Positions 1 to 64,000 of a stretch of DNA of 64,000 nucleotides are shown here, in pieces. Within the stretch, counting starts at the first letter, position 1. Each line of letters opens with the position of its first letter. Location of the stretch: NCBI RefSeq assembly GCF_039535095.1, contig NZ_BAAAWN010000001.1:2542001-2606000 (forward strand), in the 5' to 3' direction. The translations under genes were made by a program, and so were the position numbers. This stretch comes from Arthrobacter ramosus. Lineage in GTDB: Bacteria > Actinomycetota > Actinomycetes > Actinomycetales > Micrococcaceae. The notes beneath the pieces are model-generated. The model was not told the DNA's origin and made no database searches. It worked only from the letters and a program-made list of their open reading frames with translations.

Positions 1-91
1 GCTCCGGAAGTAATTCGATGCAAAGGCCCCGGCCGTCGCAACGGGTCCAATCGATGTGCATTGTGGTGCGGGGCAGCTTTCGGTCTGTCAT
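1..91 (-). CDS. ferredoxin, N-terminal part (runs off window)
   Basis: The start codon at 91 overlaps the stop of the upstream NuoF-like gene in an ATGA arrangement, so the two are translationally coupled. The first 30 codons include the motif TRCDGRGLCIELLPE, the start of a small ferredoxin in which Cys-x5-Cys begins an iron-sulfur cluster site. The rest of the gene lies outside the window. It is probably the soluble electron carrier of the redox module encoded at 88-3078. Cluster type cannot be told from this fragment. Confidence 0.75.
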   Translation of the reverse strand, partial: MTDRKLPRTTMHIDWTRCDGRGLCIELLPE

Positions 92-1311
92 CGGAGCGCC
101 TCGCATCGCCCTTGCAGGTGTGCTCCGACGTCGGAGGCAAAAGCCGTCAGGGCGCTGAGTGCAAGCCGGGCGGTCCCGTCCGGATGGGCACAGCTACCCC
201 GGCCGGTTACCAGCGCAGCGAGCCGGCTAATCTCCTGTGGAAGTTTCCCGTTGGTGTCTCCGTAAGCCAGACGCGCGAACACGCTCGCGATGGCGGGTAG
301 GCCATTGATGCAGGGACCACACTGGCGTGCTGACTGGCCCGCCAGGTAGGCCAGAATGTCCGCAGTAGCTGAGAGGCCGCAGGCCCCGGACCCCAGCGTC
401 ATAATGATTCCGGCACCGGTCCGGGCACCCACCGGGGCCAACCCTTCCTTTGAGAACCGTGCATCCAGCTGGTCCACGGCGAGCCACGTGCCGTGGTATC
501 CACCCACCAGGGCTGCCCGGACCGAATGCAGATCGACGCCGGTACTCACGAGGATCTCCGTCAGGCGCACACCGGTCGGGATTTCGTAGACCCTTGGTCC
601 GGCCGTGTTCCCGGACAGGGTGATGAGCCTGGACCCTGGCGCGGAACCGGTTCCGACGCCGCGGAACCAGGCAGAACCGAAGCGCGAGATCAGTGCGAGG
701 TGAGCGAGTGTCTCCACGTTGTGCACCAGTGTCGGCCGCCCATTCAGGCCGCTGTTGGTCAACCGCTTTGTTCGGTCCCCCGGAACAGCCATGCCGCCGG
801 AAATAGCGCTGACGACTGCCGTTGCTTCTCCCGAGATAAACGTATCGGGCGCTTCGTGCAGGCGTATGCGCGCCTCCCCGCGCTCTTTCAAGGCGCGGGC
901 GACGGGAGCTAGCTGCTCCGCGCCGGCATACAAGTGCAGTTCCTTGGCGCCAAGGCTCCGGCCGGCGATCAGGATGCCGTCGATCACCAAATGGGGGGCG
1001 TTGTGCAGCAGGGCTGCGTCCTTCTGGCTCAGCGGTTCACCTTCTGCACCGTTGGCGACGACGACCGGCCGCCGTCCATCTGCGGGGACCGACGCCAACT
1101 TTTGCCAGGCCGCAAATCCAGCCCCGCCGCGACCATCGAGCCCGGACTGCAACAGTTCGTCAATCAACCGCGCCCGGTCCATCGCCGGGAGCGGACCAAA
1201 GGCTGCCTGGTGGCTGCCGAAATCAGCTGAACCGGCGGCGAACAATCGCGTTGTACCGGCTGGACCGGCAACATGGTCCCGGAGGCTGACGGTGCTCTGA
1301 TCAGATGTCAT
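88..1311 (-). CDS. NuoF-like (complex I 51-kDa family) flavin/NADH oxidoreductase subunit
   Basis: This 407-residue protein belongs to the NuoF/SLBB family. The FMN/NADH-binding motifs GRGGAGF (60-66) and NGAEGEP (87-93) are present, as is FISGEATAVV typical of the family. The C-terminal cluster region reads SARQCGPC (Cys331, Cys334) with a further Cys374; NuoF normally has four ligands beginning SCGxCxPC, so the first cysteine is missing and a classical N3-type [4Fe-4S] cluster is doubtful. The start at 1311 gives a 4-bp overlap with the ferric-reductase-like gene; an in-frame upstream start at 1398 would lie inside that gene. There are no other complex I genes here, so it probably passes electrons between a pyridine nucleotide or the neighbouring ferredoxin and the membrane cytochrome, not within complex I. 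Confidence 0.85.
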   Translation of the reverse strand: MTSDQSTVSLRDHVAGPAGTTRLFAAGSADFGSHQAAFGPLPAMDRARLIDELLQSGLDGRGGAGFAAWQKLASVPADGRRPVVVANGAEGEPLSQKDAALLHNAPHLVIDGILIAGRSLGAKELHLYAGAEQLAPVARALKERGEARIRLHEAPDTFISGEATAVVSAISGGMAVPGDRTKRLTNSGLNGRPTLVHNVETLAHLALISRFGSAWFRGVGTGSAPGSRLITLSGNTAGPRVYEIPTGVRLTEILVSTGVDLHSVRAALVGGYHGTWLAVDQLDARFSKEGLAPVGARTGAGIIMTLGSGACGLSATADILAYLAGQSARQCGPCINGLPAIASVFARLAYGDTNGKLPQEISRLAALVTGRGSCAHPDGTARLALSALTAFASDVGAHLQGRCEALR

Positions 1312-1877
1312 CGGGTTTCCTGGCGGCGCACGTTCCGGTATTCGACAAAGTCCTCGTGCAGCCTCCACGCGATGGCCCCTCCAACTGCCATCACGCAAAA
1401 CACCGCAAGGACGAGGAACCAGAGCTCACGACCGTTCGTGCCATTTCCTATGGCATGAAGCACCGACACAGGCCACATCGCATAGACCAGCCAGTGAACG
1501 GTTTTGAACACCTTGGGACCGATCCGGTTGCGCAGCAAAGCGGTGATGGTCACGACGACAAGGAGATCGAAGGCTATCGTCCCAAGTCCGAGCCAGAATG
1601 GCTTGTATGCCCCCAGGAAGGGAACGAAGAAATCGACCAGCCTCAGTTGGGCAAATGGATCAAAGAGCAAGGACACAACGTGGACCACAACAAACAGCAC
1701 CGAGAAGAGTGAGACATTGCGGTGTACCAACGTGACTGCAAATCTCGGGATCCCCACGACAGCCCGCCCAGAGCGGACGCCAATTCCCAGCAGGACGGAA
1801 AGTGTCAGGAGCACGAGGGCCACCACGCCGGAGCCTCGGCCCACCGCCCAAAGAGCCTGATCGAATACGGTGTTCAT
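1308..1877 (-). CDS. ferric-reductase-like transmembrane cytochrome
   Basis: A 189-residue polytopic membrane protein with about five or six hydrophobic segments. Histidines pair within helices (VHRN with VVVHVV; TVHW with VLHAIG), the pattern of bis-His heme b in the ferric-reductase-like/YedZ family. It lacks the cytosolic FAD/NAD domains of full ferric reductases, consistent with the NuoF-like partner next door acting as its flavoprotein. The start at 1877 overlaps the ApbE stop by 4 bp (ATGA), and its own stop overlaps the NuoF-like start. Predicted role: moving electrons across the membrane to a flavinylated acceptor. Confidence 0.8.
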   Translation of the reverse strand: MNTVFDQALWAVGRGSGVVALVLLTLSVLLGIGVRSGRAVVGIPRFAVTLVHRNVSLFSVLFVVVHVVSLLFDPFAQLRLVDFFVPFLGAYKPFWLGLGTIAFDLLVVVTITALLRNRIGPKVFKTVHWLVYAMWPVSVLHAIGNGTNGRELWFLVLAVFCVMAVGGAIAWRLHEDFVEYRNVRRQETR

Positions 1878-2809
1878 GATTGACCCGCCATCTCGTCCGG
1901 AGGCCAGCCACCGCAAGTGGATACCCTGCCTGCACTGTCAACCAAGCGGGCAGGCACGCCTAAGTCCCGCAACCACGACGGCGCGCGGCGGCCCCGCACC
2001 ACGCATGCGGTGGAGATTGTATTGGCTTCCGCGCAGCTTTTCGCCGCCACCGTCACCGTCCTCCAGAAGGCTTCCGCCGGCAATCCGGTGTGCGGGTCGA
2101 TGATGTGGTGGACTTGTCGGCCGGAATGGCTCCATCGGCGCTTTTGCGTGCTCGATGTGGCCACCGCATAGCCGGAGTTCAGGCGGACGCACCCGGAGGG
2201 ATCGTCCGGTAGATCCTGGACCAGCACCACCCACCCCTCCGGGGGCGCCTCCCCCGCAGTGGCAATGTCGCCCCCAAGACCCACCATCGAACCGCAGCCA
2301 AGCGTTGACGAAATCCGGTGCGCTGCCCAGTCGGCCGCCAACGCTTTGCCGATTGCGCCAAAGTCGAGCAGGAGGCACTCGGGCACTTTAAGCCTGTTCC
2401 CGGCAAGTCCTATCCGGGTCCAGGACGGGGCCACTGTTGTCACTCTAATTGATCCTTGTGCCTCCGGCCCCGGGCTCTGAGGTTCGTCGAGAAGAGCGAA
2501 ATCACGGTCATACCCGAGGCCAAGCAGCACGCCTCCCAGCGCCGGGTCCACATCCCCGTCGGTCATTTCCGCAGCAGCCAATGCGCTGCGGACGATGGCC
2601 GCGAGTACGTCGCTGATTTCGCGGCCGTCGGCTAGCTGGCCCCTCAGGATCATGAGCTCCGAATCGTCGCGGAAACGGCTGCACGCCATCTCAACATCGT
2701 GGCATACGGCTTTGCTGAGGTCGACGGCCTGGTCGAGCATCGATGGTTCGGTGACGATGACACATGCCTCGGTGCTCCATAGCTCCCAGCGCCGCGCCGC
2801 CGTTACCAT
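1874..2809 (-). CDS. apbE: FAD:protein FMN transferase, ApbE family
   Basis: 311 residues. ApbE proteins covalently attach FMN from FAD to a Ser/Thr of target proteins. Family motifs seen are SRFRDDSEL near the N-terminus, DFGAIGKALAADW in the middle, LGGD, and IIDPHTGLPA near the C-terminus. No signal peptide is evident with the start at 2809, which overlaps the stop of the upstream small gene by one base (TGATG); a longer in-frame reading to 3031 would run through that gene. Its place in an operon with a membrane cytochrome and a NuoF-like protein suggests it flavinylates a component of this electron-transfer chain, although no obvious FMN-binding target domain is encoded in the window. Confidence 0.85.
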   Translation of the reverse strand: MVTAARRWELWSTEACVIVTEPSMLDQAVDLSKAVCHDVEMACSRFRDDSELMILRGQLADGREISDVLAAIVRSALAAAEMTDGDVDPALGGVLLGLGYDRDFALLDEPQSPGPEAQGSIRVTTVAPSWTRIGLAGNRLKVPECLLLDFGAIGKALAADWAAHRISSTLGCGSMVGLGGDIATAGEAPPEGWVVLVQDLPDDPSGCVRLNSGYAVATSSTQKRRWSHSGRQVHHIIDPHTGLPAEAFWRTVTVAAKSCAEANTISTACVVRGRRAPSWLRDLGVPARLVDSAGRVSTCGGWPPDEMAGQS

Positions 2810-3078
2810 CAGGATCCTGACGTTCGGCCCTGCGGGGCCGTCGATCCGGGCCCGAGGGGCTGTACCGGCGAGGTGGATGAGTAGTGGTGGCGTGAGCCAT
2901 AGTTCGGAGTGGTCGACTGCCCCGTATTGCCGGAAGACGTGTTGCCGGAAGAGGTATTGCCCGCCGCGGCCGGAGCCGAGACGGCCGCACCCACGACCAC
3001 GGCGCCCGCCACGCTCGCGGCCCCCACCCACGATGTCACTTGACGGGCGATCCTGTGGCCACTTTCCCTGGAGTTCAT
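2809..3078 (-). CDS. small secreted or membrane-anchored Ser/Asn/Gly-rich protein
   Basis: 89 residues. Basic N-terminus (MNSRESGHRIARQ), then a hydrophobic Ala/Val-rich segment (about residues 15-38) that reads as a signal peptide or anchor, then a low-complexity tail with NTSSGNTSSGNT repeats and Ser/Thr/Gly. The start has a good Shine-Dalgarno sequence (AAGGAGG complement at about 3085). It leads the redox operon and couples to apbE. I know no defined function. As the first exported product beside an ApbE it could be a target or scaffold for flavinylation, but the tail does not show the usual flavinylation motif. Confidence 0.6.
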   Translation of the reverse strand: MNSRESGHRIARQVTSWVGAASVAGAVVVGAAVSAPAAAGNTSSGNTSSGNTGQSTTPNYGSRHHYSSTSPVQPLGPGSTAPQGRTSGS

Positions 3079-3232
3079 CGCAGCCTCCTTGGCTGGTGCT
3101 TGACCGACGTCTCTGGGTTAATTTTAGGACTGCCAGAGTTGGCCCCGGCTAAGCGTTTCCTGTATAGAAGCTGTGTAGAAATACGGACCGCCTACGCACG
3201 AACCGCGCTGGAACGCAAGAGCCTTTCGGTCA

Positions 3233-3248
3233 TTCAAAAGTTTGTGAA
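3233..3248. promoter_or_regulatory. imperfect palindrome before the exporter operon
   Basis: TTCAAAAGTTTGTGAA ends 20 bp before the ABC ATPase start and is a near-palindrome (TTCA....TGAA). It could be the operator of the MarR/GbsR-like regulator encoded at the end of the same operon. Position and symmetry are seen; the assignment is inference. Confidence 0.3.
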
Positions 3249-3268
3249 TACTGCGTACGTTTAGGGCC

Positions 3269-4252
3269 ATGGACACCGTCATCCAAACCATCGACCTGCA
3301 CAAGAACTTCGGGCGCGTCAAGGCCCTCGACGGCCTGGACCTTGAGGTCCGCGAGGGTGAGATCCACGGATTCCTCGGGCCGAATGGCGCGGGGAAGACC
3401 ACAACGCTGCGTATCCTCCTCGGGCTGGCCCGCGCGTCGTCGGGCAGCGCGACGGTCCTGGGCATGCATCCGTGGGCGGACGCCGTCGAACTCCACCGGC
3501 GCGTCGCGAGCATCCCGGGAGATGTGAGCCTCTGGCCCAACCTCTCGGGCGGCGAGGCTATCGACCTCCTCTCCCGCCTCCGCGGGGGCGCCTTGGACCA
3601 CGCCGCCTTCAAGGAACGCAAGCATCACCTCTGCGAACTCTTCGACTTCGACCCGAGCAAGAAGGGCCGTGCCTACTCGAAGGGAAACCGCCAGAAGGTC
3701 GCGCTCATCTCCGCCCTCGTCATGGACGCTGAGTTGTATCTCCTCGACGAGCCCACGAGCGGCCTTGACCCTCTCATGGAGGCCGTCTTCACGCGCGAGA
3801 TCAGGCGGATCGTGCACGAGAACGGCGCCACGGTACTGCTCTCGAGCCATATCCTCTCCGAAGTCGAGCAGCTCGCCGACCGCGTGAGCATTATCCGCAC
3901 TGGCCGGATCGTTGACGGCGGCACGCTCGACGCTCTGCGCCACCTCACCCGCACGGAGATCTCGTTCGCCCAGGACAGTGTGGACACCCACGCGCTGGAT
4001 ACGCTGTCGCAGGTTCACGACCTCACCATGGCCGACGGGCGCGTCAAGTTCGGTGCCGATTCCGATCGCGTCCACGAGGTCCTTCCCCTTCTCGGCACAC
4101 TCGGGGTCAAAGGTCTGATCGTCGCTCCGCCGTCGCTCGAAGAGCTCTTTTTGCGCCACTACGGCGACACAGTCGCCCCGCCTGTCCAGCAGGAAGAGGG
4201 CAAGGGCGGCACGCACCAACGGCGCCATCGCGCCGCCGCGGCGGGTGCCTGA
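3269..4252 (+). CDS. ABC-2 type exporter ATP-binding protein
   Basis: 327 residues. Walker A GPNGAGKT (37-44), a variant signature YSKGNRQK (136-143) and Walker B LYLLDEP with catalytic Glu161 followed by TSGLDP and the switch His (SSHILSE) define a drug-export type ATPase. The C-terminal ~90 residues form the extra domain common in DrrA-like exporters. It leads a three-gene unit with the permease, which starts at its stop codon, and a small transcriptional regulator. Expected to power efflux of an antibiotic or other amphiphile. Confidence 0.9.
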   Translation: MDTVIQTIDLHKNFGRVKALDGLDLEVREGEIHGFLGPNGAGKTTTLRILLGLARASSGSATVLGMHPWADAVELHRRVASIPGDVSLWPNLSGGEAIDLLSRLRGGALDHAAFKERKHHLCELFDFDPSKKGRAYSKGNRQKVALISALVMDAELYLLDEPTSGLDPLMEAVFTREIRRIVHENGATVLLSSHILSEVEQLADRVSIIRTGRIVDGGTLDALRHLTRTEISFAQDSVDTHALDTLSQVHDLTMADGRVKFGADSDRVHEVLPLLGTLGVKGLIVAPPSLEELFLRHYGDTVAPPVQQEEGKGGTHQRRHRAAAAGA

Positions 4253-4253
4253 G

Positions 4254-5876
4254 ATGGGCGCGCTGTGGATCCTTTACCGGCAGCGGTTGCGCCGGGACCG
4301 CTGGCAGGTGATTGTCTGGGTCCTCTCGATCGGAATGCTCGCGTTGTTCGCGGTCGCTGCCATAGCGAAGACCTTCGGCGACGACGCGACGCGCGCGCAG
4401 GTGCTTCAACTCGCGACCGCGGCGCCCGCGATCCTCGTGCTGCGCGGCCTCCCACGCGGTCCGGGGCTCGATTCGTTCACGTTCTTCGAAATCTTCGCTT
4501 TCCTGGCGGTCCTTGCCGGACTCATGAATACGTTCATGGCCGTCCGGCACACCCGGGCGGAAGAGGAGTCGGGACGGGCCGAGATTATCTCCGCGACGGC
4601 CGCCGGGCGATGGGCCCCGCTCGGCGCGACTGTCCTTCACGGCGCCGTGGCCAACGTGCTCGTTGCCATCGCAACGGTGCTCGGCTTCATGGCCGGAGGC
4701 CTTGACCCGGCCGGCTCGCTCGTGGCCGGATTCGCGACGGGTGCCGTGGGCTTCGCGTTCCTCGGCGTGGGCCTGTTGGCCTCCGAGTTCTTCAGCACCT
4801 CGCGTGGAGCCAACGGCATTTCGTCGGCGCTCGTGATGGTCGCGTACCTGCTGCGCGGCTTTGGGGACGCGACCGGACAGGTCGGTCCCGACGGCACGAC
4901 CATGACTGCCGCATGGCCGAGCTGGATCTCCCCCATCGGCTGGGGCCAGCAATCTTTTGCCTACACGGGCAACCGATGGTGGCCGCTGCTCCTTCCCCTC
5001 GCGCTCGGGGCGGCGTGCACCGTCGCCGTCGTAGCAATCATGGCGCGCCGGGACGTCGGCGCGAGCGTGCTCGCCGGGCGATCCGGACGCGCCGACGCCA
5101 GGCCATGGCTGCGCGGGAGCTTCTCGCTCGCGCTGCGCCTGCAGCAGGGCGCGATCATCGGCTGGTGCGTAGGCGGCCTCGCGACGGGCGTTCTCACGGG
5201 CTCGCTCGGGTCCGCGATCCAGTCCTCGATCACCTCCAACCCCCAAATCACGGCCGTGCTTCGCGGCATGATCGAGGCACAGGGCACATCAATGACCCAG
5301 CTCCTCGTCGCGGCACTGTTCGAGGTAGCCGGAATACTTGCCGCCGTGTGCGGCGTCCAGGCCGTCCTCCGCCTGCGCCAGGAGGAGGTAGCCGGAACCG
5401 CCGAGCCCGTCGTGGCCGAGTCGGTGAGCCGAATGCGCTGGCTCGGGGGCTTCCTCGGCCTCGGCGCCGTCTCGGTCGTGTTCGTCATGGCGTTCACGGC
5501 CCTCGGAGCGTGGCTCTCCCTTGTCGCGTCCGGAGACACCTCAAGCGCCGTCGGCGATGTGTGGCAGACTGCCGTCGACCAGCTCCCAGCAGCACTCATC
5601 TATCTTGCACTTCCCGCCGTCGTTTTCGTCGTCTGGCCCCGTGCCACGATCCCTGCCGCGTGGGCGCTTCTGGGCGTCGGCGTCGTCCTCGGGATCTACG
5701 GCGGCATGCTTGGTCTTGACCAGAAACTCCGGGATCTCTCACCCTTTACCCACAGCCCCGTCACCACCAGTATCGGGACCGACTGGAGCGGCGGCTTCTG
5801 GATGCTGGGCATTGCCGCAGTCCTCACGGCATTCTCGCTCGTGGCTGTGCGCCGCCGGGAGGTAGGCACGGCGTGA
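4254..5876 (+). CDS. ABC-2 exporter permease (polyketide-antibiotic exporter family)
   Basis: 540 residues with about twelve hydrophobic helices arranged as two similar halves, the layout of the 'exporter of polyketide antibiotics' permeases. The first half keeps the EEESGRAEIISATAAGRW segment typical of the family. The ATG at 4254 sits directly after the ATPase stop; a GTG at 4245 overlapping that stop is an alternative. The stop overlaps the next gene (GTGA). Substrate unknown. Confidence 0.88.
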   Translation: MGALWILYRQRLRRDRWQVIVWVLSIGMLALFAVAAIAKTFGDDATRAQVLQLATAAPAILVLRGLPRGPGLDSFTFFEIFAFLAVLAGLMNTFMAVRHTRAEEESGRAEIISATAAGRWAPLGATVLHGAVANVLVAIATVLGFMAGGLDPAGSLVAGFATGAVGFAFLGVGLLASEFFSTSRGANGISSALVMVAYLLRGFGDATGQVGPDGTTMTAAWPSWISPIGWGQQSFAYTGNRWWPLLLPLALGAACTVAVVAIMARRDVGASVLAGRSGRADARPWLRGSFSLALRLQQGAIIGWCVGGLATGVLTGSLGSAIQSSITSNPQITAVLRGMIEAQGTSMTQLLVAALFEVAGILAAVCGVQAVLRLRQEEVAGTAEPVVAESVSRMRWLGGFLGLGAVSVVFVMAFTALGAWLSLVASGDTSSAVGDVWQTAVDQLPAALIYLALPAVVFVVWPRATIPAAWALLGVGVVLGIYGGMLGLDQKLRDLSPFTHSPVTTSIGTDWSGGFWMLGIAAVLTAFSLVAVRRREVGTA

Positions 5877-6343
5877 CAGATCCGGGGAGCAAACGCATGC
5901 CCGGCGCCGCCGAGACATCCGCGGCCGTGCTCACGGCCGCGGGCTTCCCCAAGATGCCGGCCCGTGCCCTCATGGCCCTTGTGGTCTCCGACGACGGCTC
6001 GCTGACCGCGGCCGAGCTCTCCGAGATACTGGGCGCGAGCGCCGCCGCCGTCTCCGGCGCCGTGCGGTACCTGCAGACCGTCGGCTTCGTGCATCGGGTC
6101 TCGCAACCCGGCAGCCGCCGCGACCGCTACGCCCTCCCCGACAACGCGTGGTACGTCGCTTCCCTCCGGCAGAACCCCGTGTACAAGCGCCTCGCAGACC
6201 TCGCCGACTCCACTGCTTCAAGCCTCCAGGAGGGGTCAGCGGCGAGGGCCAGGGTGAACGAGATGGGCGCCTTCTACCGGTTCCTCATGACCCGGCTGCC
6301 GGGACTCCTCGATGAGTGGGAACACACGCGAGCCGAAGCCTAG
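5873..6343 (+). CDS. MarR/GbsR-like transcriptional regulator of the exporter
   Basis: 156 residues. A winged helix-turn-helix occupies about residues 25-85, with LTAAELSEILGASAAAVSGA as helix-turn-helix and an arginine/aspartate wing (GSRRDRYAL). The C-terminal helices resemble GbsR/MarR-type dimerisation regions. The GTG start overlaps the permease stop by 4 bp. It is most likely a local repressor that responds to the exported compound; the palindrome at 3233-3248 is a candidate site. Confidence 0.8.
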   Translation: MTDPGSKRMPGAAETSAAVLTAAGFPKMPARALMALVVSDDGSLTAAELSEILGASAAAVSGAVRYLQTVGFVHRVSQPGSRRDRYALPDNAWYVASLRQNPVYKRLADLADSTASSLQEGSAARARVNEMGAFYRFLMTRLPGLLDEWEHTRAEA

Positions 6344-6366
6344 CCTCCTCTGACATTGCCTGAGCC

Positions 6367-6591
6367 TCAAGCCTGTGGCGGATACGGCTGAGGCGGATAC
6401 GGCTGCGGCGGGTGCGGCGGATATGCCTGCACCAGTCGGTCGAAGCGCTGACCCCTGGGATTGGCCGGCAGGGGGCCAGCTGATCCTAGGACCCGAAGGG
6501 CCAGCCACGCCGGGTCGAAAGAGGCTGTCGGACGCGTAGTCTCGAAACGGCTACCGGCATAGGGTCCGCTCGTGGAACGACGTGGTCAGGG
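6367..6591 (-). pseudogene. decayed C-terminal gene fragment with Pro/Tyr repeats
   Basis: Reading from about 6590 down to a TGA at 6367 gives ~74 sense codons with no start, including SRFETTRPTASFDPAW, LPANPRGQRFDRLVQAY and a tail of PPQPYPPQPYPPQA. The codons look coding, yet the frame begins at a stop and has no start or ribosome site. It appears to be the 3' remnant of a gene whose 5' part is gone. The family is not recognised. It accounts for most of the space between the regulator and the aldo/keto reductase. Confidence 0.4.
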
Positions 6592-6651
6592 CCCGGGGTG
6601 CCGCCACACGGCCGGCCAACTTCACGGACAAGAGAAAGCGCGTCAGTAAAA

Positions 6652-7662
6652 ATGGAATTCAGGTACCTTGGCAACTCCGGCTTCAAGATCTCGGAAATCA
6701 CATTCGGCAACTGGCTGACCCACGGCTCCCAGGTCGAGAACGACACCGCCACCGCATGCGTCCGAGCAGCGCTCGACGCCGGAATCAGCACCTTCGACAC
6801 GGCCGATGTCTATGCCAACACCGCGGCCGAGACCGTCCTCGGCAACGCCCTGAACGGCGAACGCCGGGAATCGCTGGAGATCCTCACGAAGGTATTCGGT
6901 CCCACCGGGCCCAAGGGCCACAATGATCTCGGGCTCTCCCGCAAGCACATCACGGAATCCATCAACGGCTCCCTCAGGCGCCTACAGACCGACTACGTGG
7001 ACCTCTACCAGGCCCACCGCTACGATTTCGAGACCCCGCTGGAAGAAACCATGCAGGCCTTCGCGGACATCGTGCGGCAAGGCAAAGCCCTGTACATCGG
7101 CGTGAGCGAATGGACAGCGGAGCAGATCCGTAACGGCCACACACTGGCCAAAGATCTGGGATTCCAGCTGATATCCAACCAGCCGCAGTACTCGATGCTG
7201 TGGAGGGTCATCGAGTCCGAGGTGGTGCCGGCGTCGGAAGAACTCGGACTCTCCCAGATCGTGTGGTCCCCCATGGCCCAGGGCGTCCTGAGCGGCAAAT
7301 ACCAGCCCGGGAAACCTGCTCCCGAGGGCAGCCGCGCCACAGACACCAAGGGCGGAGCGCAGATGATCAAGCGTTGGATGTCCAACGAGGTCCTGACCGG
7401 CGTCCAGAAGCTCAAACCGATCGCGGAAGAAGCCGGACTGACCATGGCTCAGCTCAGCATCGCCTGGGTCCTGCAGAACCAGAACGTGGCCTCGGCCATC
7501 ATCGGCGCGTCCCGGCCCGAGCAGGTCGCGGCCAACGTGGCCGCGTCCGGAGTGAAACTGGATCAGGAGATCATGGACAAAATCGACACCGCAATCGGCT
7601 CCCTCGCCGAACGCGACCCCGCCCGGACCAAAGATTCCTCACCCGCCACCCGGGAAGCATAA
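6652..7662 (+). CDS. aldo/keto reductase (Kv-beta/YghZ-like)
   Basis: 336 residues, a TIM-barrel NADPH-dependent aldo/keto reductase. The catalytic tetrad is visible: Asp49 and Tyr54 in FDTADVYAN, Lys80 in ILTKVFG, and His122 in YQAHRYD. The C-terminal SAIIGASRPEQV is the NADP-phosphate-binding region. Length and the FRYLGNSGFKIS start match potassium-channel beta-subunit-like bacterial members. The start at 6652 is preceded by GAGAAAG and matches the family N-terminus better than the upstream in-frame ATG at 6598. It stands alone, with a hairpin downstream. Natural substrate unknown. Confidence 0.9.
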   Translation: MEFRYLGNSGFKISEITFGNWLTHGSQVENDTATACVRAALDAGISTFDTADVYANTAAETVLGNALNGERRESLEILTKVFGPTGPKGHNDLGLSRKHITESINGSLRRLQTDYVDLYQAHRYDFETPLEETMQAFADIVRQGKALYIGVSEWTAEQIRNGHTLAKDLGFQLISNQPQYSMLWRVIESEVVPASEELGLSQIVWSPMAQGVLSGKYQPGKPAPEGSRATDTKGGAQMIKRWMSNEVLTGVQKLKPIAEEAGLTMAQLSIAWVLQNQNVASAIIGASRPEQVAANVAASGVKLDQEIMDKIDTAIGSLAERDPARTKDSSPATREA

Positions 7663-7681
7663 GCACCAAACTGCAGAGGAC

Positions 7682-7718
7682 GGCCGGACGCCCACCTTTC
7701 GGCAGGGGACGTCCGGCC
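7682..7718 (+). terminator. stem-loop after the aldo/keto reductase
   Basis: GGCCGGACG at 7682-7690 pairs perfectly with CGTCCGGCC at 7710-7718 across a 19-nt loop. There is no clear U tract, so it is a weak intrinsic terminator at best. Confidence 0.45.
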
Positions 7719-7934
7719 ACCCTCGTTACACATCCTCGTCCAAACCGACCAATGGGTCTGCGCATCGGGCCTTGATTTCTGCCTCAGCTCAACGACTTCC
7801 TGGATCTTCTACTCGGGAATCACCAGATTGCGCCACTGCTCAGGCTTCAGCGACCCGAGAAGGACCGCCCACAAGTAGCGGATGGCACGGCCAGGCCTCG
7901 TCCTTGCGGTGATGCGGCCTGCTAGCCTCACTCC

Positions 7935-9398
7935 ATGCGCAGAACATCGGCACGAGGCTCAGACACCGCCGGAGGAGAGCGCGTACTGATCCTGTCCGCA
8001 GGGGTAGGATCAGGGCACAACAGCGCGGCGGCGGCGGTGCACCAGGCGTGTGCCGCGCGCGCTGATATCGCCGAGGTGCAGGTGCTCGACGTGCTACAGG
8101 TAAGTAGCGTGCTCTACCGCGCACTGCTGGGGAAGGGATACTTCGTCCTGGTCGAGGGTTTACCCTGGCTGGTCGAGTGGGGTTACGACATCAGCAACCC
8201 GCCCTTCCGGCGCCGCGGCCCAATCGACCCGTGGACACGGCTGAACGCCGGTCCGGTCATCAGTGCGATCAAGAGGTTCCGACCGACGGCGATCGTGTGC
8301 ACGCACTTCCTGCCCGCCCAGCTGTTGGCGTCACTGCTCCTCCGCGGCGTGGTTGACGCGAAGACCGCTGTCGTGACGACGGACTATGACTTTCAAGGCC
8401 TGTGGCTCTCGGGCGCGTTCCACATGATCTTTGTGGCCAGGGAGGAAGGGAGGGTGGAGCTGATGGCGCTCGGCCTTCCTCCCGACCGAGTCGCGGCCAC
8501 GGGCATCCCGATCACCAAACCGCTCGATCCTGCGCCCGTGCGCGATTGCAATAAGCCACCGATGCTGCTGATCTCGGCGGGTGCGACCGGCGGGGACTAT
8601 GCGTTCTCCGTGGTGCGGCAGACAATGCACATGCGCTCGGCATTCACGGCCACGGTGGTGTGCGGGAACAACGACGCGCTCCGGCGACGCATCGAGAAGC
8701 TGGTGGCGACCGCCGGCGACCGCTACCGCGTGCTCGGCTTCACGACGGAAATGCCGCAGCTGCTGGGCCGCGCGGACCTGTTTGTCGGCAAGCCGGGCGG
8801 CCTTTCAGCGTCGGAGTGCATGGCTGCCGGGCTGCCCATGGTACTTGTAAACCCCATCCCGGGGCAGGAGGTTCGCAACGGCGATTACCTGATGGAGCAG
8901 GGGGCGGCCGTCCGCTGCAACACCCCCGCAACGATCGGCTGGAAGATCGATGAGGTGCTGCGCGAGCCCGGCCGGCTGCAGCGGATGCAGGCGGCCGCGC
9001 GGAGAACCGGCCGCCCCGACGCCGCGGCGGACGTCCTGAGCGGCCTGCTGGGCGGGCCGTCACGTCCGCTGGTCGTGACCCGCGCGGCGCAAAGGACAGT
9101 TCTTGCCGCGAGCGAGCAGCGTTTCGTTGCGACCGATCTCACAGGACCCTCGTCGCTGGTCCGCCTGGTCGACCGGGCCGCGGGTAGCACCGTAGCGCTG
9201 CTGCAAGCCGAGGAGCTTTCCGACCTGAAGAAACGGTACGCGACTCCGAACAGTGGCCTGGTGCTGCGGCGCGGCCAAGCGCCCCTTTTGCTCGGCTGGG
9301 AGGAACGGCGGTTGCTTCGCGCCCTGCTGCGGGGCGACAACTCGCTGCCCGTCCGCGTCGTAGGGCCATCGGCACCCTTTCGCTTCCCTCCCGGGTGA
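7935..9398 (+). CDS. GT28-type glycolipid glycosyltransferase (MGDG synthase/UgtP-like)
   Basis: 487 residues. The N-terminal domain carries the glycine-rich acceptor-binding loop SAGVGSGHNSAAAA (21-34) of MGDG synthase/diacylglycerol glucosyltransferases. The C-terminal Rossmann half has the sugar-nucleotide loop GKPGGLSASE followed by GLPMVLVNPIPGQE, diagnostic of GT28. About 110 extra residues follow the glycosyltransferase fold, with no recognised domain. It probably transfers a sugar from UDP-sugar to diacylglycerol on the inner membrane face. It converges on the GH3 gene, the two stops being about 30 bp apart. Confidence 0.8.
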   Translation: MRRTSARGSDTAGGERVLILSAGVGSGHNSAAAAVHQACAARADIAEVQVLDVLQVSSVLYRALLGKGYFVLVEGLPWLVEWGYDISNPPFRRRGPIDPWTRLNAGPVISAIKRFRPTAIVCTHFLPAQLLASLLLRGVVDAKTAVVTTDYDFQGLWLSGAFHMIFVAREEGRVELMALGLPPDRVAATGIPITKPLDPAPVRDCNKPPMLLISAGATGGDYAFSVVRQTMHMRSAFTATVVCGNNDALRRRIEKLVATAGDRYRVLGFTTEMPQLLGRADLFVGKPGGLSASECMAAGLPMVLVNPIPGQEVRNGDYLMEQGAAVRCNTPATIGWKIDEVLREPGRLQRMQAAARRTGRPDAAADVLSGLLGGPSRPLVVTRAAQRTVLAASEQRFVATDLTGPSSLVRLVDRAAGSTVALLQAEELSDLKKRYATPNSGLVLRRGQAPLLLGWEERRLLRALLRGDNSLPVRVVGPSAPFRFPPG

Positions 9399-9428
9399 CC
9401 GACGGGACACGCCCCCCCCATATTGACC

Positions 9429-11636
9429 TCAGATCGGCTGGCGGTCCGAGACATCTTCCTCGTCAATCAGTCCCTCCGGGCGCCACAACCGTCCCGCGTC
9501 CGCCCAGCCGGCCGGGCTGTGTTGGCCTGCGAGCAGGCCCCAGTCCCCCGTCCGGGGCGACCAGCGCCGCGTGGACGGATCGCGCTGCAAGGTCGGCCCC
9601 GCATCCAGGGCAACCCGCACGGTCCTCTCCGCGCCGGGCTGCAGCGTCACCTTTTGGAAGCCCAGGAGCTGAGCGACCGGTCTGCGGATGGACACATCCG
9701 CAGCGTAGACCTGAACGACGGTCGAGCCGCCACGGTCGCCCGTATTGGTTACAAGCACATCCGCATAGCCGCCTGTGGCGTCGAACCTGTGGTCTAGAAG
9801 CCGATGCTCGATCGTCGTGTAGCCCAGGCCGAATCCGAACGGGAAAGCGGGCGCTTGTCCCTCGCCGTCGAGCCGACGTTGACCCCACTTGTCGTCATAG
9901 ACGACGGACTTCGCCGCGGGGTCGAACGATGGCAGATGCGCGGCGTCCGTTGGCAGCACAAACGGCAGCCGCCCGCCGGGTTCCTCACTGCCGGTCAGCA
10001 CGCTCGCGAGGGCGCGGCCGCCTTCCATACCGCCATACCAGGCCAGGAGGAGCGCCGGCACGCGGCCTCGCCACGTCTCCGTGAGGATCGCACTGCCGCT
10101 GATCAGCACGACGACGGTCCGGGGATTTGCGGCCACGACCGCCTGGATGAGGCGCTCATCGCCGGGGCACAGGTCGAGGGAGCTGCGGTCGCCACCTCGG
10201 ACGAAGCGCGACGCCAGGTGCGCGAGGCCAATGAGCACCCGGCGGAGGGGGCCTGAGGCAAAGGTCCGACCGAGGACGCCCACGTCCACGCCGCCGGTAA
10301 CGACGGACTCGCCTTCGTCGTGCTGGTCCAGGCCGACGACGACGATCGCCGTCTCCGAAGCGGCTGCCAATGCGGCCGCGGCGCGCTCGTTCCGACCGGA
10401 GCTGGTCGTGATCCGCACCCCGGGAAGCGCCTCACGGAGCCCCTGCAGCGGCGAGACCGTAGAGGGAGGCCGAACGCGTGACGAGCCATGATCGCCGAGG
10501 TTCGCTCGTGCCGCGAGTCGTCCGATCACCGCGAGATGTCCGGTGGTGGGAGCCAACGGCAGTAGCGGCGCCGCGCCGACGGTTTCGTTCTTCAGCAGTA
10601 CGATCGACTCCGCTGCGACCCGGTGGGCAAGAGCCCGGTGGGCCGGGGAGGCGATGACGGCGCGGGTAGGGGCCACCATCTCCCGAGCCGCGGCATGCTG
10701 CACGCAAGTGCGCAGGATGCGGCGCGCGGACTGCAGCACTGTCGCCCAGGCCAGGTCACCGTTACGCAGCGCGGCCGGCAGCTCGCGGGCGCGCAGCAGT
10801 CGCAGCGGCATCTCCACGTCCATTCCTGCCTGCAGGCTGACGACCGCGTCATGGGTGCCGAACACCCAGTCGCTCGTCACGAACCCGGAGAAGCCCCACT
10901 CCTGTCTCAACACATCCGTGAGCAGGGCGCGATTGACGTCCATGTATTCGCCTCGCACCCGGTTGTAGGAACTCATTACGGAGTCCACGCCGGCTTCCAC
11001 GACCGCCTTGAACTGGGGCAAGTACACCTCGTGCAGGGCGTGTTCATCGACCGACACGTCGACCTCGAAGCGCTCGTTCTCCATCGAGTTGAGCGCGAAG
11101 TGCTTTACGCACGCCATCGCGTTCACGCGCACGCCTCGGGTGATGGCGGTTCCCATCCGGGCAGTGAGCACCGGATCCTCCCCGTAGCACTCCTGAGCCC
11201 GGCCCCACGCGGGGTGGCGAAGCAGGTTTACGCAGACGGAGGCGGAGTAATTTGCTCCCCGAGCCCTGGTCTCTAGACCGATCGCAAGCCCGACCCGTTC
11301 CTCCAGCGACGGATCCCAGGTTGCGGCCCGCGCAATTGTCACAGGGAAGGCGGTGGAGGCGCCGATCACGACGCCGCGGCCACCGTCGCTGAAGCGGATG
11401 CCCGGTATGCCGAGCCGCGAGACCGCCCCGGCCACGAACGACACCCTATCGAGCAGTATCGGGATGAGCGGGAGCAGCAGTCTGGGAGAGTCGCCGTCGA
11501 GCAGGCCGAGGATCTCCCCGTCCGTCATCAGATCGATCAGTAGCTCCGCGGCCTCATCCGCGTCGAGCTCGCCCGCCCGGACTGCCCTGACCGCCTCGCC
11601 GTAGGCGCTGCTCTCCGCCGACATCGTGTCCGTCAA
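9429..11636 (-). CDS. glycoside hydrolase family 3 (beta-glucosidase type)
   Basis: 735 residues. The GH3 barrel has KHFALNSMENER (substrate-binding region) and the nucleophile motif VTSDW (Asp). The alpha/beta sandwich domain follows (VLLKNE, LAVIGRLA), then a C-terminal fibronectin-III-like domain (TNTGDRGGSTVVQVYAAD). No signal peptide is present, so the enzyme should be cytosolic and act on imported oligosaccharides, glycosides or glycolipids. A TTG start at 11636 with AAGGG six bases upstream is favoured; an ATG four codons later is the alternative. Confidence 0.88.
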   Translation of the reverse strand: MTDTMSAESSAYGEAVRAVRAGELDADEAAELLIDLMTDGEILGLLDGDSPRLLLPLIPILLDRVSFVAGAVSRLGIPGIRFSDGGRGVVIGASTAFPVTIARAATWDPSLEERVGLAIGLETRARGANYSASVCVNLLRHPAWGRAQECYGEDPVLTARMGTAITRGVRVNAMACVKHFALNSMENERFEVDVSVDEHALHEVYLPQFKAVVEAGVDSVMSSYNRVRGEYMDVNRALLTDVLRQEWGFSGFVTSDWVFGTHDAVVSLQAGMDVEMPLRLLRARELPAALRNGDLAWATVLQSARRILRTCVQHAAAREMVAPTRAVIASPAHRALAHRVAAESIVLLKNETVGAAPLLPLAPTTGHLAVIGRLAARANLGDHGSSRVRPPSTVSPLQGLREALPGVRITTSSGRNERAAAALAAASETAIVVVGLDQHDEGESVVTGGVDVGVLGRTFASGPLRRVLIGLAHLASRFVRGGDRSSLDLCPGDERLIQAVVAANPRTVVVLISGSAILTETWRGRVPALLLAWYGGMEGGRALASVLTGSEEPGGRLPFVLPTDAAHLPSFDPAAKSVVYDDKWGQRRLDGEGQAPAFPFGFGLGYTTIEHRLLDHRFDATGGYADVLVTNTGDRGGSTVVQVYAADVSIRRPVAQLLGFQKVTLQPGAERTVRVALDAGPTLQRDPSTRRWSPRTGDWGLLAGQHSPAGWADAGRLWRPEGLIDEEDVSDRQPI

Positions 11637-12846
11637 AGCCAGCCCTTACGTTCGCGCTGCCCGGCGTCCCGCAGTAATCTTCATGCCTAAAGTCTGCACC
11701 CTGTGAGTGCGCGTTAGTGGTCGAGGCCGGTACGTGCCTGTGCCGGTCGTGGAGTCGTCGGTGCGTCCGCCCCGGGCGCCGTACCTTGAAGACCAAGTTT
11801 CACGGCATTTGTGCCTGTTAGGTTCGGCTGAAGTTAGCTCGCGCCGAATACTGTCGTGACGCGGACAAAGGAAATCTCGAGCCTGCATCTCAGCCCACCC
11901 ATGTTGATCAAGCCCGGTGTGCGCACCGGCAAATTCCGCCTTAGCGGCGATGACCTCATCCTCGGGTACTAGAAAGCAGGCGTGGTCCTGCTCAAGCCGA
12001 CCCCGCCCGGCGGCGATAGATGCAAAAACTGGTGCCAAATGATGCAGCCGTTGAAAGTCATGTAGCCCTGGCCCGGCTCTGATATGAAGTAGCAAGAAAT
12101 CAGAACTCCCACCCAACAAAAGGAAAGAGGCATCCGGCCGCACAGACAGCCACCACCAAAAACGGCCCTAATGGGCCTACAAAAACTGATTTGGGCACAG
12201 TCAGAGGGCCAATAGGCCCCTGAACTGCGGAAACAGTGTGCCCGAGGTGGGACTCGAACCGCATTCCAGGCCCTGAAAACACACGGAACTCCCGAAAACA
12301 TAGGCAATACGAGCCAGACCGGCTGATGTATGACCCAATCGGAAGCCGAAAGTGTTGACACTGTCAACAGCGCCAGATTCGACGTCCGGCCGGATGGGAG
12401 CGCTCCGGAACCCAGGATATGCGAGTATTCCCACCCAAAAAACAGGTGCCGCCCACTCTCGCCCCAGGCGCTGGCCGGCACTTAAGCTCCGGATCGGGCC
12501 GCTTTCTCGGCCGGCCGTTATGAGGTGGGCCCAAATGACACGAGGACAGCTTTCGATCGCGCGGCCAACGAGGTACTGACTATGAACGGCTCTGTCCATC
12601 CACAGGAGGTCATGATGCGGGCGAGGATGACCAATGAAGTCGTTAACGCGGGCGGTGGTACTTGGGCTAGCTCTCTGACTGGTCAGCGGCAGCCTCAAGG
12701 TCCGGGCAAGCCGGCACCTCGCCCTCAGGAGTACCAGTGCCAGCCCCCGGAGGAACACTGTCCTCAGGTGCCAGTGGGAGTGGTCCGTGCCGCACAGTTC
12801 TCAGGTATCGCGCCTGCACCGACGCCACCTCATAAGGGACACTCCC
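11637..12846. other. gene-poor stretch with one repeat copy
   Basis: About 1.2 kb with no open frame I can support. It holds repeat copy 1 (12198-12369). Short peptides readable here, such as one ending DDLILGY on the plus strand near 11900-11970, are too short and unplaced to call. It probably represents eroded DNA at an integration boundary. Confidence 0.5.
12198..12369 (-). repeat. direct repeat copy 1: tRNA 3'-end-like block plus 17-bp palindrome
   Basis: About 172 bp that align at roughly 78% by eye with 21425-21597 in the same orientation. On the minus strand it contains GGTTCGAGTCCCACCTCGGG, which looks like a T-loop, T-stem 3' half and acceptor strand of a tRNA; the matching 5' T-stem half is missing, so this is not a functional tRNA. 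The other end is the perfect palindrome TGTTGACACTGTCAACA (12353-12369). This combination is what is expected of an attachment-site scar left by a tRNA-targeting integrative element. Confidence 0.6.
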
Positions 12847-15777
12847 ATGGCAAATACGGGGCATAAGGGAAATTCGGCACGAAGAGGGCGCCACCCGGCT
12901 CTGGCAGCCTCGCTTGTAATGGCCGCCTTAGTGATTTATGCAAGCTTTGCTTCGGGAGGCAACGTTCAGGCCAGTACGTCCCCCTGCAACCCCACCGCTC
13001 CGGCTCCCACTAACGCTGACCCCGGCACAGTCGTTCTGGCCGATAACTTTGAAACCAATGATTTCAGTAGATGGACCACTGTCACCCAGTTGGGCGACGC
13101 CACCGCCACGGTGCAATCGGCAATTTCCAACTCCCCCGCCTGCGCTGCACAAATACATGTGACGGGGAATAGCGGCTCCGAGGCTAACGTGGTGAAAAAT
13201 TTGCCGGCTTCGGCCAGCGAAGTTTGGGCCAGCGGCTGGTTTGACATCACGCGCGAAGGCAACGCTTCGAACAGTAACGTTCCCACCTTGCGCTTCTTCA
13301 ACGGCAGCAACCGCCTGTTTGACGTATCGCGTCAAAACGGATCGGGCAGCCTGTTCGTGAGGTGGGCTACCGGCTCCAGCTTCACCCTCGTGGGCGTGGG
13401 TAGCGTAGCCGTCGGCCAAAAGTTTGCCCTGAAAATTCACCTGGTAGTCAATGGTGCGCAAAGCCAGGTCCAGGTATGGCAGGACGGCACGAAACTCTTT
13501 GACCGGTCGAACAGCACGACCGGGTTTATAGATCTCGGTTCAAATACTTCGATGAATGTCCTCCAGCTGGGAGCAGAGCATGTGACTCAGGATGGCGATA
13601 TGATCGCCGATGACATTATCCTGAAGACCGTGGCTCCCGGTATACCGGCACCCCCGGTGTTCACCGCGGACACGCCCCCGACCACCGCTACTGCCGGTGC
13701 GGCCTACAGCTACACCTTCACTGCCACCGGCAGCCCGGCCCCGACCTTTGCAGTGTCTTCCGGCGCCCTGCCCGCCGGGCTGAGCCTGAACACCAGCACC
13801 GGGATCCTGTCCGGCACCCCCACCACGGCTGGCCCGGCAACGTTCACGCTCACCGCCACAAACGGGGTCAGCCCCGACGCGGTCACCCCACCTCTCACGA
13901 TCACCGTGGCAGCAACGGCGACGGCGCCTTCGGCTCCCACAGGCGTGAGCGCGACGGCGGGCAACGCTTCCGCGTCCGTGTCCTGGACGGCGCCGGCCAA
14001 CGGCGGTTCCCCGATCACCTCCTACGCCGTGACGCCTTCCACCGGGGGCACGGCTTTGGCTCCGGTGACGGTCTCCGGAAATCCGCCCGCGACGACGGCG
14101 ACCGTCACCGGACTGAGCAACGGCACCGCGTACACGTTCACCGTGACGGCCACCAACGCCGTCGGGACGTCTGCGCCGTCCGCCGCGTCGGCCCCGGTCA
14201 CTCCCACGGCGCCCGTTCCCGGCGTCACCAACGGCGGGTTCGAATCCGGGCTCAGCTCCTGGACCACCGGCGGCGTCAAGGCACCCGTGGCCTCCACCAC
14301 CGCGCACACCGGCACCGGCTCCGCGCTCCTGGGCCTGGTATCCGGGGCCGAGCCCCTCGGGGACAGCAGCCTGGCCCAGACCATCACCATGCCCGCCGCC
14401 GGGACCTCCACCCTGTCCTTCTGGTACCAGCCGCACACCGCCGACGAGACCTGCACCGGCACCGCCTGCCGCTACGACTGGATGGAAGCACAAGTCCGCA
14501 CCACCAGCGGCACGGTCCTGGCGAGCCTGTTCAAGCTCTGCAACAACAACGGGACCTGGACCCAGCTCAGCGCCAACCTCTCCGCCTACAACGGGCAGGC
14601 CATCGTGCTCTGGTTCAACCTCCACCTCGACGGTTCCAGCCCGGCGGACAACACCTGGATGTACCTCGACGACGTCACCCTGACCAACAGCCAGACAACC
14701 CCCACGGCACCCGCCGCCCCGACCGGGGTCACCGCGACCGCGGGCAACGCCTCCGCCACCGTGTCCTGGACGGCCCCGGCCAACGGCGGCTCCCCGATCA
14801 CCTCCTACGCCATCACCCCGCACGCCGGTGCCACGACCCTGGCCCCGGTCACCGTCACCGGTAACCCGCCCGCGACGACCGCGAACATCACGGGGCTGAG
14901 CAACGGCACCGCGTACACCTTCACCGTCACCGCCACCAACGCCATCGGCACCTCACCGGCCTCCGCGGCCTCGGCACCGGTCACCCCCACGGCGGCCGCG
15001 ACGGCGCCCGCCGCTCCCACCGGGGTCACCGCGACGGCGGGCAACGCCTCCGCCACCGTGTCCTGGACCGCCCCGGCCAACGGCGGCTCCGCGATCACCT
15101 CCTACGCCATCACCCCGCACGCCGGCGCCACGACCCTGGCCCCGGTCACCGTCACCGGTAACCCGCCCGCCACGACCGCGAACATCACCGGACTCAGCAA
15201 CGGCACCGCCTACACCTTCACCGTCACCGCCACCAACGCCATCGGCACCTCACCGGCCTCCACGGCCTCGGCGCCGGTCACCCCCACGGGAACCACCACC
15301 TCGACCATCACCAACGGCGGCTTCGAATCCGGGCTCAGCTCCTGGATCACCGGCGGCGTCAAGGCACCCGTGGCCTCCACCATCGCCCACACCGGCACCG
15401 GCTCCGCGCTCCTGGGCCTGGCCTCAGGGGCCGAACCCCTCGGCGACAGCAGCCTGTCCCAGACCATCACCGTCCCCGCCACCGGGACATCGACGCTGTC
15501 CTTCTGGTACCAGCCCCACAGCCAGGAAGACCCCTGCACCGGAAATGCCTGCCCGTACGACTGGATGGAAGCACAAGTCCGCACCACCACCGGCACCACC
15601 CTGGGAAGCCTGTTCAAACTCTGCAACAACAACGGCACCTGGACCCAGCTCACCGCCGACCTCACCGCCTACAAAGGCCAGACCATCACCCTCTGGTTCA
15701 ACGTCCACCTCGACGGCTCCACCCCCGCCGACGACACCTGGATGTACCTCGACGACATCACCCTCACCAACAGCTAA
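12847..15777 (+). CDS. large secreted multidomain carbohydrate-binding-type protein
   Basis: 976 residues, exported: basic N-terminus, hydrophobic segment at about 18-36, cleavage probably after QA at 42. Then comes a LamG/concanavalin-like region (about 50-260), an Ig-like putative-Ig (He_PIG) domain ([25 protein letters not shown]), one fibronectin-III domain ([17 protein letters not shown]), a jelly-roll binding module ([11 protein letters not shown] ... YLDDVTLT), two more Fn3 domains and a second copy of the jelly-roll module. The two modules (coding 14221-14696 and 15302-15774) and Fn3 copies 2 and 3 are nearly identical in DNA, showing recent internal duplication. No catalytic domain, LPXTG or membrane anchor is seen. 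AAGGGA precedes the ATG at 12847. Likely an extracellular polymer-binding protein or adhesin. Confidence 0.85.
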
Positions 15778-15861
15778 ATTGCTGGATCTGAACCGTCCGC
15801 CGCGACAGAGGGCTCATGACCTCCACAATCACCGGAGCCTAGGGGGGAAGGTCGCCGCCCG

Positions 15862-16577
15862 TTATCGGCGGAGAACCTCGATCTCGGGGTGGTGCTCCAT
15901 AACCCACTTGGCCATCCGACGCATCCGTCCTGAGATGAACTCCAGCGTGGCCTCCCGGTACGTGACGTACTCCTCGGTTGTGACCGGTGTCCCGGGACGC
16001 TCGAAGTTGTCGAACGGCAGGTAGAACCGAACCTCGTCATAGTCGGGCGTCACGAGGTCCTGCGCGTGGAAGAAGTCCACGAACTCCTCGAACCGCTCGA
16101 AGAGCGCGAAGAAGTCCGCGTAGGCGTTGAGGACGCTGGGAGGGGGCTCTCTGGTTCTCCTGTGTAGTGACGCCGGATGCACTCAAGGGTGAGGTCCATG
16201 CGGTCACCGATCAGCCGACATGAGGGACCGAACCCTCGTGCAGTGTCCATAGTAGGTCGGTCCTTCGACCTGCCGGGCCAAATCATCGAACTACCGATGG
16301 TGTACGGCGGGTCAAGGTAGCGGGACCGCTGGTCCTCGTTCAGCGTCGCTGCCGTACCAATGACTCGCCCCGGAGGCGTCTATCAAGACGAGGTAGTCAT
16401 CCCGACGGGCCGACGGTGCGATCGGGGCAAAAGGGGCGCCGGAGCGCCGGAGCGCAGCTTCTTGGGCCTCAGCAGCTTACGGTCCAACAGGAGCCTCGAA
16501 CTGTCCCTGTCCGCGTCGGGTCCGGTCTTCCGAGGCTTGTCGGATTTGTAGTCGAATGAAATATCGAAGACCGGCAT
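15862..16577 (-). pseudogene. DUF6994-like gene, disrupted
   Basis: Pieces of one protein lie in order in different frames. They are an N-terminal part from 16577 (MPVFDISFDYKSDKPRKTGP); then, frame-shifted, RRDDYLVLIDASGASHWYGS; after an apparent ~25-codon deletion, LDPPYTIGSSMIWPGRSKDR with GDRMDLTLECIRRHYTGEPE; and after another shift NAYADFFALFERFEEFVDFF through to EIEVLRR at the stop. The combined order matches, from memory, actinobacterial proteins of the DUF6994 type. Two frameshifts plus a deletion mean it is dead. Function of the family is unknown to me. Confidence 0.7.
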
Positions 16578-16664
16578 GTTGGAAGTGTAAGCGCACAAAC
16601 CGCTTGAACAAGGCGCCTGGGTTGCCGATGTTGTCCACAGCTAGGTGGCTCGATCAACCATAGG

Positions 16665-17579
16665 TCATCCCTCGCCCCTCAGGCGGCGGAGGGCGTCCAC
16701 CCGGTTGTTGCTGCCGAGCTTGGTGTAAGCGTGTTCGAGGTGTTTCGCAACGGTCCTGGGACTGCAGCCGAGCAGGCGTCCGATCGCGATCCCCTTGAGG
16801 CCCTGACCGAGCAAGCGCATGACCTCCTGCTCGCGTACGGTGAGCGAATAGACTTCCCCGCCGATTATTTCCGATGCACGGTACGCATTGCCTGCGTATG
16901 CAGTATCGAGCAACTGCAGCATTGGCTGGATATGCCGGGCGAGGCCGACCTCGTTGTCGCTGAAGTCATGGTTCCAGCGATTCATACTCCAGCAGTGGAA
17001 GAAGTCGACACGGCTCCCGACCGTGAGAAGCGAGGAAATCGGGGCTCCACTGTTCGTGCGTCGGCTCCCTCTGCTCGCCCGAGAAGTTGTCCGAGGCAAG
17101 CATGTCGACCTTAGTGAACGCGTAGTGATCCTTCGGGTTCTCGCGGTTAATATCACATTTCTCGAGGTCCTTGTAATGGCCCGGATTTGTATGGGCGCTG
17201 GCAAGTGCAGCCACAGATCCGCGCATCGCGGGTCGCTTGTCAGTACGCAAAAGGAGCCGATGGGCGTCGACGCGGGGTCTCTTCGATGACGCATGGCCGC
17301 CATCATCGTAATGATGTCCGTTCCGTTCCCACCGCGGCGTTCCTCGACAAGGGCACGCAGGCGCAGCTGGGCCCTGACGTATCGATCCCAGACCTCGGTA
17401 GGGCGTGGCTCGTCCATCGGCTCGCGCCCCATGGAACGAGATCGCATCCCTCGTAGATGAATCGTGAAACTCGAACAGGACGAACGTCTGCGCCGGCTCA
17501 CCGCCCGGCACCTAATGTTCGACAAGGACGCCGCATCCGAACGCGAGTAAGGGGCCGGAAATCGGACCGCCGGCTTCAT
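16665..17579 (-). pseudogene. LuxR-family regulator, frameshifted
   Basis: The C-terminal ~100 residues are an intact LuxR helix-turn-helix: LTVREQEVMRLLGQGLKGIA, then PRTVAKHLEHAYTKLGSNNR. The preceding GAF-like sensory part is split: KDHYAFTKVDMLAS and GEQREPTHEQW are in one frame, but SSLLTVGSRVDFFHCWSMNR is in another, with the switch near 17040. The open frame that extends to 17579 is therefore not the original protein. A remnant making only the DNA-binding domain cannot be excluded. Confidence 0.6.
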
Positions 17580-17883
17580 AGGTCGGCATTACTCACTGCC
17601 TAGGACACAAAGCGCCCACCGAATCTCATCGACAGTGCTCACATAGCGTGCCTGATGCCTCGTCGGATAGAGCATCCCAGTCTTTGCCTGCGTCGCCAGA
17701 GGTCGAAAAAGTAACGCAAACGTTGTGTCCTTTACGTAGACCGTGGACCCGGTCCATGAAACATGGCACGCCGGGGTGGGAGGGCGGCAAAATCGTTTAT
17801 GTGCGTCCACAGCTGCACCTCCTCAAATGGGGGTGTCTGATGGACACTGCCACCGGCCGCGGCAGCTGCGTAGCGTGGTGGAT
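17580..17883. other. intergenic, no gene seen
   Basis: About 300 bp between the broken LuxR gene and the XRE regulator. I see no supported coding frame; the promoter of the XRE-SDR unit should lie in the last 150 bp. Confidence 0.4.
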
Positions 17884-18891
17884 GTGGACAGAAGAGACGA
17901 AATCCGTGAGTTCCTGATCTCGCGTCGAGCGAAGGTTAGCCCTGAACAGGCCGGCCTCCCCACATACAGGGAACTGCGCCGGGTGCCGGGGCTGCGCCGT
18001 GAGGAAGTGGCGCATCTCGCGGGGGTGAGCACGGATTACTACACCCGACTGGAACGCGGCAGTATCCGCGGCGTCTCTGACGCTGTGCTCGAGGCCGTGT
18101 CATCGGCCCTTCAGTTGGACGAGGCTGAGCGGGCGCACCTGATGGATCTGGCAAGGACAGCCAACGCGCCGTCGCCGCGGGCGGCACGCCGGCCACCGCA
18201 GCAGAGAGTCCGTCCCGGAGTCCTGCGTCTGCTGGACGGGATGACCGCAGCGGTCGCCATCGTCCAGAACGGCCGTTCGGACGTGCTGGCCGCAAACCTG
18301 CTGGGCCGGGCGCTGTACGGGCCGGTGTTCAGCTCCGCCGCACAGTTCAACTCAGCTGCACAACTCCACCCCGCCGAAAAGTCGGGACCGGGGACCCCCG
18401 CCCGGCTGCCGAACCAGGCCCGCTATCTGTTCCTCGATCCGGGCGCGGGTGACTTCTACCCCGACTGGCGCGCTATCGCGGCGACCACGGTCGCGATGCT
18501 GCGCCTGGAAGCGGGGCGGAACCCCGATGACCGGGCGTTGAACGAGCTGGTCGGGGAGCTGACGACGCGCAGCGCGCTGTTCGCGGCCCTGTGGGCCGGG
18601 CACGACGTGCGGATCCACACCACGGGCACGAAACGTTTCCATCACCCGCTCGCCGGGGGCTTGTCCCTGCAGTTCGAGACGCTGGACCTTCCCGGCGACG
18701 AGGGGCAGACCCTGTTCACCTTCACCGCGGAGCCCGGCTCCGCGTCCGAGAACACGCTGGCGTTCCTCGCCAGCTGGGCGGGAACGCCTCCCGAAACAAC
18801 CACCGCCGGCCCGGCCGGTGGAACCACCACCCCCGGCTCGCGCTCCCCCGCGCAGCCGGGAACACATATCCAAGGAAAGACAGAACCATGA
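17884..18891 (+). CDS. XRE regulator with MmyB-type ligand-binding domain
   Basis: 335 residues. The N-terminal HTH has LPTYRELRRVPGLRREEVAH and GVSTDYYTRLERG, the standard pattern of MmyB-like actinobacterial regulators; the C-terminal half (YLFLDPGAGDFYPDWRAIA, LVGELTTRSALFAALWAGHD, GLSLQFETLDLPG) is the MmyB ligand-binding region thought to bind fatty-acid-like molecules. The family begins MDRR, so the GTG at 17884 (VDRRDEIREF) is chosen over longer frames. Its TGA overlaps the ATG of the next SDR by 4 bp, so regulator and SDR are co-transcribed. In this family the regulator usually controls an adjacent dehydrogenase, as the context here suggests. Confidence 0.85.
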   Translation: MDRRDEIREFLISRRAKVSPEQAGLPTYRELRRVPGLRREEVAHLAGVSTDYYTRLERGSIRGVSDAVLEAVSSALQLDEAERAHLMDLARTANAPSPRAARRPPQQRVRPGVLRLLDGMTAAVAIVQNGRSDVLAANLLGRALYGPVFSSAAQFNSAAQLHPAEKSGPGTPARLPNQARYLFLDPGAGDFYPDWRAIAATTVAMLRLEAGRNPDDRALNELVGELTTRSALFAALWAGHDVRIHTTGTKRFHHPLAGGLSLQFETLDLPGDEGQTLFTFTAEPGSASENTLAFLASWAGTPPETTTAGPAGGTTTPGSRSPAQPGTHIQGKTEP

Positions 18892-19784
18892 CTGAACAGA
18901 AAACCAGCCCGGAACAGACCAGCACAGAACAGCAGGAAGACATGACCGGGAAAAAAGTCTGGTTCATCACCGGAGCGGGCCGTGGCATGGGCACCGACAT
19001 CGCGCAGGCGGCCCTGGCCGCTGGCCACGCGGTCGTTGCCACCGGCCGCGACCCGGAAAAAGTCACCCAGGCCATCGGCGAGAACAAGGACCTGCTGGCC
19101 GTGAAACTCGACGTCACCGACCCCTCGGATGCGGAAGCGGCCGTGCGGGCCGCCGTCGCCCGCTTCGGCCGGATCGACGTGCTCGTGAACAACGCCGGCA
19201 ACTTCTACGCCGGGTTCTTCGAGGAAATCACCCCCGAGGACTTCCGGGCACAGATCGAAACCACGATGTTCGGGCCCATGAACGTCACCCGGGCGGCACT
19301 GCCGGTCCTGCGCACCCAGCGCTCGGGCCTGGTCGTCACGATCTCCTCGACCGCCGGCATCGCCGGAGGGGAGTTCCTGAGCGCCTACGCGGCGTCCAAG
19401 TTCGGCGTCGAGGGCTGGGCCGAGTCCCTGGCACCCGAAATCGCACCCTTCGGGATCCGCACCATGCTTGTCGAGCCGGGGTTCTTCCGCACGGAGCTGC
19501 TCACCCCCGAATCCACGAGCTACGCCGAATCCACCATCGAGGACTACGCCGAACGCACCGAACAGACGGTCACGGCGTGGAAGGGCATGAACGGCCTGCA
19601 GGGCGGGGACCCGGCGAAGCTCGCGCACGCCCTGATCCGCCTGGCCGAACTGGAGCAGCCACCGCTGCGCTTCGCCGCCGGGGCGGACGCCGTGGAAACC
19701 TTCGAACAGCGCGCCACGGCGCTCCAGGACCAGGCCGACGCCCACCGCGAACTCTCCAGCAACCTCGCCCACAACGACGCCTAA
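18888..19784 (+). CDS. short-chain dehydrogenase/reductase (classical, YxxxK)
   Basis: 298 residues. NAD(P)-binding TGAGRGMG (28-35), NNAG, catalytic Ser in ISSTAG and YAASK. The N-terminal ~20 residues are Gln/Glu/Thr-rich and precede the Rossmann fold. AAGGAAAG lies upstream of the ATG, which overlaps the XRE stop. It resembles SDRs paired with MmyB regulators; substrate unknown. Confidence 0.88.
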   Translation: MTEQKTSPEQTSTEQQEDMTGKKVWFITGAGRGMGTDIAQAALAAGHAVVATGRDPEKVTQAIGENKDLLAVKLDVTDPSDAEAAVRAAVARFGRIDVLVNNAGNFYAGFFEEITPEDFRAQIETTMFGPMNVTRAALPVLRTQRSGLVVTISSTAGIAGGEFLSAYAASKFGVEGWAESLAPEIAPFGIRTMLVEPGFFRTELLTPESTSYAESTIEDYAERTEQTVTAWKGMNGLQGGDPAKLAHALIRLAELEQPPLRFAAGADAVETFEQRATALQDQADAHRELSSNLAHNDA

Positions 19785-19944
19785 CACCAACCACCCGCCG
19801 GCCTCGCTCCCCTTTACCTTCCGGGGGCGCGGGACCGGCCGGCCGGGACCAGCCCTGCCCAAATCACTGCCACCACAGATCCGCTGAGATCCAATCGCTA
19901 CCGGATGCCCAAAACCGGCCCCACTATTTGGAGGAAAACACCCC

Positions 19945-20709
19945 ATGACAGCAAAACTGACCGGAACCTCCGCCCTGATCACCGGGGCCAGCAGCGGCAT
20001 CGGCGCCGCGACCGCACGGGAACTCGCCGCACGCGGCGCGTCCGTCGCGCTCGTGGCCCGACGACGGGACCGCCTCGAAACCCTCGCCGCCGACATCGAG
20101 AACGACGGCGGCACCGCGCTCGCCATCGAAGCCGACATCACCGACCGCGCCCAGGCCCAAGCCGCCGTCGAGAAGACCATCGAACGGTTCGGACAACTGG
20201 ACATCCTGGTCAACAACGCCGGCCTCATGCTCCTGGGCCCGGTCCTCGGCGCAGACCCCGAAGACTGGACCCGCATGATCTCCGTCAACCTCCAGGGCCT
20301 GCTTCACACCACCCACGCCGCCCTGCCGCACCTGCTCAAAGCAGCCGAAGACAGCCCCCGCCAGGTCGCCGACATCGTGAACATCAGCTCAATCGCCGGC
20401 CGCGTGGCCTGGGGCGGCTACGGCGTCTACAACCTGACCAAGTTCGGCGTCAACGGCTTCACCGAATCCCTCCGCCAGGAAGTCACCCGGCGCCACGTCC
20501 GCGTCGGTGTCCTGGAACCGGGCGGCGTCGACACCGAACTGGCATCGCACAACACCCCCGAGATCCAGAGCGGAATGACAACCCCCTTCTACGAACAGAC
20601 CGAAGTCCTCGCCCCTGCGGACATCGCCGACGGCGTCGCCTACATGGTCACCCGGCCCCGCCACACCTCAATCGCCGAACTCTGGATCATGCCCACCGAC
20701 CAAGCCTGA
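19945..20709 (+). CDS. short-chain dehydrogenase/reductase
   Basis: 254 residues. TGASSGIG (13-20), NNAG, ISSIAG and the YNLTK active-site pair define a classical SDR, close to the YdfG/serine-type oxidoreductases. GGAGGAAAA precedes the start. It follows the previous SDR by 160 bp in the same direction and is probably in the same regulon. Confidence 0.88.
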   Translation: MTAKLTGTSALITGASSGIGAATARELAARGASVALVARRRDRLETLAADIENDGGTALAIEADITDRAQAQAAVEKTIERFGQLDILVNNAGLMLLGPVLGADPEDWTRMISVNLQGLLHTTHAALPHLLKAAEDSPRQVADIVNISSIAGRVAWGGYGVYNLTKFGVNGFTESLRQEVTRRHVRVGVLEPGGVDTELASHNTPEIQSGMTTPFYEQTEVLAPADIADGVAYMVTRPRHTSIAELWIMPTDQA

Positions 20710-20734
20710 CCCCCGCAATGGATTGGATCCACCC

Positions 20735-21190
20735 ATGGTGACGACCACAGCCACCCCGCCTACGGGCACCCGTTCGTCCCTGCTGCCCCTCGTCGTGCTC
20801 AGCCTGTGTGGCTTCACCAGCGTCACCACCGAACTGTTGCCTTCCGGGCTGCTGACCCGTATCGCCTCTGACCTTGGCACGGGGATCGCCGGGGCCGGGT
20901 CCCTGACCTCGGTGTACGCGGCCGCGATCGTTGTTGCCGTCCTGCCCCTGACCCGGTTCACGATCCGGGTCCCGCTGCCCGGAGTCGGACTGATTATCGG
21001 CTGCTGGGCTTTCATGCTGCTGGCCCACACGAGGCCCCCGATACCGTCACAAGCCTCTCGGTCGTCGCGATCCAGCTCGGCATCGCCCTGGGCGCAGCCC
21101 TGGGCGGACTCACCGTCGAGGCCCTAGGCGTGGCCTGGATCCCGGTCACCGGAGCGATCTTCGCCGCCGTGTCCGTGGCCCTGCGCATAG
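20735..21190 (+). pseudogene. MFS transporter, internally deleted
   Basis: The first ~95 codons encode the N-terminal helices of an MFS exporter (SLLPLVVLSLCGFTSVTTEL, SLTSVYAAAIVVAVLPLTRF). Within the frame-shifted continuation, SLSVVAIQLGIALGAALGGL and EALGVAWIPVTGAIFAAVSV are the C-terminal helices of the same family. The middle ~200 residues are missing and the two ends are in different frames, so the gene is non-functional. The start at 20735 is weak but matches the family N-terminus. Confidence 0.75.
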
Positions 21191-21292
21191 GACACCGCCA
21201 ACATCTACAGCTTCGGCGGTTCCGGGAAAATCGTCGGCCGCGCAATCAAGGAACTCACCCGCCGTGACGACATCGTCCTGGCCACCAAATAG
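21191..21292 (+). pseudogene. aldo/keto reductase fragment
   Basis: Directly joined to the broken MFS gene is DTANIYSFGG followed by KIVGRAIKELTRRDDIVLAT and a stop. DTANxY is the catalytic Asp/Tyr motif of aldo/keto reductases and the second part is the helix and strand that normally lead to the catalytic Lys. Only about 33 codons remain, so this is the scar of a deletion that fused an MFS tail to an AKR internal piece. Confidence 0.65.
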
Positions 21293-21424
21293 CTGCCACG
21301 ACTCCACCGTGTAGACAGGCCTTCGCGGAAGGCCGATCCACAGCAGCTTCTCAGCTATCCCTCGTGACCGGCTAGCGATTGGGACTTAATACATCGAAAA
21401 CTAGAAGAAGTCAAGTTTTGTCAA

Positions 21425-21597
21425 CAGTCAGGGGCCAAATAGGCCTCTGACCTGCGGAAACACTGTGCCCGAGGTGGGACTCGAACTGCATTCCGGGCCT
21501 TGGATACTGGTGGGGAGTCCGGAAAACATAGAGAATCCCGGCCAGTCCGGCCGATGTACGGCACGATCCGAGGCTCGAAGTGTTGACACTGTCAACA
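21425..21597 (-). repeat. direct repeat copy 2: tRNA 3'-end-like block plus 17-bp palindrome
   Basis: Second copy of the 12198-12369 repeat, same orientation. On the minus strand GTTCGAGTCCCACCTCGGGC is identical to copy 1 and the palindrome TGTTGACACTGTCAACA (21581-21597) is identical too; the rest aligns with scattered substitutions and a few indels. An extra half-site TGTCAACA lies at 21419-21426. The surrounding 21293-21723 has no gene. Confidence 0.6.
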
Positions 21598-21707
21598 CAC
21601 CCTCGGTTCCCACTTTTGAGTTCGCTCACGGGCACGGCCATGTTGTTCGAATGTACGGAACAGCTTGCCTGGTCAGGCGAGTAGTCTCTCGCTCGTGAAG
21701 GGAAACC

Positions 21708-21740
21708 ATGAAAAACTCTAAGTGTGAAATTGGGACCTGA
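21708..21740 (+). other. 10-codon leader frame with strong ribosome site
   Basis: GAAGGGAAACC precedes an ATG that opens MKNSKCEIGT and then a stop, overlapping the GTG proposed for the PucR-type regulator in another frame. It may be a leader peptide coupling translation, or the true start of the regulator with a one-base sequence error or frameshift. Confidence 0.3.
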
Positions 21741-23589
21741 TCGTATGGCCCAGCATATTCAAGGATGGCTGCAGGCGCTGGCCCATATCGGTGCGGCAGT
21801 CAATCGTGGCGTTTCGCTGAGCGAACTGTTGGACCTGATCGCCGCGACGGCCTGCAAATTGATGTCGTACGACTTCTGCGCGATCTTCATCCCGGACGCG
21901 GCATCGCAAGTCCTGGTGATCGAAGGCTCCTACGGTCTCTCGCCCGACTACATCCGAGACATAAACGCAGCGCATCCGGTCCGACTTCACGGCCTCCACA
22001 CCCCCACGCCGGCGGGTCAGGCGTTCGCGATGGGCGTTCCCGTGCAGATCGAGGACTTCGGAAGTAATCCGACGATGCTCACTTGGAGAGCCGCTGCAAG
22101 GGACCAAGGATATAATTCCATGATCTCCGTGCCTTTGAACACCGCCGATGAGACACTCGGGACCCTCAACTGCTACACCCGATCAACCCACCACTTCACT
22201 AAAGAAGAAGAATCGCGCCTTTTGATGTTGGCGGACCAAGCGGCAATAGCCATCACCACCAGTCGTCTGCGCTCCGAACAGGCGAAGAAGATCACGGTCC
22301 TCAACGAGCTGAATGAGTCGCTCGAGGAGCAGTACGAACTGCAAAGACAAGCCGAAGCGATCCACGAGCGCTTGACGGCCTTAACGCTCGAAGGTGGCGG
22401 AGTTCGAGCACTTGGCGGAGCCCTGGCAGAGATCCTGGATCGTCCCGTCGCTGTCTGCGAGACCAACGGAACCATCCTCTACAACACCGAACGCGACGGC
22501 GTTTCGCTCCCGGCCACCCTCCTCGCGAATGCCGCCGGCGTCCCCCTCCCTGATGCCGCGTCCGCAGGCAATGCCGGATTGCTGTCTGAAGTTCATCTTC
22601 CGGATCCGACAGGGACGGGGACTGTTGTTCGGGTTCCGGTGATCATCAAGGAGAAGATCGTCGCGTGGATCTGGACGAGCGGGAAGCTCTCCGAACTGCG
22701 ACCGCTGGATCGCCAGGCGATCGAACGCGCGGCGGCGCCCCTTGCCCTGGAACTCCTCCGGACCCGGACAGCGACCCAGGCAGAGTGGAGGGACACCGGC
22801 GAGATTCTCTCCGAACTCCTGTCAGGCAAACGGCGCGGCTCCACAACGTTCTTGAGCCAAGCCGCACGGCTCGGCCACGATCTGTCACTCCCCCACGCAG
22901 TCATCGCAGTCCGATTCGAATCCCGTATCGAAAGCGCTCAACCATACCGGCTTGCCGCCACGTTCGAACGGATGGCACGACAAGTCTCACCAAAGCCGCT
23001 GTTCGGATCCCACGGGGAGCACATCGTTGCTCTCTGGCCGCTAGGACCAACGACGCCGATCAACGAAGTGCGAGGCATCGGCGACCAGGTCAGGCAGATT
23101 CCTTCAGAACGCAATCAAGGCACGGATCGCACGCACGCTGCCATCACGGGACCGGTCACAAGCATCGCTGACTATCCGGCAGCGTTTGCAACGGCCCGCG
23201 GAGCCATCGAGCTGGCAGCCCTGCGCGAGGGGCCCCCCGGAACCCTGGTGTTGAGCGATCTAGGACTGACCGGACTTCTGCTTCAGCTCCCGGATTTATC
23301 CGCGCTGAGCCACTATGTCGACGACGTGCTTGGCCCGTTACGTGCCAACGACTTAGCCCAAGATCCGTCGCTCCTGCCGACCTTGTCCGCCCTCATTCAC
23401 AACGATCTCAATGTTCGTATGACGGCCGAGCAGCTGCATATCAAAGAAGACTTCGTCACCGAAGCCCGCCGACGGATCGAGGATCTGCTCGCAGTTGACC
23501 TTTCACGTGCTTCCGATCTCACGCGCATCTCAACGGCCATCGAAGTCGACGACGTCATCCAAGCCAGGCAGCGCACCATCGACGTCTGA
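21724..23589 (+). CDS. GAF-PucR/CdaR-type transcriptional regulator
   Basis: 621 residues. A GAF domain (about 25-185; LLDLIAATACKLMSYDFCAI, MISVPLNTADETLGTLNCY) is followed by a coiled linker, a PucR-like central region with a diversified sugar/acid-sensor (LDRPVAVCETNGTILYNTE), a GGDEF-like CdaR segment, and a C-terminal helix-turn-helix in the position of the PucR HTH (LNVRMTAEQLHIKEDFVTEA), where the usual HxNTVRYR is diverged. Start GTG 21724 or ATG 21745 are both possible. Such regulators commonly activate catabolic operons for aromatics or purines; here it could control the island that follows but no target is proved. Confidence 0.8.
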   Translation: MKLGPDRMAQHIQGWLQALAHIGAAVNRGVSLSELLDLIAATACKLMSYDFCAIFIPDAASQVLVIEGSYGLSPDYIRDINAAHPVRLHGLHTPTPAGQAFAMGVPVQIEDFGSNPTMLTWRAAARDQGYNSMISVPLNTADETLGTLNCYTRSTHHFTKEEESRLLMLADQAAIAITTSRLRSEQAKKITVLNELNESLEEQYELQRQAEAIHERLTALTLEGGGVRALGGALAEILDRPVAVCETNGTILYNTERDGVSLPATLLANAAGVPLPDAASAGNAGLLSEVHLPDPTGTGTVVRVPVIIKEKIVAWIWTSGKLSELRPLDRQAIERAAAPLALELLRTRTATQAEWRDTGEILSELLSGKRRGSTTFLSQAARLGHDLSLPHAVIAVRFESRIESAQPYRLAATFERMARQVSPKPLFGSHGEHIVALWPLGPTTPINEVRGIGDQVRQIPSERNQGTDRTHAAITGPVTSIADYPAAFATARGAIELAALREGPPGTLVLSDLGLTGLLLQLPDLSALSHYVDDVLGPLRANDLAQDPSLLPTLSALIHNDLNVRMTAEQLHIKEDFVTEARRRIEDLLAVDLSRASDLTRISTAIEVDDVIQARQRTIDV

Positions 23590-23601
23590 TCCCCGAGCGC
23601 C

Positions 23602-23622
23602 GGCGCATTCCCCAAATGCGCC
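23602..23622 (+). terminator. hairpin after the PucR-type gene
   Basis: GGCGCATT and AATGCGCC form a perfect 8-bp stem with loop CCCCA, 13 bp after the stop codon. Confidence 0.5.
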
Positions 23623-24070
23623 CGTGGACGACGCGCGCGTCACACCCGACGCCTCGGGTACCCGCGTGACGGTAAATGGATTGCATAGAGGGGGTGCTGG
23701 TTCCACCGAGGCCCCGAGCTGGCAGATCTATTGGAGGCTGACCGGTCGCGCCTCGGCGAGCAACTGATGCGTCGGACTCCCCCGCGCGAAAGTTGCCGCT
23801 TTGCGGCTGCCGTTTTACCCATACTGCTGGGCGCACGGTGCCGGAGAGGCAAGCTGACATGAGACACGGACCGCCGATCGGTTATGGGCGGAATGTTCCA
23901 ACGAACCCTTTCCTGCCATTCATGCGTATGATACTAATTGTTTATATGCGAGATGAAACATGACTTTCCGCACCCAACCGAAGGGCTGGATCTGAATGAC
24001 CGGGACCGACCCTATCCCGGCCGGCTGAATGCTCGCGCACCGGTGGAGGGTCACTGACGAAAGGGATCCC
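23623..24070. other. intergenic, no gene seen
   Basis: About 450 bp with no supported frame. An AT-rich patch near 23930-23960 (TACTAATTGTTTATATGCG) could be promoter DNA for the small gene at 24071. Confidence 0.35.
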
Positions 24071-24421
24071 ATGGTACTCAATACACCTCCACCGGCAGGC
24101 CGGAAGGCTGGATTTTCCAGTCAGCTAGAACCGCAGCACCGACACAGCCTGCCGCTTAGCCGGACTCAGCCTCTCTTGGTGAAGCAGTGGAAGTACCTGT
24201 GGCGCAAGGAATTCGTCGAGCTACGCAACGGTCTCAACGTATCGACCACCGGATGGGTTGACGACATTACCGCAGATGGCTTGACTATTTGGATTTATCT
24301 GAGCGGGGGAATGGGTCGGGTGATGATTCATCAATGCGACGGGATCGACGTCTGGCGCGTCGACTCCCGGATCTGCCAGAACCGCAGCGATCCCGCAGCG
24401 GAAAAAGCCAACCCAGCCTAG
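24071..24421 (+). CDS. small hypothetical protein
   Basis: 116 residues, start chosen for the AAAGGGA ribosome site nine bases upstream. The C-terminal ~70 residues (WVDDITADGLTIWIYLSGGM, IDVWRVDSR) have alternating hydrophobic strands and resemble small beta-barrel proteins found widely in actinobacteria without known function. No signal or membrane segment. It stands alone. Confidence 0.55.
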   Translation: MVLNTPPPAGRKAGFSSQLEPQHRHSLPLSRTQPLLVKQWKYLWRKEFVELRNGLNVSTTGWVDDITADGLTIWIYLSGGMGRVMIHQCDGIDVWRVDSRICQNRSDPAAEKANPA

Positions 24422-24641
24422 GCGCCAAAGGCCTCTATGGGCATCGCCCATCCACAAGCCGCGGCGGGGCTGCAAAAGACGATCACCCGGATCGTCGACT
24501 ATCGCAACAACTGCCGCCCCGCCACTCACTACACGTTGCCATCCGCAGCCAGGGATGACCCGAGGAGTACGTCTCAGTCCAAAGTCCTGGGAACTGAATC
24601 GGTTCGTGCCGCTCTATAGTTCGCACCCAAACCAGCAGGAG

Positions 24642-24803
24642 ATGCCAGTGCCTATTTCGCAATCTACAAGTACCGACTGTCACGGAGAGCCCCAGCGGGA
24701 TCCGACGGCAGAAGACGTAGCGTCGCCGTCGCAACAATCTCTGGACGATGAACTCACCGCAGCACCCTGGATTGGACTCCATTACAGGAGCGAAACCCGC
24801 TAA
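24642..24803 (+). CDS. possible small acidic protein
   Basis: About 53 codons, Ser/Gln/Asp-rich, ending LHYRSETR. A GTG at 24648 preceded by CAGGAG at proper spacing is a better start than the ATG at 24642. No family recognised; the main support is the ribosome site. Confidence 0.3.
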   Translation: MPVPISQSTSTDCHGEPQRDPTAEDVASPSQQSLDDELTAAPWIGLHYRSETR

Positions 24804-25230
24804 GTACCCCAGCGGTCAGCATCGCCCCTCTGGTCACAGGCGCCCGTGATGCCTACCCCCAACGGCGGCGTTTTAGGAACCCGTGTGGATTTGTTGTGGC
24901 AGCAGCCAGTTGGTGAAGATGCAACCAAACCCCAGATCTCTCATCGAGTTGGTCCAATTCGGCAGTTCTATTCGTGGCGAAGGTTACCGTCCCCGCTCAG
25001 GGATCCAGTCTTTCTCCTCGTACGCGCGTCGATTTTGTCGCCCGATACGACCGGGAGGAGCTGATCCGACCCGCATCCCAGTTGGCTCACAGAGCCCGGT
25101 GTGCTGCTCGTGGCTTCGTTGTCCGATGCCTACCCGCGATTTCGGCTACCCGTGACCCGCTTCCAGGTTAGACCAGGGACCGCTTATTAAGCGCCAGAAC
25201 GAGTGATTCTTGGCCCGAGCGGTGTGGTGT
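24804..25230. other. intergenic, no gene seen
   Basis: About 430 bp between a small plus-strand frame and the end of the cytochrome b gene. No frame with family resemblance or ribosome site was found. Confidence 0.35.
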
Positions 25231-26205
25231 TTATCGCGTCACCTTGCCCGTAAGGGTCGCGACGGGCCGGAGGAAAAGCGGGCGTGCCATGAACCAGGAT
25301 GCGCTGATCAAAGCCAGCGAACCGGCGAATATCCAGAAGCCGAGCCAGCCGGCGTCGTCCCGTGCAGCGTACATGTGGTTCAGGTTTCGGAGTGCCCCCG
25401 TGGTGAATACCAGAACCACGTGGATGACGATGAACAGCACGAAGAACAGCATCGTCGGGTAATGCAGGGCACGGGCCATCTCGATCGGGTACGCCCTGTT
25501 CAGCCGGGCGGTGTGCTGGGGCCATGCGTTGGACATCCGCAGCCCGGTGGCGATCGCCAACGGCGCTGCGATGAACACGACCGCGAAATATGAAAGCAAC
25601 TGCAGCGCGTTGTAGTTGGTCCAGCCATTCTCGAGCGGCCAGTCCAGGGACGCATACTGCAACGCCGCCGACAGGGCGTTCGGGAAGACGTCCCAGCCTG
25701 TCGGCACAATCCGCAGCCATTGGCCCGTGGCGAAGAGCGTGATGAAGAAAACAATCCCGTTGAGAACCCACAATGCGTCCAAGCTCAGGTGGAACCAGAG
25801 GTCCAGGCTGATCTTTTTCGGCGGGTTCTTCGTTTTGATCAGGGCCTTGTTGTTCCGGGTCCAGTTCGCCTTGGGCCTGGCGGTGGTGCGCACCAGCCAG
25901 CCGGAACGGACGATCAGCAGGATCAGGAATGCGTTGAGGAAGTGCTGCCACCCCAGCCAGGCCGGCAAGCCGAGCGGGGTCGACGCGGGCAGTTCGGCCT
26001 GCCCCGGATACGTCGTCAGGAAATCCTGCACAGGTCCGAGGGTGCGCAGCCACCTGGCCAGCAGCACAACCAGCGCTAAAACTACGACGGCGGCCGCACC
26101 CGCCAGCACCGCCCGCACCCACCCGGGCCGGGCCGACTTCCTTGGCTTCCCGGACTTAGGCGTCGACGGCGCGGACGTCGGGGGCATGTTTGTTGGCGAG
26201 GACAT
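25231..26205 (-). CDS. b-type cytochrome membrane protein (cytochrome b561/thiosulfate-reductase-like)
   Basis: 324 residues. The N-terminal ~35 residues are Pro/Ser/Lys-rich and cytosolic; five or six hydrophobic helices follow. Helix-embedded histidines ([37 protein letters not shown]) give the two bis-His heme sites of the Ni-hydrogenase/thiosulfate-reductase cytochrome b family. AAGGAAAC precedes the ATG at 26205. It is the last gene of a unit with etfB and etfA, only 25 bp after etfA, which suggests it takes electrons from the flavoprotein and passes them to the membrane pool. Confidence 0.75.
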
Positions 26206-26230
26206 TTCGGTCGTTTCCTTGCTTGAGCGG

Positions 26231-27214
26231 TCAGCGGCTGGCGGAGAGCTGGCGGGCCTCAACGGCCGCGATCAACTGGGGAACCACGGTGAACACGTCG
26301 CCGACAATGCCGAAGTCGGCGACGTCGAAGATCGGGGCATCCTCGTCCTTGTTGATCGCGACGATGGTTTTGGATGTTTGCATCCCGGCCCGGTGCTGGA
26401 TCGCCCCGGAAATACCCAGCGCGACATACAGTTGCGGGGATACCGCGACGCCCGTCTGCCCCACTTGGTGCGACTGCGGTACGTAGCCGGCATCGACCGC
26501 GGCGCGGGAAGCGCCCACTGCCGCGCCCAGCGCATCTGCAAGCTGCTCGACAAGGACGAAGTTCTCCTTCGAACCAAGGCCGCGCCCACCGGAAACCACT
26601 ACCGCTGCCCCACGCAGGGCCGGGCGTCCGGAATCCACGGTCGTCGCAGTTGAGGACTCGATTGTCGCGAAACGACCGGGACCATTCTCCGCCGCCATGC
26701 TGACGGCGTCAGCATTCACTGCCGCTGCTCGGTCGTCGATAGCCCCCAGGCGCAGTGTGATGATCGGCAGTCCCCCGTCGACTGCCGACTCGGTGGTGTA
26801 CGCGCCGCCGAACACCGAATGCGTGGCAATGACGCGATCCCCTTCGGCGCGCACGCCGACTGCATCGATCAGCAGCCCTGCGCCCGTTCGCACTGCCAGG
26901 CGCGCGGCGACCTCACGGCTTTCGACCGTGTTGGCCACCAGTACCGCTGCAGGTGAAAGCAGGCGTACGGCATCCGACAACGCGTCCAGGTCCGGGGCAG
27001 CCAGCAACTGGCCGGCCCGGTCGGATTCATAGATACGCACGCTGGCCGCGCCTAGGGCACCGAGTTCGGCGGCCAGATCGCCGCCCGCCCCGTGCATGAC
27101 GGCGGCAACCGCCACCGGGGTGCCCAGCAACGAGGCCGCACCGAGCAAGGAGGCCGCGGTGGATTTGGCCCCGCCCGTGTTCGTGGTTTCGATCAAAACA
27201 ATGACATTGGCCAT
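26231..27214 (-). CDS. etfA: electron transfer flavoprotein, alpha subunit
   Basis: 327 residues. The C-terminal FAD domain shows [29 protein letters not shown] and [20 protein letters not shown] with [17 protein letters not shown], all canonical EtfA. Start at 27214 ([10 protein letters not shown]); a longer frame to 27268 overlaps nothing useful. It accepts electrons from acyl-CoA dehydrogenases through the EtfAB heterodimer. The acyl-CoA dehydrogenase at 36995-38161 is an obvious partner. Confidence 0.93.
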
Positions 27215-27245
27215 CGGAAATGTCCCTTCGGGTTCTTGTAGAGGT

Positions 27246-28016
27246 TCAGATGAGCCGGCCGGCAACAAGGAAATCGGCTAGTTCGGCGGCGGCATTGCCC
27301 TCGTCGACGACTTTCCGGCCCATGGCCCGGGGCGGGCGCCCATTCGCGGACACCATGACGCTGCGAGTGGGGCTGAAGCTTCCTACGCCGAGATCCGATC
27401 GCCCGAGGGTCTGCAGTGATTTCTTCTTCGCCTTCAGGATTTCCTTGAAATTCGGGAACCTAGCCTCGGCCGCACGCTCTGTCACCGAAATCACCGCCGG
27501 CAAGTCTGCGCTCACCGAGAGTGTGCCGCCTTCGACCCCGACCATGCCGCTCACGGAACTCGACGTGATCGTCGCCGTGCCCAAGGAGGGCAGCAGGGGC
27601 AAGCCCAGCCGCTCGGCAACCATCGCCGGCACGACCCCGCCGCGCCCGTCGGTGGACTCATTGCCGGCCACCACCAGGTCATATCCGGTCCAGGACAACG
27701 CCGCTGCCAAAGCCGCGGAAGTCGCGGACGCGTCAGCCCCGGCCAACCCGTCATCTGCGACATGAATCGCCGAGTCCGCGCCCATCGACAACAGTTTGCG
27801 CAGCGACTTCGTGCTCTGCGCCGGGCCGACGCAGAGCACGACGACCTCGGCACCCTTGTTCTCATCTTTGAACCGCAGGGCCACCTCCAGGGCACGCTCG
27901 TTGATCTCGTCCGGTATCCGGTCCGAAGCCACCCGGTCCAGCAGGCCCGTCTGAAGGTCCAATATCCGCTCATCTTCCGTATCCGGAACTTCCTTCGCCA
28001 AAACAACGATCTTCAT
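27246..28016 (-). CDS. etfB: electron transfer flavoprotein, beta subunit
   Basis: 256 residues. [14 protein letters not shown] start, [20 protein letters not shown] (AMP-binding loop region) and the C-terminal [11 protein letters not shown] are standard EtfB features. AGGAG precedes the ATG. It is followed 31 bp later by etfA and then the b-type cytochrome. Confidence 0.93.
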
Positions 28017-28038
28017 GTTGTTCTCCTCGGTCCTTCTC

Positions 28039-28128
28039 TCATTGCAAATGTGGTGGATGTGCGGATGGCACCGGCACGCAAAAGTAGTCCATGTACGTGA
28101 GCATCTCAACGAGGCTGAGCTCAGTCAT
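28039..28128 (-). CDS. 29-residue stub overlapping the hydrolase stop
   Basis: ATG at 28126-28128 overlaps the hydrolase A stop (ATGA) and opens MTELSLVEMLTYMDYFCVPV before a stop at 28039. In the other hydrolase copy the same position starts a full CitE-like gene. The stub is therefore the product of the duplication junction, or the clipped start of another gene, and is probably not functional. Confidence 0.4.
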   Translation of the reverse strand: MTELSLVEMLTYMDYFCVPVPSAHPPHLQ

Positions 28129-28976
28129 GGTTGGTCGCCTTCCGCGAAGAAGTCCAGGAGGGAGTCGGTGAATTGTTTGGGCTGTTCGCGGGGGATGTAA
28201 TGGCCGGTCTCGAACCATTCGACCCGCACGTCGGGCATGACCTGCTGAAGACGGTCGATGATGGGCTGGTCCAGGACGTTGCTGGTGCGCCCGATCATGT
28301 ACAGGGTCGGCATGGCCGCCTTCGCCGACATCTCCCACAGGTACTCGACGTCGGGCAGGCTCACCGAGCCGGTGATCCACTGCAGGTCCGGGTCGGCCTT
28401 GGGCACCAGCTTGCCTGCCCAGTTCCGGCGCACCTGGTACTGCACGTGCAGGTCGATGAACTCCTCGACCCACTCCGGGTGCTGCGCCACGTAGAACTCG
28501 CGCACCTCGTGCTCGTCACGGAAGCCGCGCAGGTTCGTGTTGCGCGCGATGAAGTCCCGCATGAACCGCGCACCCTCGACGCTGGTCGCCGGCCCCGCGT
28601 CCGAGAGCGCCATCCGCCGCACCTGCCCGGGGTTCTCCCCCGCGATCGCGATCGAGACGCGCACCCCGTTGGAGTGCCCGACAAGGTAGTAGGGTCCGAT
28701 GCCCATCTGCCCGAGCAGGCCGGTGACATCGCCGGCGAACGCCCGCACCGCGTAGCCCTGCGGGGACCAGCTGCTCTCCCCGTGACCGCGCAGGTCCGGG
28801 GCAATGACGTGGTACTTCTCGGCAAGACGGCGCGCGATCGGATCCCAGGTGTGGGCGGTCACGTTCAAACCGTGCACCATCACCAGCGGCTGGTTGCCGC
28901 GCTTGCCCCATTCCAGGTAGTGGATGTCCAGGCCGTTGACCCTGGCCCGGCCTTCTTGATACTCGTGCGCAGTCAC
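28125..28976 (-). CDS. alpha/beta hydrolase, copy A
   Basis: 283 residues. Alpha/beta-hydrolase fold with oxyanion HG (MVHGLN), the nucleophile elbow GHSNG (Ser), and a late His in FETGHYIPRE. Resembles C-C bond, ester or lactone hydrolases of catabolic pathways; sequence alone does not decide between them. GTG start with AGAGGAG upstream. It differs from copy B (52131-52982) by only two residues visible to me (Ala/Gln near residue 140; Ile/Val near 250). It sits upstream of etfB on the same strand. Confidence 0.88.
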   Translation of the reverse strand: MTAHEYQEGRARVNGLDIHYLEWGKRGNQPLVMVHGLNVTAHTWDPIARRLAEKYHVIAPDLRGHGESSWSPQGYAVRAFAGDVTGLLGQMGIGPYYLVGHSNGVRVSIAIAGENPGQVRRMALSDAGPATSVEGARFMRDFIARNTNLRGFRDEHEVREFYVAQHPEWVEEFIDLHVQYQVRRNWAGKLVPKADPDLQWITGSVSLPDVEYLWEMSAKAAMPTLYMIGRTSNVLDQPIIDRLQQVMPDVRVEWFETGHYIPREQPKQFTDSLLDFFAEGDQP

Positions 28977-29039
28977 AGTGCTCCTCTTTGAGTTGGTCCG
29001 GGCTCAACACGCCCGGCAGACCAGCAATTCCATCCTAAC

Positions 29040-29052
29040 TATATGTATGAAT
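29040..29052. promoter_or_regulatory. AT-rich motif upstream of hydrolase A
   Basis: TATATGTATGAAT lies 64 bp upstream of the GTG. Similar sequences precede hydrolase B, the ABC substrate-binding gene and the acyl-CoA dehydrogenase. Candidate operator or part of the promoter. Confidence 0.35.
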
Positions 29053-29100
29053 CGGATATTTGTCACCCCTTCACGCCACACCCCGCCAACACCCCGAAGC

Positions 29101-29484
29101 TCATGTCGAACACGCATAAGCCTTGAACCAGCCCGTAAATCAAACGGTGTTTCCAGCCTGACGCGGCACAACGGGGGTTCGGGGAAAGAAGTTTTTGGAT
29201 ATGGCGCATGGAACCCTTGGAACCACTAAAGCGAGTAAGCCACCCCTGATGCGTCTGCCAGGTGCCGTGTGGCCAGGTGATTGAAATCGTCCTCGCAATT
29301 GTTGCGCTCGTTTGCGCAGGCGCCGTTAGAACCGCACGTTGGGGTTCGCCGAGGAAGTGCGTCGACCCGGGGCACTCGCCGTCCTCGGCCGAGCAGCGCT
29401 TCTGTCTTAGGCTTCGCTGCCGGGCCGGCACCTAAGGCATCGGATCAAGGGCATGCATGCTGATGGTGAAGCCGTGCGCCACCG
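29101..29484. other. intergenic, no gene seen
   Basis: About 380 bp beyond the duplication edge. No supported frame. Confidence 0.35.
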
Positions 29485-29690
29485 AAAGGGGCGGCCCTGG
29501 AGGATCTCGCGAAACTCTTTGAGAAATTACAGGCGGTCGCTCGGTCATGGAACCATGAGTGGGAGGAATTCAGCCCGTTCCTGGACTTTGACTCGGAAAG
29601 CCCGCCGCGGTCTGCTGCACCATCTAAATTGAGTTGTTGAACGCCCACCATCGCGCGCGCCAGAGGCCACGGCCTCCCGACGCCGTGACC
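29485..29690 (+). mobile_element. decayed IS256-type (Mutator) transposase fragment
   Basis: Plus-strand codons from about 29490 read ALEDLAKLFEKLQAVARSW then NHEWEEFSPFLDFDSE, the segment W-x(2)-WEEFxPFL of IS256 transposases. After a frameshift, CTI-stop-IELLNAHHRARQRPRP is recognisable as the family's CTTNAIESLNARxRRAxxxRG. Stops and shifts show it is dead. It lies ~400 bp from the edge of hydrolase copy A. Confidence 0.65.
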
Positions 29691-29776
29691 ATCGCGGGCC
29701 GCTAGCCGGACACGGAAAACTTACTGAACAAAACCGCCGGCAGCACGCAAATGAAACTGATCCGGGGGAATAACAC

Positions 29777-30550
29777 CTAGGCCCAGGTGATCCGCGACGC
29801 GACAAAGCCCGGGGAGGCGGCCTTTATCTGCTCGAAGTGGGTGCGGAAGTGTTCGCGTGCGAGTCGTTCAGCGAGGTCGGCATCTCCGGCTATGACCGCC
29901 TCGCCGATGGCGGCGTGTTCATGGCGAATCGTACTGTCGGTCGTCTTCTCGGCGAGGCCGATATTGACCAGTCGTGACGTGTACATCTCCTTCAGCGCCG
30001 TGGCGAGTAGATTCAGCACAGTGTTTCCGGTGCTCAGCGCAAGCGTGTAGTGAAAGTCATTGGCGCGCTCCACGATGATGCTGGGCTCAGCACCATCCCC
30101 CGCTTCACGGTCCAGCGCTCGGCGAATCTGCTCCGCGGATTCCGGCGTGAGTGATTCAGCGGCTTTGCGCGCGACAAGAGGCTCGAGAAGGAGGCGCGCC
30201 TCGGCCAGTTCTTCAAGCGTCGCCCCGCCCAGATTGAGATAGAGGGAGAAACTGCGGCTGACATCGCGCGGGTTGACGCGCAGAAGCACAGGGCCGCCAC
30301 CGGGGCCCGAGCGCAGGACGATCAAGCCAAAGGTTTCGAGGATGCGCAGCGCCTCGCGCAGGGAGCCACGCCCTACATCGAAATGCTCGATCATCTCAGC
30401 CTCGTTCGGCAACCGGTCCCCGGCCTGAAGTTCCCGCTCGATGATTAGTTCCAGGATCGCCGAAGCGACGCGTTCCGACGTCTTGACCTGGCGACCTAGA
30501 GCGGTCGGCGATGCATCCGCAGTCCAAAGGCTGGACGTTGAGGTTTTCAT
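29777..30550 (-). CDS. GntR-family regulator, FadR/FCD type
   Basis: 257 residues. Winged HTH near residues 25-90 (LPNEAEMIEHFDVGRGSLRE, ALRILETFGLI) then an FCD effector domain with metal-binding-type residues (FHYTLALSTGN, HEHAAIGEAV, EHFRTHFEQI). FCD-type GntR proteins usually sense organic acids and repress catabolic operons. The ATG at 30550 is used; a TTG three codons upstream is possible. It lies between the hydrolase/ETF unit and an SDR/HpsN-like unit and could bind the AT-rich motifs noted upstream of several island genes. Confidence 0.88.
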   Translation of the reverse strand: MKTSTSSLWTADASPTALGRQVKTSERVASAILELIIERELQAGDRLPNEAEMIEHFDVGRGSLREALRILETFGLIVLRSGPGGGPVLLRVNPRDVSRSFSLYLNLGGATLEELAEARLLLEPLVARKAAESLTPESAEQIRRALDREAGDGAEPSIIVERANDFHYTLALSTGNTVLNLLATALKEMYTSRLVNIGLAEKTTDSTIRHEHAAIGEAVIAGDADLAERLAREHFRTHFEQIKAASPGFVASRITWA

Positions 30551-30722
30551 GCGATTCAACCTATCGATAAGGGGGTATTCCTACCATAATATTCCCGATC
30601 GACAATTGCTTGACCATTTCCTCGTCGGCGAAGTGTCATCCGCCGGTCCTGCGGTGGACGCGACGCTCCCGGCATGTTGTTACACACCCACGGCAGGCCG
30701 GTCAGATAGGTGCGGCAGGAAC

Positions 30723-31469
30723 TCAGTGGATGGTATATCCGCCGTCGACGAGAATCGTCTGGCCTGTGATCAGACCGGCGGCGTCGCCGAGCAGGAAGGC
30801 GACGGCTCCCACGACGTCGTCGGGCTCACCGAAGCGGCCCAGCGGTATGCGAGCGAGCAAGGTGGCGGCGAAGTCCGGCTGTGAGAGCGTCGATTCAGTC
30901 AACTCAGTACGAATGAAGGTTGGTGCCACTGTGTTGACGCGGATGCCCAAGTGCCCCCACTCGAATGCCATGCTTCTGGTCAGCTGAATGACGGCTGCCT
31001 TGCTGGAGCTGTATGAAACGCGATCTTCGATGGCGACGATGCCCGCCTGGGATCCAATGTTTACGATCGACCCTTTGATTCCCTCGGCGGCCCATTGTTT
31101 CGCGATGGTTTGAGACAGAAAGAACAGACCTTTCGCGTTCAGCTGATGAACCTGGTCCCATGCCTCAGGGGTGACCTCGAAGGCTGGTTGTGGCACGTTC
31201 ACGCCCGCGTTGTTGACGAGCAGGCTGATTCCTGCGCCCTGGGCGTGCAGCCGCTGGATGACAGCGGCGGCCCCGTCGATATCTGTCACATCCAGCACCA
31301 CCGGCGACGTTCCGTAGCGCTCAGCGATCTGCTCGGCCTCGGCAGGTACCCGGGAAGTGCCATAGACGGTGGCACCAAGTTCGTTCAAGCCGTCGGCGAC
31401 TGCCCGGCCGAGCCCGCGGCCGGCCCCGGTGACGAGGACGGCGCGGCCATCGAGTCGAAAGGAGAACAT
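30723..31469 (-). CDS. SDR family oxidoreductase
   Basis: 248 residues. TGAGRGLG (about 14-21), NNAG, IGSQAG and YSSSK define a classical SDR. GGAGG precedes the ATG at 31469; a much longer in-frame extension overlaps the next gene and is rejected. It lies 34 bp downstream of the HpsN-like gene and is co-transcribed with it. Pairing an HDH-family enzyme with an SDR occurs in C3-sulfonate and polyol catabolism. Confidence 0.88.
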   Translation of the reverse strand: MFSFRLDGRAVLVTGAGRGLGRAVADGLNELGATVYGTSRVPAEAEQIAERYGTSPVVLDVTDIDGAAAVIQRLHAQGAGISLLVNNAGVNVPQPAFEVTPEAWDQVHQLNAKGLFFLSQTIAKQWAAEGIKGSIVNIGSQAGIVAIEDRVSYSSSKAAVIQLTRSMAFEWGHLGIRVNTVAPTFIRTELTESTLSQPDFAATLLARIPLGRFGEPDDVVGAVAFLLGDAAGLITGQTILVDGGYTIH

Positions 31470-31503
31470 GGAAACCTCCGGTGCATGGGTGGGCGCCAAG
31501 GGT

Positions 31504-32844
31504 TTAGTCTTTCCGTGCGGCAGACTGCGGCATCCACTCGAACGTGTCGCCCCGGTACTTGGCCACCCGAACGTCACCCGAGCGCGCGTGACCTTCAAAG
31601 CGCTCGACGCGGGCCGCACGGCCGGTGATCTCACCCAGCATGGCACTGGATTCTTCGTTGCGCACCTCCTGGTAGGTGACCGTGCGAAGAAACTTGCCGA
31701 CCCAGAGCCCGCCGGTGTAGCGGGCTGCACCTCGGGTGGGAAGCACATGGTTAGTGCCAATGGTCTTGTCACCGTACGAAACACACGTCCCTTCGCCGAG
31801 GAAGAGAGCACCGTAGTGTCGCATCTTCTCCAGCGCCTCCCGAGGCTGTGCAGTCATGATTTGCACGTGCTCGAACGCGTAGCCGTCGGCCAGCGCGTAC
31901 GCCTCGTTGAGGGTGTCGACGACGTGCACCTCGCCGTAGTCCCGCCAGGCCGCTTCCGCGAAGTCGCGGGTGGGCATACCGGGCAAGAGCCGATCGACGT
32001 GATCGATCACGGCACGGCCGAGATCCTCCGAGGTGGTGATGAGGACGGCCGGGGAATCGGGTCCATGTTCGGCTTGCGAAAGTAAGTCGACGGCGACGAC
32101 GAAGGGATCCGCGTGCTCGTCGGCGACGATGAGCACTTCGGTCGGCCCGGCGAACAGGTCGATGCCGACCTCGCCGAATAGCTGGCGCTTCGCTTCGGCA
32201 ACAAAGGCGTTGCCAGGTCCTGCCAGCATGTGCACGGGGTCGATGGTTTCGGTGCCCACCGCCAGGGCCGCTATCGCCTGGACGCCGCCAAGGATGTATA
32301 TTTCGTCGGCGCCGGCGAGGTGCAGGGCGGCAACAGTGGCGTCCGGGATGCCGCCGTCGATGGGAGGCGTAGCGGCGGCGACGCGCTCGACGCCGGCCAC
32401 CTTGGCGGTGACCACGGTCATGTGCGCCGAGGCGAGCAGCGGATAACGGCCGCCCGGAACGTATGCGCCGATGGTGGTGACGGGCACGTTCTTCTGCCCC
32501 AGAAAGACACCGGGGAACGTTTCAACCTCGAATTCTTGGAGCGAGGCAAGCTGATGCTCGGCCATGGTGCGCACCTGGGTCTGCACGAAGCGGATATCGG
32601 CGAGCACCTGTCCGGGCACGCGGGCCATCACGTCTGCGATCTGTTCAGCACCAAGGAGGAACGATTCCGGTGCCCACGCATCGAACTTCTGTGAGTATTC
32701 GCGTACGGCCACGTCGCCGCGGTCGCGGATATCGGCGATCACCTCCTCGACGGTGTTCTTTACCTTGGGATCAGAGCCGGCCACGCGTTCCCCGGCGGCG
32801 CGGGTCTTGAGGGCTAGGGAAGTTGATGTGAATAGGGCGCTCAT
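31504..32844 (-). CDS. histidinol-dehydrogenase family, HpsN-like (sulfopropanediol dehydrogenase type)
   Basis: 446 residues. Zinc and catalytic residues of the HisD fold are retained: Gln and His in LLSQAEHGPDS, Glu-His in YAFEHVQI, Asp in SYGDKTIGTNHVLPT, His in ERFEGHARS. The nucleotide region AYVPGGRYPLLASAHM is also typical. No other his genes are present, and the YGDKTIGTNHVLPTRGAARY wording resembles the HpsN branch (R-2,3-dihydroxypropane-1-sulfonate 3-dehydrogenase) more than biosynthetic HisD; this is from memory of family motifs. It would oxidise a primary alcohol to a carboxylate using two NAD. AAAGGA precedes the start. A LacI regulator is divergently encoded. Confidence 0.75.
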   Translation of the reverse strand: MSALFTSTSLALKTRAAGERVAGSDPKVKNTVEEVIADIRDRGDVAVREYSQKFDAWAPESFLLGAEQIADVMARVPGQVLADIRFVQTQVRTMAEHQLASLQEFEVETFPGVFLGQKNVPVTTIGAYVPGGRYPLLASAHMTVVTAKVAGVERVAAATPPIDGGIPDATVAALHLAGADEIYILGGVQAIAALAVGTETIDPVHMLAGPGNAFVAEAKRQLFGEVGIDLFAGPTEVLIVADEHADPFVVAVDLLSQAEHGPDSPAVLITTSEDLGRAVIDHVDRLLPGMPTRDFAEAAWRDYGEVHVVDTLNEAYALADGYAFEHVQIMTAQPREALEKMRHYGALFLGEGTCVSYGDKTIGTNHVLPTRGAARYTGGLWVGKFLRTVTYQEVRNEESSAMLGEITGRAARVERFEGHARSGDVRVAKYRGDTFEWMPQSAARKD

Positions 32845-32883
32845 GGATGTCCTTTACCGGGTTCATGTTCGGAGTGGTTGAAT

Positions 32884-32899
32884 ATGTATACGTATACAT
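32884..32899. promoter_or_regulatory. 16-bp perfect palindrome, LacI-type operator candidate
   Basis: ATGTATACGTATACAT with central CG sits between the divergent HpsN-like and LacI genes, about 40 bp before the former and 80 bp before the latter. Size, symmetry and central CpG fit LacI-family operators, so the protein encoded at 32979 probably binds it. Confidence 0.6.
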
Positions 32900-32978
32900 C
32901 ATGAAATGGCCGTACAGCAAGACTGTAAGTTGATGAGGACAAGAATGCAGGTTGATGAGGAGAGGACGGATCAGAGCG

Positions 32979-33980
32979 ATGGCAGCGACAAGCCGTGACG
33001 TGGCCCGCGAGGCCGGTGTCTCGCAGGCGACAGTGTCGCGCGTGCTCACCGCCGGGACACCCGTGAGCGAAAAAACGCGCGCCCGTGTCATGGACGCCAT
33101 GGCGCGCATTGGCTATGTCCCGAATCGTGCCGCGCGGACCATGAAGACCGGTCGCACCGGGACCATCGGCGTCGTCGTGGCCGACCTTGGCAACCCGTTC
33201 TACCCGCAGCTTCTCGAGGCGCTCAGCCGCAGCCTCGATGCCTCCGACCACCGTATGACCGTATGGGTCTCGGACGGGGGCAAGAATCAGGCCGCCCTTG
33301 ACGCGATCCGGGAGGGGACCGTGGACGGGGTGATATTCACCACCGTCACCGAGCACTCCCATGAACTGGCACGGGCGCTCGAACAGCGAAGCCCCCTCGT
33401 GCTGGTCAACCGCACCGTCGAGGGCGCCGATTGCGATCAAGTCTCAAGCGCCAACCGGCAAGGCGCCGGCCTGATCGCCAACTACCTGGTCGCCCACGGG
33501 CGCACACGGATCGCATTCATCGGCGGAACTCCCTTGGCCAGCACCACGGCGCAGCGCCTTGGAGGCTTCTCGGACCGTCTGGCCCGACTCGGTCACCCCC
33601 TCCCCGACGAACTCGTCGCTCACGGCGCGTACACGCACGAAAGTGGGTGCCGCACCGCCGCGCAGCTCCTCCACCTGAACCCGGGCATCAACGCCCTCGT
33701 GTGCAGCAACGACCTCCTTGCCTTCGCCGCCCTCGACACAGCCAAGGCTGCCGGCATCCGCGTGCCCGAAGACTTGTGGGTGATCGGCTACGACGACATC
33801 CAACAATCGTCCTGGCGGTCACTGAACCTCACAACAGTGCGGCAGGACGTGGCGCAGTTGGCCGCGGAGGCAACCCGGCTGCTCTTGGCCCGGCTCGACG
33901 ACCCTGACCGCCCTGCGATCCGCGTCGAGCTCGAGCCTACCCTCGTGGTGCGCGCCTCAAGCGCGTTCGCACCCGCCTGA
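32979..33980 (+). CDS. LacI-family transcriptional regulator
   Basis: 333 residues. HTH at about 4-24 (TSRDVAREAGVSQATVSRVL), hinge helix (GYVPNRAARTMKTGRTGTIG) and a periplasmic-binding-protein-like effector domain (VVADLGNPFYPQLL, VSSANRQGAGLIANYL, VIGYDDIQQSSWR). The ATG at 32979 begins the HTH; an in-frame ATG at 32952 would add nine basic residues. Divergent from the HpsN-like operon, the likely target. Confidence 0.9.
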   Translation: MAATSRDVAREAGVSQATVSRVLTAGTPVSEKTRARVMDAMARIGYVPNRAARTMKTGRTGTIGVVVADLGNPFYPQLLEALSRSLDASDHRMTVWVSDGGKNQAALDAIREGTVDGVIFTTVTEHSHELARALEQRSPLVLVNRTVEGADCDQVSSANRQGAGLIANYLVAHGRTRIAFIGGTPLASTTAQRLGGFSDRLARLGHPLPDELVAHGAYTHESGCRTAAQLLHLNPGINALVCSNDLLAFAALDTAKAAGIRVPEDLWVIGYDDIQQSSWRSLNLTTVRQDVAQLAAEATRLLLARLDDPDRPAIRVELEPTLVVRASSAFAPA

Positions 33981-34284
33981 ACCGTCGCCCCCTCACGCCC
34001 GCAGCCGAGCCCTCCCGGGAACAGATTGAACACTCTGTAGTGCACGGGTGAGGAGTTAGAAACTTGGTCGATGCGGATTAATATATCTATACTCATAAAT
34101 TAGTCGTTTCTGGATCCGCCAGCTGGCTCCTTGCCTGCCCCACGCCAACGCGTGGCGGACCGACACGAACCTGGAATCAGGCATAACCGACAGGAAATCC
34201 CATGACGCTTTTCTCGCTCGGCGCGGCCGGGGCCACATCAGAGTCCGATCAGCGGTGGGGCCGTGCTGTGGGATTGAGGTAGCA
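33981..34284. other. intergenic, no gene seen
   Basis: About 300 bp before the MFS gene. It contains an AT-rich tract (34078-34105, TAATATATCTATACTC) that probably belongs to the MFS promoter. Confidence 0.35.
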
Positions 34285-35559
34285 GTGCCGCGCTCCACCA
34301 ACCGTCCCGTCGTCACCGTCGGTGAGGTGCGGGCCGCCTCCGCGGGCGTGATTGCGCTTGCGGCGGTGTCAGGCGTCCGGTTCAGCTACGGCGTGATTCT
34401 GCCCGGCCTGTCCGATCAGTTAAATTCGACCATTCTTGTGCTGGCGATGCCTTTCACCGTGCACTGGCTGGTGTTCACGTTGACGGCGCCACTGGCCTGG
34501 CGGGTGTTTGCACGCTATGGAACCCGGTTCATGTTCATAGCCGGCGGGGTGTTGTGCGGGCTGGGGATGGCAGCGCTTCCTCTCGTGACGTCTCCAATCG
34601 AAGCTACCCTGACATACGGCATCCTCGTTGGCTTGGGGACGCACGGCCTGGGACAGATGGCCGCCAACCATCCCGTACTCATGATCTCGGATCAGAGCCG
34701 GCGGGACCGCCTCTTCGGCGTGGTGGCCTGTGGTGCCCCTGTCGGTACGGCCGCATACCCAGCGATCAGTGCGCTCGTCACCGACGCCACCGACTGGCGA
34801 GTGGCTGCCGTCGTCGTTGGCGCGACGGTGCTGGGCACCAGCTTCTTCGCGGCAATGCTCCTCCCGTCCCGCTACCCCCGCCGTGGACTGGTGCCCGGGG
34901 TGCATACCGCGACCCGGCCTCGGGCGACGGCGCCGTGGCGCGAAGCGTCCTTCCTGCTGCTGTGCGCCGCCTTCTTCACTTCACTGCTTGTGCAGACGGC
35001 CGTACCCATCCTCCTTCCTGTCTGGGGAGCAGGCCAAGGCTTCAGCGCGGCACAGCTCGCCATAGCGTTCACCATCATGGGCTCTGCCGGACTGGTTGGA
35101 CGTTTCGTAATGACGGGAACCGGATGTGTTTTCGGTCGCCAACTGTGGGCCGTCGTGCCCGTAGGGCTGCTGGGAGTCTCCGGCTTCGTCGTCGCTGTCT
35201 TCGCCTCCAACGAGTGGTGGTTGTATATCGCCGTCCTTCTGCTCGGATTCAGCACGCCCGTCTTCGGCGCCCTCTTCGCCATAGCCACTCTGGCCTGTTT
35301 CCCGCCGGAACGTTATGCGCAGATCAGCGGGGCACTTCTCGTGCCCGTCGGGATCGGGGCCGCAATATCTGGACTGATCCCTGGCCTTGCCGACAACCAT
35401 ACCGTCCCGTTTACCCTGATCTGGCTGCTTCTTGCGGGCATGCTCGCCAGCGGCTCAGTGCTCTTCCTCGTCGCCGAGCGGGTATCCCCCGTGTACCGCG
35501 CTCAATTGGCGGTGTCGACAAGTTCCCCTGAGGGTGCGGACAGGCGACGGGCACCGTAA
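34285..35559 (+). CDS. major facilitator superfamily transporter
   Basis: 424 residues, about twelve hydrophobic segments. Typical MFS features include LVGLGTHGLGQMAANHPVL and the paired halves joined by a Pro/Arg/Thr-rich cytosolic loop (about 200-230). The GTG at 34285 follows GAGG at good spacing. It is monocistronic and converges with the CoA-transferase gene. An uptake system for an organic acid of the island is plausible. Confidence 0.85.
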   Translation: MPRSTNRPVVTVGEVRAASAGVIALAAVSGVRFSYGVILPGLSDQLNSTILVLAMPFTVHWLVFTLTAPLAWRVFARYGTRFMFIAGGVLCGLGMAALPLVTSPIEATLTYGILVGLGTHGLGQMAANHPVLMISDQSRRDRLFGVVACGAPVGTAAYPAISALVTDATDWRVAAVVVGATVLGTSFFAAMLLPSRYPRRGLVPGVHTATRPRATAPWREASFLLLCAAFFTSLLVQTAVPILLPVWGAGQGFSAAQLAIAFTIMGSAGLVGRFVMTGTGCVFGRQLWAVVPVGLLGVSGFVVAVFASNEWWLYIAVLLLGFSTPVFGALFAIATLACFPPERYAQISGALLVPVGIGAAISGLIPGLADNHTVPFTLIWLLLAGMLASGSVLFLVAERVSPVYRAQLAVSTSSPEGADRRRAP

Positions 35560-35587
35560 AACAGCATCCCACCGACGACTCACGGCA

Positions 35588-36880
35588 TCAGTTGCCGACT
35601 GATGCGCACAATCCGTCACGATCCTCCGGGTGCGCGATCGCGATCAGTGCCCGGGCACGTTCCTCCAGGCTCTGCCCACCTAACTCCGCAATCCCCCACT
35701 CGGTGACGACGAAGTCAACGTCGCTAGCCGAGGTAGTTACCGGGGTCACCCCTGCGAGCGACTTGACGATGCGGCCAAGTCCTCGCCCACTGCGGGACGG
35801 GAGCGCGATGACGGATGCCCCGCCTGCACTCTGGTGGGAAGCTCTCGTGAAATCATGCTGGCCCCCTCCCACTGCCACTTTGACGCCGCCCACCCATTCG
35901 GCATTGACCTGCCCCGAGAGGTCCACACTAAACCCCGAGTTCACGCCCCAGAGCTTATGTTGTTGCGCGAGCCGGAATGGGTCATGCGTCACGCTCACGG
36001 GGTGCAAACGTATCGTTTCCGGCCAGGCAGTGGCACCGGCACCCACGTCCAGGCCGGTGGCGACGTTCAGCCCGGGGTCAACCGTCTTCGAAACGGCAGT
36101 ATAGGAGCGCTCTACTAGGTATTCGCGCAAGGCCCTGGGAAGAATTCCGGAGTGTATGCCGATGCCCGGCCGGGTGGCGAGGGCGCCGATCAGCGCGTCG
36201 GCCACACCGCCCAAACCCACCTCGAGGGTGGCATCGCCGGGGATCAAGCCCGCCACAAGTTCGGCAATCCGATCACGCACCGGTTCCGCAGCGGCTACCG
36301 TGACGACAGGGCTGGCGGCGGCGCTGTCGTCGGAGACGGTGACAGCATCGGCCCACCACTCCGGCGGGGTCGGGAACAATCCGCCCACATACTCCCCCGC
36401 CGGTGCAACCTCGGCGGCGAGGCGAACCTCGGGCATAGCCGCGAGGGTAGGTGTGAAGCCCACGGCATTGCCGAGTTCATAGCCCCCGACGCCCCGTGCG
36501 ACGCGCACCGCATAAACATCGCAGGGAATGGCTCCGGAGCACAGTAGACGATCGGTCTCCCATAGCGACACAGGCAGGCTGTCGACGAGGCGGGCAAGCG
36601 CCCGGGGTGCCCCACCGGCGAGCATCGTGATACGTAGTCTTCCCGATCGCAGGTCATCCTCGGCGTTGTCGTCAAGAAAGGCAAAGCGGGCGGTCAAGTC
36701 CGATACGTAGAGACTGACGCGGATTTCCCGGCGCCGTGCTTCACTCAGCAAAGCCTCGATCAGGCGTGTCGGCTGTTGGGGGGACATCGCTGATACGAGG
36801 TTCAAGTGGTCCTTGCCGTCAAGGATCTCGGCTGCCGCCATCACATAGGCCCGGCTTTCACGTGCATGGTGTCGCTTCAT
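35588..36880 (-). CDS. acetyl-CoA hydrolase/transferase family (Cat1/4-hydroxybutyrate CoA-transferase-like)
   Basis: 430 residues. Family motifs: GLGGVADALIGAL, NSGFSVDLSGQVNAE, VGGGQHDFTRASHQSAGGAS and VVTEWGIAELGGQSLEERA. These class I enzymes move CoA between acids, or hydrolyse it, through a Glu-thioester. An ATG at 36880 with GGGAG nine bases upstream is chosen; a GTG at 36886 is in frame. It is divergent from the acyl-CoA dehydrogenase gene and could activate the acid that enzyme oxidises. Confidence 0.87.
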   Translation of the reverse strand: MKRHHARESRAYVMAAAEILDGKDHLNLVSAMSPQQPTRLIEALLSEARRREIRVSLYVSDLTARFAFLDDNAEDDLRSGRLRITMLAGGAPRALARLVDSLPVSLWETDRLLCSGAIPCDVYAVRVARGVGGYELGNAVGFTPTLAAMPEVRLAAEVAPAGEYVGGLFPTPPEWWADAVTVSDDSAAASPVVTVAAAEPVRDRIAELVAGLIPGDATLEVGLGGVADALIGALATRPGIGIHSGILPRALREYLVERSYTAVSKTVDPGLNVATGLDVGAGATAWPETIRLHPVSVTHDPFRLAQQHKLWGVNSGFSVDLSGQVNAEWVGGVKVAVGGGQHDFTRASHQSAGGASVIALPSRSGRGLGRIVKSLAGVTPVTTSASDVDFVVTEWGIAELGGQSLEERARALIAIAHPEDRDGLCASVGN

Positions 36881-36939
36881 TGCCACAATCTCCCGTCCGT
36901 GTACTTCCTATTGCACAATCCCATGATGTTCATCATAAT

Positions 36940-36952
36940 TATATGCATCAAT
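36940..36952. promoter_or_regulatory. AT-rich motif upstream of the acyl-CoA dehydrogenase
   Basis: TATATGCATCAAT in the divergent spacer between the CoA-transferase and acyl-CoA dehydrogenase genes resembles the motifs at 29040, 50106 and 53046. Confidence 0.35.
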
Positions 36953-36994
36953 AGTCGTGGGACATAGATGTCCCGAACCCGAGGAGCCAAAGGC

Positions 36995-38161
36995 ATGACC
37001 CAACTCACTGAAGAGCAGGAAGACCTCGTCGGACTCATCCGAACCTTTGTGGACAAGCAGGTCCTGCCGGTGGCATCAGACTTTGATCACAAAGATGAGT
37101 TCCCCGAAGAGCTCGTTGAGGCGATGAAGGAAATGGGGCTGTTCGGCATCACGATCCCGGAAGAGTACGGCGGCCTGGGACTGGACGTCTTCACCTATGC
37201 CTTGGTCATCAAGGAGCTCTCTCGCGGATGGATCTCGCTTTCGGGTGTCATCAATACCCATTTCATGGCTGCATGGATGATTCAGACCTTCGGTACCGAA
37301 GAGCAGAAGCGGCGCTATCTCCCGCGCATGGCCACCGGCGAACTGCGCAGCGCCTACTCGATGACCGAACCGCATGCAGGTTCCGATGTCCAGGCGATAA
37401 GCACCCGGGCACGCCGCAACGGGGACGACTACATCATCGATGGCCAGAAGATGTGGGCCACGAACGGATTGCGCGCCGGAATGGTGATGATCCTCGCGGT
37501 GACCGACCCCAAGGCCGAGCCGCGGCACCGCGGGATGACTGCTTTCATTATCGAGAAAGATCCGGGCGTACAGGAACAACCGGGCATCACGGTACCCGGG
37601 CAGCTCAAGAAACTCGGTTACAAAGGCGTCGAATCCACCGAGATCGTCTTCGACGGCTTCCACACTCCGGTCAGCAGCGTTCTCGGCGGCGAAGCCGCGG
37701 TAGGCAAGGGCTTCAAGCAGTTCATGGCGGCTGTCGAACTGGGCCGCGTCAACGTTGCCGCGCGGGCCGTGGGTCTGGCAACGTGCGCCCTCGAACAGTC
37801 CATCAAGTACGCCAACGAACGCGAAACGTTCGGCAAGCCGATCGCAAAGCATCAAGCCATCCAGCTGAAGATCGCCCAGATGGGCACGAAAATCAAGGCC
37901 GCCGAACTGCTGATGCTTGAGGCTGCAAGGCTCAAGACCACCGGTGCCCGATCCGACCTCGAAGCAGGCATGGCCAAGTTCTTCGCGACCGAGACCGCGG
38001 CCGAGGTCGCCCTTGAGGCGATGCGTATCCATGGCGGTTACGGCTACTCGCAAGAGTTCATGGTCGAGCGCCTTTACCGCGATGCACCTCTCCTGATCCT
38101 TGGCGAGGGAACCAATGAGATCCAGCAACTCGTCATCGCCCGCCGCCTTCTCGAAGGCTGA
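36995..38161 (+). CDS. acyl-CoA dehydrogenase
   Basis: 388 residues. FAD-binding YSMTEPHAGSD and WATNG, and the C-terminal LGEGTNEIQ in which Glu371 is the catalytic base position of short/branched-chain acyl-CoA dehydrogenases. The ATG at 36995 with GGAG upstream is preferred to an ATG at 36968. It should deliver electrons to EtfAB (26231-28016). It is followed 29 bp later by a ferredoxin-reductase-type gene. Confidence 0.92.
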   Translation: MTQLTEEQEDLVGLIRTFVDKQVLPVASDFDHKDEFPEELVEAMKEMGLFGITIPEEYGGLGLDVFTYALVIKELSRGWISLSGVINTHFMAAWMIQTFGTEEQKRRYLPRMATGELRSAYSMTEPHAGSDVQAISTRARRNGDDYIIDGQKMWATNGLRAGMVMILAVTDPKAEPRHRGMTAFIIEKDPGVQEQPGITVPGQLKKLGYKGVESTEIVFDGFHTPVSSVLGGEAAVGKGFKQFMAAVELGRVNVAARAVGLATCALEQSIKYANERETFGKPIAKHQAIQLKIAQMGTKIKAAELLMLEAARLKTTGARSDLEAGMAKFFATETAAEVALEAMRIHGGYGYSQEFMVERLYRDAPLLILGEGTNEIQQLVIARRLLEG

Positions 38162-38190
38162 GATTCACTTCACACCAAGGAAGTCGCACA

Positions 38191-39186
38191 ATGACCACCA
38201 CGCATGCCGAGACCCGCGACCGCGGTGCGGGAAGCACCGCCCACGAGATCCTTACACTCAGGGTCGTCGAGCGCCATAACCAGTCCGACGGCGTGATCGC
38301 GCTGACTCTTGAACGCCCCGATGGACAGCCGCTGCCCGAGTGGACCCCAGGGGCACACATTGACGTCCACGTGGGTCAAGATGCGGTCAGGCAGTACTCG
38401 CTGTGTTCTGACCCCGCCGACAATACCCATTGGCGGGTGGGCGTCCTGAACGTCGCCGACGGGCGGGGCGGCTCACGACTCCTTCACGAGACGGTGCATG
38501 AGGGCAGCACGATTCAGATCGGCATGCCCCGCAACAACTTCGGGCTCGCCCCGTCCCCGCGCTACCGGTTCGTCGCAGGTGGCATAGGCATCACCCCGAT
38601 TCTGCCCATGCTCCGGCAGGCGACACGGGACGGCGCAGACTGGACCCTCGTGTACGGTGGCCGGTCACGTTCCTCAATGGCCTTCCTCGACGAACTTGCC
38701 CCATACGGTGCCCGGGTGCAGTTCGTGCCGGAAGACACCGACGGACGCGTCGATTTTGCATCCTACTTCGCCGAGGTCCAGGCTGACACGCTCGTTTACG
38801 CGTGCGGGCCCGAACCACTGCTGCGCGTGGTCGAGGGCGCGACGGAACACTGGCCGGAAGGTTCCCTGCACCTGGAGCGCTTCGCCCCGAAGGTTGTCGA
38901 GCATTACGCGGATGCGGCCTTCGAGGTCACTTTCGAGCTCAGCGGCGTCACCTCCACCGTCCCCGCCGGCAAGTCCATATTGGAGATAGCAGAGATCAAC
39001 GGCATTTCCATCGACTCCTCCTGCCGTGAAGGAACCTGCGGGACTTGCGAGACCTATCTCCTCGAGGGCGACGTCGACCACCGGGACTCCATCCTCACCT
39101 CCGCCGAACGCGCCGACAGCGAGAGCATGTTCATCTGCGTCTCACGCGCCAAGAGGGACTGCCCGCGGCTCGTCCTCGAACTCTGA
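38191..39186 (+). CDS. PDR/VanB-type ferredoxin reductase with C-terminal [2Fe-2S] domain
   Basis: 331 residues. Flavin-binding RQYS (67-70), the nucleotide-binding GGIGITPILPML, and a C-terminal plant-type [2Fe-2S] domain with ligands in CREGTCGTC and a late Cys in FICVSR. This order (flavin, NAD, 2Fe-2S) is the phthalate-dioxygenase-reductase/VanB type. No Rieske oxygenase alpha subunit is encoded nearby. Partners could be the P450, the stand-alone Rieske protein at 60556, or an enzyme outside the window. AAGGAAG precedes the ATG. Confidence 0.9.
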   Translation: MTTTHAETRDRGAGSTAHEILTLRVVERHNQSDGVIALTLERPDGQPLPEWTPGAHIDVHVGQDAVRQYSLCSDPADNTHWRVGVLNVADGRGGSRLLHETVHEGSTIQIGMPRNNFGLAPSPRYRFVAGGIGITPILPMLRQATRDGADWTLVYGGRSRSSMAFLDELAPYGARVQFVPEDTDGRVDFASYFAEVQADTLVYACGPEPLLRVVEGATEHWPEGSLHLERFAPKVVEHYADAAFEVTFELSGVTSTVPAGKSILEIAEINGISIDSSCREGTCGTCETYLLEGDVDHRDSILTSAERADSESMFICVSRAKRDCPRLVLEL

Positions 39187-39301
39187 CTAGGCAGCCACGG
39201 GCGATTGCGAGGTGCGATAATCGAAACTGCACTACCCTCGACCGGGCGGCAACAACGGGGGCATCAGCAACACACTCGTCCTAACCGATTTCGAGCACCA
39301 C

Positions 39302-39347
39302 AGAGCGACTGCCGCGCTCCCCAGCCAAGGGGCGCGGCAGTCGCTCT
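39302..39347. terminator. strong bidirectional hairpin between convergent genes
   Basis: A 16-bp perfect stem, AGAGCGACTGCCGCGC with GCGCGGCAGTCGCTCT, and a 14-nt loop, between the reductase stop and the alcohol dehydrogenase stop. It probably ends both the 36995-39186 unit and the long 50-39 kb operon. Confidence 0.8.
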
Positions 39348-39361
39348 CTCTGTGGACCGTG

Positions 39362-40300
39362 TCAGTCGCGGACGGCCACCAGGCGGCCAACAACCTCGCC
39401 GCGCTCGAGCTTCTGCACACCTTCGCCGATCTCGTCGAACGAGATGGTGGTGATGTTGGCCTTGAGCTTGCCCTCGCTGATGAGCTTCAGCACCGCCGCG
39501 CAGTCCTCCTGGGTTCCGGCCTGGGACCCGACCAGGGTGAGTCGGGAGAGGGTCAGACGCTGCAGGTTAAGTGTGCCCTCCGGGCGGCCCAGCCCGACCT
39601 GGACGACCTTGCCGTCGGGGCGGACCGTCTCGATGGCGCCTGCGGTCGTCGTTCCGAAGCCGGCGTAGTCGATGATGACGTCAAGGTCCTTGTCCGCGAA
39701 TTCGCGGATGTCTTTGGCGACGGCACTCACGCCGAGTTCCCTGCCTAGGTCCCAGACCTTTTCGTTGACCTCCGCCGCGTAGACCTCGGCGCCGGCACCA
39801 ACACAGACCTGCGCAGCGAGGGATCCAAGGCCGCCCAGCCCGATGATGCCGACCTTGTCGCCGGCTTTCACGCCGCCGACCGTCATGGCGGCGTGGTACG
39901 CCGTCATTCCGGCGTCGGTCGCCGCGGCCGCCTGGTCGAAGGAAACCCCGTCCGGCACCGGGATGACGAACCTGGCCGGGGTGAGGACCTTCTCGGCGAA
40001 TCCGCCATCCAAGCTGGTTCCAGGTGTGGGGATATCGCAAGGGATGGCGACACGCTGACCCGTCGCAAACCCGGTGACGTCGAATCCGACCGCCGAGACC
40101 ACGCCGGCAATTTCGTGTCCGAGCGTGATCGGCCGCTTGGGCAGGAGCCCGGACAACGTTCCGTCGAGGAATCCGACGTCGCTGTGGCATATGCCCGCGG
40201 CCTTGACGTCCAGGACGAGCTCCCCCGGCCCGGGAACCGGGGCCGGAACATCATGCAGCTCCAGCGGGTGGTTCTCCGTAACGAACTGCCAAGCCTTCAT
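39362..40300 (-). CDS. zinc-dependent alcohol dehydrogenase (MDR family)
   Basis: 312 residues. Catalytic zinc region Cys38 in GICHSDV and GHEIAG (His62-Glu63), and the NAD-binding GLGGLGSLAAQV. The four-cysteine structural-zinc loop is absent (only IPCDIPTPGTSLDG), and the protein is about 30 residues shorter than typical ADHs, features shared by compact MDR members. Last gene of the P450 operon. It could oxidise the hydroxylated intermediate. Confidence 0.88.
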   Translation of the reverse strand: MKAWQFVTENHPLELHDVPAPVPGPGELVLDVKAAGICHSDVGFLDGTLSGLLPKRPITLGHEIAGVVSAVGFDVTGFATGQRVAIPCDIPTPGTSLDGGFAEKVLTPARFVIPVPDGVSFDQAAAATDAGMTAYHAAMTVGGVKAGDKVGIIGLGGLGSLAAQVCVGAGAEVYAAEVNEKVWDLGRELGVSAVAKDIREFADKDLDVIIDYAGFGTTTAGAIETVRPDGKVVQVGLGRPEGTLNLQRLTLSRLTLVGSQAGTQEDCAAVLKLISEGKLKANITTISFDEIGEGVQKLERGEVVGRLVAVRD

Positions 40301-40385
40301 GACCGTCTCCTTTGCAGTGAACGTCCGTGGCTCAGGTTATCCCCGCTTCCGGGCATCCTCAATGGGTCGCGCACGATCTCACCGC

Positions 40386-40847
40386 TCAGGAGACGAGCTC
40401 GTGGTAACTGGTGCTCACGAGTTCTACCGGAGTTCCCCACGGGTCTTCGCAGTACCGCACCCTGGTGCCCGACGCAGTGATGTGTATCTGGCTTCGGGTT
40501 CGGCCGCCCAGTGCAATGAGCTTCTCGATTGAAGCGTCAAGGTCCTCCACAGTGAAGGCGAGATGGTGGATTCCTGCTTTCCAGTATTCAAAGTGCTCGT
40601 CCCGATATTCGACGGCGGGTTCAACGAATTCGAAAAGCTCGATGCCGACGCCGGATCCGTCGCTTAGATGGGCGAGCCGCATGTGCTTCCACTTTTCGCC
40701 GAACACGTCCTTGCGACGATCAGCGGCCGCTGTTTGGATGCTGGCTTCGTGGGGCGCAACGAGCAGCCTCAGGTTGAACAGTTCGCTGTAGAACTCGACG
40801 CCGGCGTCGATGTCACCGACCGTGATTCCTATGTGATTGACCAGCAC
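40386..40847 (-). CDS. VOC/glyoxalase-superfamily protein
   Basis: 153 residues with two beta-alpha-beta-beta-beta halves. Likely metal ligands lie in VNHIGI (His), ELFEF (Glu), HHLAFTV (His) and DPWGTPVEL (Glu). GTG at 40847 with AAAGGAAC upstream is chosen; no ATG is suitably placed. A VOC protein also accompanies itaconate-degradation genes in Pseudomonas, and a methylmalonyl-CoA epimerase-like or lyase role is possible; the reaction is not known. Confidence 0.82.
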   Translation of the reverse strand: MLVNHIGITVGDIDAGVEFYSELFNLRLLVAPHEASIQTAAADRRKDVFGEKWKHMRLAHLSDGSGVGIELFEFVEPAVEYRDEHFEYWKAGIHHLAFTVEDLDASIEKLIALGGRTRSQIHITASGTRVRYCEDPWGTPVELVSTSYHELVS

Positions 40848-40860
40848 TGCGGTGTTCCTT

Positions 40861-42066
40861 TCAGTCGATTTGCCCGGCGTACAAAGAGGCACGCCGAGTC
40901 TCGGTCTTTATGCGTTGCAGCCCCGCACCAAAACACAGAGCTGCGGCTGGGACGACGAGGGCACTCAGAACCGTCCACATTCCGGTGATATTGCCCAGCG
41001 ACCTCACAACAAGTCCGGACCCGAACACGAGAATGGCGCACGCTGCATACGCAACGCAGGAGTACACGGATGTCCCCACCCCCTGCTGTCTGGGGGTCAA
41101 TCCCCCCATCACGATCCTCATCCCGGTCCGATAGCCGAGTCCCTGTCCGATGCCCGCGATCCCACACCCCGCAATCACCAGAGGGAGGGACGCCACGGTG
41201 AGTCCCAGCGCCGTCATAAGGCCTCCTGCAGCGATCGACAGCGCGGAGATGACCGTGGCCCACCTCATGGAGGCTCGGGCCAACGAGTACTGCCCGATGT
41301 TCGCGAGAACGAGCATGCTGATGGAGGCCGAGTTCGCCAAGACCAGCGATGTCGACTGAAAGGCGATCGTGGCCGAGAGTGGGACTAGTGCGACGACCAG
41401 GCCGCCAACGGTGAAGGCCATTGATCCGAGCAAGTAACCGATCCACAGTGGTGGGCCGGGCGCTTCCGCGGTCTCTGACACTCTGGCGGCATCCACGGGT
41501 AGGGATCGAGTCCGGGACGGCCTCAGGCCCACGCCCACCATCGCAACGGCCGCGGCGGCGAGGACGAGATGGACGCCGAAGCCGGTGACTAGCGGGGCGG
41601 GGGCGAACTCGGCTACCAGGACGGCACCGCCGGTGCCGCTCAGGGCTCCGACAATAGTGACGGTTGCGACCATGGTGCGTCCGCGCTCACCTACAAGGGC
41701 CAGGGTGAGGGTGGCCGCGGCGCCGGCACCGAAGCCGAGGCTGATTCCGCTCAAGGCGCGTCCTAGAAGCAGCCCGGGAAGACTTACCGTCAGATAGGCC
41801 ACGTCCGCGGCCATCGTGGCCAGCAGGCCAAGGAACAAGAGCAGTACCGGATGGGACTGCATCCGGTGAACGGTCATAACCAGGAGCACCGGAACGAGGG
41901 CGATCAGGAAGACGCTATATACCGCCGAAAGATCGGCGACCCCCAATCCGAGCTGCCGTCCATAGCTCGGAAGCAAAGGTGTGGCGAGCTGGGTACCGAT
42001 TCCGACCGTGAGGAACGCGAGCCCAACGATGCGGGCGAGGGATGATGTATCGCCGCGCGACTTCAC
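40861..42066 (-). CDS. major facilitator superfamily transporter
   Basis: 401 residues, about twelve hydrophobic helices; LGRALSGISLGFGAGAAATL and the central cytosolic loop (PSRTRSLPVDAAR) fit an MFS permease. The GTG start at 42066 lies 18 bp after the HtaA-domain gene stop. Member of the P450 operon, so either substrate uptake or export of a toxic intermediate. Confidence 0.85.
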   Translation of the reverse strand: MKSRGDTSSLARIVGLAFLTVGIGTQLATPLLPSYGRQLGLGVADLSAVYSVFLIALVPVLLVMTVHRMQSHPVLLLFLGLLATMAADVAYLTVSLPGLLLGRALSGISLGFGAGAAATLTLALVGERGRTMVATVTIVGALSGTGGAVLVAEFAPAPLVTGFGVHLVLAAAAVAMVGVGLRPSRTRSLPVDAARVSETAEAPGPPLWIGYLLGSMAFTVGGLVVALVPLSATIAFQSTSLVLANSASISMLVLANIGQYSLARASMRWATVISALSIAAGGLMTALGLTVASLPLVIAGCGIAGIGQGLGYRTGMRIVMGGLTPRQQGVGTSVYSCVAYAACAILVFGSGLVVRSLGNITGMWTVLSALVVPAAALCFGAGLQRIKTETRRASLYAGQID

Positions 42067-42084
42067 AGGGGTCGTGGTTTCTCA

Positions 42085-42627
42085 TTAGGGGCCATTGACG
42101 GGGTCCTTGGGCATCAGGACCAGAGGGTCAAAAGCGGTGCCTTCCGCATACACGTCCCCGAAGAGCCCCACGCCCGACAAGGCGAGCAGGGGAGTCAACG
42201 TGGACGAGCCAGCAGGGATGTTCCCGTGGGAATTCGCCGGTACCAACCGGGCGATCCGACGACGCCTGGACTCGTCCGTTATGTCGGCTGTATCGGCTAT
42301 CGTCAGCCACAATCCGTCTGAACTGGTCTCGATCGCCGCTTCAGCCAGGATGACGGTCATCATGCCGCCGTGGGCGCTGAAAGCCACCCCGCCCGAGAAC
42401 CGGACCGTACCCGGCGGGTACTCGCCGGCGGTTCGAGGAAACGTGAACGTCTCACCCGTGACACCGGCCGGGACGACGATCGCCGTCTTGCCACCGGAGT
42501 TCCTCACGTAACTCAGGAAACTGGCTTTGACGCCCCAGTGCATTGCACCGGCGGATGCGGGCAGGAGGGGGTGGGCGCGGACCATCCCGTCCTGCTTGCC
42601 GGTGCCCGCATCTGCAGTGTTGTCCAT
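42085..42627 (-). CDS. cytosolic single-domain HtaA-like heme-binding protein
   Basis: 180 residues. WGVKASFLSYV opens an HtaA domain; GTVRFSGGVAFSAHGGMMTV is its core and LFGDVYAEGTAFDPL its end. Corynebacterial HtaA domains bind heme with a Tyr axial ligand, a conserved His and a second Tyr; Tyr40, His86 and Tyr160 here fall in the same order with closely similar spacing (46 and 74 versus about 51 and 78 recalled for HtaA). Unlike HtaA/HtaB, it has no signal peptide, anchor or repeat. The ATG at 42627 follows the ferredoxin stop by one base, so the two are coupled. Between a ferredoxin and a transporter in a P450 operon, it may store or deliver heme to the P450 or act catalytically; either is inference. 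Confidence 0.75.
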   Translation of the reverse strand: MDNTADAGTGKQDGMVRAHPLLPASAGAMHWGVKASFLSYVRNSGGKTAIVVPAGVTGETFTFPRTAGEYPPGTVRFSGGVAFSAHGGMMTVILAEAAIETSSDGLWLTIADTADITDESRRRRIARLVPANSHGNIPAGSSTLTPLLALSGVGLFGDVYAEGTAFDPLVLMPKDPVNGP

Positions 42628-42628
42628 G

Positions 42629-42841
42629 TTAGCTCGCGGCAGAATGAAGGATGATTGCCGCAACAGGGCACACGTTGGCTGCCTTCTCGACAACCGCTTC
42701 GTCGCCGGGCGCAACCTGTGGGTGGAGCAGGATGACCGTACCGTCCATGGGGTCTTGGTCAAAGAAGTCCGGCGCTACTTCGACGCAGTTTCCTGCGCCC
42801 ATGCAGCGCTCGTGGAGCACCTCAATTGTCTTGTTTGCCAT
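42629..42841 (-). CDS. ferredoxin, [3Fe-4S]-type, P450 partner
   Basis: 70 residues. Cys-x5-Cys in RCMGAGNC with a Gly/Ala where the middle cysteine of [4Fe-4S] ferredoxins would be, then CPVAAI at the end: three ligands, the usual pattern of P450-associated [3Fe-4S] ferredoxins. AGAGGAC precedes the ATG at 42841. Encoded directly after the P450. Confidence 0.92.
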   Translation of the reverse strand: MANKTIEVLHERCMGAGNCVEVAPDFFDQDPMDGTVILLHPQVAPGDEAVVEKAANVCPVAAIILHSAAS

Positions 42842-42897
42842 GATTTGCGTCCTCTCTGAATGTGTTGGATGTCCGTATGACATCTATGTGGCTTCGG

Positions 42898-44106
42898 TTA
42901 CCAGTCCACGAGGACTGACTCGACGCCGTAAATGATGGAGTTGTGGAATTCTAGGTTTTCGACCTTTTCGACTAGTCGAAGGTTCGGGAACCGGTCGAAG
43001 ATCTTGGCGAATACGGCCTGCAACTCGACACGGGCCAGTGGCTGACCCAGGCACTGGTGCACACCGTAACCGAAGGCGAGATGCCCGCGTGCATCGCGGG
43101 TGATGTCGAACTTTTCAGGGTCCGGGAAGGCCTCCGGGTCATGATTGGCCGCCATAATGGGGGCGATCACACCCTCACCCGCACGGATATCGATGCCTCC
43201 GATGGATGTGTCCTCCGCAGCCTGACGGTACGCGACGTGGTGGGCGACGCTCAGGTAACGCAGCAGCTCTTCGACGGCGGCCGGCGCCAGATCGGGGTTC
43301 TCCCGCAACTTCTTGATCTGGTCCGGGTTCTCCAGGAAGAGCAGGGTGCCGAGCGCGATCATGTTGGCGGTCGTGTCGAACCCACCTACGAGAATGAGGT
43401 GCAACATGTGCTGCAGTTCCTCCGGGGTGAGCTCACCGGTGCGAACTCTGCCGCGTACCAGCCGGCTGATCAGGTCATCGGCGTCGCTGTCCCAACGCTC
43501 TTCAATGACCCGGGCGAAGTAGGCCAGCGTGTCGGCACCCGCCTGCTGAGACTCTTCCGGGGTGCTGTCCAGGCTCATCGCCTTCTGCACGCGGTCGAGG
43601 AAGAAGTCACTGTCTTCTGGCGGCAGATCAAGCAGTTTTGTGATCACACGGGACGGAACAGGCAGTGCCAAGGTCTGAACCAGGTCGACGGGACCGCCCG
43701 ATTTTTCCATGCCCTCAAATACTTCGTCGATCATGGCGTCCAGGTAGGGGCGATACCCCCGTACGCGCCGAATCATGAAGTCCGCGGTCAGCATCAGGCG
43801 GTGTACGTCATGTTGCGGCGGGTCCATGCGCGCAAAGACGCGCTGGCCCTTTCGAAATGAAGCAGCCGTTTCGCTCGATTGCGGAAACCCGGGGCGCAAG
43901 GTGTCCGAGGACAGTGCCCGGTCGTTGAGCAGCTGTTTGATGTCGGCGTATCGGGTTGCCAGCCACGCCGTTGAACCATCCCAAAGCTGCACTTTGCTGA
44001 TGGGCTCGATCTTGCGGACTTCGGCCATTTCGGCGGGCTGGCTCAGCGGCCAGTCCCTCTGGAACGGGAACTTCCGCAGCGTCGATGTCTCGTTGGTTGA
44101 TGCCAT
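42898..44106 (-). CDS. cytochrome P450 (bacterial class I, CYP105-like)
   Basis: 402 residues. I-helix GGFDTT (241-246), ExxR at Glu280-Arg283, heme-binding FGYGVHQCLG with Cys352. AAAGGAG precedes the ATG at 44106; a longer frame to 44331 would run through the SDR gene. Complete redox chain in the operon: ferredoxin reductase (44905) and ferredoxin (42629). The neighbouring 6-oxocamphor-hydrolase-like crotonase suggests an alicyclic ketone substrate. The exact CYP family needs a phylogeny. Confidence 0.95.
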   Translation of the reverse strand: MASTNETSTLRKFPFQRDWPLSQPAEMAEVRKIEPISKVQLWDGSTAWLATRYADIKQLLNDRALSSDTLRPGFPQSSETAASFRKGQRVFARMDPPQHDVHRLMLTADFMIRRVRGYRPYLDAMIDEVFEGMEKSGGPVDLVQTLALPVPSRVITKLLDLPPEDSDFFLDRVQKAMSLDSTPEESQQAGADTLAYFARVIEERWDSDADDLISRLVRGRVRTGELTPEELQHMLHLILVGGFDTTANMIALGTLLFLENPDQIKKLRENPDLAPAAVEELLRYLSVAHHVAYRQAAEDTSIGGIDIRAGEGVIAPIMAANHDPEAFPDPEKFDITRDARGHLAFGYGVHQCLGQPLARVELQAVFAKIFDRFPNLRLVEKVENLEFHNSIIYGVESVLVDW

Positions 44107-44128
44107 GACGGCTCCTTTCGTGAATGGG

Positions 44129-44908
44129 TCAGTAGCCCTTGCCTGCGGTCCAGCCGCCGTCGGCATTGATGATCGTTCCATTGATGAAGCGGGCCGCGGG
44201 CGTACAGAGGAAGACGACTGCGGCTGCCACGTCCTCCGGTTGTCCCCAGCTTCCGGTCGGTGTTCCCGCGATGATCGCCGCAGATTCGGGTCCGGTGCGC
44301 AGGTATTCGGCGTTAATCGGTGTTTCGACAATCCCCGGCGCGACGCCGTTGCAGCGGATGCCGCGTCCCCCCAATTCGACGGCGATCGACTTCGTGAGCA
44401 TCACGAGGCCCGCTTTGGATGCGTTGTAGGCCGAGCGGTTCTTGAAGGCGAGGTCGGCCGCCACGGAGGTGACGTTCACGATGGAGCCGCCGCGACCGCT
44501 GCTCAGCATGGCGCGCACCGCTCCCTGGGCTATGAGAAACGGGGCGGTCAGGTTGAGGTCGAGCGTGCGCTGCCAATCGTCGAGGGGGTAGTCCTCGAAG
44601 GAGTGCACTCCCCTGCGTCCGGCGTTGTTGACGACGATGTCAAGCGAGCCGAAGTCCGCTGCGACCCTGTCGGGCACCCCTGCGGCCTGCTTCAGGTCGC
44701 CCAGATCGACGGCGTAGGGGCGTACATCCTGGCTTTCCCCGCCAAGGCTCGCGACGGCGTCTGCCAACAGCTCGTCTTGGATGTCAATGAGTGCAACACG
44801 CGCCCCTTGTGCGCGCAGACCGGCCGCAATGCTCAAGCCGATGCCTTGGGCTGCGCCGGTGACCAGCGCGACGGTGCCTTCGAGGGCAGGATGAGGCGCC
44901 ATCGTCAT
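44129..44908 (-). CDS. SDR family oxidoreductase
   Basis: 259 residues. TGAAQGIG (17-24), NNAG, VTSVAA and YNASK are classical SDR motifs. ATGA overlap with the ferredoxin reductase stop; it precedes the P450 by 22 bp. Co-encoded with the P450, it is the best candidate for oxidising the P450's alcohol product to a ketone. Confidence 0.9.
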   Translation of the reverse strand: MTMAPHPALEGTVALVTGAAQGIGLSIAAGLRAQGARVALIDIQDELLADAVASLGGESQDVRPYAVDLGDLKQAAGVPDRVAADFGSLDIVVNNAGRRGVHSFEDYPLDDWQRTLDLNLTAPFLIAQGAVRAMLSSGRGGSIVNVTSVAADLAFKNRSAYNASKAGLVMLTKSIAVELGGRGIRCNGVAPGIVETPINAEYLRTGPESAAIIAGTPTGSWGQPEDVAAAVVFLCTPAARFINGTIINADGGWTAGKGY

Positions 44909-46119
44909 GAGGCCGGCTGACGGAGCGAAGCGAAATGAGCCGTCACATCATGGATGGGCGCTCGTTCAAGCACGAGATTCCGGAACTGGAATATCGACGC
45001 TCCAGCGGCCATTCCCGCAACGCTCAGAAGCCTGCCCTCCTTCAGATACGCAACGAAAAGGCGCTCTGGATCATCGTCAAGGACGACGGCCTGGTCATGC
45101 CCAAGGTTTGATCCGATGCTCTGGATACGGCTCCCGTACTGTTCAGACCAGAAGTAGGGTGCGCTGACGAAACCGCCGGCGTCATGGGTGCCGAGCAACC
45201 GCTTGGCCGCATAGGTGCCCTGTTCGACGGCGTTCGTCCAATGCTCGACGCGCATGAGGCGTTCGTAGAGCGGGTTATGCCATAGCGCGATATCACCCGC
45301 GGCAACGACATCTTCCGTGCCGGCTACCGAGCACGTCGTATCGCAAACCAAACCGCGTTCGACGTCGAGACTGCTGTCAAGAAGCCAGTCAACAGCGGGA
45401 ACAGATCCGATGGCAACGAGCACAACATCGGCGTCCAGTGAATCGCCGTTTGAGAGGTGAACTCGCCGGATCGATCCCGACGCGTGCCCTTCCAGCTCGC
45501 GGACGGTCTGTCCGAGAACGAAACGAACGCCCTCATTCTCATGCTTCGCCTGTAGCGCGGCGCTGAAGGTCTGCCCAAGAATGTGAACAAGTGGTGCCTC
45601 CATTGGTTCAATGACGGTGACCTCCTTCCCCAGCTTGCGTGCCACGGAGGCAACCTCAAGTCCGATGAATCCGCCGCCCACGATGACGACACGTTGGGCC
45701 TCGGCCAGGTCCCCGCGCATGTTGTGGGAGTCCGCCCAGGTGCGCAGGGAGTGGACACCTCCGAGCTTGGCGAACGGTGACGGGCGCGCCATTGTGCCTG
45801 TTGCAATCACGAGGCCATCGTACTGCTCGGCGAAGGGCCGGCCGTCGGCATGTATCCCGCGAATTGTTCGCCGCTCCAGGTCGAGGCCCTCCAACCCACC
45901 GCTGATGCGTTCGGCGCGCAGTTCGTCCGCCCACCCCATGGCGACCTTCCCGGCGGGCAGCGCTCCAGAGAGAAGTCCCTTCGAGACCTCGGGGCGGCGG
46001 TACGGCACGTGGGGATCGCGGTCAACCGTGAGCAGGCGTCCGCCGAAACCTCCCTGACGGAGCTCGCGGGCAGCGCTCAGGCCCGCAACTGACGATCCGG
46101 CTATGACGATTGTTTTCAT
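44905..46119 (-). CDS. NAD(P)H-dependent ferredoxin reductase (putidaredoxin-reductase-like)
   Basis: 404 residues. Two dinucleotide motifs: IAGSSVAGLSAA for FAD (Ser in place of a Gly, common in this family) and VIVGGGFIGLEVA for NAD(P)H; TEDVVAAGDIAL is the second FAD contact. The C-terminal reductase domain (YFWSEQYGSRIQSIG) matches rubredoxin/putidaredoxin reductases. It should reduce the ferredoxin at 42629 for the P450. Starts 3 bp after the ABC permease stop. Confidence 0.93.
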   Translation of the reverse strand: MKTIVIAGSSVAGLSAARELRQGGFGGRLLTVDRDPHVPYRRPEVSKGLLSGALPAGKVAMGWADELRAERISGGLEGLDLERRTIRGIHADGRPFAEQYDGLVIATGTMARPSPFAKLGGVHSLRTWADSHNMRGDLAEAQRVVIVGGGFIGLEVASVARKLGKEVTVIEPMEAPLVHILGQTFSAALQAKHENEGVRFVLGQTVRELEGHASGSIRRVHLSNGDSLDADVVLVAIGSVPAVDWLLDSSLDVERGLVCDTTCSVAGTEDVVAAGDIALWHNPLYERLMRVEHWTNAVEQGTYAAKRLLGTHDAGGFVSAPYFWSEQYGSRIQSIGSNLGHDQAVVLDDDPERLFVAYLKEGRLLSVAGMAAGASIFQFRNLVLERAPIHDVTAHFASLRQPAS

Positions 46120-46122
46120 GTC

Positions 46123-47214
46123 TCAGACCTCAACCCTTTTCTCGGAACCCTGCCCGGCGTGGTGGCCAGACGGGGAGCCCTGCGTGCCGCGTGTTTGCGT
46201 TGACGCCAGGAGGGAACCGCTGCCTTCGCTTTTCCCCTTTGACTTCTCTTTTTTCGGCCGTGACAGCTTCTTGCGGCGGACGACAGCCAGGCCAACGGCC
46301 GCGATCAGTGCAACACCGTTGAACATCGAGGCGACCCACTGCGCTCCCGAAACCAGCTGCAGTCCCTGCACGCCTGTGGCCAGCACGAAGATGGCGAGCA
46401 CTGTGCCCCAGACGTTGTGCCGGCCCGGTACCAGCTGGGTGGATCCGAGGAACACAGCCGCGAAGGCGGGGAGCAACAGGGAAGGCCCGAAACCGAGGGA
46501 GGGACCGGTCAGCGATACGAAAAGCACGCCGGCGAACCCGCAAATCGTCCCTGAGATGGTCAGCGACAGAAATGACCACTTGTCGACCTGTACACCCGAC
46601 AGCCGGGCTGCCTCACGGTCGAAGCCGGTGGCACGCATGTAGCGTCCCGCCGGTGTGCGCTCAAGGAGCCACCAGACGATGAGAGCGATGATGATCATGT
46701 AGAAGAACACCATTTGGAACCCGAAGATGCTCGTTTGGGTCAGACCAGTAAAGAATTCATTGTCAATCGGCAGCGGCTCCCGGTTGTTGGTCACGATCAC
46801 CAGGAATGCCTCCAGAATCGATCCCATTGCCAAGGTGGCAATGAACGAATCGATCTTCAGCTTCACCACTATCAAACCGTTCAGCATGCCGATCACGGTT
46901 CCAACCGCAGTCCCGAGGAGGATTGCCCCCACTGGGTCGAGCAGACCATTTGTCTGCACAATGACGGCAAGGATGCCGGAGAAGTTCGCAATGGCCCCGA
47001 TGGACAGATCGAACTGGCCGGTGACCATTGGCACTAGCAATGCCAGGGCCACGATGGCCGCGATTGCCTCCGTGGACGCCAGGAGATGGACCGTGTTCAT
47101 GGTCGGGAACGTTCGAGGCGCCATGAACGAGAACAGCACGATGAACAGACCCCAAAGGTAGAGGCCGCTGAACCTGTCCAAGCCGGGCGAGAACTTTCTT
47201 CCTGTCACTTTCAT
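46123..47214 (-). CDS. ribose-type ABC transporter permease
   Basis: 363 residues. RbsC-family helices and motifs (MVTGQFDLSIGAIANFSG, GTAVGTVIGMLNGLIVVKLK, ATGFDREAARLSGVQVD). An unusual ~35-residue Lys/Ser-rich C-terminal tail follows the last helix. ATGA overlap with the ATPase gene. Confidence 0.92.
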   Translation of the reverse strand: MKVTGRKFSPGLDRFSGLYLWGLFIVLFSFMAPRTFPTMNTVHLLASTEAIAAIVALALLVPMVTGQFDLSIGAIANFSGILAVIVQTNGLLDPVGAILLGTAVGTVIGMLNGLIVVKLKIDSFIATLAMGSILEAFLVIVTNNREPLPIDNEFFTGLTQTSIFGFQMVFFYMIIIALIVWWLLERTPAGRYMRATGFDREAARLSGVQVDKWSFLSLTISGTICGFAGVLFVSLTGPSLGFGPSLLLPAFAAVFLGSTQLVPGRHNVWGTVLAIFVLATGVQGLQLVSGAQWVASMFNGVALIAAVGLAVVRRKKLSRPKKEKSKGKSEGSGSLLASTQTRGTQGSPSGHHAGQGSEKRVEV

Positions 47215-48761
47215 GAGGTTTCAACCTTTGATTCATTGGAACGGAGAACTCTGCGATCGAGTTCGGCCACCGAAATGTCACTTCCGGTGAGCTGTTCGGT
47301 GATCACCCCTGACCGGATAATGAGGACGCGATCGCACACGGTGGCAATCTCTTCTGCGTCCGTGGAACTGATGACAACGGCGGCGCCGGCATCGCTGGCA
47401 TCCATGATGTAACGGTGCAGTTGGGCCTTGGCACCAACATCCACCCCCTGGGTCGGTTCGTCCAGGAGCATGACACGCGGCGAAATGCGCATCCACTTGC
47501 CGATCAGGATCTTCTGCTGGTTACCACCGCTGAAGCTTGCCAGCGGAGCCTTCACGGCTCCCGCGGGCCGGACCGCGAGCCGGTCCATCCACTGACTGGA
47601 TTCGGTGAGTTCGGCGCTGATCCGCAGATGACCGCCCCGGAAAAACTTCTTCATTGCCGGCAGCGTCAGGTTCTCGCACGCCGTCATTTCCATCAGGCCA
47701 CCGCCGCGCTTGCGATCGGGAGCGAGATAGGCGACTCCCTCCTTGATGGCCGACGCCGGCCGGCCGGCAAGCTGGGCCCCGTCGACGCGAACATCACCGC
47801 CCTCGCGTTCCCTCGCCCCGAAGATGGTGCCAAGAAGCGATTCCCTCCCCGAGCCGGTCAAACCGTAAATGCCGACGATCTCGCCCGGCCGCACTTCGAA
47901 ATCCACCCCTTCGAGTGCGTCTCCTTGCAGCCCCGATACCGTCAGGACCGGCCGGCTGTTTCCCGAAGGAACGTCAGTGATGTCGCGCCGTACCGGCTCG
48001 ACAGCTCCGCCGACAAGTGCGTGGATGATGTCCTCACGTGGTGCATCCACGACGTCCCTGGTGAGCACAATGTGACCGTCGCGCAGCACGCTCACCCGAT
48101 CGGCGAGACGGAAGACCTCATCGAGATGGTGGGTCACATAAAGGATTGCCACACCTTGTGAGGCCGCCGTCTTCACCATCTCATGCAGGTGAGCCACCTC
48201 GCGTGCCGGGAGGGTGGCCGTGGGTTCATCGAGAATGAGGACGGTCACCTTTCCGCCGTGCCGGCTCAGTGCGCGAGCGACGGCGACCCCCGTGCGTTGA
48301 GCGGCAGAGAGCTCCGCAACCCGCTTGGCCGGACTGATGTCCAGCCCGACCGCTTCAAGCGCCTGGGCCGCTTCCCGACGCGCCTGCGCACGACGAATCG
48401 TGCCGAACCTCGTCGGAAAGCCCGCCCCGATGGCCAGATTGTCAAGCACAGTGCTTTCAGCGACGAGCCCGAGGTCCTGGTGGACGATTCGGAGCCCGAG
48501 TTCGTGCGCACTCTTCGTGGAGCCGAAGTCCAGGGGCTTTCCGGCGATCAGGACTTCCCCGCGACCCGGGTCCGGGGCATGATAGCCACCGAGGACCTTG
48601 ATGAGCGTCGATTTTCCCGACCCGTTCTGGCCCAGCAGCGCGTGGATCTCACCGGGAACCAGGTTCAGTTCGAGGGGGTGGAGCACCGTCCTTGGTCCGA
48701 AAGTCTTCGACACATGCGCGATCGAGATCGCAGGAGGCATCACCGCTGTTGGCGCTGTCAT
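47211..48761 (-). CDS. ribose-type ABC transporter ATP-binding protein (two ATPase domains)
   Basis: 516 residues, RbsA/MglA type. First domain: Walker A GQNGSGKS, degenerate signature LSAAQRTG, Walker B VLILDEPTATL. Second: GLTGSGRES, FSGGNQQK, VMLLDEPTQGVD. GAAGGGAC precedes the ATG. Imports a substrate with the permease and the lipoprotein at 48820. CUT2-family systems are best known for sugars, but relatives carry other solutes. Confidence 0.93.
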   Translation of the reverse strand: MTAPTAVMPPAISIAHVSKTFGPRTVLHPLELNLVPGEIHALLGQNGSGKSTLIKVLGGYHAPDPGRGEVLIAGKPLDFGSTKSAHELGLRIVHQDLGLVAESTVLDNLAIGAGFPTRFGTIRRAQARREAAQALEAVGLDISPAKRVAELSAAQRTGVAVARALSRHGGKVTVLILDEPTATLPAREVAHLHEMVKTAASQGVAILYVTHHLDEVFRLADRVSVLRDGHIVLTRDVVDAPREDIIHALVGGAVEPVRRDITDVPSGNSRPVLTVSGLQGDALEGVDFEVRPGEIVGIYGLTGSGRESLLGTIFGAREREGGDVRVDGAQLAGRPASAIKEGVAYLAPDRKRGGGLMEMTACENLTLPAMKKFFRGGHLRISAELTESSQWMDRLAVRPAGAVKAPLASFSGGNQQKILIGKWMRISPRVMLLDEPTQGVDVGAKAQLHRYIMDASDAGAAVVISSTDAEEIATVCDRVLIIRSGVITEQLTGSDISVAELDRRVLRSNESKVETS

Positions 48762-48819
48762 GGAGAGTCCCTTCTTTTCCTTCAGTCAAATGTTCTGGGC
48801 TTGGCTTGCGCGCCGGGTG

Positions 48820-50001
48820 CTACTTGACGCCCCACAGTTTGAGGTATTGCTCCAGGGCGCCCGTGGGGTAGTTGTAGGGAACGCTGGTGCCTTTGACGCT
48901 TTCTTGGGTGACTAGCTGGAACGGCAGCAAGGAGACCTTGTCGAGACCGTCGCTGTGGGTGATGGCGCGCAGGGCGGCATCAACCTGGGAGTACCCGGCA
49001 ACGGGGTAGGAAAAGGCGGTCCAGGCGACCTGCGATCCATCCATAAGTCCGCCCTGGGCGCCCTGATCCATTGAACGGCCCCCGATCTTGACCTGTCCGT
49101 TCAGACCCGCGGCTTTGAGCGCCGCCGTGATCCCCTTGGAGAACTGTGCGTTGTCGAAGAAGACGTAGTTAATGTCGGGCTTGGAACGGAGGGTGTTCAC
49201 GACCGTCGGGACGACTTGGTTTGCGCTTACCTGGGTCAGCGTGGACTCCAGAATCTGCACGCCGCACGCTGCGCACTTGTCAGAGACCTCCTGCTTGAAG
49301 GACTTCACGAAGGCCTCAAGGGAAGGGATGGCGGGGATGTTCTCGAACAGCACCTGGCCGACGCCCTTGGAGTCAGCTATAAACCAGTCGGCCAGCGTCT
49401 TCCCTGCGGCTGCTTCTGCGTCACAGCCAAGCGCACCCTGGATGATGCTGCCAACGGGCTGGAGCGGGCACACCGAGCCGACGATAAGGGGGATGCCGGC
49501 GTCCTTGTACTGCTGGATGACGTCTTCACCATACGCGGAGACGGGATCGCCGCTAATCAGGACGGCGTTGGGGCCCTTCGCGAGGGCGGTCAGCAACGCG
49601 GAGCGGAGGGTGGCGGGGTTCGAGCCCTGGTAGGCGAGCTCTTCGAAGGTCCAGCCGATGCCATCGACGGCCTTGTGTGCGGCGTCAACCATAAGAGTCG
49701 TCGCCGGAAGGCCGCTATTGAGGTAGATGATTTTCCCGTGCGCGGGCAAAGTTCCCTTGAGCGGAATACTCTGGCTCAGGGTCGTGGGCGCCGCGACATG
49801 TGCGTCGGCGACCGCCTTGACTGCCGCAAGTTCGGCGGTGGTGGCGCCCTTTGCATCCGGCGCGCCGCCACCCGTTGCACATCCAGCCATAAGCAGTGCC
49901 GACACGGTAACCGCAATGCCCAACTTGAGCTTGCGGACGGGGCTGTTTCTACCCCGGGTGTCGGCTGGGAAGCCGGATGCACGTTTCAGTTCTTTGTCCA
50001 T
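48820..50001 (-). CDS. ribose-type ABC substrate-binding lipoprotein
   Basis: 393 residues. Basic start, hydrophobic segment, lipobox LLMAGC with Cys41, then an Ala/Thr-rich linker and a type 1 periplasmic-binding fold (GPNAVLISGDPVSAYGEDVI, INYVFFDNAQFSKGI, KIGGRSMDQGAQGG). Cysteines in GSVCPLQP, ALGCDAEA and DKCAACGV are unusual for the class and may form disulfides. ATG 50001 with GGAG seven bases upstream is chosen over 50013. First gene of the P450 operon, which ties the imported compound to the pathway. Confidence 0.9.
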   Translation of the reverse strand: MDKELKRASGFPADTRGRNSPVRKLKLGIAVTVSALLMAGCATGGGAPDAKGATTAELAAVKAVADAHVAAPTTLSQSIPLKGTLPAHGKIIYLNSGLPATTLMVDAAHKAVDGIGWTFEELAYQGSNPATLRSALLTALAKGPNAVLISGDPVSAYGEDVIQQYKDAGIPLIVGSVCPLQPVGSIIQGALGCDAEAAAGKTLADWFIADSKGVGQVLFENIPAIPSLEAFVKSFKQEVSDKCAACGVQILESTLTQVSANQVVPTVVNTLRSKPDINYVFFDNAQFSKGITAALKAAGLNGQVKIGGRSMDQGAQGGLMDGSQVAWTAFSYPVAGYSQVDAALRAITHSDGLDKVSLLPFQLVTQESVKGTSVPYNYPTGALEQYLKLWGVK

Positions 50002-50105
50002 TACGAACTCCATCGTTCGGGCGTCAACAGCGGGGTTGACCCTATGGTTGATTGGGCGTAGCGGTGGCCTCTTGAGACCATCACATTCATACCTACTGTG
50101 ACAAC

Positions 50106-50118
50106 TATACACATGAAT
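50106..50118. promoter_or_regulatory. AT-rich motif upstream of the ABC/P450 operon
   Basis: TATACACATGAAT, about 105 bp before the first gene; similar to 29040-29052, 53046-53058 and 36940-36952. Confidence 0.35.
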
Positions 50119-50321
50119 ATGAGATGCGTCACTGGTTTTATATGAGCTGCGTCACGGGCCTTTTTGTGAGCAGATACCGGGACCGGGAAATGCGTAATAC
50201 GGCGATGCCTCCCAGCAGGGGACATCGAGAGAGACCACAACCTGCGCCGGATCCTGGTCCGGCCTCGACTCGTCCCCGGCGCCGAATCGCTAGCACGCCT
50301 TGCAGCTCGTCCCCAAAGACA

Positions 50322-50349
50322 GGGGGCGGATGCTTTCGCACCCGCCCCC
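50322..50349 (-). terminator. hairpin after the SDR gene
   Basis: GGGGGCGG and CCGCCCCC form an 8-bp perfect stem with a 12-nt loop, 35 bp after the SDR stop on the minus strand. Confidence 0.55.
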
Positions 50350-50383
50350 GTTCCTCACACAAGGCAACGCGTCCCGCCCTCGG

Positions 50384-51217
50384 TCAGCGACCGCGAACGT
50401 AGTCATCGACCGGCGTGGTATCCCACGCGCCCGCTCCGCCGGCCCCTCGGACGCTCCAGACCTGGGACGCACCGCCGTCGACGTAGAGGAGCTGTCCCGT
50501 GATATAGCTGGACCGGTCGGAAAGCAGGAATGCCGCGGCATCTGCGATTTCGCCGGGATGGCCCGCGCGACGCAGCGGCACGGTGCCACCACGGCGGAGA
50601 AGATTCTCTTGGATGGCATCGATGACAACGCCGTCAAAGGCCTGCTGTGTGGCGATGAGCCCCGGGGCGATCCCGTTAACCCGCACGCCCATCGGTGCCC
50701 CGTACATCGCCGAACCGCGCAGCAGCGACAGCACTGCGCCCTTGGACGCTTGGTAAGGAATGATGTCATGGCTACCGTGCGTCCCGCTGACGGAACATGT
50801 AGCGAGAACCGTTCCGCCGCCTCCCTGCGACTCGAACTGGCGAAGTGCCGCGCGAATACCGAGGAAGGTGCTGATGACATTCACCTCCATCACGTGACGG
50901 AAATCGTCCAGGCTGAGGTCGACGAGGCGCGCGGGACTGCCGACGATGCCCACGTTCAGGTGATGCATGTCGATGCGGTCGAAGGCCTCCAGACCCGCGG
51001 CGATGTAGTGCTCGACGCCTGCCTCAGTGGAGACATCCGCTTGCACGCTGATTGCCCGGCTGCCATACCGCCCTGCGACCGCGGCGGCGTCGTCGCCTTC
51101 ACGGTCCACGACGACGACCCGCGCACCCGCCTCGACCAGGCGGTCGACCACTGCCTCACCGAGTCCGCGGCCGGCACCGGTGACTACCGCTACACGGCTT
51201 TGGAAGTTATCCGTCAT
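50384..51217 (-). CDS. SDR family oxidoreductase with atypical NNAG region
   Basis: 277 residues. TGAGRGLG near the N-terminus, YQASK active site and a Ser in CSVSGT. The usual NNAG is replaced by HLNVGI and the C-terminus carries a ~25-residue Gly/Ala/Asp-rich extension (VRGAGGAGAWDTTP). ATG 51217 is used; a GTG at 51229 is possible. 15 bp after the CitE-like gene. Confidence 0.85.
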   Translation of the reverse strand: MTDNFQSRVAVVTGAGRGLGEAVVDRLVEAGARVVVVDREGDDAAAVAGRYGSRAISVQADVSTEAGVEHYIAAGLEAFDRIDMHHLNVGIVGSPARLVDLSLDDFRHVMEVNVISTFLGIRAALRQFESQGGGGTVLATCSVSGTHGSHDIIPYQASKGAVLSLLRGSAMYGAPMGVRVNGIAPGLIATQQAFDGVVIDAIQENLLRRGGTVPLRRAGHPGEIADAAAFLLSDRSSYITGQLLYVDGGASQVWSVRGAGGAGAWDTTPVDDYVRGR

Positions 51218-51231
51218 GCTTCGCGCCACGC

Positions 51232-52134
51232 TTATGCGCGTTCGAGGACGAGCCTGGCAACCCTGTAATCGGGCAACGTGATGACCCGGCCGTTGAGCAC
51301 TGCAGCAGGCTCACCTCTTGCCGCGGTCTCTTCGTACGCGTCGCACACCTGGCGCGCCCGATCCACCTCGGCGGCCGAGGGGCGCATGACTTCATTGATG
51401 ATGGGCAGGTGGGCGGGCGAGACCGCGATGCAGGCGGTGAAGCCGAGATCGGACCACGTTTGGATAAATGCGCGGACCTTCTCGAGGTCCTTGTACTCGG
51501 GGATCAGCGAGCCTCCGGTTGCCCACAGCCCGTAGGCGGCAGCTGCGGCGGCGATCTTCGCGCGTGCGTACCCGCTGGTCAGCGACGAGAGCATGCCGTC
51601 GGCGTCGAAGGGCCGTGAGCCGATGTCGGCGGCGAGGTCGACGTATCCGAAGTGCAGGCCGACGACGGCCGGGTGCGCCGCGATGCGGTCGAGCTCAATA
51701 AGCGCGCGGGCGGTTTCGATCATCACATGAAGTGGGTGAACCCTGCCGGCTCCACGCATGATCGCAACAACCTCGTCGAGCTCCTCGACCGTTTCGACCT
51801 TCGGGTAGGAGATGACGATATCCGCGTCGACGGCGGCGAGTGCCTCCAGGTCGGCCCGTCCCCAGGGCGAGCCGATGTTGTTGCTACGGACAATGATGCG
51901 GCGCTCGCCGAAGTAGTCGATGTCTGCGAGCACTTCGATGACCCGTTCGCGTACCCGCTCCTTGTTTTCGGGGGTGGCAGAGTCTTCGAGGTCGAGCATG
52001 ATTCCGTCGGCCGCGACCTCCGGAACCTTGGACCAATACTTCTCGTTGAGCACCGGGACCTCGATGAGGCTGATCATGCTCGCATATTCTTGGCGCGGTG
52101 TGCGTGCGGTCAGGTCTGTGGAGGTTGTACTCAT
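51232..52134 (-). CDS. HpcH/HpaI aldolase / CitE-like CoA-ester lyase (1)
   Basis: 300 residues. CitE-type beta-barrel: LDLEDSA (48-52 region), IVRSNN (Arg), MIETARAL with Glu140, and FGYVDLAAD with Asp166 as Mg2+ ligands. Family members cleave citryl-, malyl- or citramalyl-CoA type esters, or condense acyl-CoA with a ketoacid. ATGA overlap with hydrolase B; a longer in-frame reading to 52479 would cover that gene and is rejected. Confidence 0.88.
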   Translation of the reverse strand: MSTTSTDLTARTPRQEYASMISLIEVPVLNEKYWSKVPEVAADGIMLDLEDSATPENKERVRERVIEVLADIDYFGERRIIVRSNNIGSPWGRADLEALAAVDADIVISYPKVETVEELDEVVAIMRGAGRVHPLHVMIETARALIELDRIAAHPAVVGLHFGYVDLAADIGSRPFDADGMLSSLTSGYARAKIAAAAAAYGLWATGGSLIPEYKDLEKVRAFIQTWSDLGFTACIAVSPAHLPIINEVMRPSAAEVDRARQVCDAYEETAARGEPAAVLNGRVITLPDYRVARLVLERA

Positions 52135-52982
52135 GGTTGGTCGCCTTCCGCGAAGAAGTCCAGGAGGGAGTCGGTGAATTGTTTGGGCTGTTCGCGGGGG
52201 ATGTAATGGCCGGTCTCGAACCATTCGACCCGCACGTCGGGCATGACCTGCTGAAGACGGTCGACGATGGGCTGGTCCAGGACGTTGCTGGTGCGCCCGA
52301 TCATGTACAGGGTCGGCATGGCCGCCTTCGCCGACATCTCCCACAGGTACTCGACGTCGGGCAGGCTCACCGAGCCGGTGATCCACTGCAGGTCCGGGTC
52401 GGCCTTGGGCACCAGCTTGCCTGCCCAGTTCCGGCGCACCTGGTACTGCACGTGCAGGTCGATGAACTCCTCGACCCACTCCGGGTGCTGCGCCACGTAG
52501 AACTCGCGCACCTCGTGCTCGTCACGGAAGCCGCGCAGGTTCGTGTTCCGCTGGATGAAGTCCCGCATGAACCGCGCACCCTCCACGCTGGTCGCCGGCC
52601 CCGCGTCCGATAACGCCATCCGCCGCACCTGCCCGGGGTTCTCCCCCGCGATCGCGATCGAGACGCGCACCCCGTTGGAGTGCCCGACAAGGTAATAGGG
52701 TCCGATGCCCATCTGCCCGAGCAGACCGGTGACATCGCCGGCGAACGCCCGCACCGCGTAGCCCTGCGGGGACCAGCTGCTCTCCCCGTGACCGCGCAGG
52801 TCCGGGGCAATGACGTGGTACTTCTCGGCAAGACGGCGCGCGATCGGATCCCAGGTGTGGGCGGTCACGTTCAAACCGTGCACCATCACCAGCGGCTGGT
52901 TGCCGCGCTTGCCCCACTCCAGGTAATGGATGTCCAGGCCGTTGACCCTGGCCCGGCCTTCTTGATACTCGTGCGCAGTCAC
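52131..52982 (-). CDS. alpha/beta hydrolase, copy B
   Basis: 283 residues, the same protein as copy A apart from two substitutions: MVHGLN oxyanion region, GHSNG nucleophile elbow, FETGHYIPRE with catalytic His. GTG start with AGAGGAG. Here it sits in a coherent operon: oxidoreductase and crotonase upstream, CitE-like lyase coupled downstream. This is probably the original setting. Confidence 0.9.
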   Translation of the reverse strand: MTAHEYQEGRARVNGLDIHYLEWGKRGNQPLVMVHGLNVTAHTWDPIARRLAEKYHVIAPDLRGHGESSWSPQGYAVRAFAGDVTGLLGQMGIGPYYLVGHSNGVRVSIAIAGENPGQVRRMALSDAGPATSVEGARFMRDFIQRNTNLRGFRDEHEVREFYVAQHPEWVEEFIDLHVQYQVRRNWAGKLVPKADPDLQWITGSVSLPDVEYLWEMSAKAAMPTLYMIGRTSNVLDQPIVDRLQQVMPDVRVEWFETGHYIPREQPKQFTDSLLDFFAEGDQP

Positions 52983-53045
52983 AGTGCTCCTCTTTGAGTT
53001 GGTCCGAGCTCAACACGCCCGGCAGACCAGCAATTCCATCCTAAC

Positions 53046-53058
53046 TATATGTATGAAT
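53046..53058. promoter_or_regulatory. AT-rich motif upstream of hydrolase B
   Basis: TATATGTATGAAT, identical to 29040-29052 because it lies within the duplicated unit. Confidence 0.35.
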
Positions 53059-53076
53059 CGGATATTTGTCACCCCT

Positions 53077-54180
53077 TCAAGCCACACCCTGCCAACACCC
53101 CGAAGCGGCAGCACGCCGGATGACATCAAGCAGCTCGTGCAACCGCACCGCATCGTCAAAGTCGGGGACGTCACCGTCTGCGGTCCCGGCCGCTATCGCC
53201 CGGTACATCCGCCGCACGCTGGCAGCGGGCCCGGCCAGCGGCTCGCCGTCAGCGCAGGGCGGTTCCTCGGGGGCCGGCAGGACCGACCGCTCCCCCGAAC
53301 TGCACGTCTCGACCAGGCTCAACCGTGCCATCTGTATCTGGCCGTCGGGGCTATCCGGCATTATCTCCAGCGTGCCCTCCGAGCCATAGACCGTCATCAA
53401 GGGCATCCCGGTCGCATGCACACCCAGAACAAACAGTCCCGACAATGTCGCCCCGCCTGCGAGCACTCCTTCGATGGCCACCTGGTCGGCCGCGGTCTTG
53501 GTTATCCAACGATTCTCGCCCTCGATCGCCACCTTCGGCGTGGCCACGCCAACCTTCGCCGATAGCCCGGCGAGCCTCCCGACCGCGAACTGCACGGCAT
53601 CAAGGGTGTGCGCGGCACGCACGGTCAGCGCTGACAGCCCGTTTCGCTCATCGGCAACCCATTCCTTGCCGCGTGCCAGCACCGGCGCACCATGACCCAT
53701 GCCGGCTGACAAAACATGCACGGCCAGCACCCGGCCGATCCGCCCCCCGTCGACCAACTCGCGAAGTAGCCGAACTGCGGGTTGCTGCCGCGCCTGAAGA
53801 CCGATGATATGGCGGACGCCGGCCAGCACTGCGTGATCCCGCAGGATCTTGGCCTGCTGGGTATTCACCCCGAGAGGCCACTCGCAGTAAACGTCCTTCC
53901 GGGCTGCCGCGGCGGCCGTGACGGACTCAAAGTGCTCTGTGACTTTCACCGCGACCGTAACGAGGTCAACGTCGGTATCAGCGGCGAGAGCGGTGGCACT
54001 TGTATGGGCGCGTCGTGCACCAAATCGTTCGGCCGAGGCGTCCGCAGTAGCTCGTCGCGTTGTTGACACCGCGCGAAGCGCCACTCCCGGTGTCGCCAGC
54101 ACGGCTGGAATGTGCGATTCCAGGGCCCATCCGCCGCTGATGCTGGCACCGACAATTCCGACACCGAGGTCGCCAGTCAC
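53077..54180 (-). CDS. Gfo/Idh/MocA-type oxidoreductase
   Basis: 367 residues. N-terminal Rossmann domain (GIVGASISGGWALE, VTVAVKVTEHFESV), then CEWPLG in place of the common EKP motif, and the C-terminal beta-sheet domain (LFVLGVHATG, VYGSEGTLEI). The change at EKP, which normally carries the catalytic Lys, means the usual dehydrogenase mechanism may not hold. ATGA overlap with the crotonase upstream; its last codons are included in the duplicated unit. Confidence 0.85.
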   Translation of the reverse strand: MTGDLGVGIVGASISGGWALESHIPAVLATPGVALRAVSTTRRATADASAERFGARRAHTSATALAADTDVDLVTVAVKVTEHFESVTAAAAARKDVYCEWPLGVNTQQAKILRDHAVLAGVRHIIGLQARQQPAVRLLRELVDGGRIGRVLAVHVLSAGMGHGAPVLARGKEWVADERNGLSALTVRAAHTLDAVQFAVGRLAGLSAKVGVATPKVAIEGENRWITKTAADQVAIEGVLAGGATLSGLFVLGVHATGMPLMTVYGSEGTLEIMPDSPDGQIQMARLSLVETCSSGERSVLPAPEEPPCADGEPLAGPAASVRRMYRAIAAGTADGDVPDFDDAVRLHELLDVIRRAAASGCWQGVA

Positions 54181-54953
54181 GGACGCGGCGTTTCGTGACC
54201 CGACAGCTGGCCAGCCTTCAGCCCACCCATATACCAGTGCCCGCTGCCCTCAACACCAAGACCATGACTGAGGCCCTCGTTGAAATTGCGCCGGAACCCG
54301 ATGGACGCCGCGGCCTTGGCGTAGCGCAGCATCGCCACGTCTCGGCGCGCCAGATCCCTGGCAATCTCCCAGGCGCGGTCCATGAGCTTCTCTGCGGGCA
54401 GTACCTCGTTAATGAACCCGATCTGCTTTCCCTCCTCGGCGCCGATCGCGGACCCGGTGAGCAGCCAGTACTTGACGCGGGTGGGCCCGAGCAGTTCACC
54501 CCACACCAGGTTCACCCCGTCGCCCGGGATAGTGTCACGCAGGGGAAAGTGTGCCTTGTCGGCAAACTCGGCGTGCTCGGCAGCAAGGACGATGTCGCCC
54601 ATCACGGGGATCTCGGAATGGATGAGGGCCGGGCCGTTGACGGCCCCGATGATCGGGATTTCGACGTCGTTCAGGTTCCGCAACATCCGGCGCCCCTCCC
54701 ACCAGATGTAGTCCCAGCTGTGGCGGGTAAAACTCGTCACGTCCAGCTCAGTGCAGTACGCATCGCCAGTGCCCGTCAGGATGAGCACCTTCGTGGCATG
54801 GTTCTTGCCGACCCAATCGAAAGCCTCGGTGAGCTCAGTGTGGGCCTGTGCATCCCAGACGAAGGATCCGCCGTTTGTGTGAAACCGCATTTCGGTGACG
54901 CCATTGTCGTGAGTGATGCTGATTCGTTCCCAGTGCGGGTGTTCGAAGGTCAT
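54177..54953 (-). CDS. crotonase-family beta-diketone hydrolase, 6-oxocamphor-hydrolase-like
   Basis: 258 residues. Recalled 6-oxocamphor hydrolase (CamK/OCH) of Rhodococcus shares long stretches: LILTGTG, the VxGPxxxHxEIPVM type segment, DIVLAAE, HFP, PGDG and LLTG. The three residues that define OCH catalysis, His122, His145 and Asp154, correspond to His112 (LIHSEIPV), His135 (KAHFPL) and Asp145 (IPGDGV), with the same 23-residue spacing between the histidines. Ordinary enoyl-CoA hydratase glutamates are not at their usual places. OCH splits a cyclic beta-diketone by a retro-Claisen reaction without CoA. GGAAGGG precedes the ATG. This is the main clue to the chemistry of the island. Confidence 0.82.
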   Translation of the reverse strand: MTFEHPHWERISITHDNGVTEMRFHTNGGSFVWDAQAHTELTEAFDWVGKNHATKVLILTGTGDAYCTELDVTSFTRHSWDYIWWEGRRMLRNLNDVEIPIIGAVNGPALIHSEIPVMGDIVLAAEHAEFADKAHFPLRDTIPGDGVNLVWGELLGPTRVKYWLLTGSAIGAEEGKQIGFINEVLPAEKLMDRAWEIARDLARRDVAMLRYAKAAASIGFRRNFNEGLSHGLGVEGSGHWYMGGLKAGQLSGHETPRP

Positions 54954-55158
54954 CGACCCTTCCTTTCTATGAAAATGAGTGGCGCAACATCACTTCTCGC
55001 CATGAAGATACCCTCGCCGTCGGGGAGATCCCGACGGGCCGATTTGGTCTTCGGCACAGCCCTGGCCAGACACGCTGGCACCTGGGCCTCGCCGACTTGC
55101 GCCGAAAGCCCGGTCCATCAATCCCAATATAGGCATCAGCCACCCAAACTGCTACCCT

Positions 55159-55170
55159 TGATTATATTCA
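55159..55170. promoter_or_regulatory. AT-rich motif upstream of MmgE/PrpD
   Basis: TGATTATATTCA, the same 12 bases as at 63229-63240, in the spacer between the divergent crotonase and MmgE/PrpD genes. Confidence 0.4.
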
Positions 55171-55243
55171 TAGTCATCATTAGACGGTTTTGATTACATA
55201 TTCTCGACATCGATGCCGGCTGGCAAATGCATAGGAGCCGAAT

Positions 55244-56608
55244 ATGACCATGCCCCACTCTCTCACCCGTACCGGTCTGTCGGGCCAAGTCGCAGAGGCG
55301 GTCCTCGACGTCGCGGACAGCCCCCTCGACACCTCCCTGGCCACCGCCGTCAGTGACCGGCTTTTGCACGGTATCGGGGTGGCGCTGACCGGGACCGAGT
55401 TCGAGGCCTTTGCTGCGGGTTTACGAGCCGTCTCCTCCGAATCGGGCGCCTCCACGGTATTGGGTCGGCGCAACCGGCTCTCCCCCGCGGCAGCGGCCTT
55501 CGTCAACGCCATTGCCGCACACTCGTGCTTGCAGGAAGATTGCGGTCCCGGCGGTTACGTAGAGGGAAGCCACCCAGGCACCTACATCATTCCGGCTGCC
55601 TTGGCGGCCGTTGATGCGGCTGGCGTAAGCGGTGAGCGCTTCGCTCGCGGCGTGATCGCAGGCTACGAGGCCGTCAGTATCCTCGGGGAGATCGTTCCGG
55701 GCGGCTTGAGCGCCCGTAAGTACCGTCCCAGCGGGATCATGGGTCCATTCGGTGCAGCGACGGCCGCGGCGTACATTTTCGGCGCAGACGCCAATCAGCT
55801 TGCCACGGCTTTGAGCATCGCCAGCAACTCCGCGGCCGGCAGCAATCAGGGCTTTGTTAGCGGCACCATTGAGCCCCTTGCCCATGCCGGTCTTGGTGCG
55901 AGAAACGGCTTGCTTGCCGCTAAGCTCGCGATGGCCGGCGCCGCGGCAAGTCCGAACGCGCTGGAGGGTCCATACGGCTTCTTTGCAGTGTATGCGGGTG
56001 AGCAGCCAACCGTCGCGGGTCTGGGCCTCCGCTCCGAGGAGCCGGCCATCACGCGTCTGGGCAGCAAGAAGTTTGCCGTCTGCTTGCAGAATCAGGAAAC
56101 CCTTGAACTGGCCGGCGAATTGGCCCCGGCGCTAAGCGGTGCGACGATCCGCGAGTTGGTGCTTTCCCGCCCTAACACCCCGGCCAACGGCACCGGTAGC
56201 GCTGGGGTAGGCGCAGAAGGACCCTTCGAAACCATGCTGCAACGTCAGATGTCCGCACGTTTCACGCTCGCCGCGGCGCTGCTTGGCCGACCGGTTACCG
56301 ATCCCCGCTACTTCAACGAGGCGGGCGCGGATGCCCAGGCGGCCGACCTCGCAGCCTTGGTGAGCCTGCGTCAATACGAAGCGGACGCTGTCGATATCGT
56401 TGCCCGGCTCGACGACGGGCGGGAGCTGCGAATCGCGGGCCGGCGCCCCGAAATCCTCCAGCCAAGCTCCGTGCGCATTGATGAACTCTTCCTGGAACGA
56501 GCCGGTAGGGTTCTCAACGCAGAGTTGGCCGAACGCATACTGTGCGACATCCGCTCCATCTCTTCAGTCCCAGACGCCGCAGCTATCACAAACGCGTTGC
56601 GCGGCTGA
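55244..56608 (+). CDS. MmgE/PrpD family protein
   Basis: 454 residues. Family motifs: ATVLGRRNRLSPAAAAFVNA type N-terminal region, GYEAVSILGE, GIMGPFGAATAAAYIFG, SIASNSAAGSNQGF and GPYGFF. The family includes 2-methylcitrate dehydratase and cis-aconitate decarboxylase; the specific reaction cannot be read from sequence here. AGGAG precedes the ATG. It runs divergently from the crotonase unit and converges on the SDR-CaiB-MaoC-CitE operon. Confidence 0.88.
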   Translation: MTMPHSLTRTGLSGQVAEAVLDVADSPLDTSLATAVSDRLLHGIGVALTGTEFEAFAAGLRAVSSESGASTVLGRRNRLSPAAAAFVNAIAAHSCLQEDCGPGGYVEGSHPGTYIIPAALAAVDAAGVSGERFARGVIAGYEAVSILGEIVPGGLSARKYRPSGIMGPFGAATAAAYIFGADANQLATALSIASNSAAGSNQGFVSGTIEPLAHAGLGARNGLLAAKLAMAGAAASPNALEGPYGFFAVYAGEQPTVAGLGLRSEEPAITRLGSKKFAVCLQNQETLELAGELAPALSGATIRELVLSRPNTPANGTGSAGVGAEGPFETMLQRQMSARFTLAAALLGRPVTDPRYFNEAGADAQAADLAALVSLRQYEADAVDIVARLDDGRELRIAGRRPEILQPSSVRIDELFLERAGRVLNAELAERILCDIRSISSVPDAAAITNALRG

Positions 56609-56713
56609 GACGGCGTTCAAACCGGCCAAGGATAGCAAGGGCGAATAGTCACCCAACATATGACGAGCGTGGCCCTGCAATAGTGCAAAGCAGACCCCCT
56701 CATGGGCGTCAAA

Positions 56714-56747
56714 AAGGCCCCGGAAGGTCTGAACCTTCCGGGGCCTT
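56714..56747. terminator. bidirectional terminator between convergent units
   Basis: AAGGCCCCGGAAGGT, loop CTGA, ACCTTCCGGGGCCTT: a perfect 15-bp stem preceded by an A run, between the MmgE/PrpD gene and the ferredoxin remnant. Confidence 0.85.
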
Positions 56748-56838
56748 CCATGTCCGGCATCGATTTAGCCCCTGAATGTATTGCTCCGAGGCATCAGGGG
56801 ACGGTCGATATCGTCCCTCGATGACCGTCTGGCCAAGC

Positions 56839-56943
56839 TCAGTCCGTGTCAGGAACGAGGCCGATGGCGCTCACCGGGCACATTGACACGGCCGACTTTT
56901 GCTCGGCGGCACTCATCAACGATTTCCTCGCACTGTTCGTGAC
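56839..56943 (-). pseudogene. C-terminal ferredoxin remnant
   Basis: Immediately after, and in frame with, the SDR stop codon the minus strand reads SAAEQKSAVSMCPVSAIGLV and DTD before a stop. CPVSAI is the last cluster motif of a P450-type ferredoxin, but the N-terminal cysteines are absent. About 34 codons remain. It is the tail of a second ferredoxin gene that was deleted. Confidence 0.65.
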
Positions 56944-57813
56944 CTACGCGGACTCGATTTGCGCGGCCAACATGATCGGCATCGTCGCAGTCGTGCCGCC
57001 GTCGACCGGGATCGTGTGCCCCGTCACATAGCGCGACTCGTCGCTGGCCAGATAGAGAACCGCGAAAGCGACGTCCCAGCCTGTGCCCTCCGTGCCGAGC
57101 ATGGTCGCCTTCGCGCGACGGGAGCGCATGCGGTCCGTGCCGCCTCCATCCCAGCCTTTGAACCCCAGGCCCATGGGAATCGCGACATGGCCCGGTGCGA
57201 CAGTGTTGACCCGGATCGCGCTTTGGCCGTACTCGAATGCCTGCGCCTTGGCCATGGCAATCAGACCGCCCTTCGCCGCCGAGTAGCCGATGCCGCCCCC
57301 GGCTCGAAAGCCGGCGATTGACGAAATGTGGATGATGGAGCCGCCGCCGGCCGCCTTCATGTGCGGAAGCACGGCGTCCGACATGAGCTTGGGGGCCTTC
57401 AGGTTGAGGGCGATGATGGCATCCCACATCGACTCGAGGTTCTCCTGCTCACCGGGCGCAATGGCTGCATTGTTGACCAGGATGTCGATTCCGCCGAACT
57501 CGTCGAGGGCACGGGCCGCCACGGCTTCGCAGTTCGCCTTGACGGTGATGTCTGCAGTATGGACGTAGGCGCGCCCACCGATTCGCTCGACGGCTTCGAG
57601 CGTGTGTCGTGCACGGTCTTCCGAGACGTCCAATACAACGACGTTCGCCCCCTGCGATGCCAACAACAGAGCGATGTCCGACCCGGTGCCGCCCATGGTT
57701 CCGGCCGAGCCCGCTCCAGTGACGATCGCTGTCCGTCCCTCTAGTCGTCGGTCCCCCGGCAATTCGGGAATCTCGAGGCTATCGCTGTTCGGTGTCTGGC
57801 CTGTGGTGTACAT
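56944..57813 (-). CDS. SDR family oxidoreductase
   Basis: 289 residues. The nucleotide loop is long and modified (TGAGSAGTMGGTGSDIA), followed by NNAAI, SSIAG and YSAAK. AAAGGAG precedes the ATG. Last intact gene of the 63-57 kb operon. It could oxidise a hydroxyacyl or cyclic alcohol intermediate. Confidence 0.88.
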   Translation of the reverse strand: MYTTGQTPNSDSLEIPELPGDRRLEGRTAIVTGAGSAGTMGGTGSDIALLLASQGANVVVLDVSEDRARHTLEAVERIGGRAYVHTADITVKANCEAVAARALDEFGGIDILVNNAAIAPGEQENLESMWDAIIALNLKAPKLMSDAVLPHMKAAGGGSIIHISSIAGFRAGGGIGYSAAKGGLIAMAKAQAFEYGQSAIRVNTVAPGHVAIPMGLGFKGWDGGGTDRMRSRRAKATMLGTEGTGWDVAFAVLYLASDESRYVTGHTIPVDGGTTATMPIMLAAQIESA

Positions 57814-57908
57814 TCGGGCTCTCCTTTGAGTTCAACACTTCAATACGAAGGGCAAGCATCTGCGCCGCTGCGAGGCAAACACCGGCGGCGCAGAAAGTTG
57901 TCGCTTTG

Positions 57909-59111
57909 TTAGATGGTGCCGGCAGCGCGTAGTTCTGCGATGCCGTCCGGGCTGATGCCGAGGTCCTCGGCGTAGAAACTGTCGTTGTGCTCACCCAGCG
58001 AGGGGGCGGTCCGCCACACCTTGCCCGTGTGGTTGGTGAGGCGTGGGAAAACATTCTGCATGCGCACGGGACCGAGGTCGGGATCCTCGATCTCAATCAC
58101 GTTCTCGCGTTCCCGGTACGTTTCGTCTTTGAGGATGTCCTCGACCGTGTAGATCGGGGAGGCGACGACTTCGAGACGGTCCATCTCGGCAACGCACTCA
58201 TCGAGGGTGTGCGCCTTGATCCACTGGCGCACCAGCTCATCGAGCCGCTCACGGTGCTGTACCTGCATGGCCGGTGTGGCGTAGTCCTCCAGGGGTTCGC
58301 CCACCAAGGTGGCCACGTTCTGCACCGATCGGGGCGTGCCCGAGGTGACCGTAATCCAGCGACCGTCCTTTGTCATGTAGGTGTTGATGACGGCGGCGGG
58401 GGCGGCCGCGAGCTGGTTGCCGGCCCGGGTCGGGTTCTCGCCCAGCTGGTCGTAGAAGATGACCTGCCATTCGACCAGGCGGAAAAGTCCGTCGTAGAGC
58501 GCGAGATCGATCCACTCACCCTGGAAGTCCGGGTCATTGTTTTTGCGGTAGGCGGCCGCCAGAATCGCGTACGCGCCCATCAACCCGGTGACCGAGTCGC
58601 CGTGGGAGAAGCCTGTGTGCACTGGTGGTCCGTCGGGGAATCCGGTGATGTTGACTACCCCGCTCATCGCCTCGCCCACTTTGCCAAAGCCGGGCGAGTT
58701 CCGCTTGGAAGACGAGTTTCCGAAGCCAGTGACCTGCAGCATGATCAACTTGGGGTTGATCTTGTTAAGCGAGGTGAAGTCAAGCTCCCATTTCTCCAGG
58801 GTTTCCACGCGGAAGTTGCAGATCACGACGTCCGCCCATACTGCAAGTTTGCGTGCGAGGTCGCGGCCTTCCTCGGTGCGCAGGTTGAGGGTGACGGAGC
58901 GCTTGTTGCGGGCCGCCACCTTCCACCACAAATGCACTCCGTCTTTGGCTGGTCCGGCGTTGCGCTGCGGGTCCCCGCGCCCCGGATCCTCGACGTGCAC
59001 GATGTCCGCGCCCAGGTCGGCGAGAAGTGTTCCGGCGAGGGGGCCGGCGATGACGTGGGCGAACTCTACGACTTTCAGGCCGCTGAGCGCTCGCTTATCA
59101 ATGTGAGACAT
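57909..59111 (-). CDS. CaiB/BaiF (class III) CoA-transferase
   Basis: 400 residues. GLKVVEFAHVIAGPLAGTLL opening and ADIVHVEDPGRGDPQR are family signatures; the catalytic Asp is Asp172 in SHGDSVTGLMGA. It moves CoA from a donor such as succinyl-CoA to a carboxylic acid. The ATG at 59111 with AAGGAG upstream is chosen; a longer frame to 59372 would enter the MaoC gene. Beside MaoC and CitE genes it recalls succinyl-CoA:itaconate CoA-transferase of the itaconate pathway. Confidence 0.9.
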   Translation of the reverse strand: MSHIDKRALSGLKVVEFAHVIAGPLAGTLLADLGADIVHVEDPGRGDPQRNAGPAKDGVHLWWKVAARNKRSVTLNLRTEEGRDLARKLAVWADVVICNFRVETLEKWELDFTSLNKINPKLIMLQVTGFGNSSSKRNSPGFGKVGEAMSGVVNITGFPDGPPVHTGFSHGDSVTGLMGAYAILAAAYRKNNDPDFQGEWIDLALYDGLFRLVEWQVIFYDQLGENPTRAGNQLAAAPAAVINTYMTKDGRWITVTSGTPRSVQNVATLVGEPLEDYATPAMQVQHRERLDELVRQWIKAHTLDECVAEMDRLEVVASPIYTVEDILKDETYRERENVIEIEDPDLGPVRMQNVFPRLTNHTGKVWRTAPSLGEHNDSFYAEDLGISPDGIAELRAAGTI

Positions 59112-59173
59112 GGTGAATGCTGCTCCTTGTTGCTTGTGGCCGACGCGTCGGTGCGCCGGCCTTGGTGTTGTGG

Positions 59174-59704
59174 CTAGACGTTCCATTCCGAGGTCGGTTC
59201 GGGAAACTGTTCGACCGCCTGGGGGGCATGTTTGCGATACATCATGAACGTGCGCTGGTATTCGACGACGGTCTGGCCGTGCTGGTTGATGCCCCGGGTG
59301 CGGATCCCGATGATGCCCTGATTCGGGCGCGACTTCGATTCGCGTTTGGAGGTCACTTCGCTTTCGGCCCACAGGGTGTCACCGGCGAAGACAGGGTTGG
59401 GCATGGAGATCTTGTCCCAGGCGAGGTTCGCCATGGCGTTCTCGCTCGTGTCTGACACGGAGAGCCCCACCACGATCGACAGGGTCAGGCACGAGTTGAC
59501 GAGCGGGGCCTTGAACTCCGTCTTCGCGGCGAACTCACTGTTGAAATGCACCTGGTTGGTGTTCATGGTGAGCAGGGTGAACCACGTGTTGTCTGTTTGC
59601 TCGATGGTGCGCCCCAGACGGCTCCGGTAGACGTCTCCCACCTCCATGTCTTCGAAGAAGCGGCCGCGCCACTGTTTGGGTGCCATGACGGTGTCGGTGC
59701 TCAT
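59174..59704 (-). CDS. MaoC-like hydratase, itaconyl/mesaconyl-CoA hydratase type
   Basis: 176 residues, hot-dog fold. TDNTWFTLLTMNTNQVHFN carries the hydratase Asp38/His53 region; KRESKSRPNQGIIGIRTRG and NPVFAGDTL resemble the Ich/Mch subfamily that hydrates itaconyl-CoA or mesaconyl-CoA. AAGGAG lies within the end of the upstream CitE gene, and start and stop overlap (ATGA). Confidence 0.85.
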   Translation of the reverse strand: MSTDTVMAPKQWRGRFFEDMEVGDVYRSRLGRTIEQTDNTWFTLLTMNTNQVHFNSEFAAKTEFKAPLVNSCLTLSIVVGLSVSDTSENAMANLAWDKISMPNPVFAGDTLWAESEVTSKRESKSRPNQGIIGIRTRGINQHGQTVVEYQRTFMMYRKHAPQAVEQFPEPTSEWNV

Positions 59705-60552
59705 AGGTTCTCCTTAGTAAGTGGACGGGCGGAGATGCCCGAGATGGTCAGGGTGCGTTGAGCCCTGCGCAGCACTGGTAGGTCGACAAGTTTCGTTCCC
59801 ACCGTCGCGACCCCGTGGCCGTTTATCTGGGCCTGCTCGTAGGCCTCGACAACGGCCAGGGCGTGCACAATGTCATCCTCACCTGGTGTGAAGGCGTCCT
59901 TGACCGGGCCGAGTTGCCGCGGGTGGATGCAGGCTTTCGCGGTGAAACCCAGGCTGCGTGACCGCCCCGAGGCCGCAACAAGGCCGTCGTCGTCGGTGAT
60001 GTCCAGATGCACGACGTCGATTGGTCCCTCGATCCCGGCGGCAGCCGAGGCCATCGCCACCCGCGACCGGGGGTAGAGCAGGTCGAGTTCGTCGGTGCGC
60101 AACTCGCTCCCGACATCGGCCGCAAGATCGGCCGAACCCAGCATGAGGCGTACGACGCGAGGGTCAGCGGCGACACCGGGCACTTCCTCCACACCCTCGG
60201 CAGTCTCCACCAGCCCGATCACGGGCGGGCACGTCAGAGGCAGGAGGCCCAGCATGCGGGGAGTCGCTTTCGGGACCATGATGGCGTCCAGGGCTGCGCC
60301 GCTGAGCACCTCCAGGTCGGAGACTCCCCAGCGCTTGTCGGGCGCGTTGATCCGGACGATCATCGCCGGACCGCCTTCGATGCGGGCGTCCAGAATCTCG
60401 CGGACAAGACGGCGGGCGTTGTCTTTCGCTTGAGGGGCGATCGCGTCTTCGAGGTCAAGAATGACAGCATCGGCGCCGCTCTCAAGCGCCTTGTTCACCT
60501 TGCGCGCGTCGTCGGCCGGGACAAAAAGTAGCGTGCACAGACCCTCTCGCAT
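59701..60552 (-). CDS. CitE-like CoA-ester lyase (2), citramalyl-CoA-lyase type
   Basis: 283 residues. LDLEDAI, IVRINA (Arg67), LVETAEGV (Glu116) and GSADLAAD (Asp142) form the Mg2+/CoA site of the CitE/CitE-like family. Coupled to the MaoC hydratase, the arrangement of CoA-transferase, hydratase and lyase matches Ict-Ich-Ccl for itaconate, which yields acetyl-CoA and pyruvate. A closely related homologue would be expected here with a branched or longer substrate. Confidence 0.88.
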   Translation of the reverse strand: MREGLCTLLFVPADDARKVNKALESGADAVILDLEDAIAPQAKDNARRLVREILDARIEGGPAMIVRINAPDKRWGVSDLEVLSGAALDAIMVPKATPRMLGLLPLTCPPVIGLVETAEGVEEVPGVAADPRVVRLMLGSADLAADVGSELRTDELDLLYPRSRVAMASAAAGIEGPIDVVHLDITDDDGLVAASGRSRSLGFTAKACIHPRQLGPVKDAFTPGEDDIVHALAVVEAYEQAQINGHGVATVGTKLVDLPVLRRAQRTLTISGISARPLTKENL

Positions 60553-60555
60553 GAA

Positions 60556-61038
60556 CTACTCCCCGACCCTTCGAGCTGGACGCTCCGCGCGCGCGGGCCT
60601 TTCCGGGCGGATACGGCGGGGACTGCAATACACTGCGCCGTCGCGGACTTCAATCTGGTAGGCGCCCAGCCTGCCTTTGAGCGCACCGCCCACGCTGGCA
60701 CCCGTTCGCAGGCTGAACTCGTATCCATGCCATGGGCAGGTGACGATCTCGCCTTCTTGTGCGAAGTGATACTCGTTGCGCTCCGACGGCTCCATCGTGC
60801 CTTTGATGGCGCCATCACACATGTTGGCGGCCTGGTGCGGGCACTTCGAACCGATCGCGAAGACCCCGGCGAGGGTGCGCACCACGCACACCTCGCGGCC
60901 GCCGATCTCGACGCTCCGAAACTCATCCAGGACCATGTCGTCGTACTCGCACACATACTCGAAGTCCTCTGTCGAGGGACCGGTGACCGGGTCCGTTCGA
61001 CGCAAGGCGGCGAGTGTGCCGGGCTGGGATTCGCTCAT
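60556..61038 (-). CDS. stand-alone Rieske [2Fe-2S] protein
   Basis: 160 residues. Rieske ligands CPH in GSKCPHQAANMC and CPWHGYEF, with about 35 residues between. No second domain. The C-terminus is Arg/Pro/Ala-rich and may be disordered. Start at 61038 overlaps the stop of amidohydrolase 1 (ATGA). It could be an electron carrier for an unidentified oxygenase or a redox partner of the PDR reductase at 38191. Confidence 0.88.
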   Translation of the reverse strand: MSESQPGTLAALRRTDPVTGPSTEDFEYVCEYDDMVLDEFRSVEIGGREVCVVRTLAGVFAIGSKCPHQAANMCDGAIKGTMEPSERNEYHFAQEGEIVTCPWHGYEFSLRTGASVGGALKGRLGAYQIEVRDGAVYCSPRRIRPERPARAERPARRVGE

Positions 61039-62048
61039 GACGTCACCGCTTCAACGCGGGGAAGCAAAGCGGCACCGTTGGAGAGAATGAGGGCGCCGTC
61101 GTCCGGGCCCAGTTGCTTGATGACGTCCCCGGGAGCATCGCCGTCGAAGGGACTATGCGAGCCAAACACGATGCGGCTCCGGAGTGCGTCGGTCGTGAAG
61201 TGGCGCGCCCAGTCGCCGTCCATGGTTGCTTCTTTCAGGGGCCAGGTGTTCAGCCACACCTGTTCGAGTACATATTTGCTGGGCGCATGTTTCACCCATG
61301 GAACGTCGTATCGGAACGTGCGCCATTCGCGGTCGATCCGCCACAACATCGATGGCAGCCAGCTGAAACCGAAACCTGAGAAGAGGAACCGGACCGCGGG
61401 GAACTTCTCGAGGGTGCCCTCGAAGGCAAGGCTGGTGATGTTGGATTCAGCGAGCTGCGACATGAGCACCTGACGGCTGAGTGCGCTGTAATGGACGCCG
61501 CCGCCAAGCGGCTGGGCGCCGGCGTACAGGCCCTCGACACCGCTGAAATGCACGATGATGGCGAGTCCGGTCTCGGCAGCCGCCTCGTAGATCTGGTCGT
61601 AGTGACTCGCTCCAAGCAGGCCGGCCCCGAGAGGAAGAGCGATGGCACCAAATACGTGCTCGGCAGCGCGGCGCCGGATTTCTGCCGCAGACCACCCTGG
61701 ATCCCCTGGCTGAACCACGATAACCGGTACGTTGTTGCCTGACGACCATTTGTCGCGGGCTAATGAGTTGAAACCGGACAAGAATTCGGTGGCGGCGACT
61801 CCGTCGGCCCACCCGTTCACGGTGAGCGCCTGGTGCGGCATCAGGAGAACCTTGTCCGCCTCGGGCAGTGCGGCGGCAGAGACAGGTTGCTCACCGAACC
61901 TGCTTGACACGCGTATGTGATTGCTCGCCTCGGTCACGGAGCCAAGGAACTCTTTGCGCTCGAAGTGCTTTTGCCAGGACTTGTCCAAGTACGCGAGCAC
62001 GTCGCGATAGTCGGTGACGGCGACGTGCCTGTCGGTGTCGATGATCAT
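61035..62048 (-). CDS. amidohydrolase-2 family protein (1), active site degenerate
   Basis: 337 residues. ACMSD-type TIM barrel with DTDRH near the N-terminus. Where its paralogue has VEWGFSW it has SGFGFSW, and where the paralogue has SDYPH it has SHSPF, so a Glu and the metal-binding Asp are lost. Start at 62048 with AGGAAAG upstream is preferred to an ATG at 62075. It may be an inactive partner subunit of amidohydrolase 2. Confidence 0.82.
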   Translation of the reverse strand: MIIDTDRHVAVTDYRDVLAYLDKSWQKHFERKEFLGSVTEASNHIRVSSRFGEQPVSAAALPEADKVLLMPHQALTVNGWADGVAATEFLSGFNSLARDKWSSGNNVPVIVVQPGDPGWSAAEIRRRAAEHVFGAIALPLGAGLLGASHYDQIYEAAAETGLAIIVHFSGVEGLYAGAQPLGGGVHYSALSRQVLMSQLAESNITSLAFEGTLEKFPAVRFLFSGFGFSWLPSMLWRIDREWRTFRYDVPWVKHAPSKYVLEQVWLNTWPLKEATMDGDWARHFTTDALRSRIVFGSHSPFDGDAPGDVIKQLGPDDGALILSNGAALLPRVEAVTS

Positions 62049-62078
62049 GGTTGACTGTCTTTCCTGCAATGTCATGGC

Positions 62079-63197
62079 TCAGAGCGTGAACGGGGTACGG
62101 AAGATCTTGTCGCCGAACACGCCGAGTGCGTTTTCGTAGCACACGGCGCGACGCAACCCTTCGGGGATTTTGTTGTGCAATACGAAGAAGGGGTCGTCGG
62201 TGTCGTAGTGGGGATAGTCGGAGCTGAAAAGCAACACGTCCGAGACCCCGGCGGGCGAGAAGAGGGCATCCAGCTCAGCCTGCGTCTCAACCTCATCAAG
62301 AGGCTGGGTGGTGAAGGTGATGTGTTCGCGAATGTATTCGCTCGGCTTCTTCTTGATCCGCAGCGCGGCGCCCGGGTCACGCTCCCAAAAAAGGTCGAGG
62401 CGGTTCATCAAAGAAGGCAGCCAGCTGAAGCCCCACTCCACAAAGACCACCTTGAGGCTGGGAAACGCCTCGAATGTTCCGTTGACGATGAGGTCAGCAA
62501 CGTTGGCCGCGCCAACCTGGGTGAGCACCGAGTGACGCTCACCATACGAACGCGGCACGCCGCCGGCCGGTCCCTGGGAGAACGTGTAGCAGCCCTCGGA
62601 CCCGCTCTGGTGGACGGCGATGGGCAGCCCGGCTTCGACGGCCGCCTCATAAATCGGGTTGTACCAGGAATCCCCTAGCATCCGCTCCATGACGAGCAGC
62701 TGCACGGCGACTACGCCAGGCGTGCCAGCGTGGCGGCGGATTTCCGCTGCGGCCTGGGCAGGATCGTGAGGTGAAACAGTGATGGCGAGGCCGAAGCGGG
62801 GGTCACGGTCGACCCAGGTCTCAACGAAGTAGTCATTGGTGGCGTTAACAAAGGCGTTCGCGGCATCAATGTCACCCCACGCGGTGGTGCCGTACGGCTG
62901 TTGCGGGAGCAGGAGCGCCGTGGTGATGCCATACGGGTCCAGATGCCGCTCAATGACGAGTTCCGGGTCTGACCCCGCGGGACCCCCGTCGGCGGGGTAG
63001 GCGTCCAGCCGCTGCGTGTCGGCCGGATGGTTGTACCGGTCGCGCGCCCGGGCGTAGGTACGTACGCCACGCTCCTCGAAGTGTCGACGCCAATGCGCGG
63101 TCAAATACGGATAGAAGTCTTCGGTGGTGCGTGCCATCGGATGCACGTCACAGTCCACGATGGGATCCCTGCCGGGTGGATTCAACGCCGTTGTCAT
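62079..63197 (-). CDS. amidohydrolase-2 family protein (2)
   Basis: 372 residues. DCDVH at about residue 15-19, IAVHQSG with His, VEWGFSWLP and SDYPHYD give the metal-binding set of the amidohydrolase-2 (ACMSD-like) family, whose members decarboxylate or hydrolyse carboxylated substrates. GGAGG precedes the ATG at 63197. First gene of the 63-57 kb operon. Confidence 0.88.
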   Translation of the reverse strand: MTTALNPPGRDPIVDCDVHPMARTTEDFYPYLTAHWRRHFEERGVRTYARARDRYNHPADTQRLDAYPADGGPAGSDPELVIERHLDPYGITTALLLPQQPYGTTAWGDIDAANAFVNATNDYFVETWVDRDPRFGLAITVSPHDPAQAAAEIRRHAGTPGVVAVQLLVMERMLGDSWYNPIYEAAVEAGLPIAVHQSGSEGCYTFSQGPAGGVPRSYGERHSVLTQVGAANVADLIVNGTFEAFPSLKVVFVEWGFSWLPSLMNRLDLFWERDPGAALRIKKKPSEYIREHITFTTQPLDEVETQAELDALFSPAGVSDVLLFSSDYPHYDTDDPFFVLHNKIPEGLRRAVCYENALGVFGDKIFRTPFTL

Positions 63198-63894
63198 GAT
63201 CTCAACCTCCGTGATTAGTCTATGATCATGATTATATTCAAACGGTAAGGAATTGCAATCATCTGAGATGCTCGTCCAACGGCGCACGGTCTCGTTTGGG
63301 TTTGCGTGACCTCGCGGATCCAGAGCTGCGGCTCACAAACGGCAGATGTGTTCCCGCTAAATGAAAGGGACCTGCCTGGCGGTCTCCGAAACAGCCAGCC
63401 AGTGGTGTACCTGTGCTCGGAGGGCCGTGGGATCGAGGTGCCTGCGCAGAGCCGGATGTGCTTCGGTGACGCTCTCATGCCGACATCGACGTCAGCCATT
63501 CAGGCTGGGACTCGGAATCACTCCGGGCCATGAAGATCGCCGCCGAACGGGACAAGGACGCCCTCGACGTCGAGCGCATCCTGCGCCGCAAGGTGCTGAG
63601 GATGACATCACCAGGTTCGCCTGTTCCGCCCCCGTGCGATAGAAGGGCCTGGGCAGCCGGCTGCATGCGGAAATCATGCCGGAGTCCTGGCCGTTTTCTC
63701 CCTTGATGACCTGCTAGCCAACCCCGATTGAATCGCCAATTATCTGTTGCGACGTTGAACGGGGAAGCCGCCTCACACGCGGCCGCCCCTGCTGGACTCC
63801 CGGACACAGGTGCGCCCTCTGCGCCCGTGGCGGCAATGCTAGCCTTGGAAGGGCTCCGGCAGCACGGTGTTCTATGTAGCCCTTACAAGATTTG
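63198..63894. other. promoter and mostly eroded intergenic region
   Basis: About 700 bp. The first 50 bp hold the promoter of the operon, including the motif at 63229-63240. On the plus strand near 63475-63605, a broken frame reads SHADIDVSHSGWDSESLRAM and KIAAERDKDALDVERILRR, faintly like nucleotidyltransferase-type toxin proteins; it lacks a start and soon stops, so it is at most a remnant. Confidence 0.4.
63229..63240. promoter_or_regulatory. AT-rich motif upstream of the amidohydrolase operon
   Basis: TGATTATATTCA, identical to 55159-55170, 32 bp before the ATG at 63197. Confidence 0.4.
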
Positions 63895-64000
63895 TCAGAC
63901 TACGGCGTTCTCAATGGCTTCGAGGTCGAGGCGGTTCGGGGCCTGGGCTACGCTTCGTCCGGCGAGACGGCCAGAGACTATCGCCCATCCGATATCCAGG
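63895..64000 (-). CDS. C-terminal end of an FAD-dependent oxidoreductase (runs off window)
   Basis: The minus strand reads LDIGWAIVSGRLAGRSVAQA then PNRLDLEAIENAVV and a stop at 63895. The GWAIVSGRLAGRSVA segment is the C-terminal flavin-contact helix of FAD-dependent oxidoreductases of the fumarate reductase/ketosteroid dehydrogenase type. Only 34 codons are inside the window. Confidence 0.65.
   Translation of the reverse strand, partial: LDIGWAIVSGRLAGRSVAQAPNRLDLEAIENAVV

Follow-up and report, generated by a model that had tools for sequence, protein, structure and literature searches.

A predicted beta-diketone hydrolase of the 6-oxocamphor hydrolase family linked to a cytochrome P450 in an Arthrobacter gene island

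The 64,000-nucleotide stretch of Arthrobacter ramosus DNA analysed here (the window) encodes a hydrolase that is very probably a CoA-independent 1,3-diketone hydrolase working together with a cytochrome P450 encoded in the same gene run. Judging from its sequence, its predicted shape and its gene neighbours, it most likely opens the ring of a cyclic 1,3-diketone by hydrolysis, within a breakdown route that is started by the P450. Two solved enzymes serve as references for this family: 6-oxocamphor hydrolase (OCH, CamK; PDB 1o8u/1szo) of Rhodococcus sp. NCIMB 9784, and the Anabaena beta-diketone hydrolase (ABDH; PDB 2j5g/2j5s).

The open reading frame of the hydrolase (258 aa, without an internal stop) spans exactly positions 54177-54953 of the minus strand, and AGAAAGGAAGG stands ahead of it; scanning for promoters near the start of the gene gave no hit. 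The plus strand of the same interval is also open, which is common in GC-rich DNA.

Family placement and catalytic residues

Among all PDB sequences searched with phmmer, OCH is the best match of the hydrolase (1o8u; 208.8 bits over residues 7-236). ABDH (2j5g) scores 200.5 bits, and the best CoA hydratase only 69.4 bits. Comparison of folds gives the same ranking. An AlphaFold model of the hydrolase (pLDDT 94.4, pTM 0.92; 51-row alignment) has OCH as its best Foldseek match (E 1.5e-27, TM 0.86, rmsd 1.6), with ABDH next. OCH and ABDH fill ranks 1-12 (E 1.5e-27 to 1.5e-24), and the first CoA crotonase follows at rank 13 (E 2.5e-16).

The earlier note on this DNA had proposed a phylogeny against CoA-dependent hydratases, with grouping among them as the result that would speak against an OCH-like enzyme; no such grouping is seen. 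Our tree of 69 rows (70 were given and L049 was dropped as too gappy) was built by a quick search with SH-aLRT support only; its rows include 18 of the 76 near and 11 of the 44 far homologues, chosen by hand. It splits 63 family rows from the six remaining rows, which are other crotonase-fold paralogues from the hydrolase's genome (SH-aLRT 99), with a warning from the tree tool of long branches among the paralogues. At E 1e-40 or better, NCBIfam models of the enoyl-CoA-hydratase type match four of these paralogues and miss the other two. Within the family, the hydrolase sits in its own clade of 19 rows (SH-aLRT 96), while OCH is found in a separate 10-row clade (SH-aLRT 99) that also contains enzymes of G424, G769, G861, a Rhodococcus sp. 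008 plasmid and others, five of which were measured at 57-73% identity to OCH. ABDH belongs to a third clade of three rows (SH-aLRT 96), together with L012 and L072. All sequence and fold tests run thus place the hydrolase in the CoA-independent beta-diketone hydrolase family. By its position in the tree it lies outside the OCH (CamK) subfamily and is not an OCH orthologue, so that the analogy with camphor breakdown is one of reaction type; a kinship with the camphor pathway in the sense of orthology does not hold.

The catalytic residues agree with this placement. In a MAFFT alignment, H45, H122, H145, D154 and E244 of OCH align with H38, H112, H135, D145 and E235 of the hydrolase, and the His-His-Asp set that had been noticed earlier (H112/H135/D145) is indeed kept. 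Across 121 rows (the query plus 120 listed of 516 homologues; 77 near, P0002-P0078, and 44 far), equivalents of H122, H145 and D154 are present in every row (121/121). The H45 equivalent occurs in 114 of 121 (77/77 near and 37/44 far), the exceptions being three gaps, three E and one Y, and the E244 position holds E or Q in all 77 near rows (56 E, 21 Q) and in 43 of the 44 far rows (38 E, 5 Q). Enoyl-CoA hydratases carry a catalytic Glu at the OCH H145 position and a Gly at the H122 position; the hydrolase has His at both, and the Glu and Gly are found in four of the six paralogues. In the tree, every family row except L073, which has L at 122, shows the complete H122/H145/D154 set (62 of 63), and no paralogue does. 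One of these controls, L003, carries the equivalents of H45, H145, D154 and E244 and is without H122 only, so the catalytic residues alone are not exclusive to the family.

An equal spacing of these residues in both enzymes had also been claimed. This applies to the two histidines, which are 23 residues apart in the hydrolase and in OCH, but not to the His-Asp distance (H145-D154), which is 10 in the hydrolase versus 9 in OCH and ABDH. A spacing of 10 is seen in 74 of the 77 near rows, and all 10 rows of the OCH clade have 9. In these alignments, the 10-residue spacing is a mark of the hydrolase's group, yet it is not unique to it, since 4 of the 44 far rows and tree rows L016, L029, L041 and L073 share it.

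The gene run and its tie to the P450

Twelve minus-strand genes stand in line, with the hydrolase gene first and the P450 and ferredoxin genes last: hydrolase, Gfo/Idh, alpha/beta-hydrolase, CitE_B, SDR, RbsB, RbsA, RbsC, ferredoxin reductase, SDR, P450 and ferredoxin (Table 1). The largest of the 11 gaps is 271 bp (with starts as called), nine of them being overlaps or shorter than 60 bp, and the run would probably be expressed as one transcript. The earlier note had placed a P450 with ferredoxin, reductase, SDR and ADH just downstream of the hydrolase gene. All of these are present, and the P450 gene is transcribed in the same direction, but it lies about 10 kb away with nine genes between, and the ADH gene is more distant still, with an HtaA-domain gene and an MFS gene in between. 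A sugar-type importer and a Gfo/Idh enzyme are unlike what would be expected for a volatile, hydrophobic terpene.

Upstream of the divergent MmgE/PrpD gene, a second run consists of two amidohydrolase-2 genes followed by those for a Rieske ferredoxin, CitE_A, MaoC, CaiB and an SDR. MaoC scores 194.5 bits against RipB/Ich (NCBIfam cut-off 340) and CitE_A 177.6 bits against RipC/Ccl (cut-off 375); as both scores are below the curated cut-offs, these are likenesses and not assignments. The reported lack of a Baeyer-Villiger monooxygenase gene was borne out for two types of such enzyme, with neither FMO-like (PF00743) nor luciferase-like (PF00296) monooxygenases in the window; the 8 and 13 matches in the genome, respectively, all lie outside it.

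Table 1. Features of the window discussed in the text, with positions counted from its first nucleotide
Feature	Position	Strand	Basis or remark
Predicted OCH/ABDH-family CoA-independent beta-diketone (retro-Claisen) hydrolase	54177..54953	-	PDB phmmer, H38/H112/H135/D145/E235, tree, fold
Gfo/Idh/MocA oxidoreductase	53077..54180	-	Pfam; NCBIfam matches all below cut-off; 4-bp overlap with hydrolase gene
Alpha/beta-hydrolase, GHSNG motif (read by eye)	52131..52982	-	kept in all three islands
CitE/HpcH-type C-C lyase B (CitE_B), 300 aa from ATG	51232..52134	-	
SDR oxidoreductase	50384..51229	-	
RbsB-like (sugar-type) substrate-binding protein of ABC importer	48820..50112	-	start called at GTG, possibly too early
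RbsA-like ABC ATPase	47211..48761	-	sequence; ~31% homologues in both other islands
RbsC-like ABC permease	46123..47214	-	sequence; 29-31% homologues in both other islands
Ferredoxin reductase	44905..46119	-	
SDR oxidoreductase	44129..44908	-	
Cytochrome P450, 402 aa from ATG	42898..44106	-	best PDB match 3tyw
Single-cluster ferredoxin	42629..42883	-	14 bp after P450
ADH	39362-40300		further on than P450
Acyl-CoA dehydrogenase (ACAD)	36968..38161	+	76-82% in other two islands
Acetyl-CoA hydrolase/CoA-transferase family protein	35588..36886	-	44-52% in other two islands
Electron-transfer flavoprotein pair FixB/FixA	26231..28109	-	matched in G424; not in G769 stretch examined
MmgE/PrpD-family protein	55244..56608	+	divergent from hydrolase, 290 bp between
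SDR oxidoreductase	56944..57813	-	
CaiB-type CoA-transferase, 400 aa from ATG	57909..59111	-	72-80% in other two islands
MaoC/RipB-like (itaconyl-CoA hydratase-like) hydratase	59174..59704	-	
CitE/RipC-like (citramalyl-CoA lyase-like) C-C lyase A (CitE_A)	59701..60552	-	
Rieske-type ferredoxin	60556..61038	-	
Amidohydrolase-2 family protein b	61035..62075	-	
Amidohydrolase-2 family protein a, 372 aa from ATG	62079..63197	-	

The tie between an OCH-like retro-Claisen enzyme and the P450, as first read from this DNA, is supported by the gene run, by two other genomes and by contigs of equal length, and more weakly by the pairing of P450 and hydrolase subgroups. G424, of the same genus, and G769 hold a second version of the island, in which the hydrolases belong to the OCH (CamK) clade. 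There, reciprocal best matches of the window's proteins lie in one stretch with the OCH-family gene (39-40% identical to the hydrolase): P450 (50-51%), reductase (55-60%), CaiB (72-80%), MaoC (80 and 44%), CitE_A (51 and 47%), CitE_B (70 and 52%), alpha/beta-hydrolase (63-65%), ACAD (76-82%), the CoA-hydrolase family gene (44-52%) and GntR (51-59%). The RbsA/RbsC-like genes of these islands are 29-31% identical to those of the window. A ferredoxin match (50%) is found in G769 only of the two. In G424 the P450 gene is followed, in one direction, by those for CitE_A, MaoC, CaiB, alpha/beta-hydrolase and CitE_B. A CoA-transferase, an acyl-CoA dehydrogenase, a RipB-like hydratase and a RipC-like lyase are common to all three islands.

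Contigs of equal length extend this linkage, indirectly, to further genomes. There are 44 near-clade hydrolases whose contigs measure 5 kb or more; of these, 8 have an equal-length partner carrying the alpha/beta-hydrolase and 7 one carrying the P450 (13 of 44 in total), exact equality being taken as the same contig and only the matches listed being paired (120 of 516, 119 of 195 and 120 of 6508). The chance level, from 60 length offsets, is a mean of 0.08 for each pairing, with maxima of 1 and 2. Far-clade hydrolase contigs have no such partner (0/12), and two more pairs on shorter contigs are little above chance. The seven P450s paired to near-clade hydrolases are 55-67% identical to the window's P450, whereas the P450s of G424 and G769 reach 49-50% with it, 61% between themselves and 69% with each of two more relatives. 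By these identities, a P450 subgroup tends to go with a hydrolase subgroup, clearly for most sequences but not for P0326 (55% to the window's P450, 52 and 55% to those of G424 and G769). In the family at large, a P450 is no regular partner, since only 6 of the 21 other family loci of at least 10 kb examined hold any P450 match (27-34%) and 15 hold none. The tie belongs to this kind of island and not to the hydrolase family.

The island is a rare accessory set, as few genomes carry the hydrolase or the alpha/beta-hydrolase. Hydrolase matches at E 1e-30 or better occur, with the window's own genome counted, in 7 of 396 phylum, 21 of 394 class and 14 of 206 genus genomes. Four of these 14 are at least 99% identical (the own genome, G554, G563 and G564), one is 41% and nine are 35-36% identical; G554, G563 and G564 also have the P450 (93-99%). 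A family-level search centred on G822 gave 35 genomes, none of them new to the analysis. By their source names, close relatives of the hydrolase occur in Saccharopolyspora spinosa, Pseudonocardia xishanensis, Rhodococcus wratislaviensis and Rhodococcoides kyotonense. At E 1e-60 or better, the alpha/beta-hydrolase is present in 2 of 394 class genomes, again with the own genome counted, and in 1 of 396 order genomes, which is the window's own. A plasmid search gave no match for the alpha/beta-hydrolase, and at most 45.1% identity for the P450 among the 25 of 334 records listed.

A putative ring-opening route and its alternatives

From these genes we infer a route, including its reaction steps, their order and the class of substrate. 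The ABC importer would take the compound up, and the P450, with ferredoxin and reductase, would hydroxylate an alicyclic ketone or alcohol. Either an SDR or the Gfo/Idh enzyme of the overlapping gene, a candidate for the dehydrogenase that makes the diketone, would then oxidise the hydroxylated product to a 1,3-diketone. In the Rhodococcus camphor route, P450 hydroxylation and oxidation to 6-oxocamphor are followed by cleavage by OCH, in which a His/Asp pair activates water and a further His binds the carbonyl. By analogy, H135/D145 of the hydrolase would activate water and H112 would bind the carbonyl, resulting in retro-Claisen hydrolysis of one ring C-C bond and a keto acid. The CaiB transferase would activate this acid and the acyl-CoA dehydrogenase would desaturate it, after which the RipB-like hydratase would add water to give a tertiary alcohol, as in the conversion of itaconyl-CoA to citramalyl-CoA, and the RipC-like lyase would split the product into acetyl-CoA and a ketone. 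The alpha/beta-hydrolase, a candidate second ring or lactone hydrolase, may open a second ring. Cleavage of the OCH type turns a bridged diketone into a ring ketone with an acetic-acid arm, and the conserved lower genes fit the removal of such an arm.

The substrate is most likely a monoterpenoid-like cyclic compound, for which 6-oxocamphor is possible. Identities between the islands are 39-40% for the hydrolase, about 30% for the importer and 44-82% for the electron-transfer and lower-pathway genes that they have in common. The islands may therefore differ in substrate, or their hydrolases may have been recruited separately. Such unequal divergence points to an upper pathway that varies between islands and leads into the same lower pathway, in which case the substrate need not be camphor. 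Tentatively, the island could encode the whole of an aerobic route by which a bicyclic monoterpenoid-type ketone is degraded without a Baeyer-Villiger step. The P450 and a dehydrogenase would make a bridged 1,3-diketone, which the new OCH subfamily would cleave to leave a ring ketone bearing an acetic-acid arm. CaiB, ACAD and the RipB- and RipC-like enzymes, as an itaconate-type module, would remove the arm as acetyl-CoA via a tertiary beta-hydroxyacyl-CoA, which thiolase cannot cleave, leaving a second 1,3-diketone in the ring for the alpha/beta-hydrolase to open. That all of these parts hold jointly seems rather doubtful.

Several other readings have to be set against the proposed role of the hydrolase. 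Databases name it as an ordinary CoA-dependent enoyl-CoA hydratase, which is also what most source names of its relatives say (among the 120 of 516 matches listed), and it does match Pfam ECH_1 (90 bits). Its best NCBIfam match, however, reaches 96.1 bits against a cut-off of 253, and PDB scores, catalytic residues, tree and fold search all point to the CoA-independent hydrolases. We therefore reject this identity, which is extremely improbable. The hydrolase could instead be a functional 6-oxocamphor hydrolase, serving the breakdown of camphor or borneol as in Rhodococcus NCIMB 9784, given that OCH is its nearest solved structure, that OCH W40 and F82 are kept as W33 and F75 (F and L in ABDH), and that OCH-clade enzymes occur in two islands with the same lower module. 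Its position outside the OCH clade and an H-D loop that is one residue longer make this very unlikely, as does the lack of any chain named P450cam among the best 60 of 141 PDB matches of the P450. In addition, OCH-clade genes nearer to OCH (66-73%) sit in other contexts, such as that of the Rhodococcus sp. 008 plasmid, which is accompanied by its own P450, ferredoxin and SDR.

A monocyclic or a sugar- or cyclitol-derived 1,3-diketone might also be hydrolysed, with the importer and Gfo/Idh enzyme feeding in a polyhydroxylated ring and the P450 acting elsewhere in the route. This would suit the RbsA-/RbsC-like genes of all three islands, the sugar-type (RbsB-like) binding protein of the window and G769, and the overlap of the hydrolase and Gfo/Idh genes, the latter's weak NCBIfam matches being mostly sugar or inositol dehydrogenases. 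We nevertheless think it unlikely, because the stretches examined in the other two islands (60 and 55.5 kb) hold no Gfo/Idh match and have an SDR gene directly before the OCH gene. A 2372-bp contig pairing hydrolase and alpha/beta-hydrolase would be too short for a Gfo/Idh gene between them, which is a weak argument as matches on short contigs are little above chance.

Significance and comparison with known systems

Few enzymes of retro-Claisen ring opening have been characterised, two of them with structures in the PDB, and source names such as 'enoyl-CoA hydratase' hide relatives of the hydrolase. In the titles and abstract openings covered by a literature search, we found no work on genes acting after 6-oxocamphor hydrolysis and no description of such a gene cluster. 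Through the island, a distinct hydrolase subfamily is connected with a P450 and with a lower pathway at the CoA level that occurs in different actinobacterial families, and the missing steps thereby become testable.

The hydrolase shares with OCH the fold, the equivalents of His45, His122, His145, Asp154 and Glu244, Trp40 and Phe82, the 23-residue His-His spacing and, in its predicted role, action after a P450. It differs from OCH in sequence (46% identity over 229 aligned columns), in clade, in the extra residue between the His145 and Asp154 equivalents, and in having a Gfo/Idh neighbour and a RipB/RipC-like lower module nearby. ABDH has the same fold and catalytic residues, belongs to the same CoA-independent family and gives a similar score, but forms a separate clade and has F and L at the OCH W40 and F82 positions. 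The islands of G424 and G769 resemble that of the window in their P450, reductase, CaiB, MaoC, CitE, alpha/beta-hydrolase, ACAD and RbsA/RbsC-like importer genes, whereas their hydrolases are OCH-clade enzymes, 57 and 62.5% identical to OCH and 39-40% to the hydrolase described here. The lower module, finally, recalls the itaconate module RipABC in combining RipB/Ich- and RipC/Ccl-like proteins with a CoA-transferase, but unlike RipABC it scores below the NCBIfam cut-offs and includes a CaiB-type transferase and an acyl-CoA dehydrogenase.

Heme- and electron-transfer-type neighbours

The P450 and its ferredoxin are accompanied by an HtaA-domain protein, a member of a heme-binding domain family. 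The related island of a second genome of the genus (G424) likewise contains an HtaA-domain gene, which adjoins genes for a cytochrome b561-like protein and FixAB. In our window, the corresponding membrane protein beside FixB and FixA has a weak likeness to cytochrome b561 (27.5 bits against a cut-off of 30.1), and the cytochrome b561-like protein, FixB and FixA are kept in G424 at 61, 55 and 53%, respectively. Together, these three proteins possibly give the acyl-CoA dehydrogenase an electron outlet of its own.

Coordinates of features in the window and of related genes elsewhere in the genome (G000)
Feature	Position	Remark
HtaA-domain protein	42085-42762	overlaps the ferredoxin gene that comes after the P450
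Cytochrome b561-like membrane protein, FixB, FixA	25231-28109	adjacent
Near-identical repeat (~978 bp)	28123-29100 and 52129-53106	present twice
Direct repeats	12190-12369 and 21417-21597	separated by 9.2 kb
Two amidohydrolase-2 proteins, Rieske ferredoxin	61035-63197	tight run
Second OCH/ABDH-family paralogue (L002, L068)	G000:C1:1617716-1618414	35% to the query
PRK07327-type crotonase (L003)	G000:C1:2906676-2907302	same genome as the query

Repeated segments and the amidohydrolase-2 run

The ~978 bp repeat comprises an alpha/beta-hydrolase gene and ~120 bp upstream of it; the two gene copies differ at 11 positions in 852 bp, and the 28-kb copy adjoins the FixA gene. The two direct repeats, one of 91 nt (85%) and the other of 85 nt (78%), are accompanied by a stretch resembling a tRNA end as judged by eye and might be the borders of an inserted element. 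The amidohydrolase-2 pair matched nothing in NCBIfam at 1e-20 and nothing in the G424 and G769 islands.

Crotonase-fold relatives of the hydrolase

Judged by eye, the genes around the second OCH/ABDH-family paralogue resemble those for SDRs, PEP mutase, thiolase and a flavin monooxygenase. L003 has equivalents of H45, H145, D154 and E244 of OCH (6-oxocamphor hydrolase), with Ala at the H122 position, and is possibly another non-classical crotonase. Further OCH/ABDH-family members are plasmid-borne, in Pseudonocardia, Novosphingobium and Paraburkholderia (L070, L073 and L074). The annotations of genes adjoining or neighbouring them are for molybdopterin-dependent oxidoreductases, either of the xanthine dehydrogenase type or of other types, which perhaps provide an alternative route to the hydrolase substrate.
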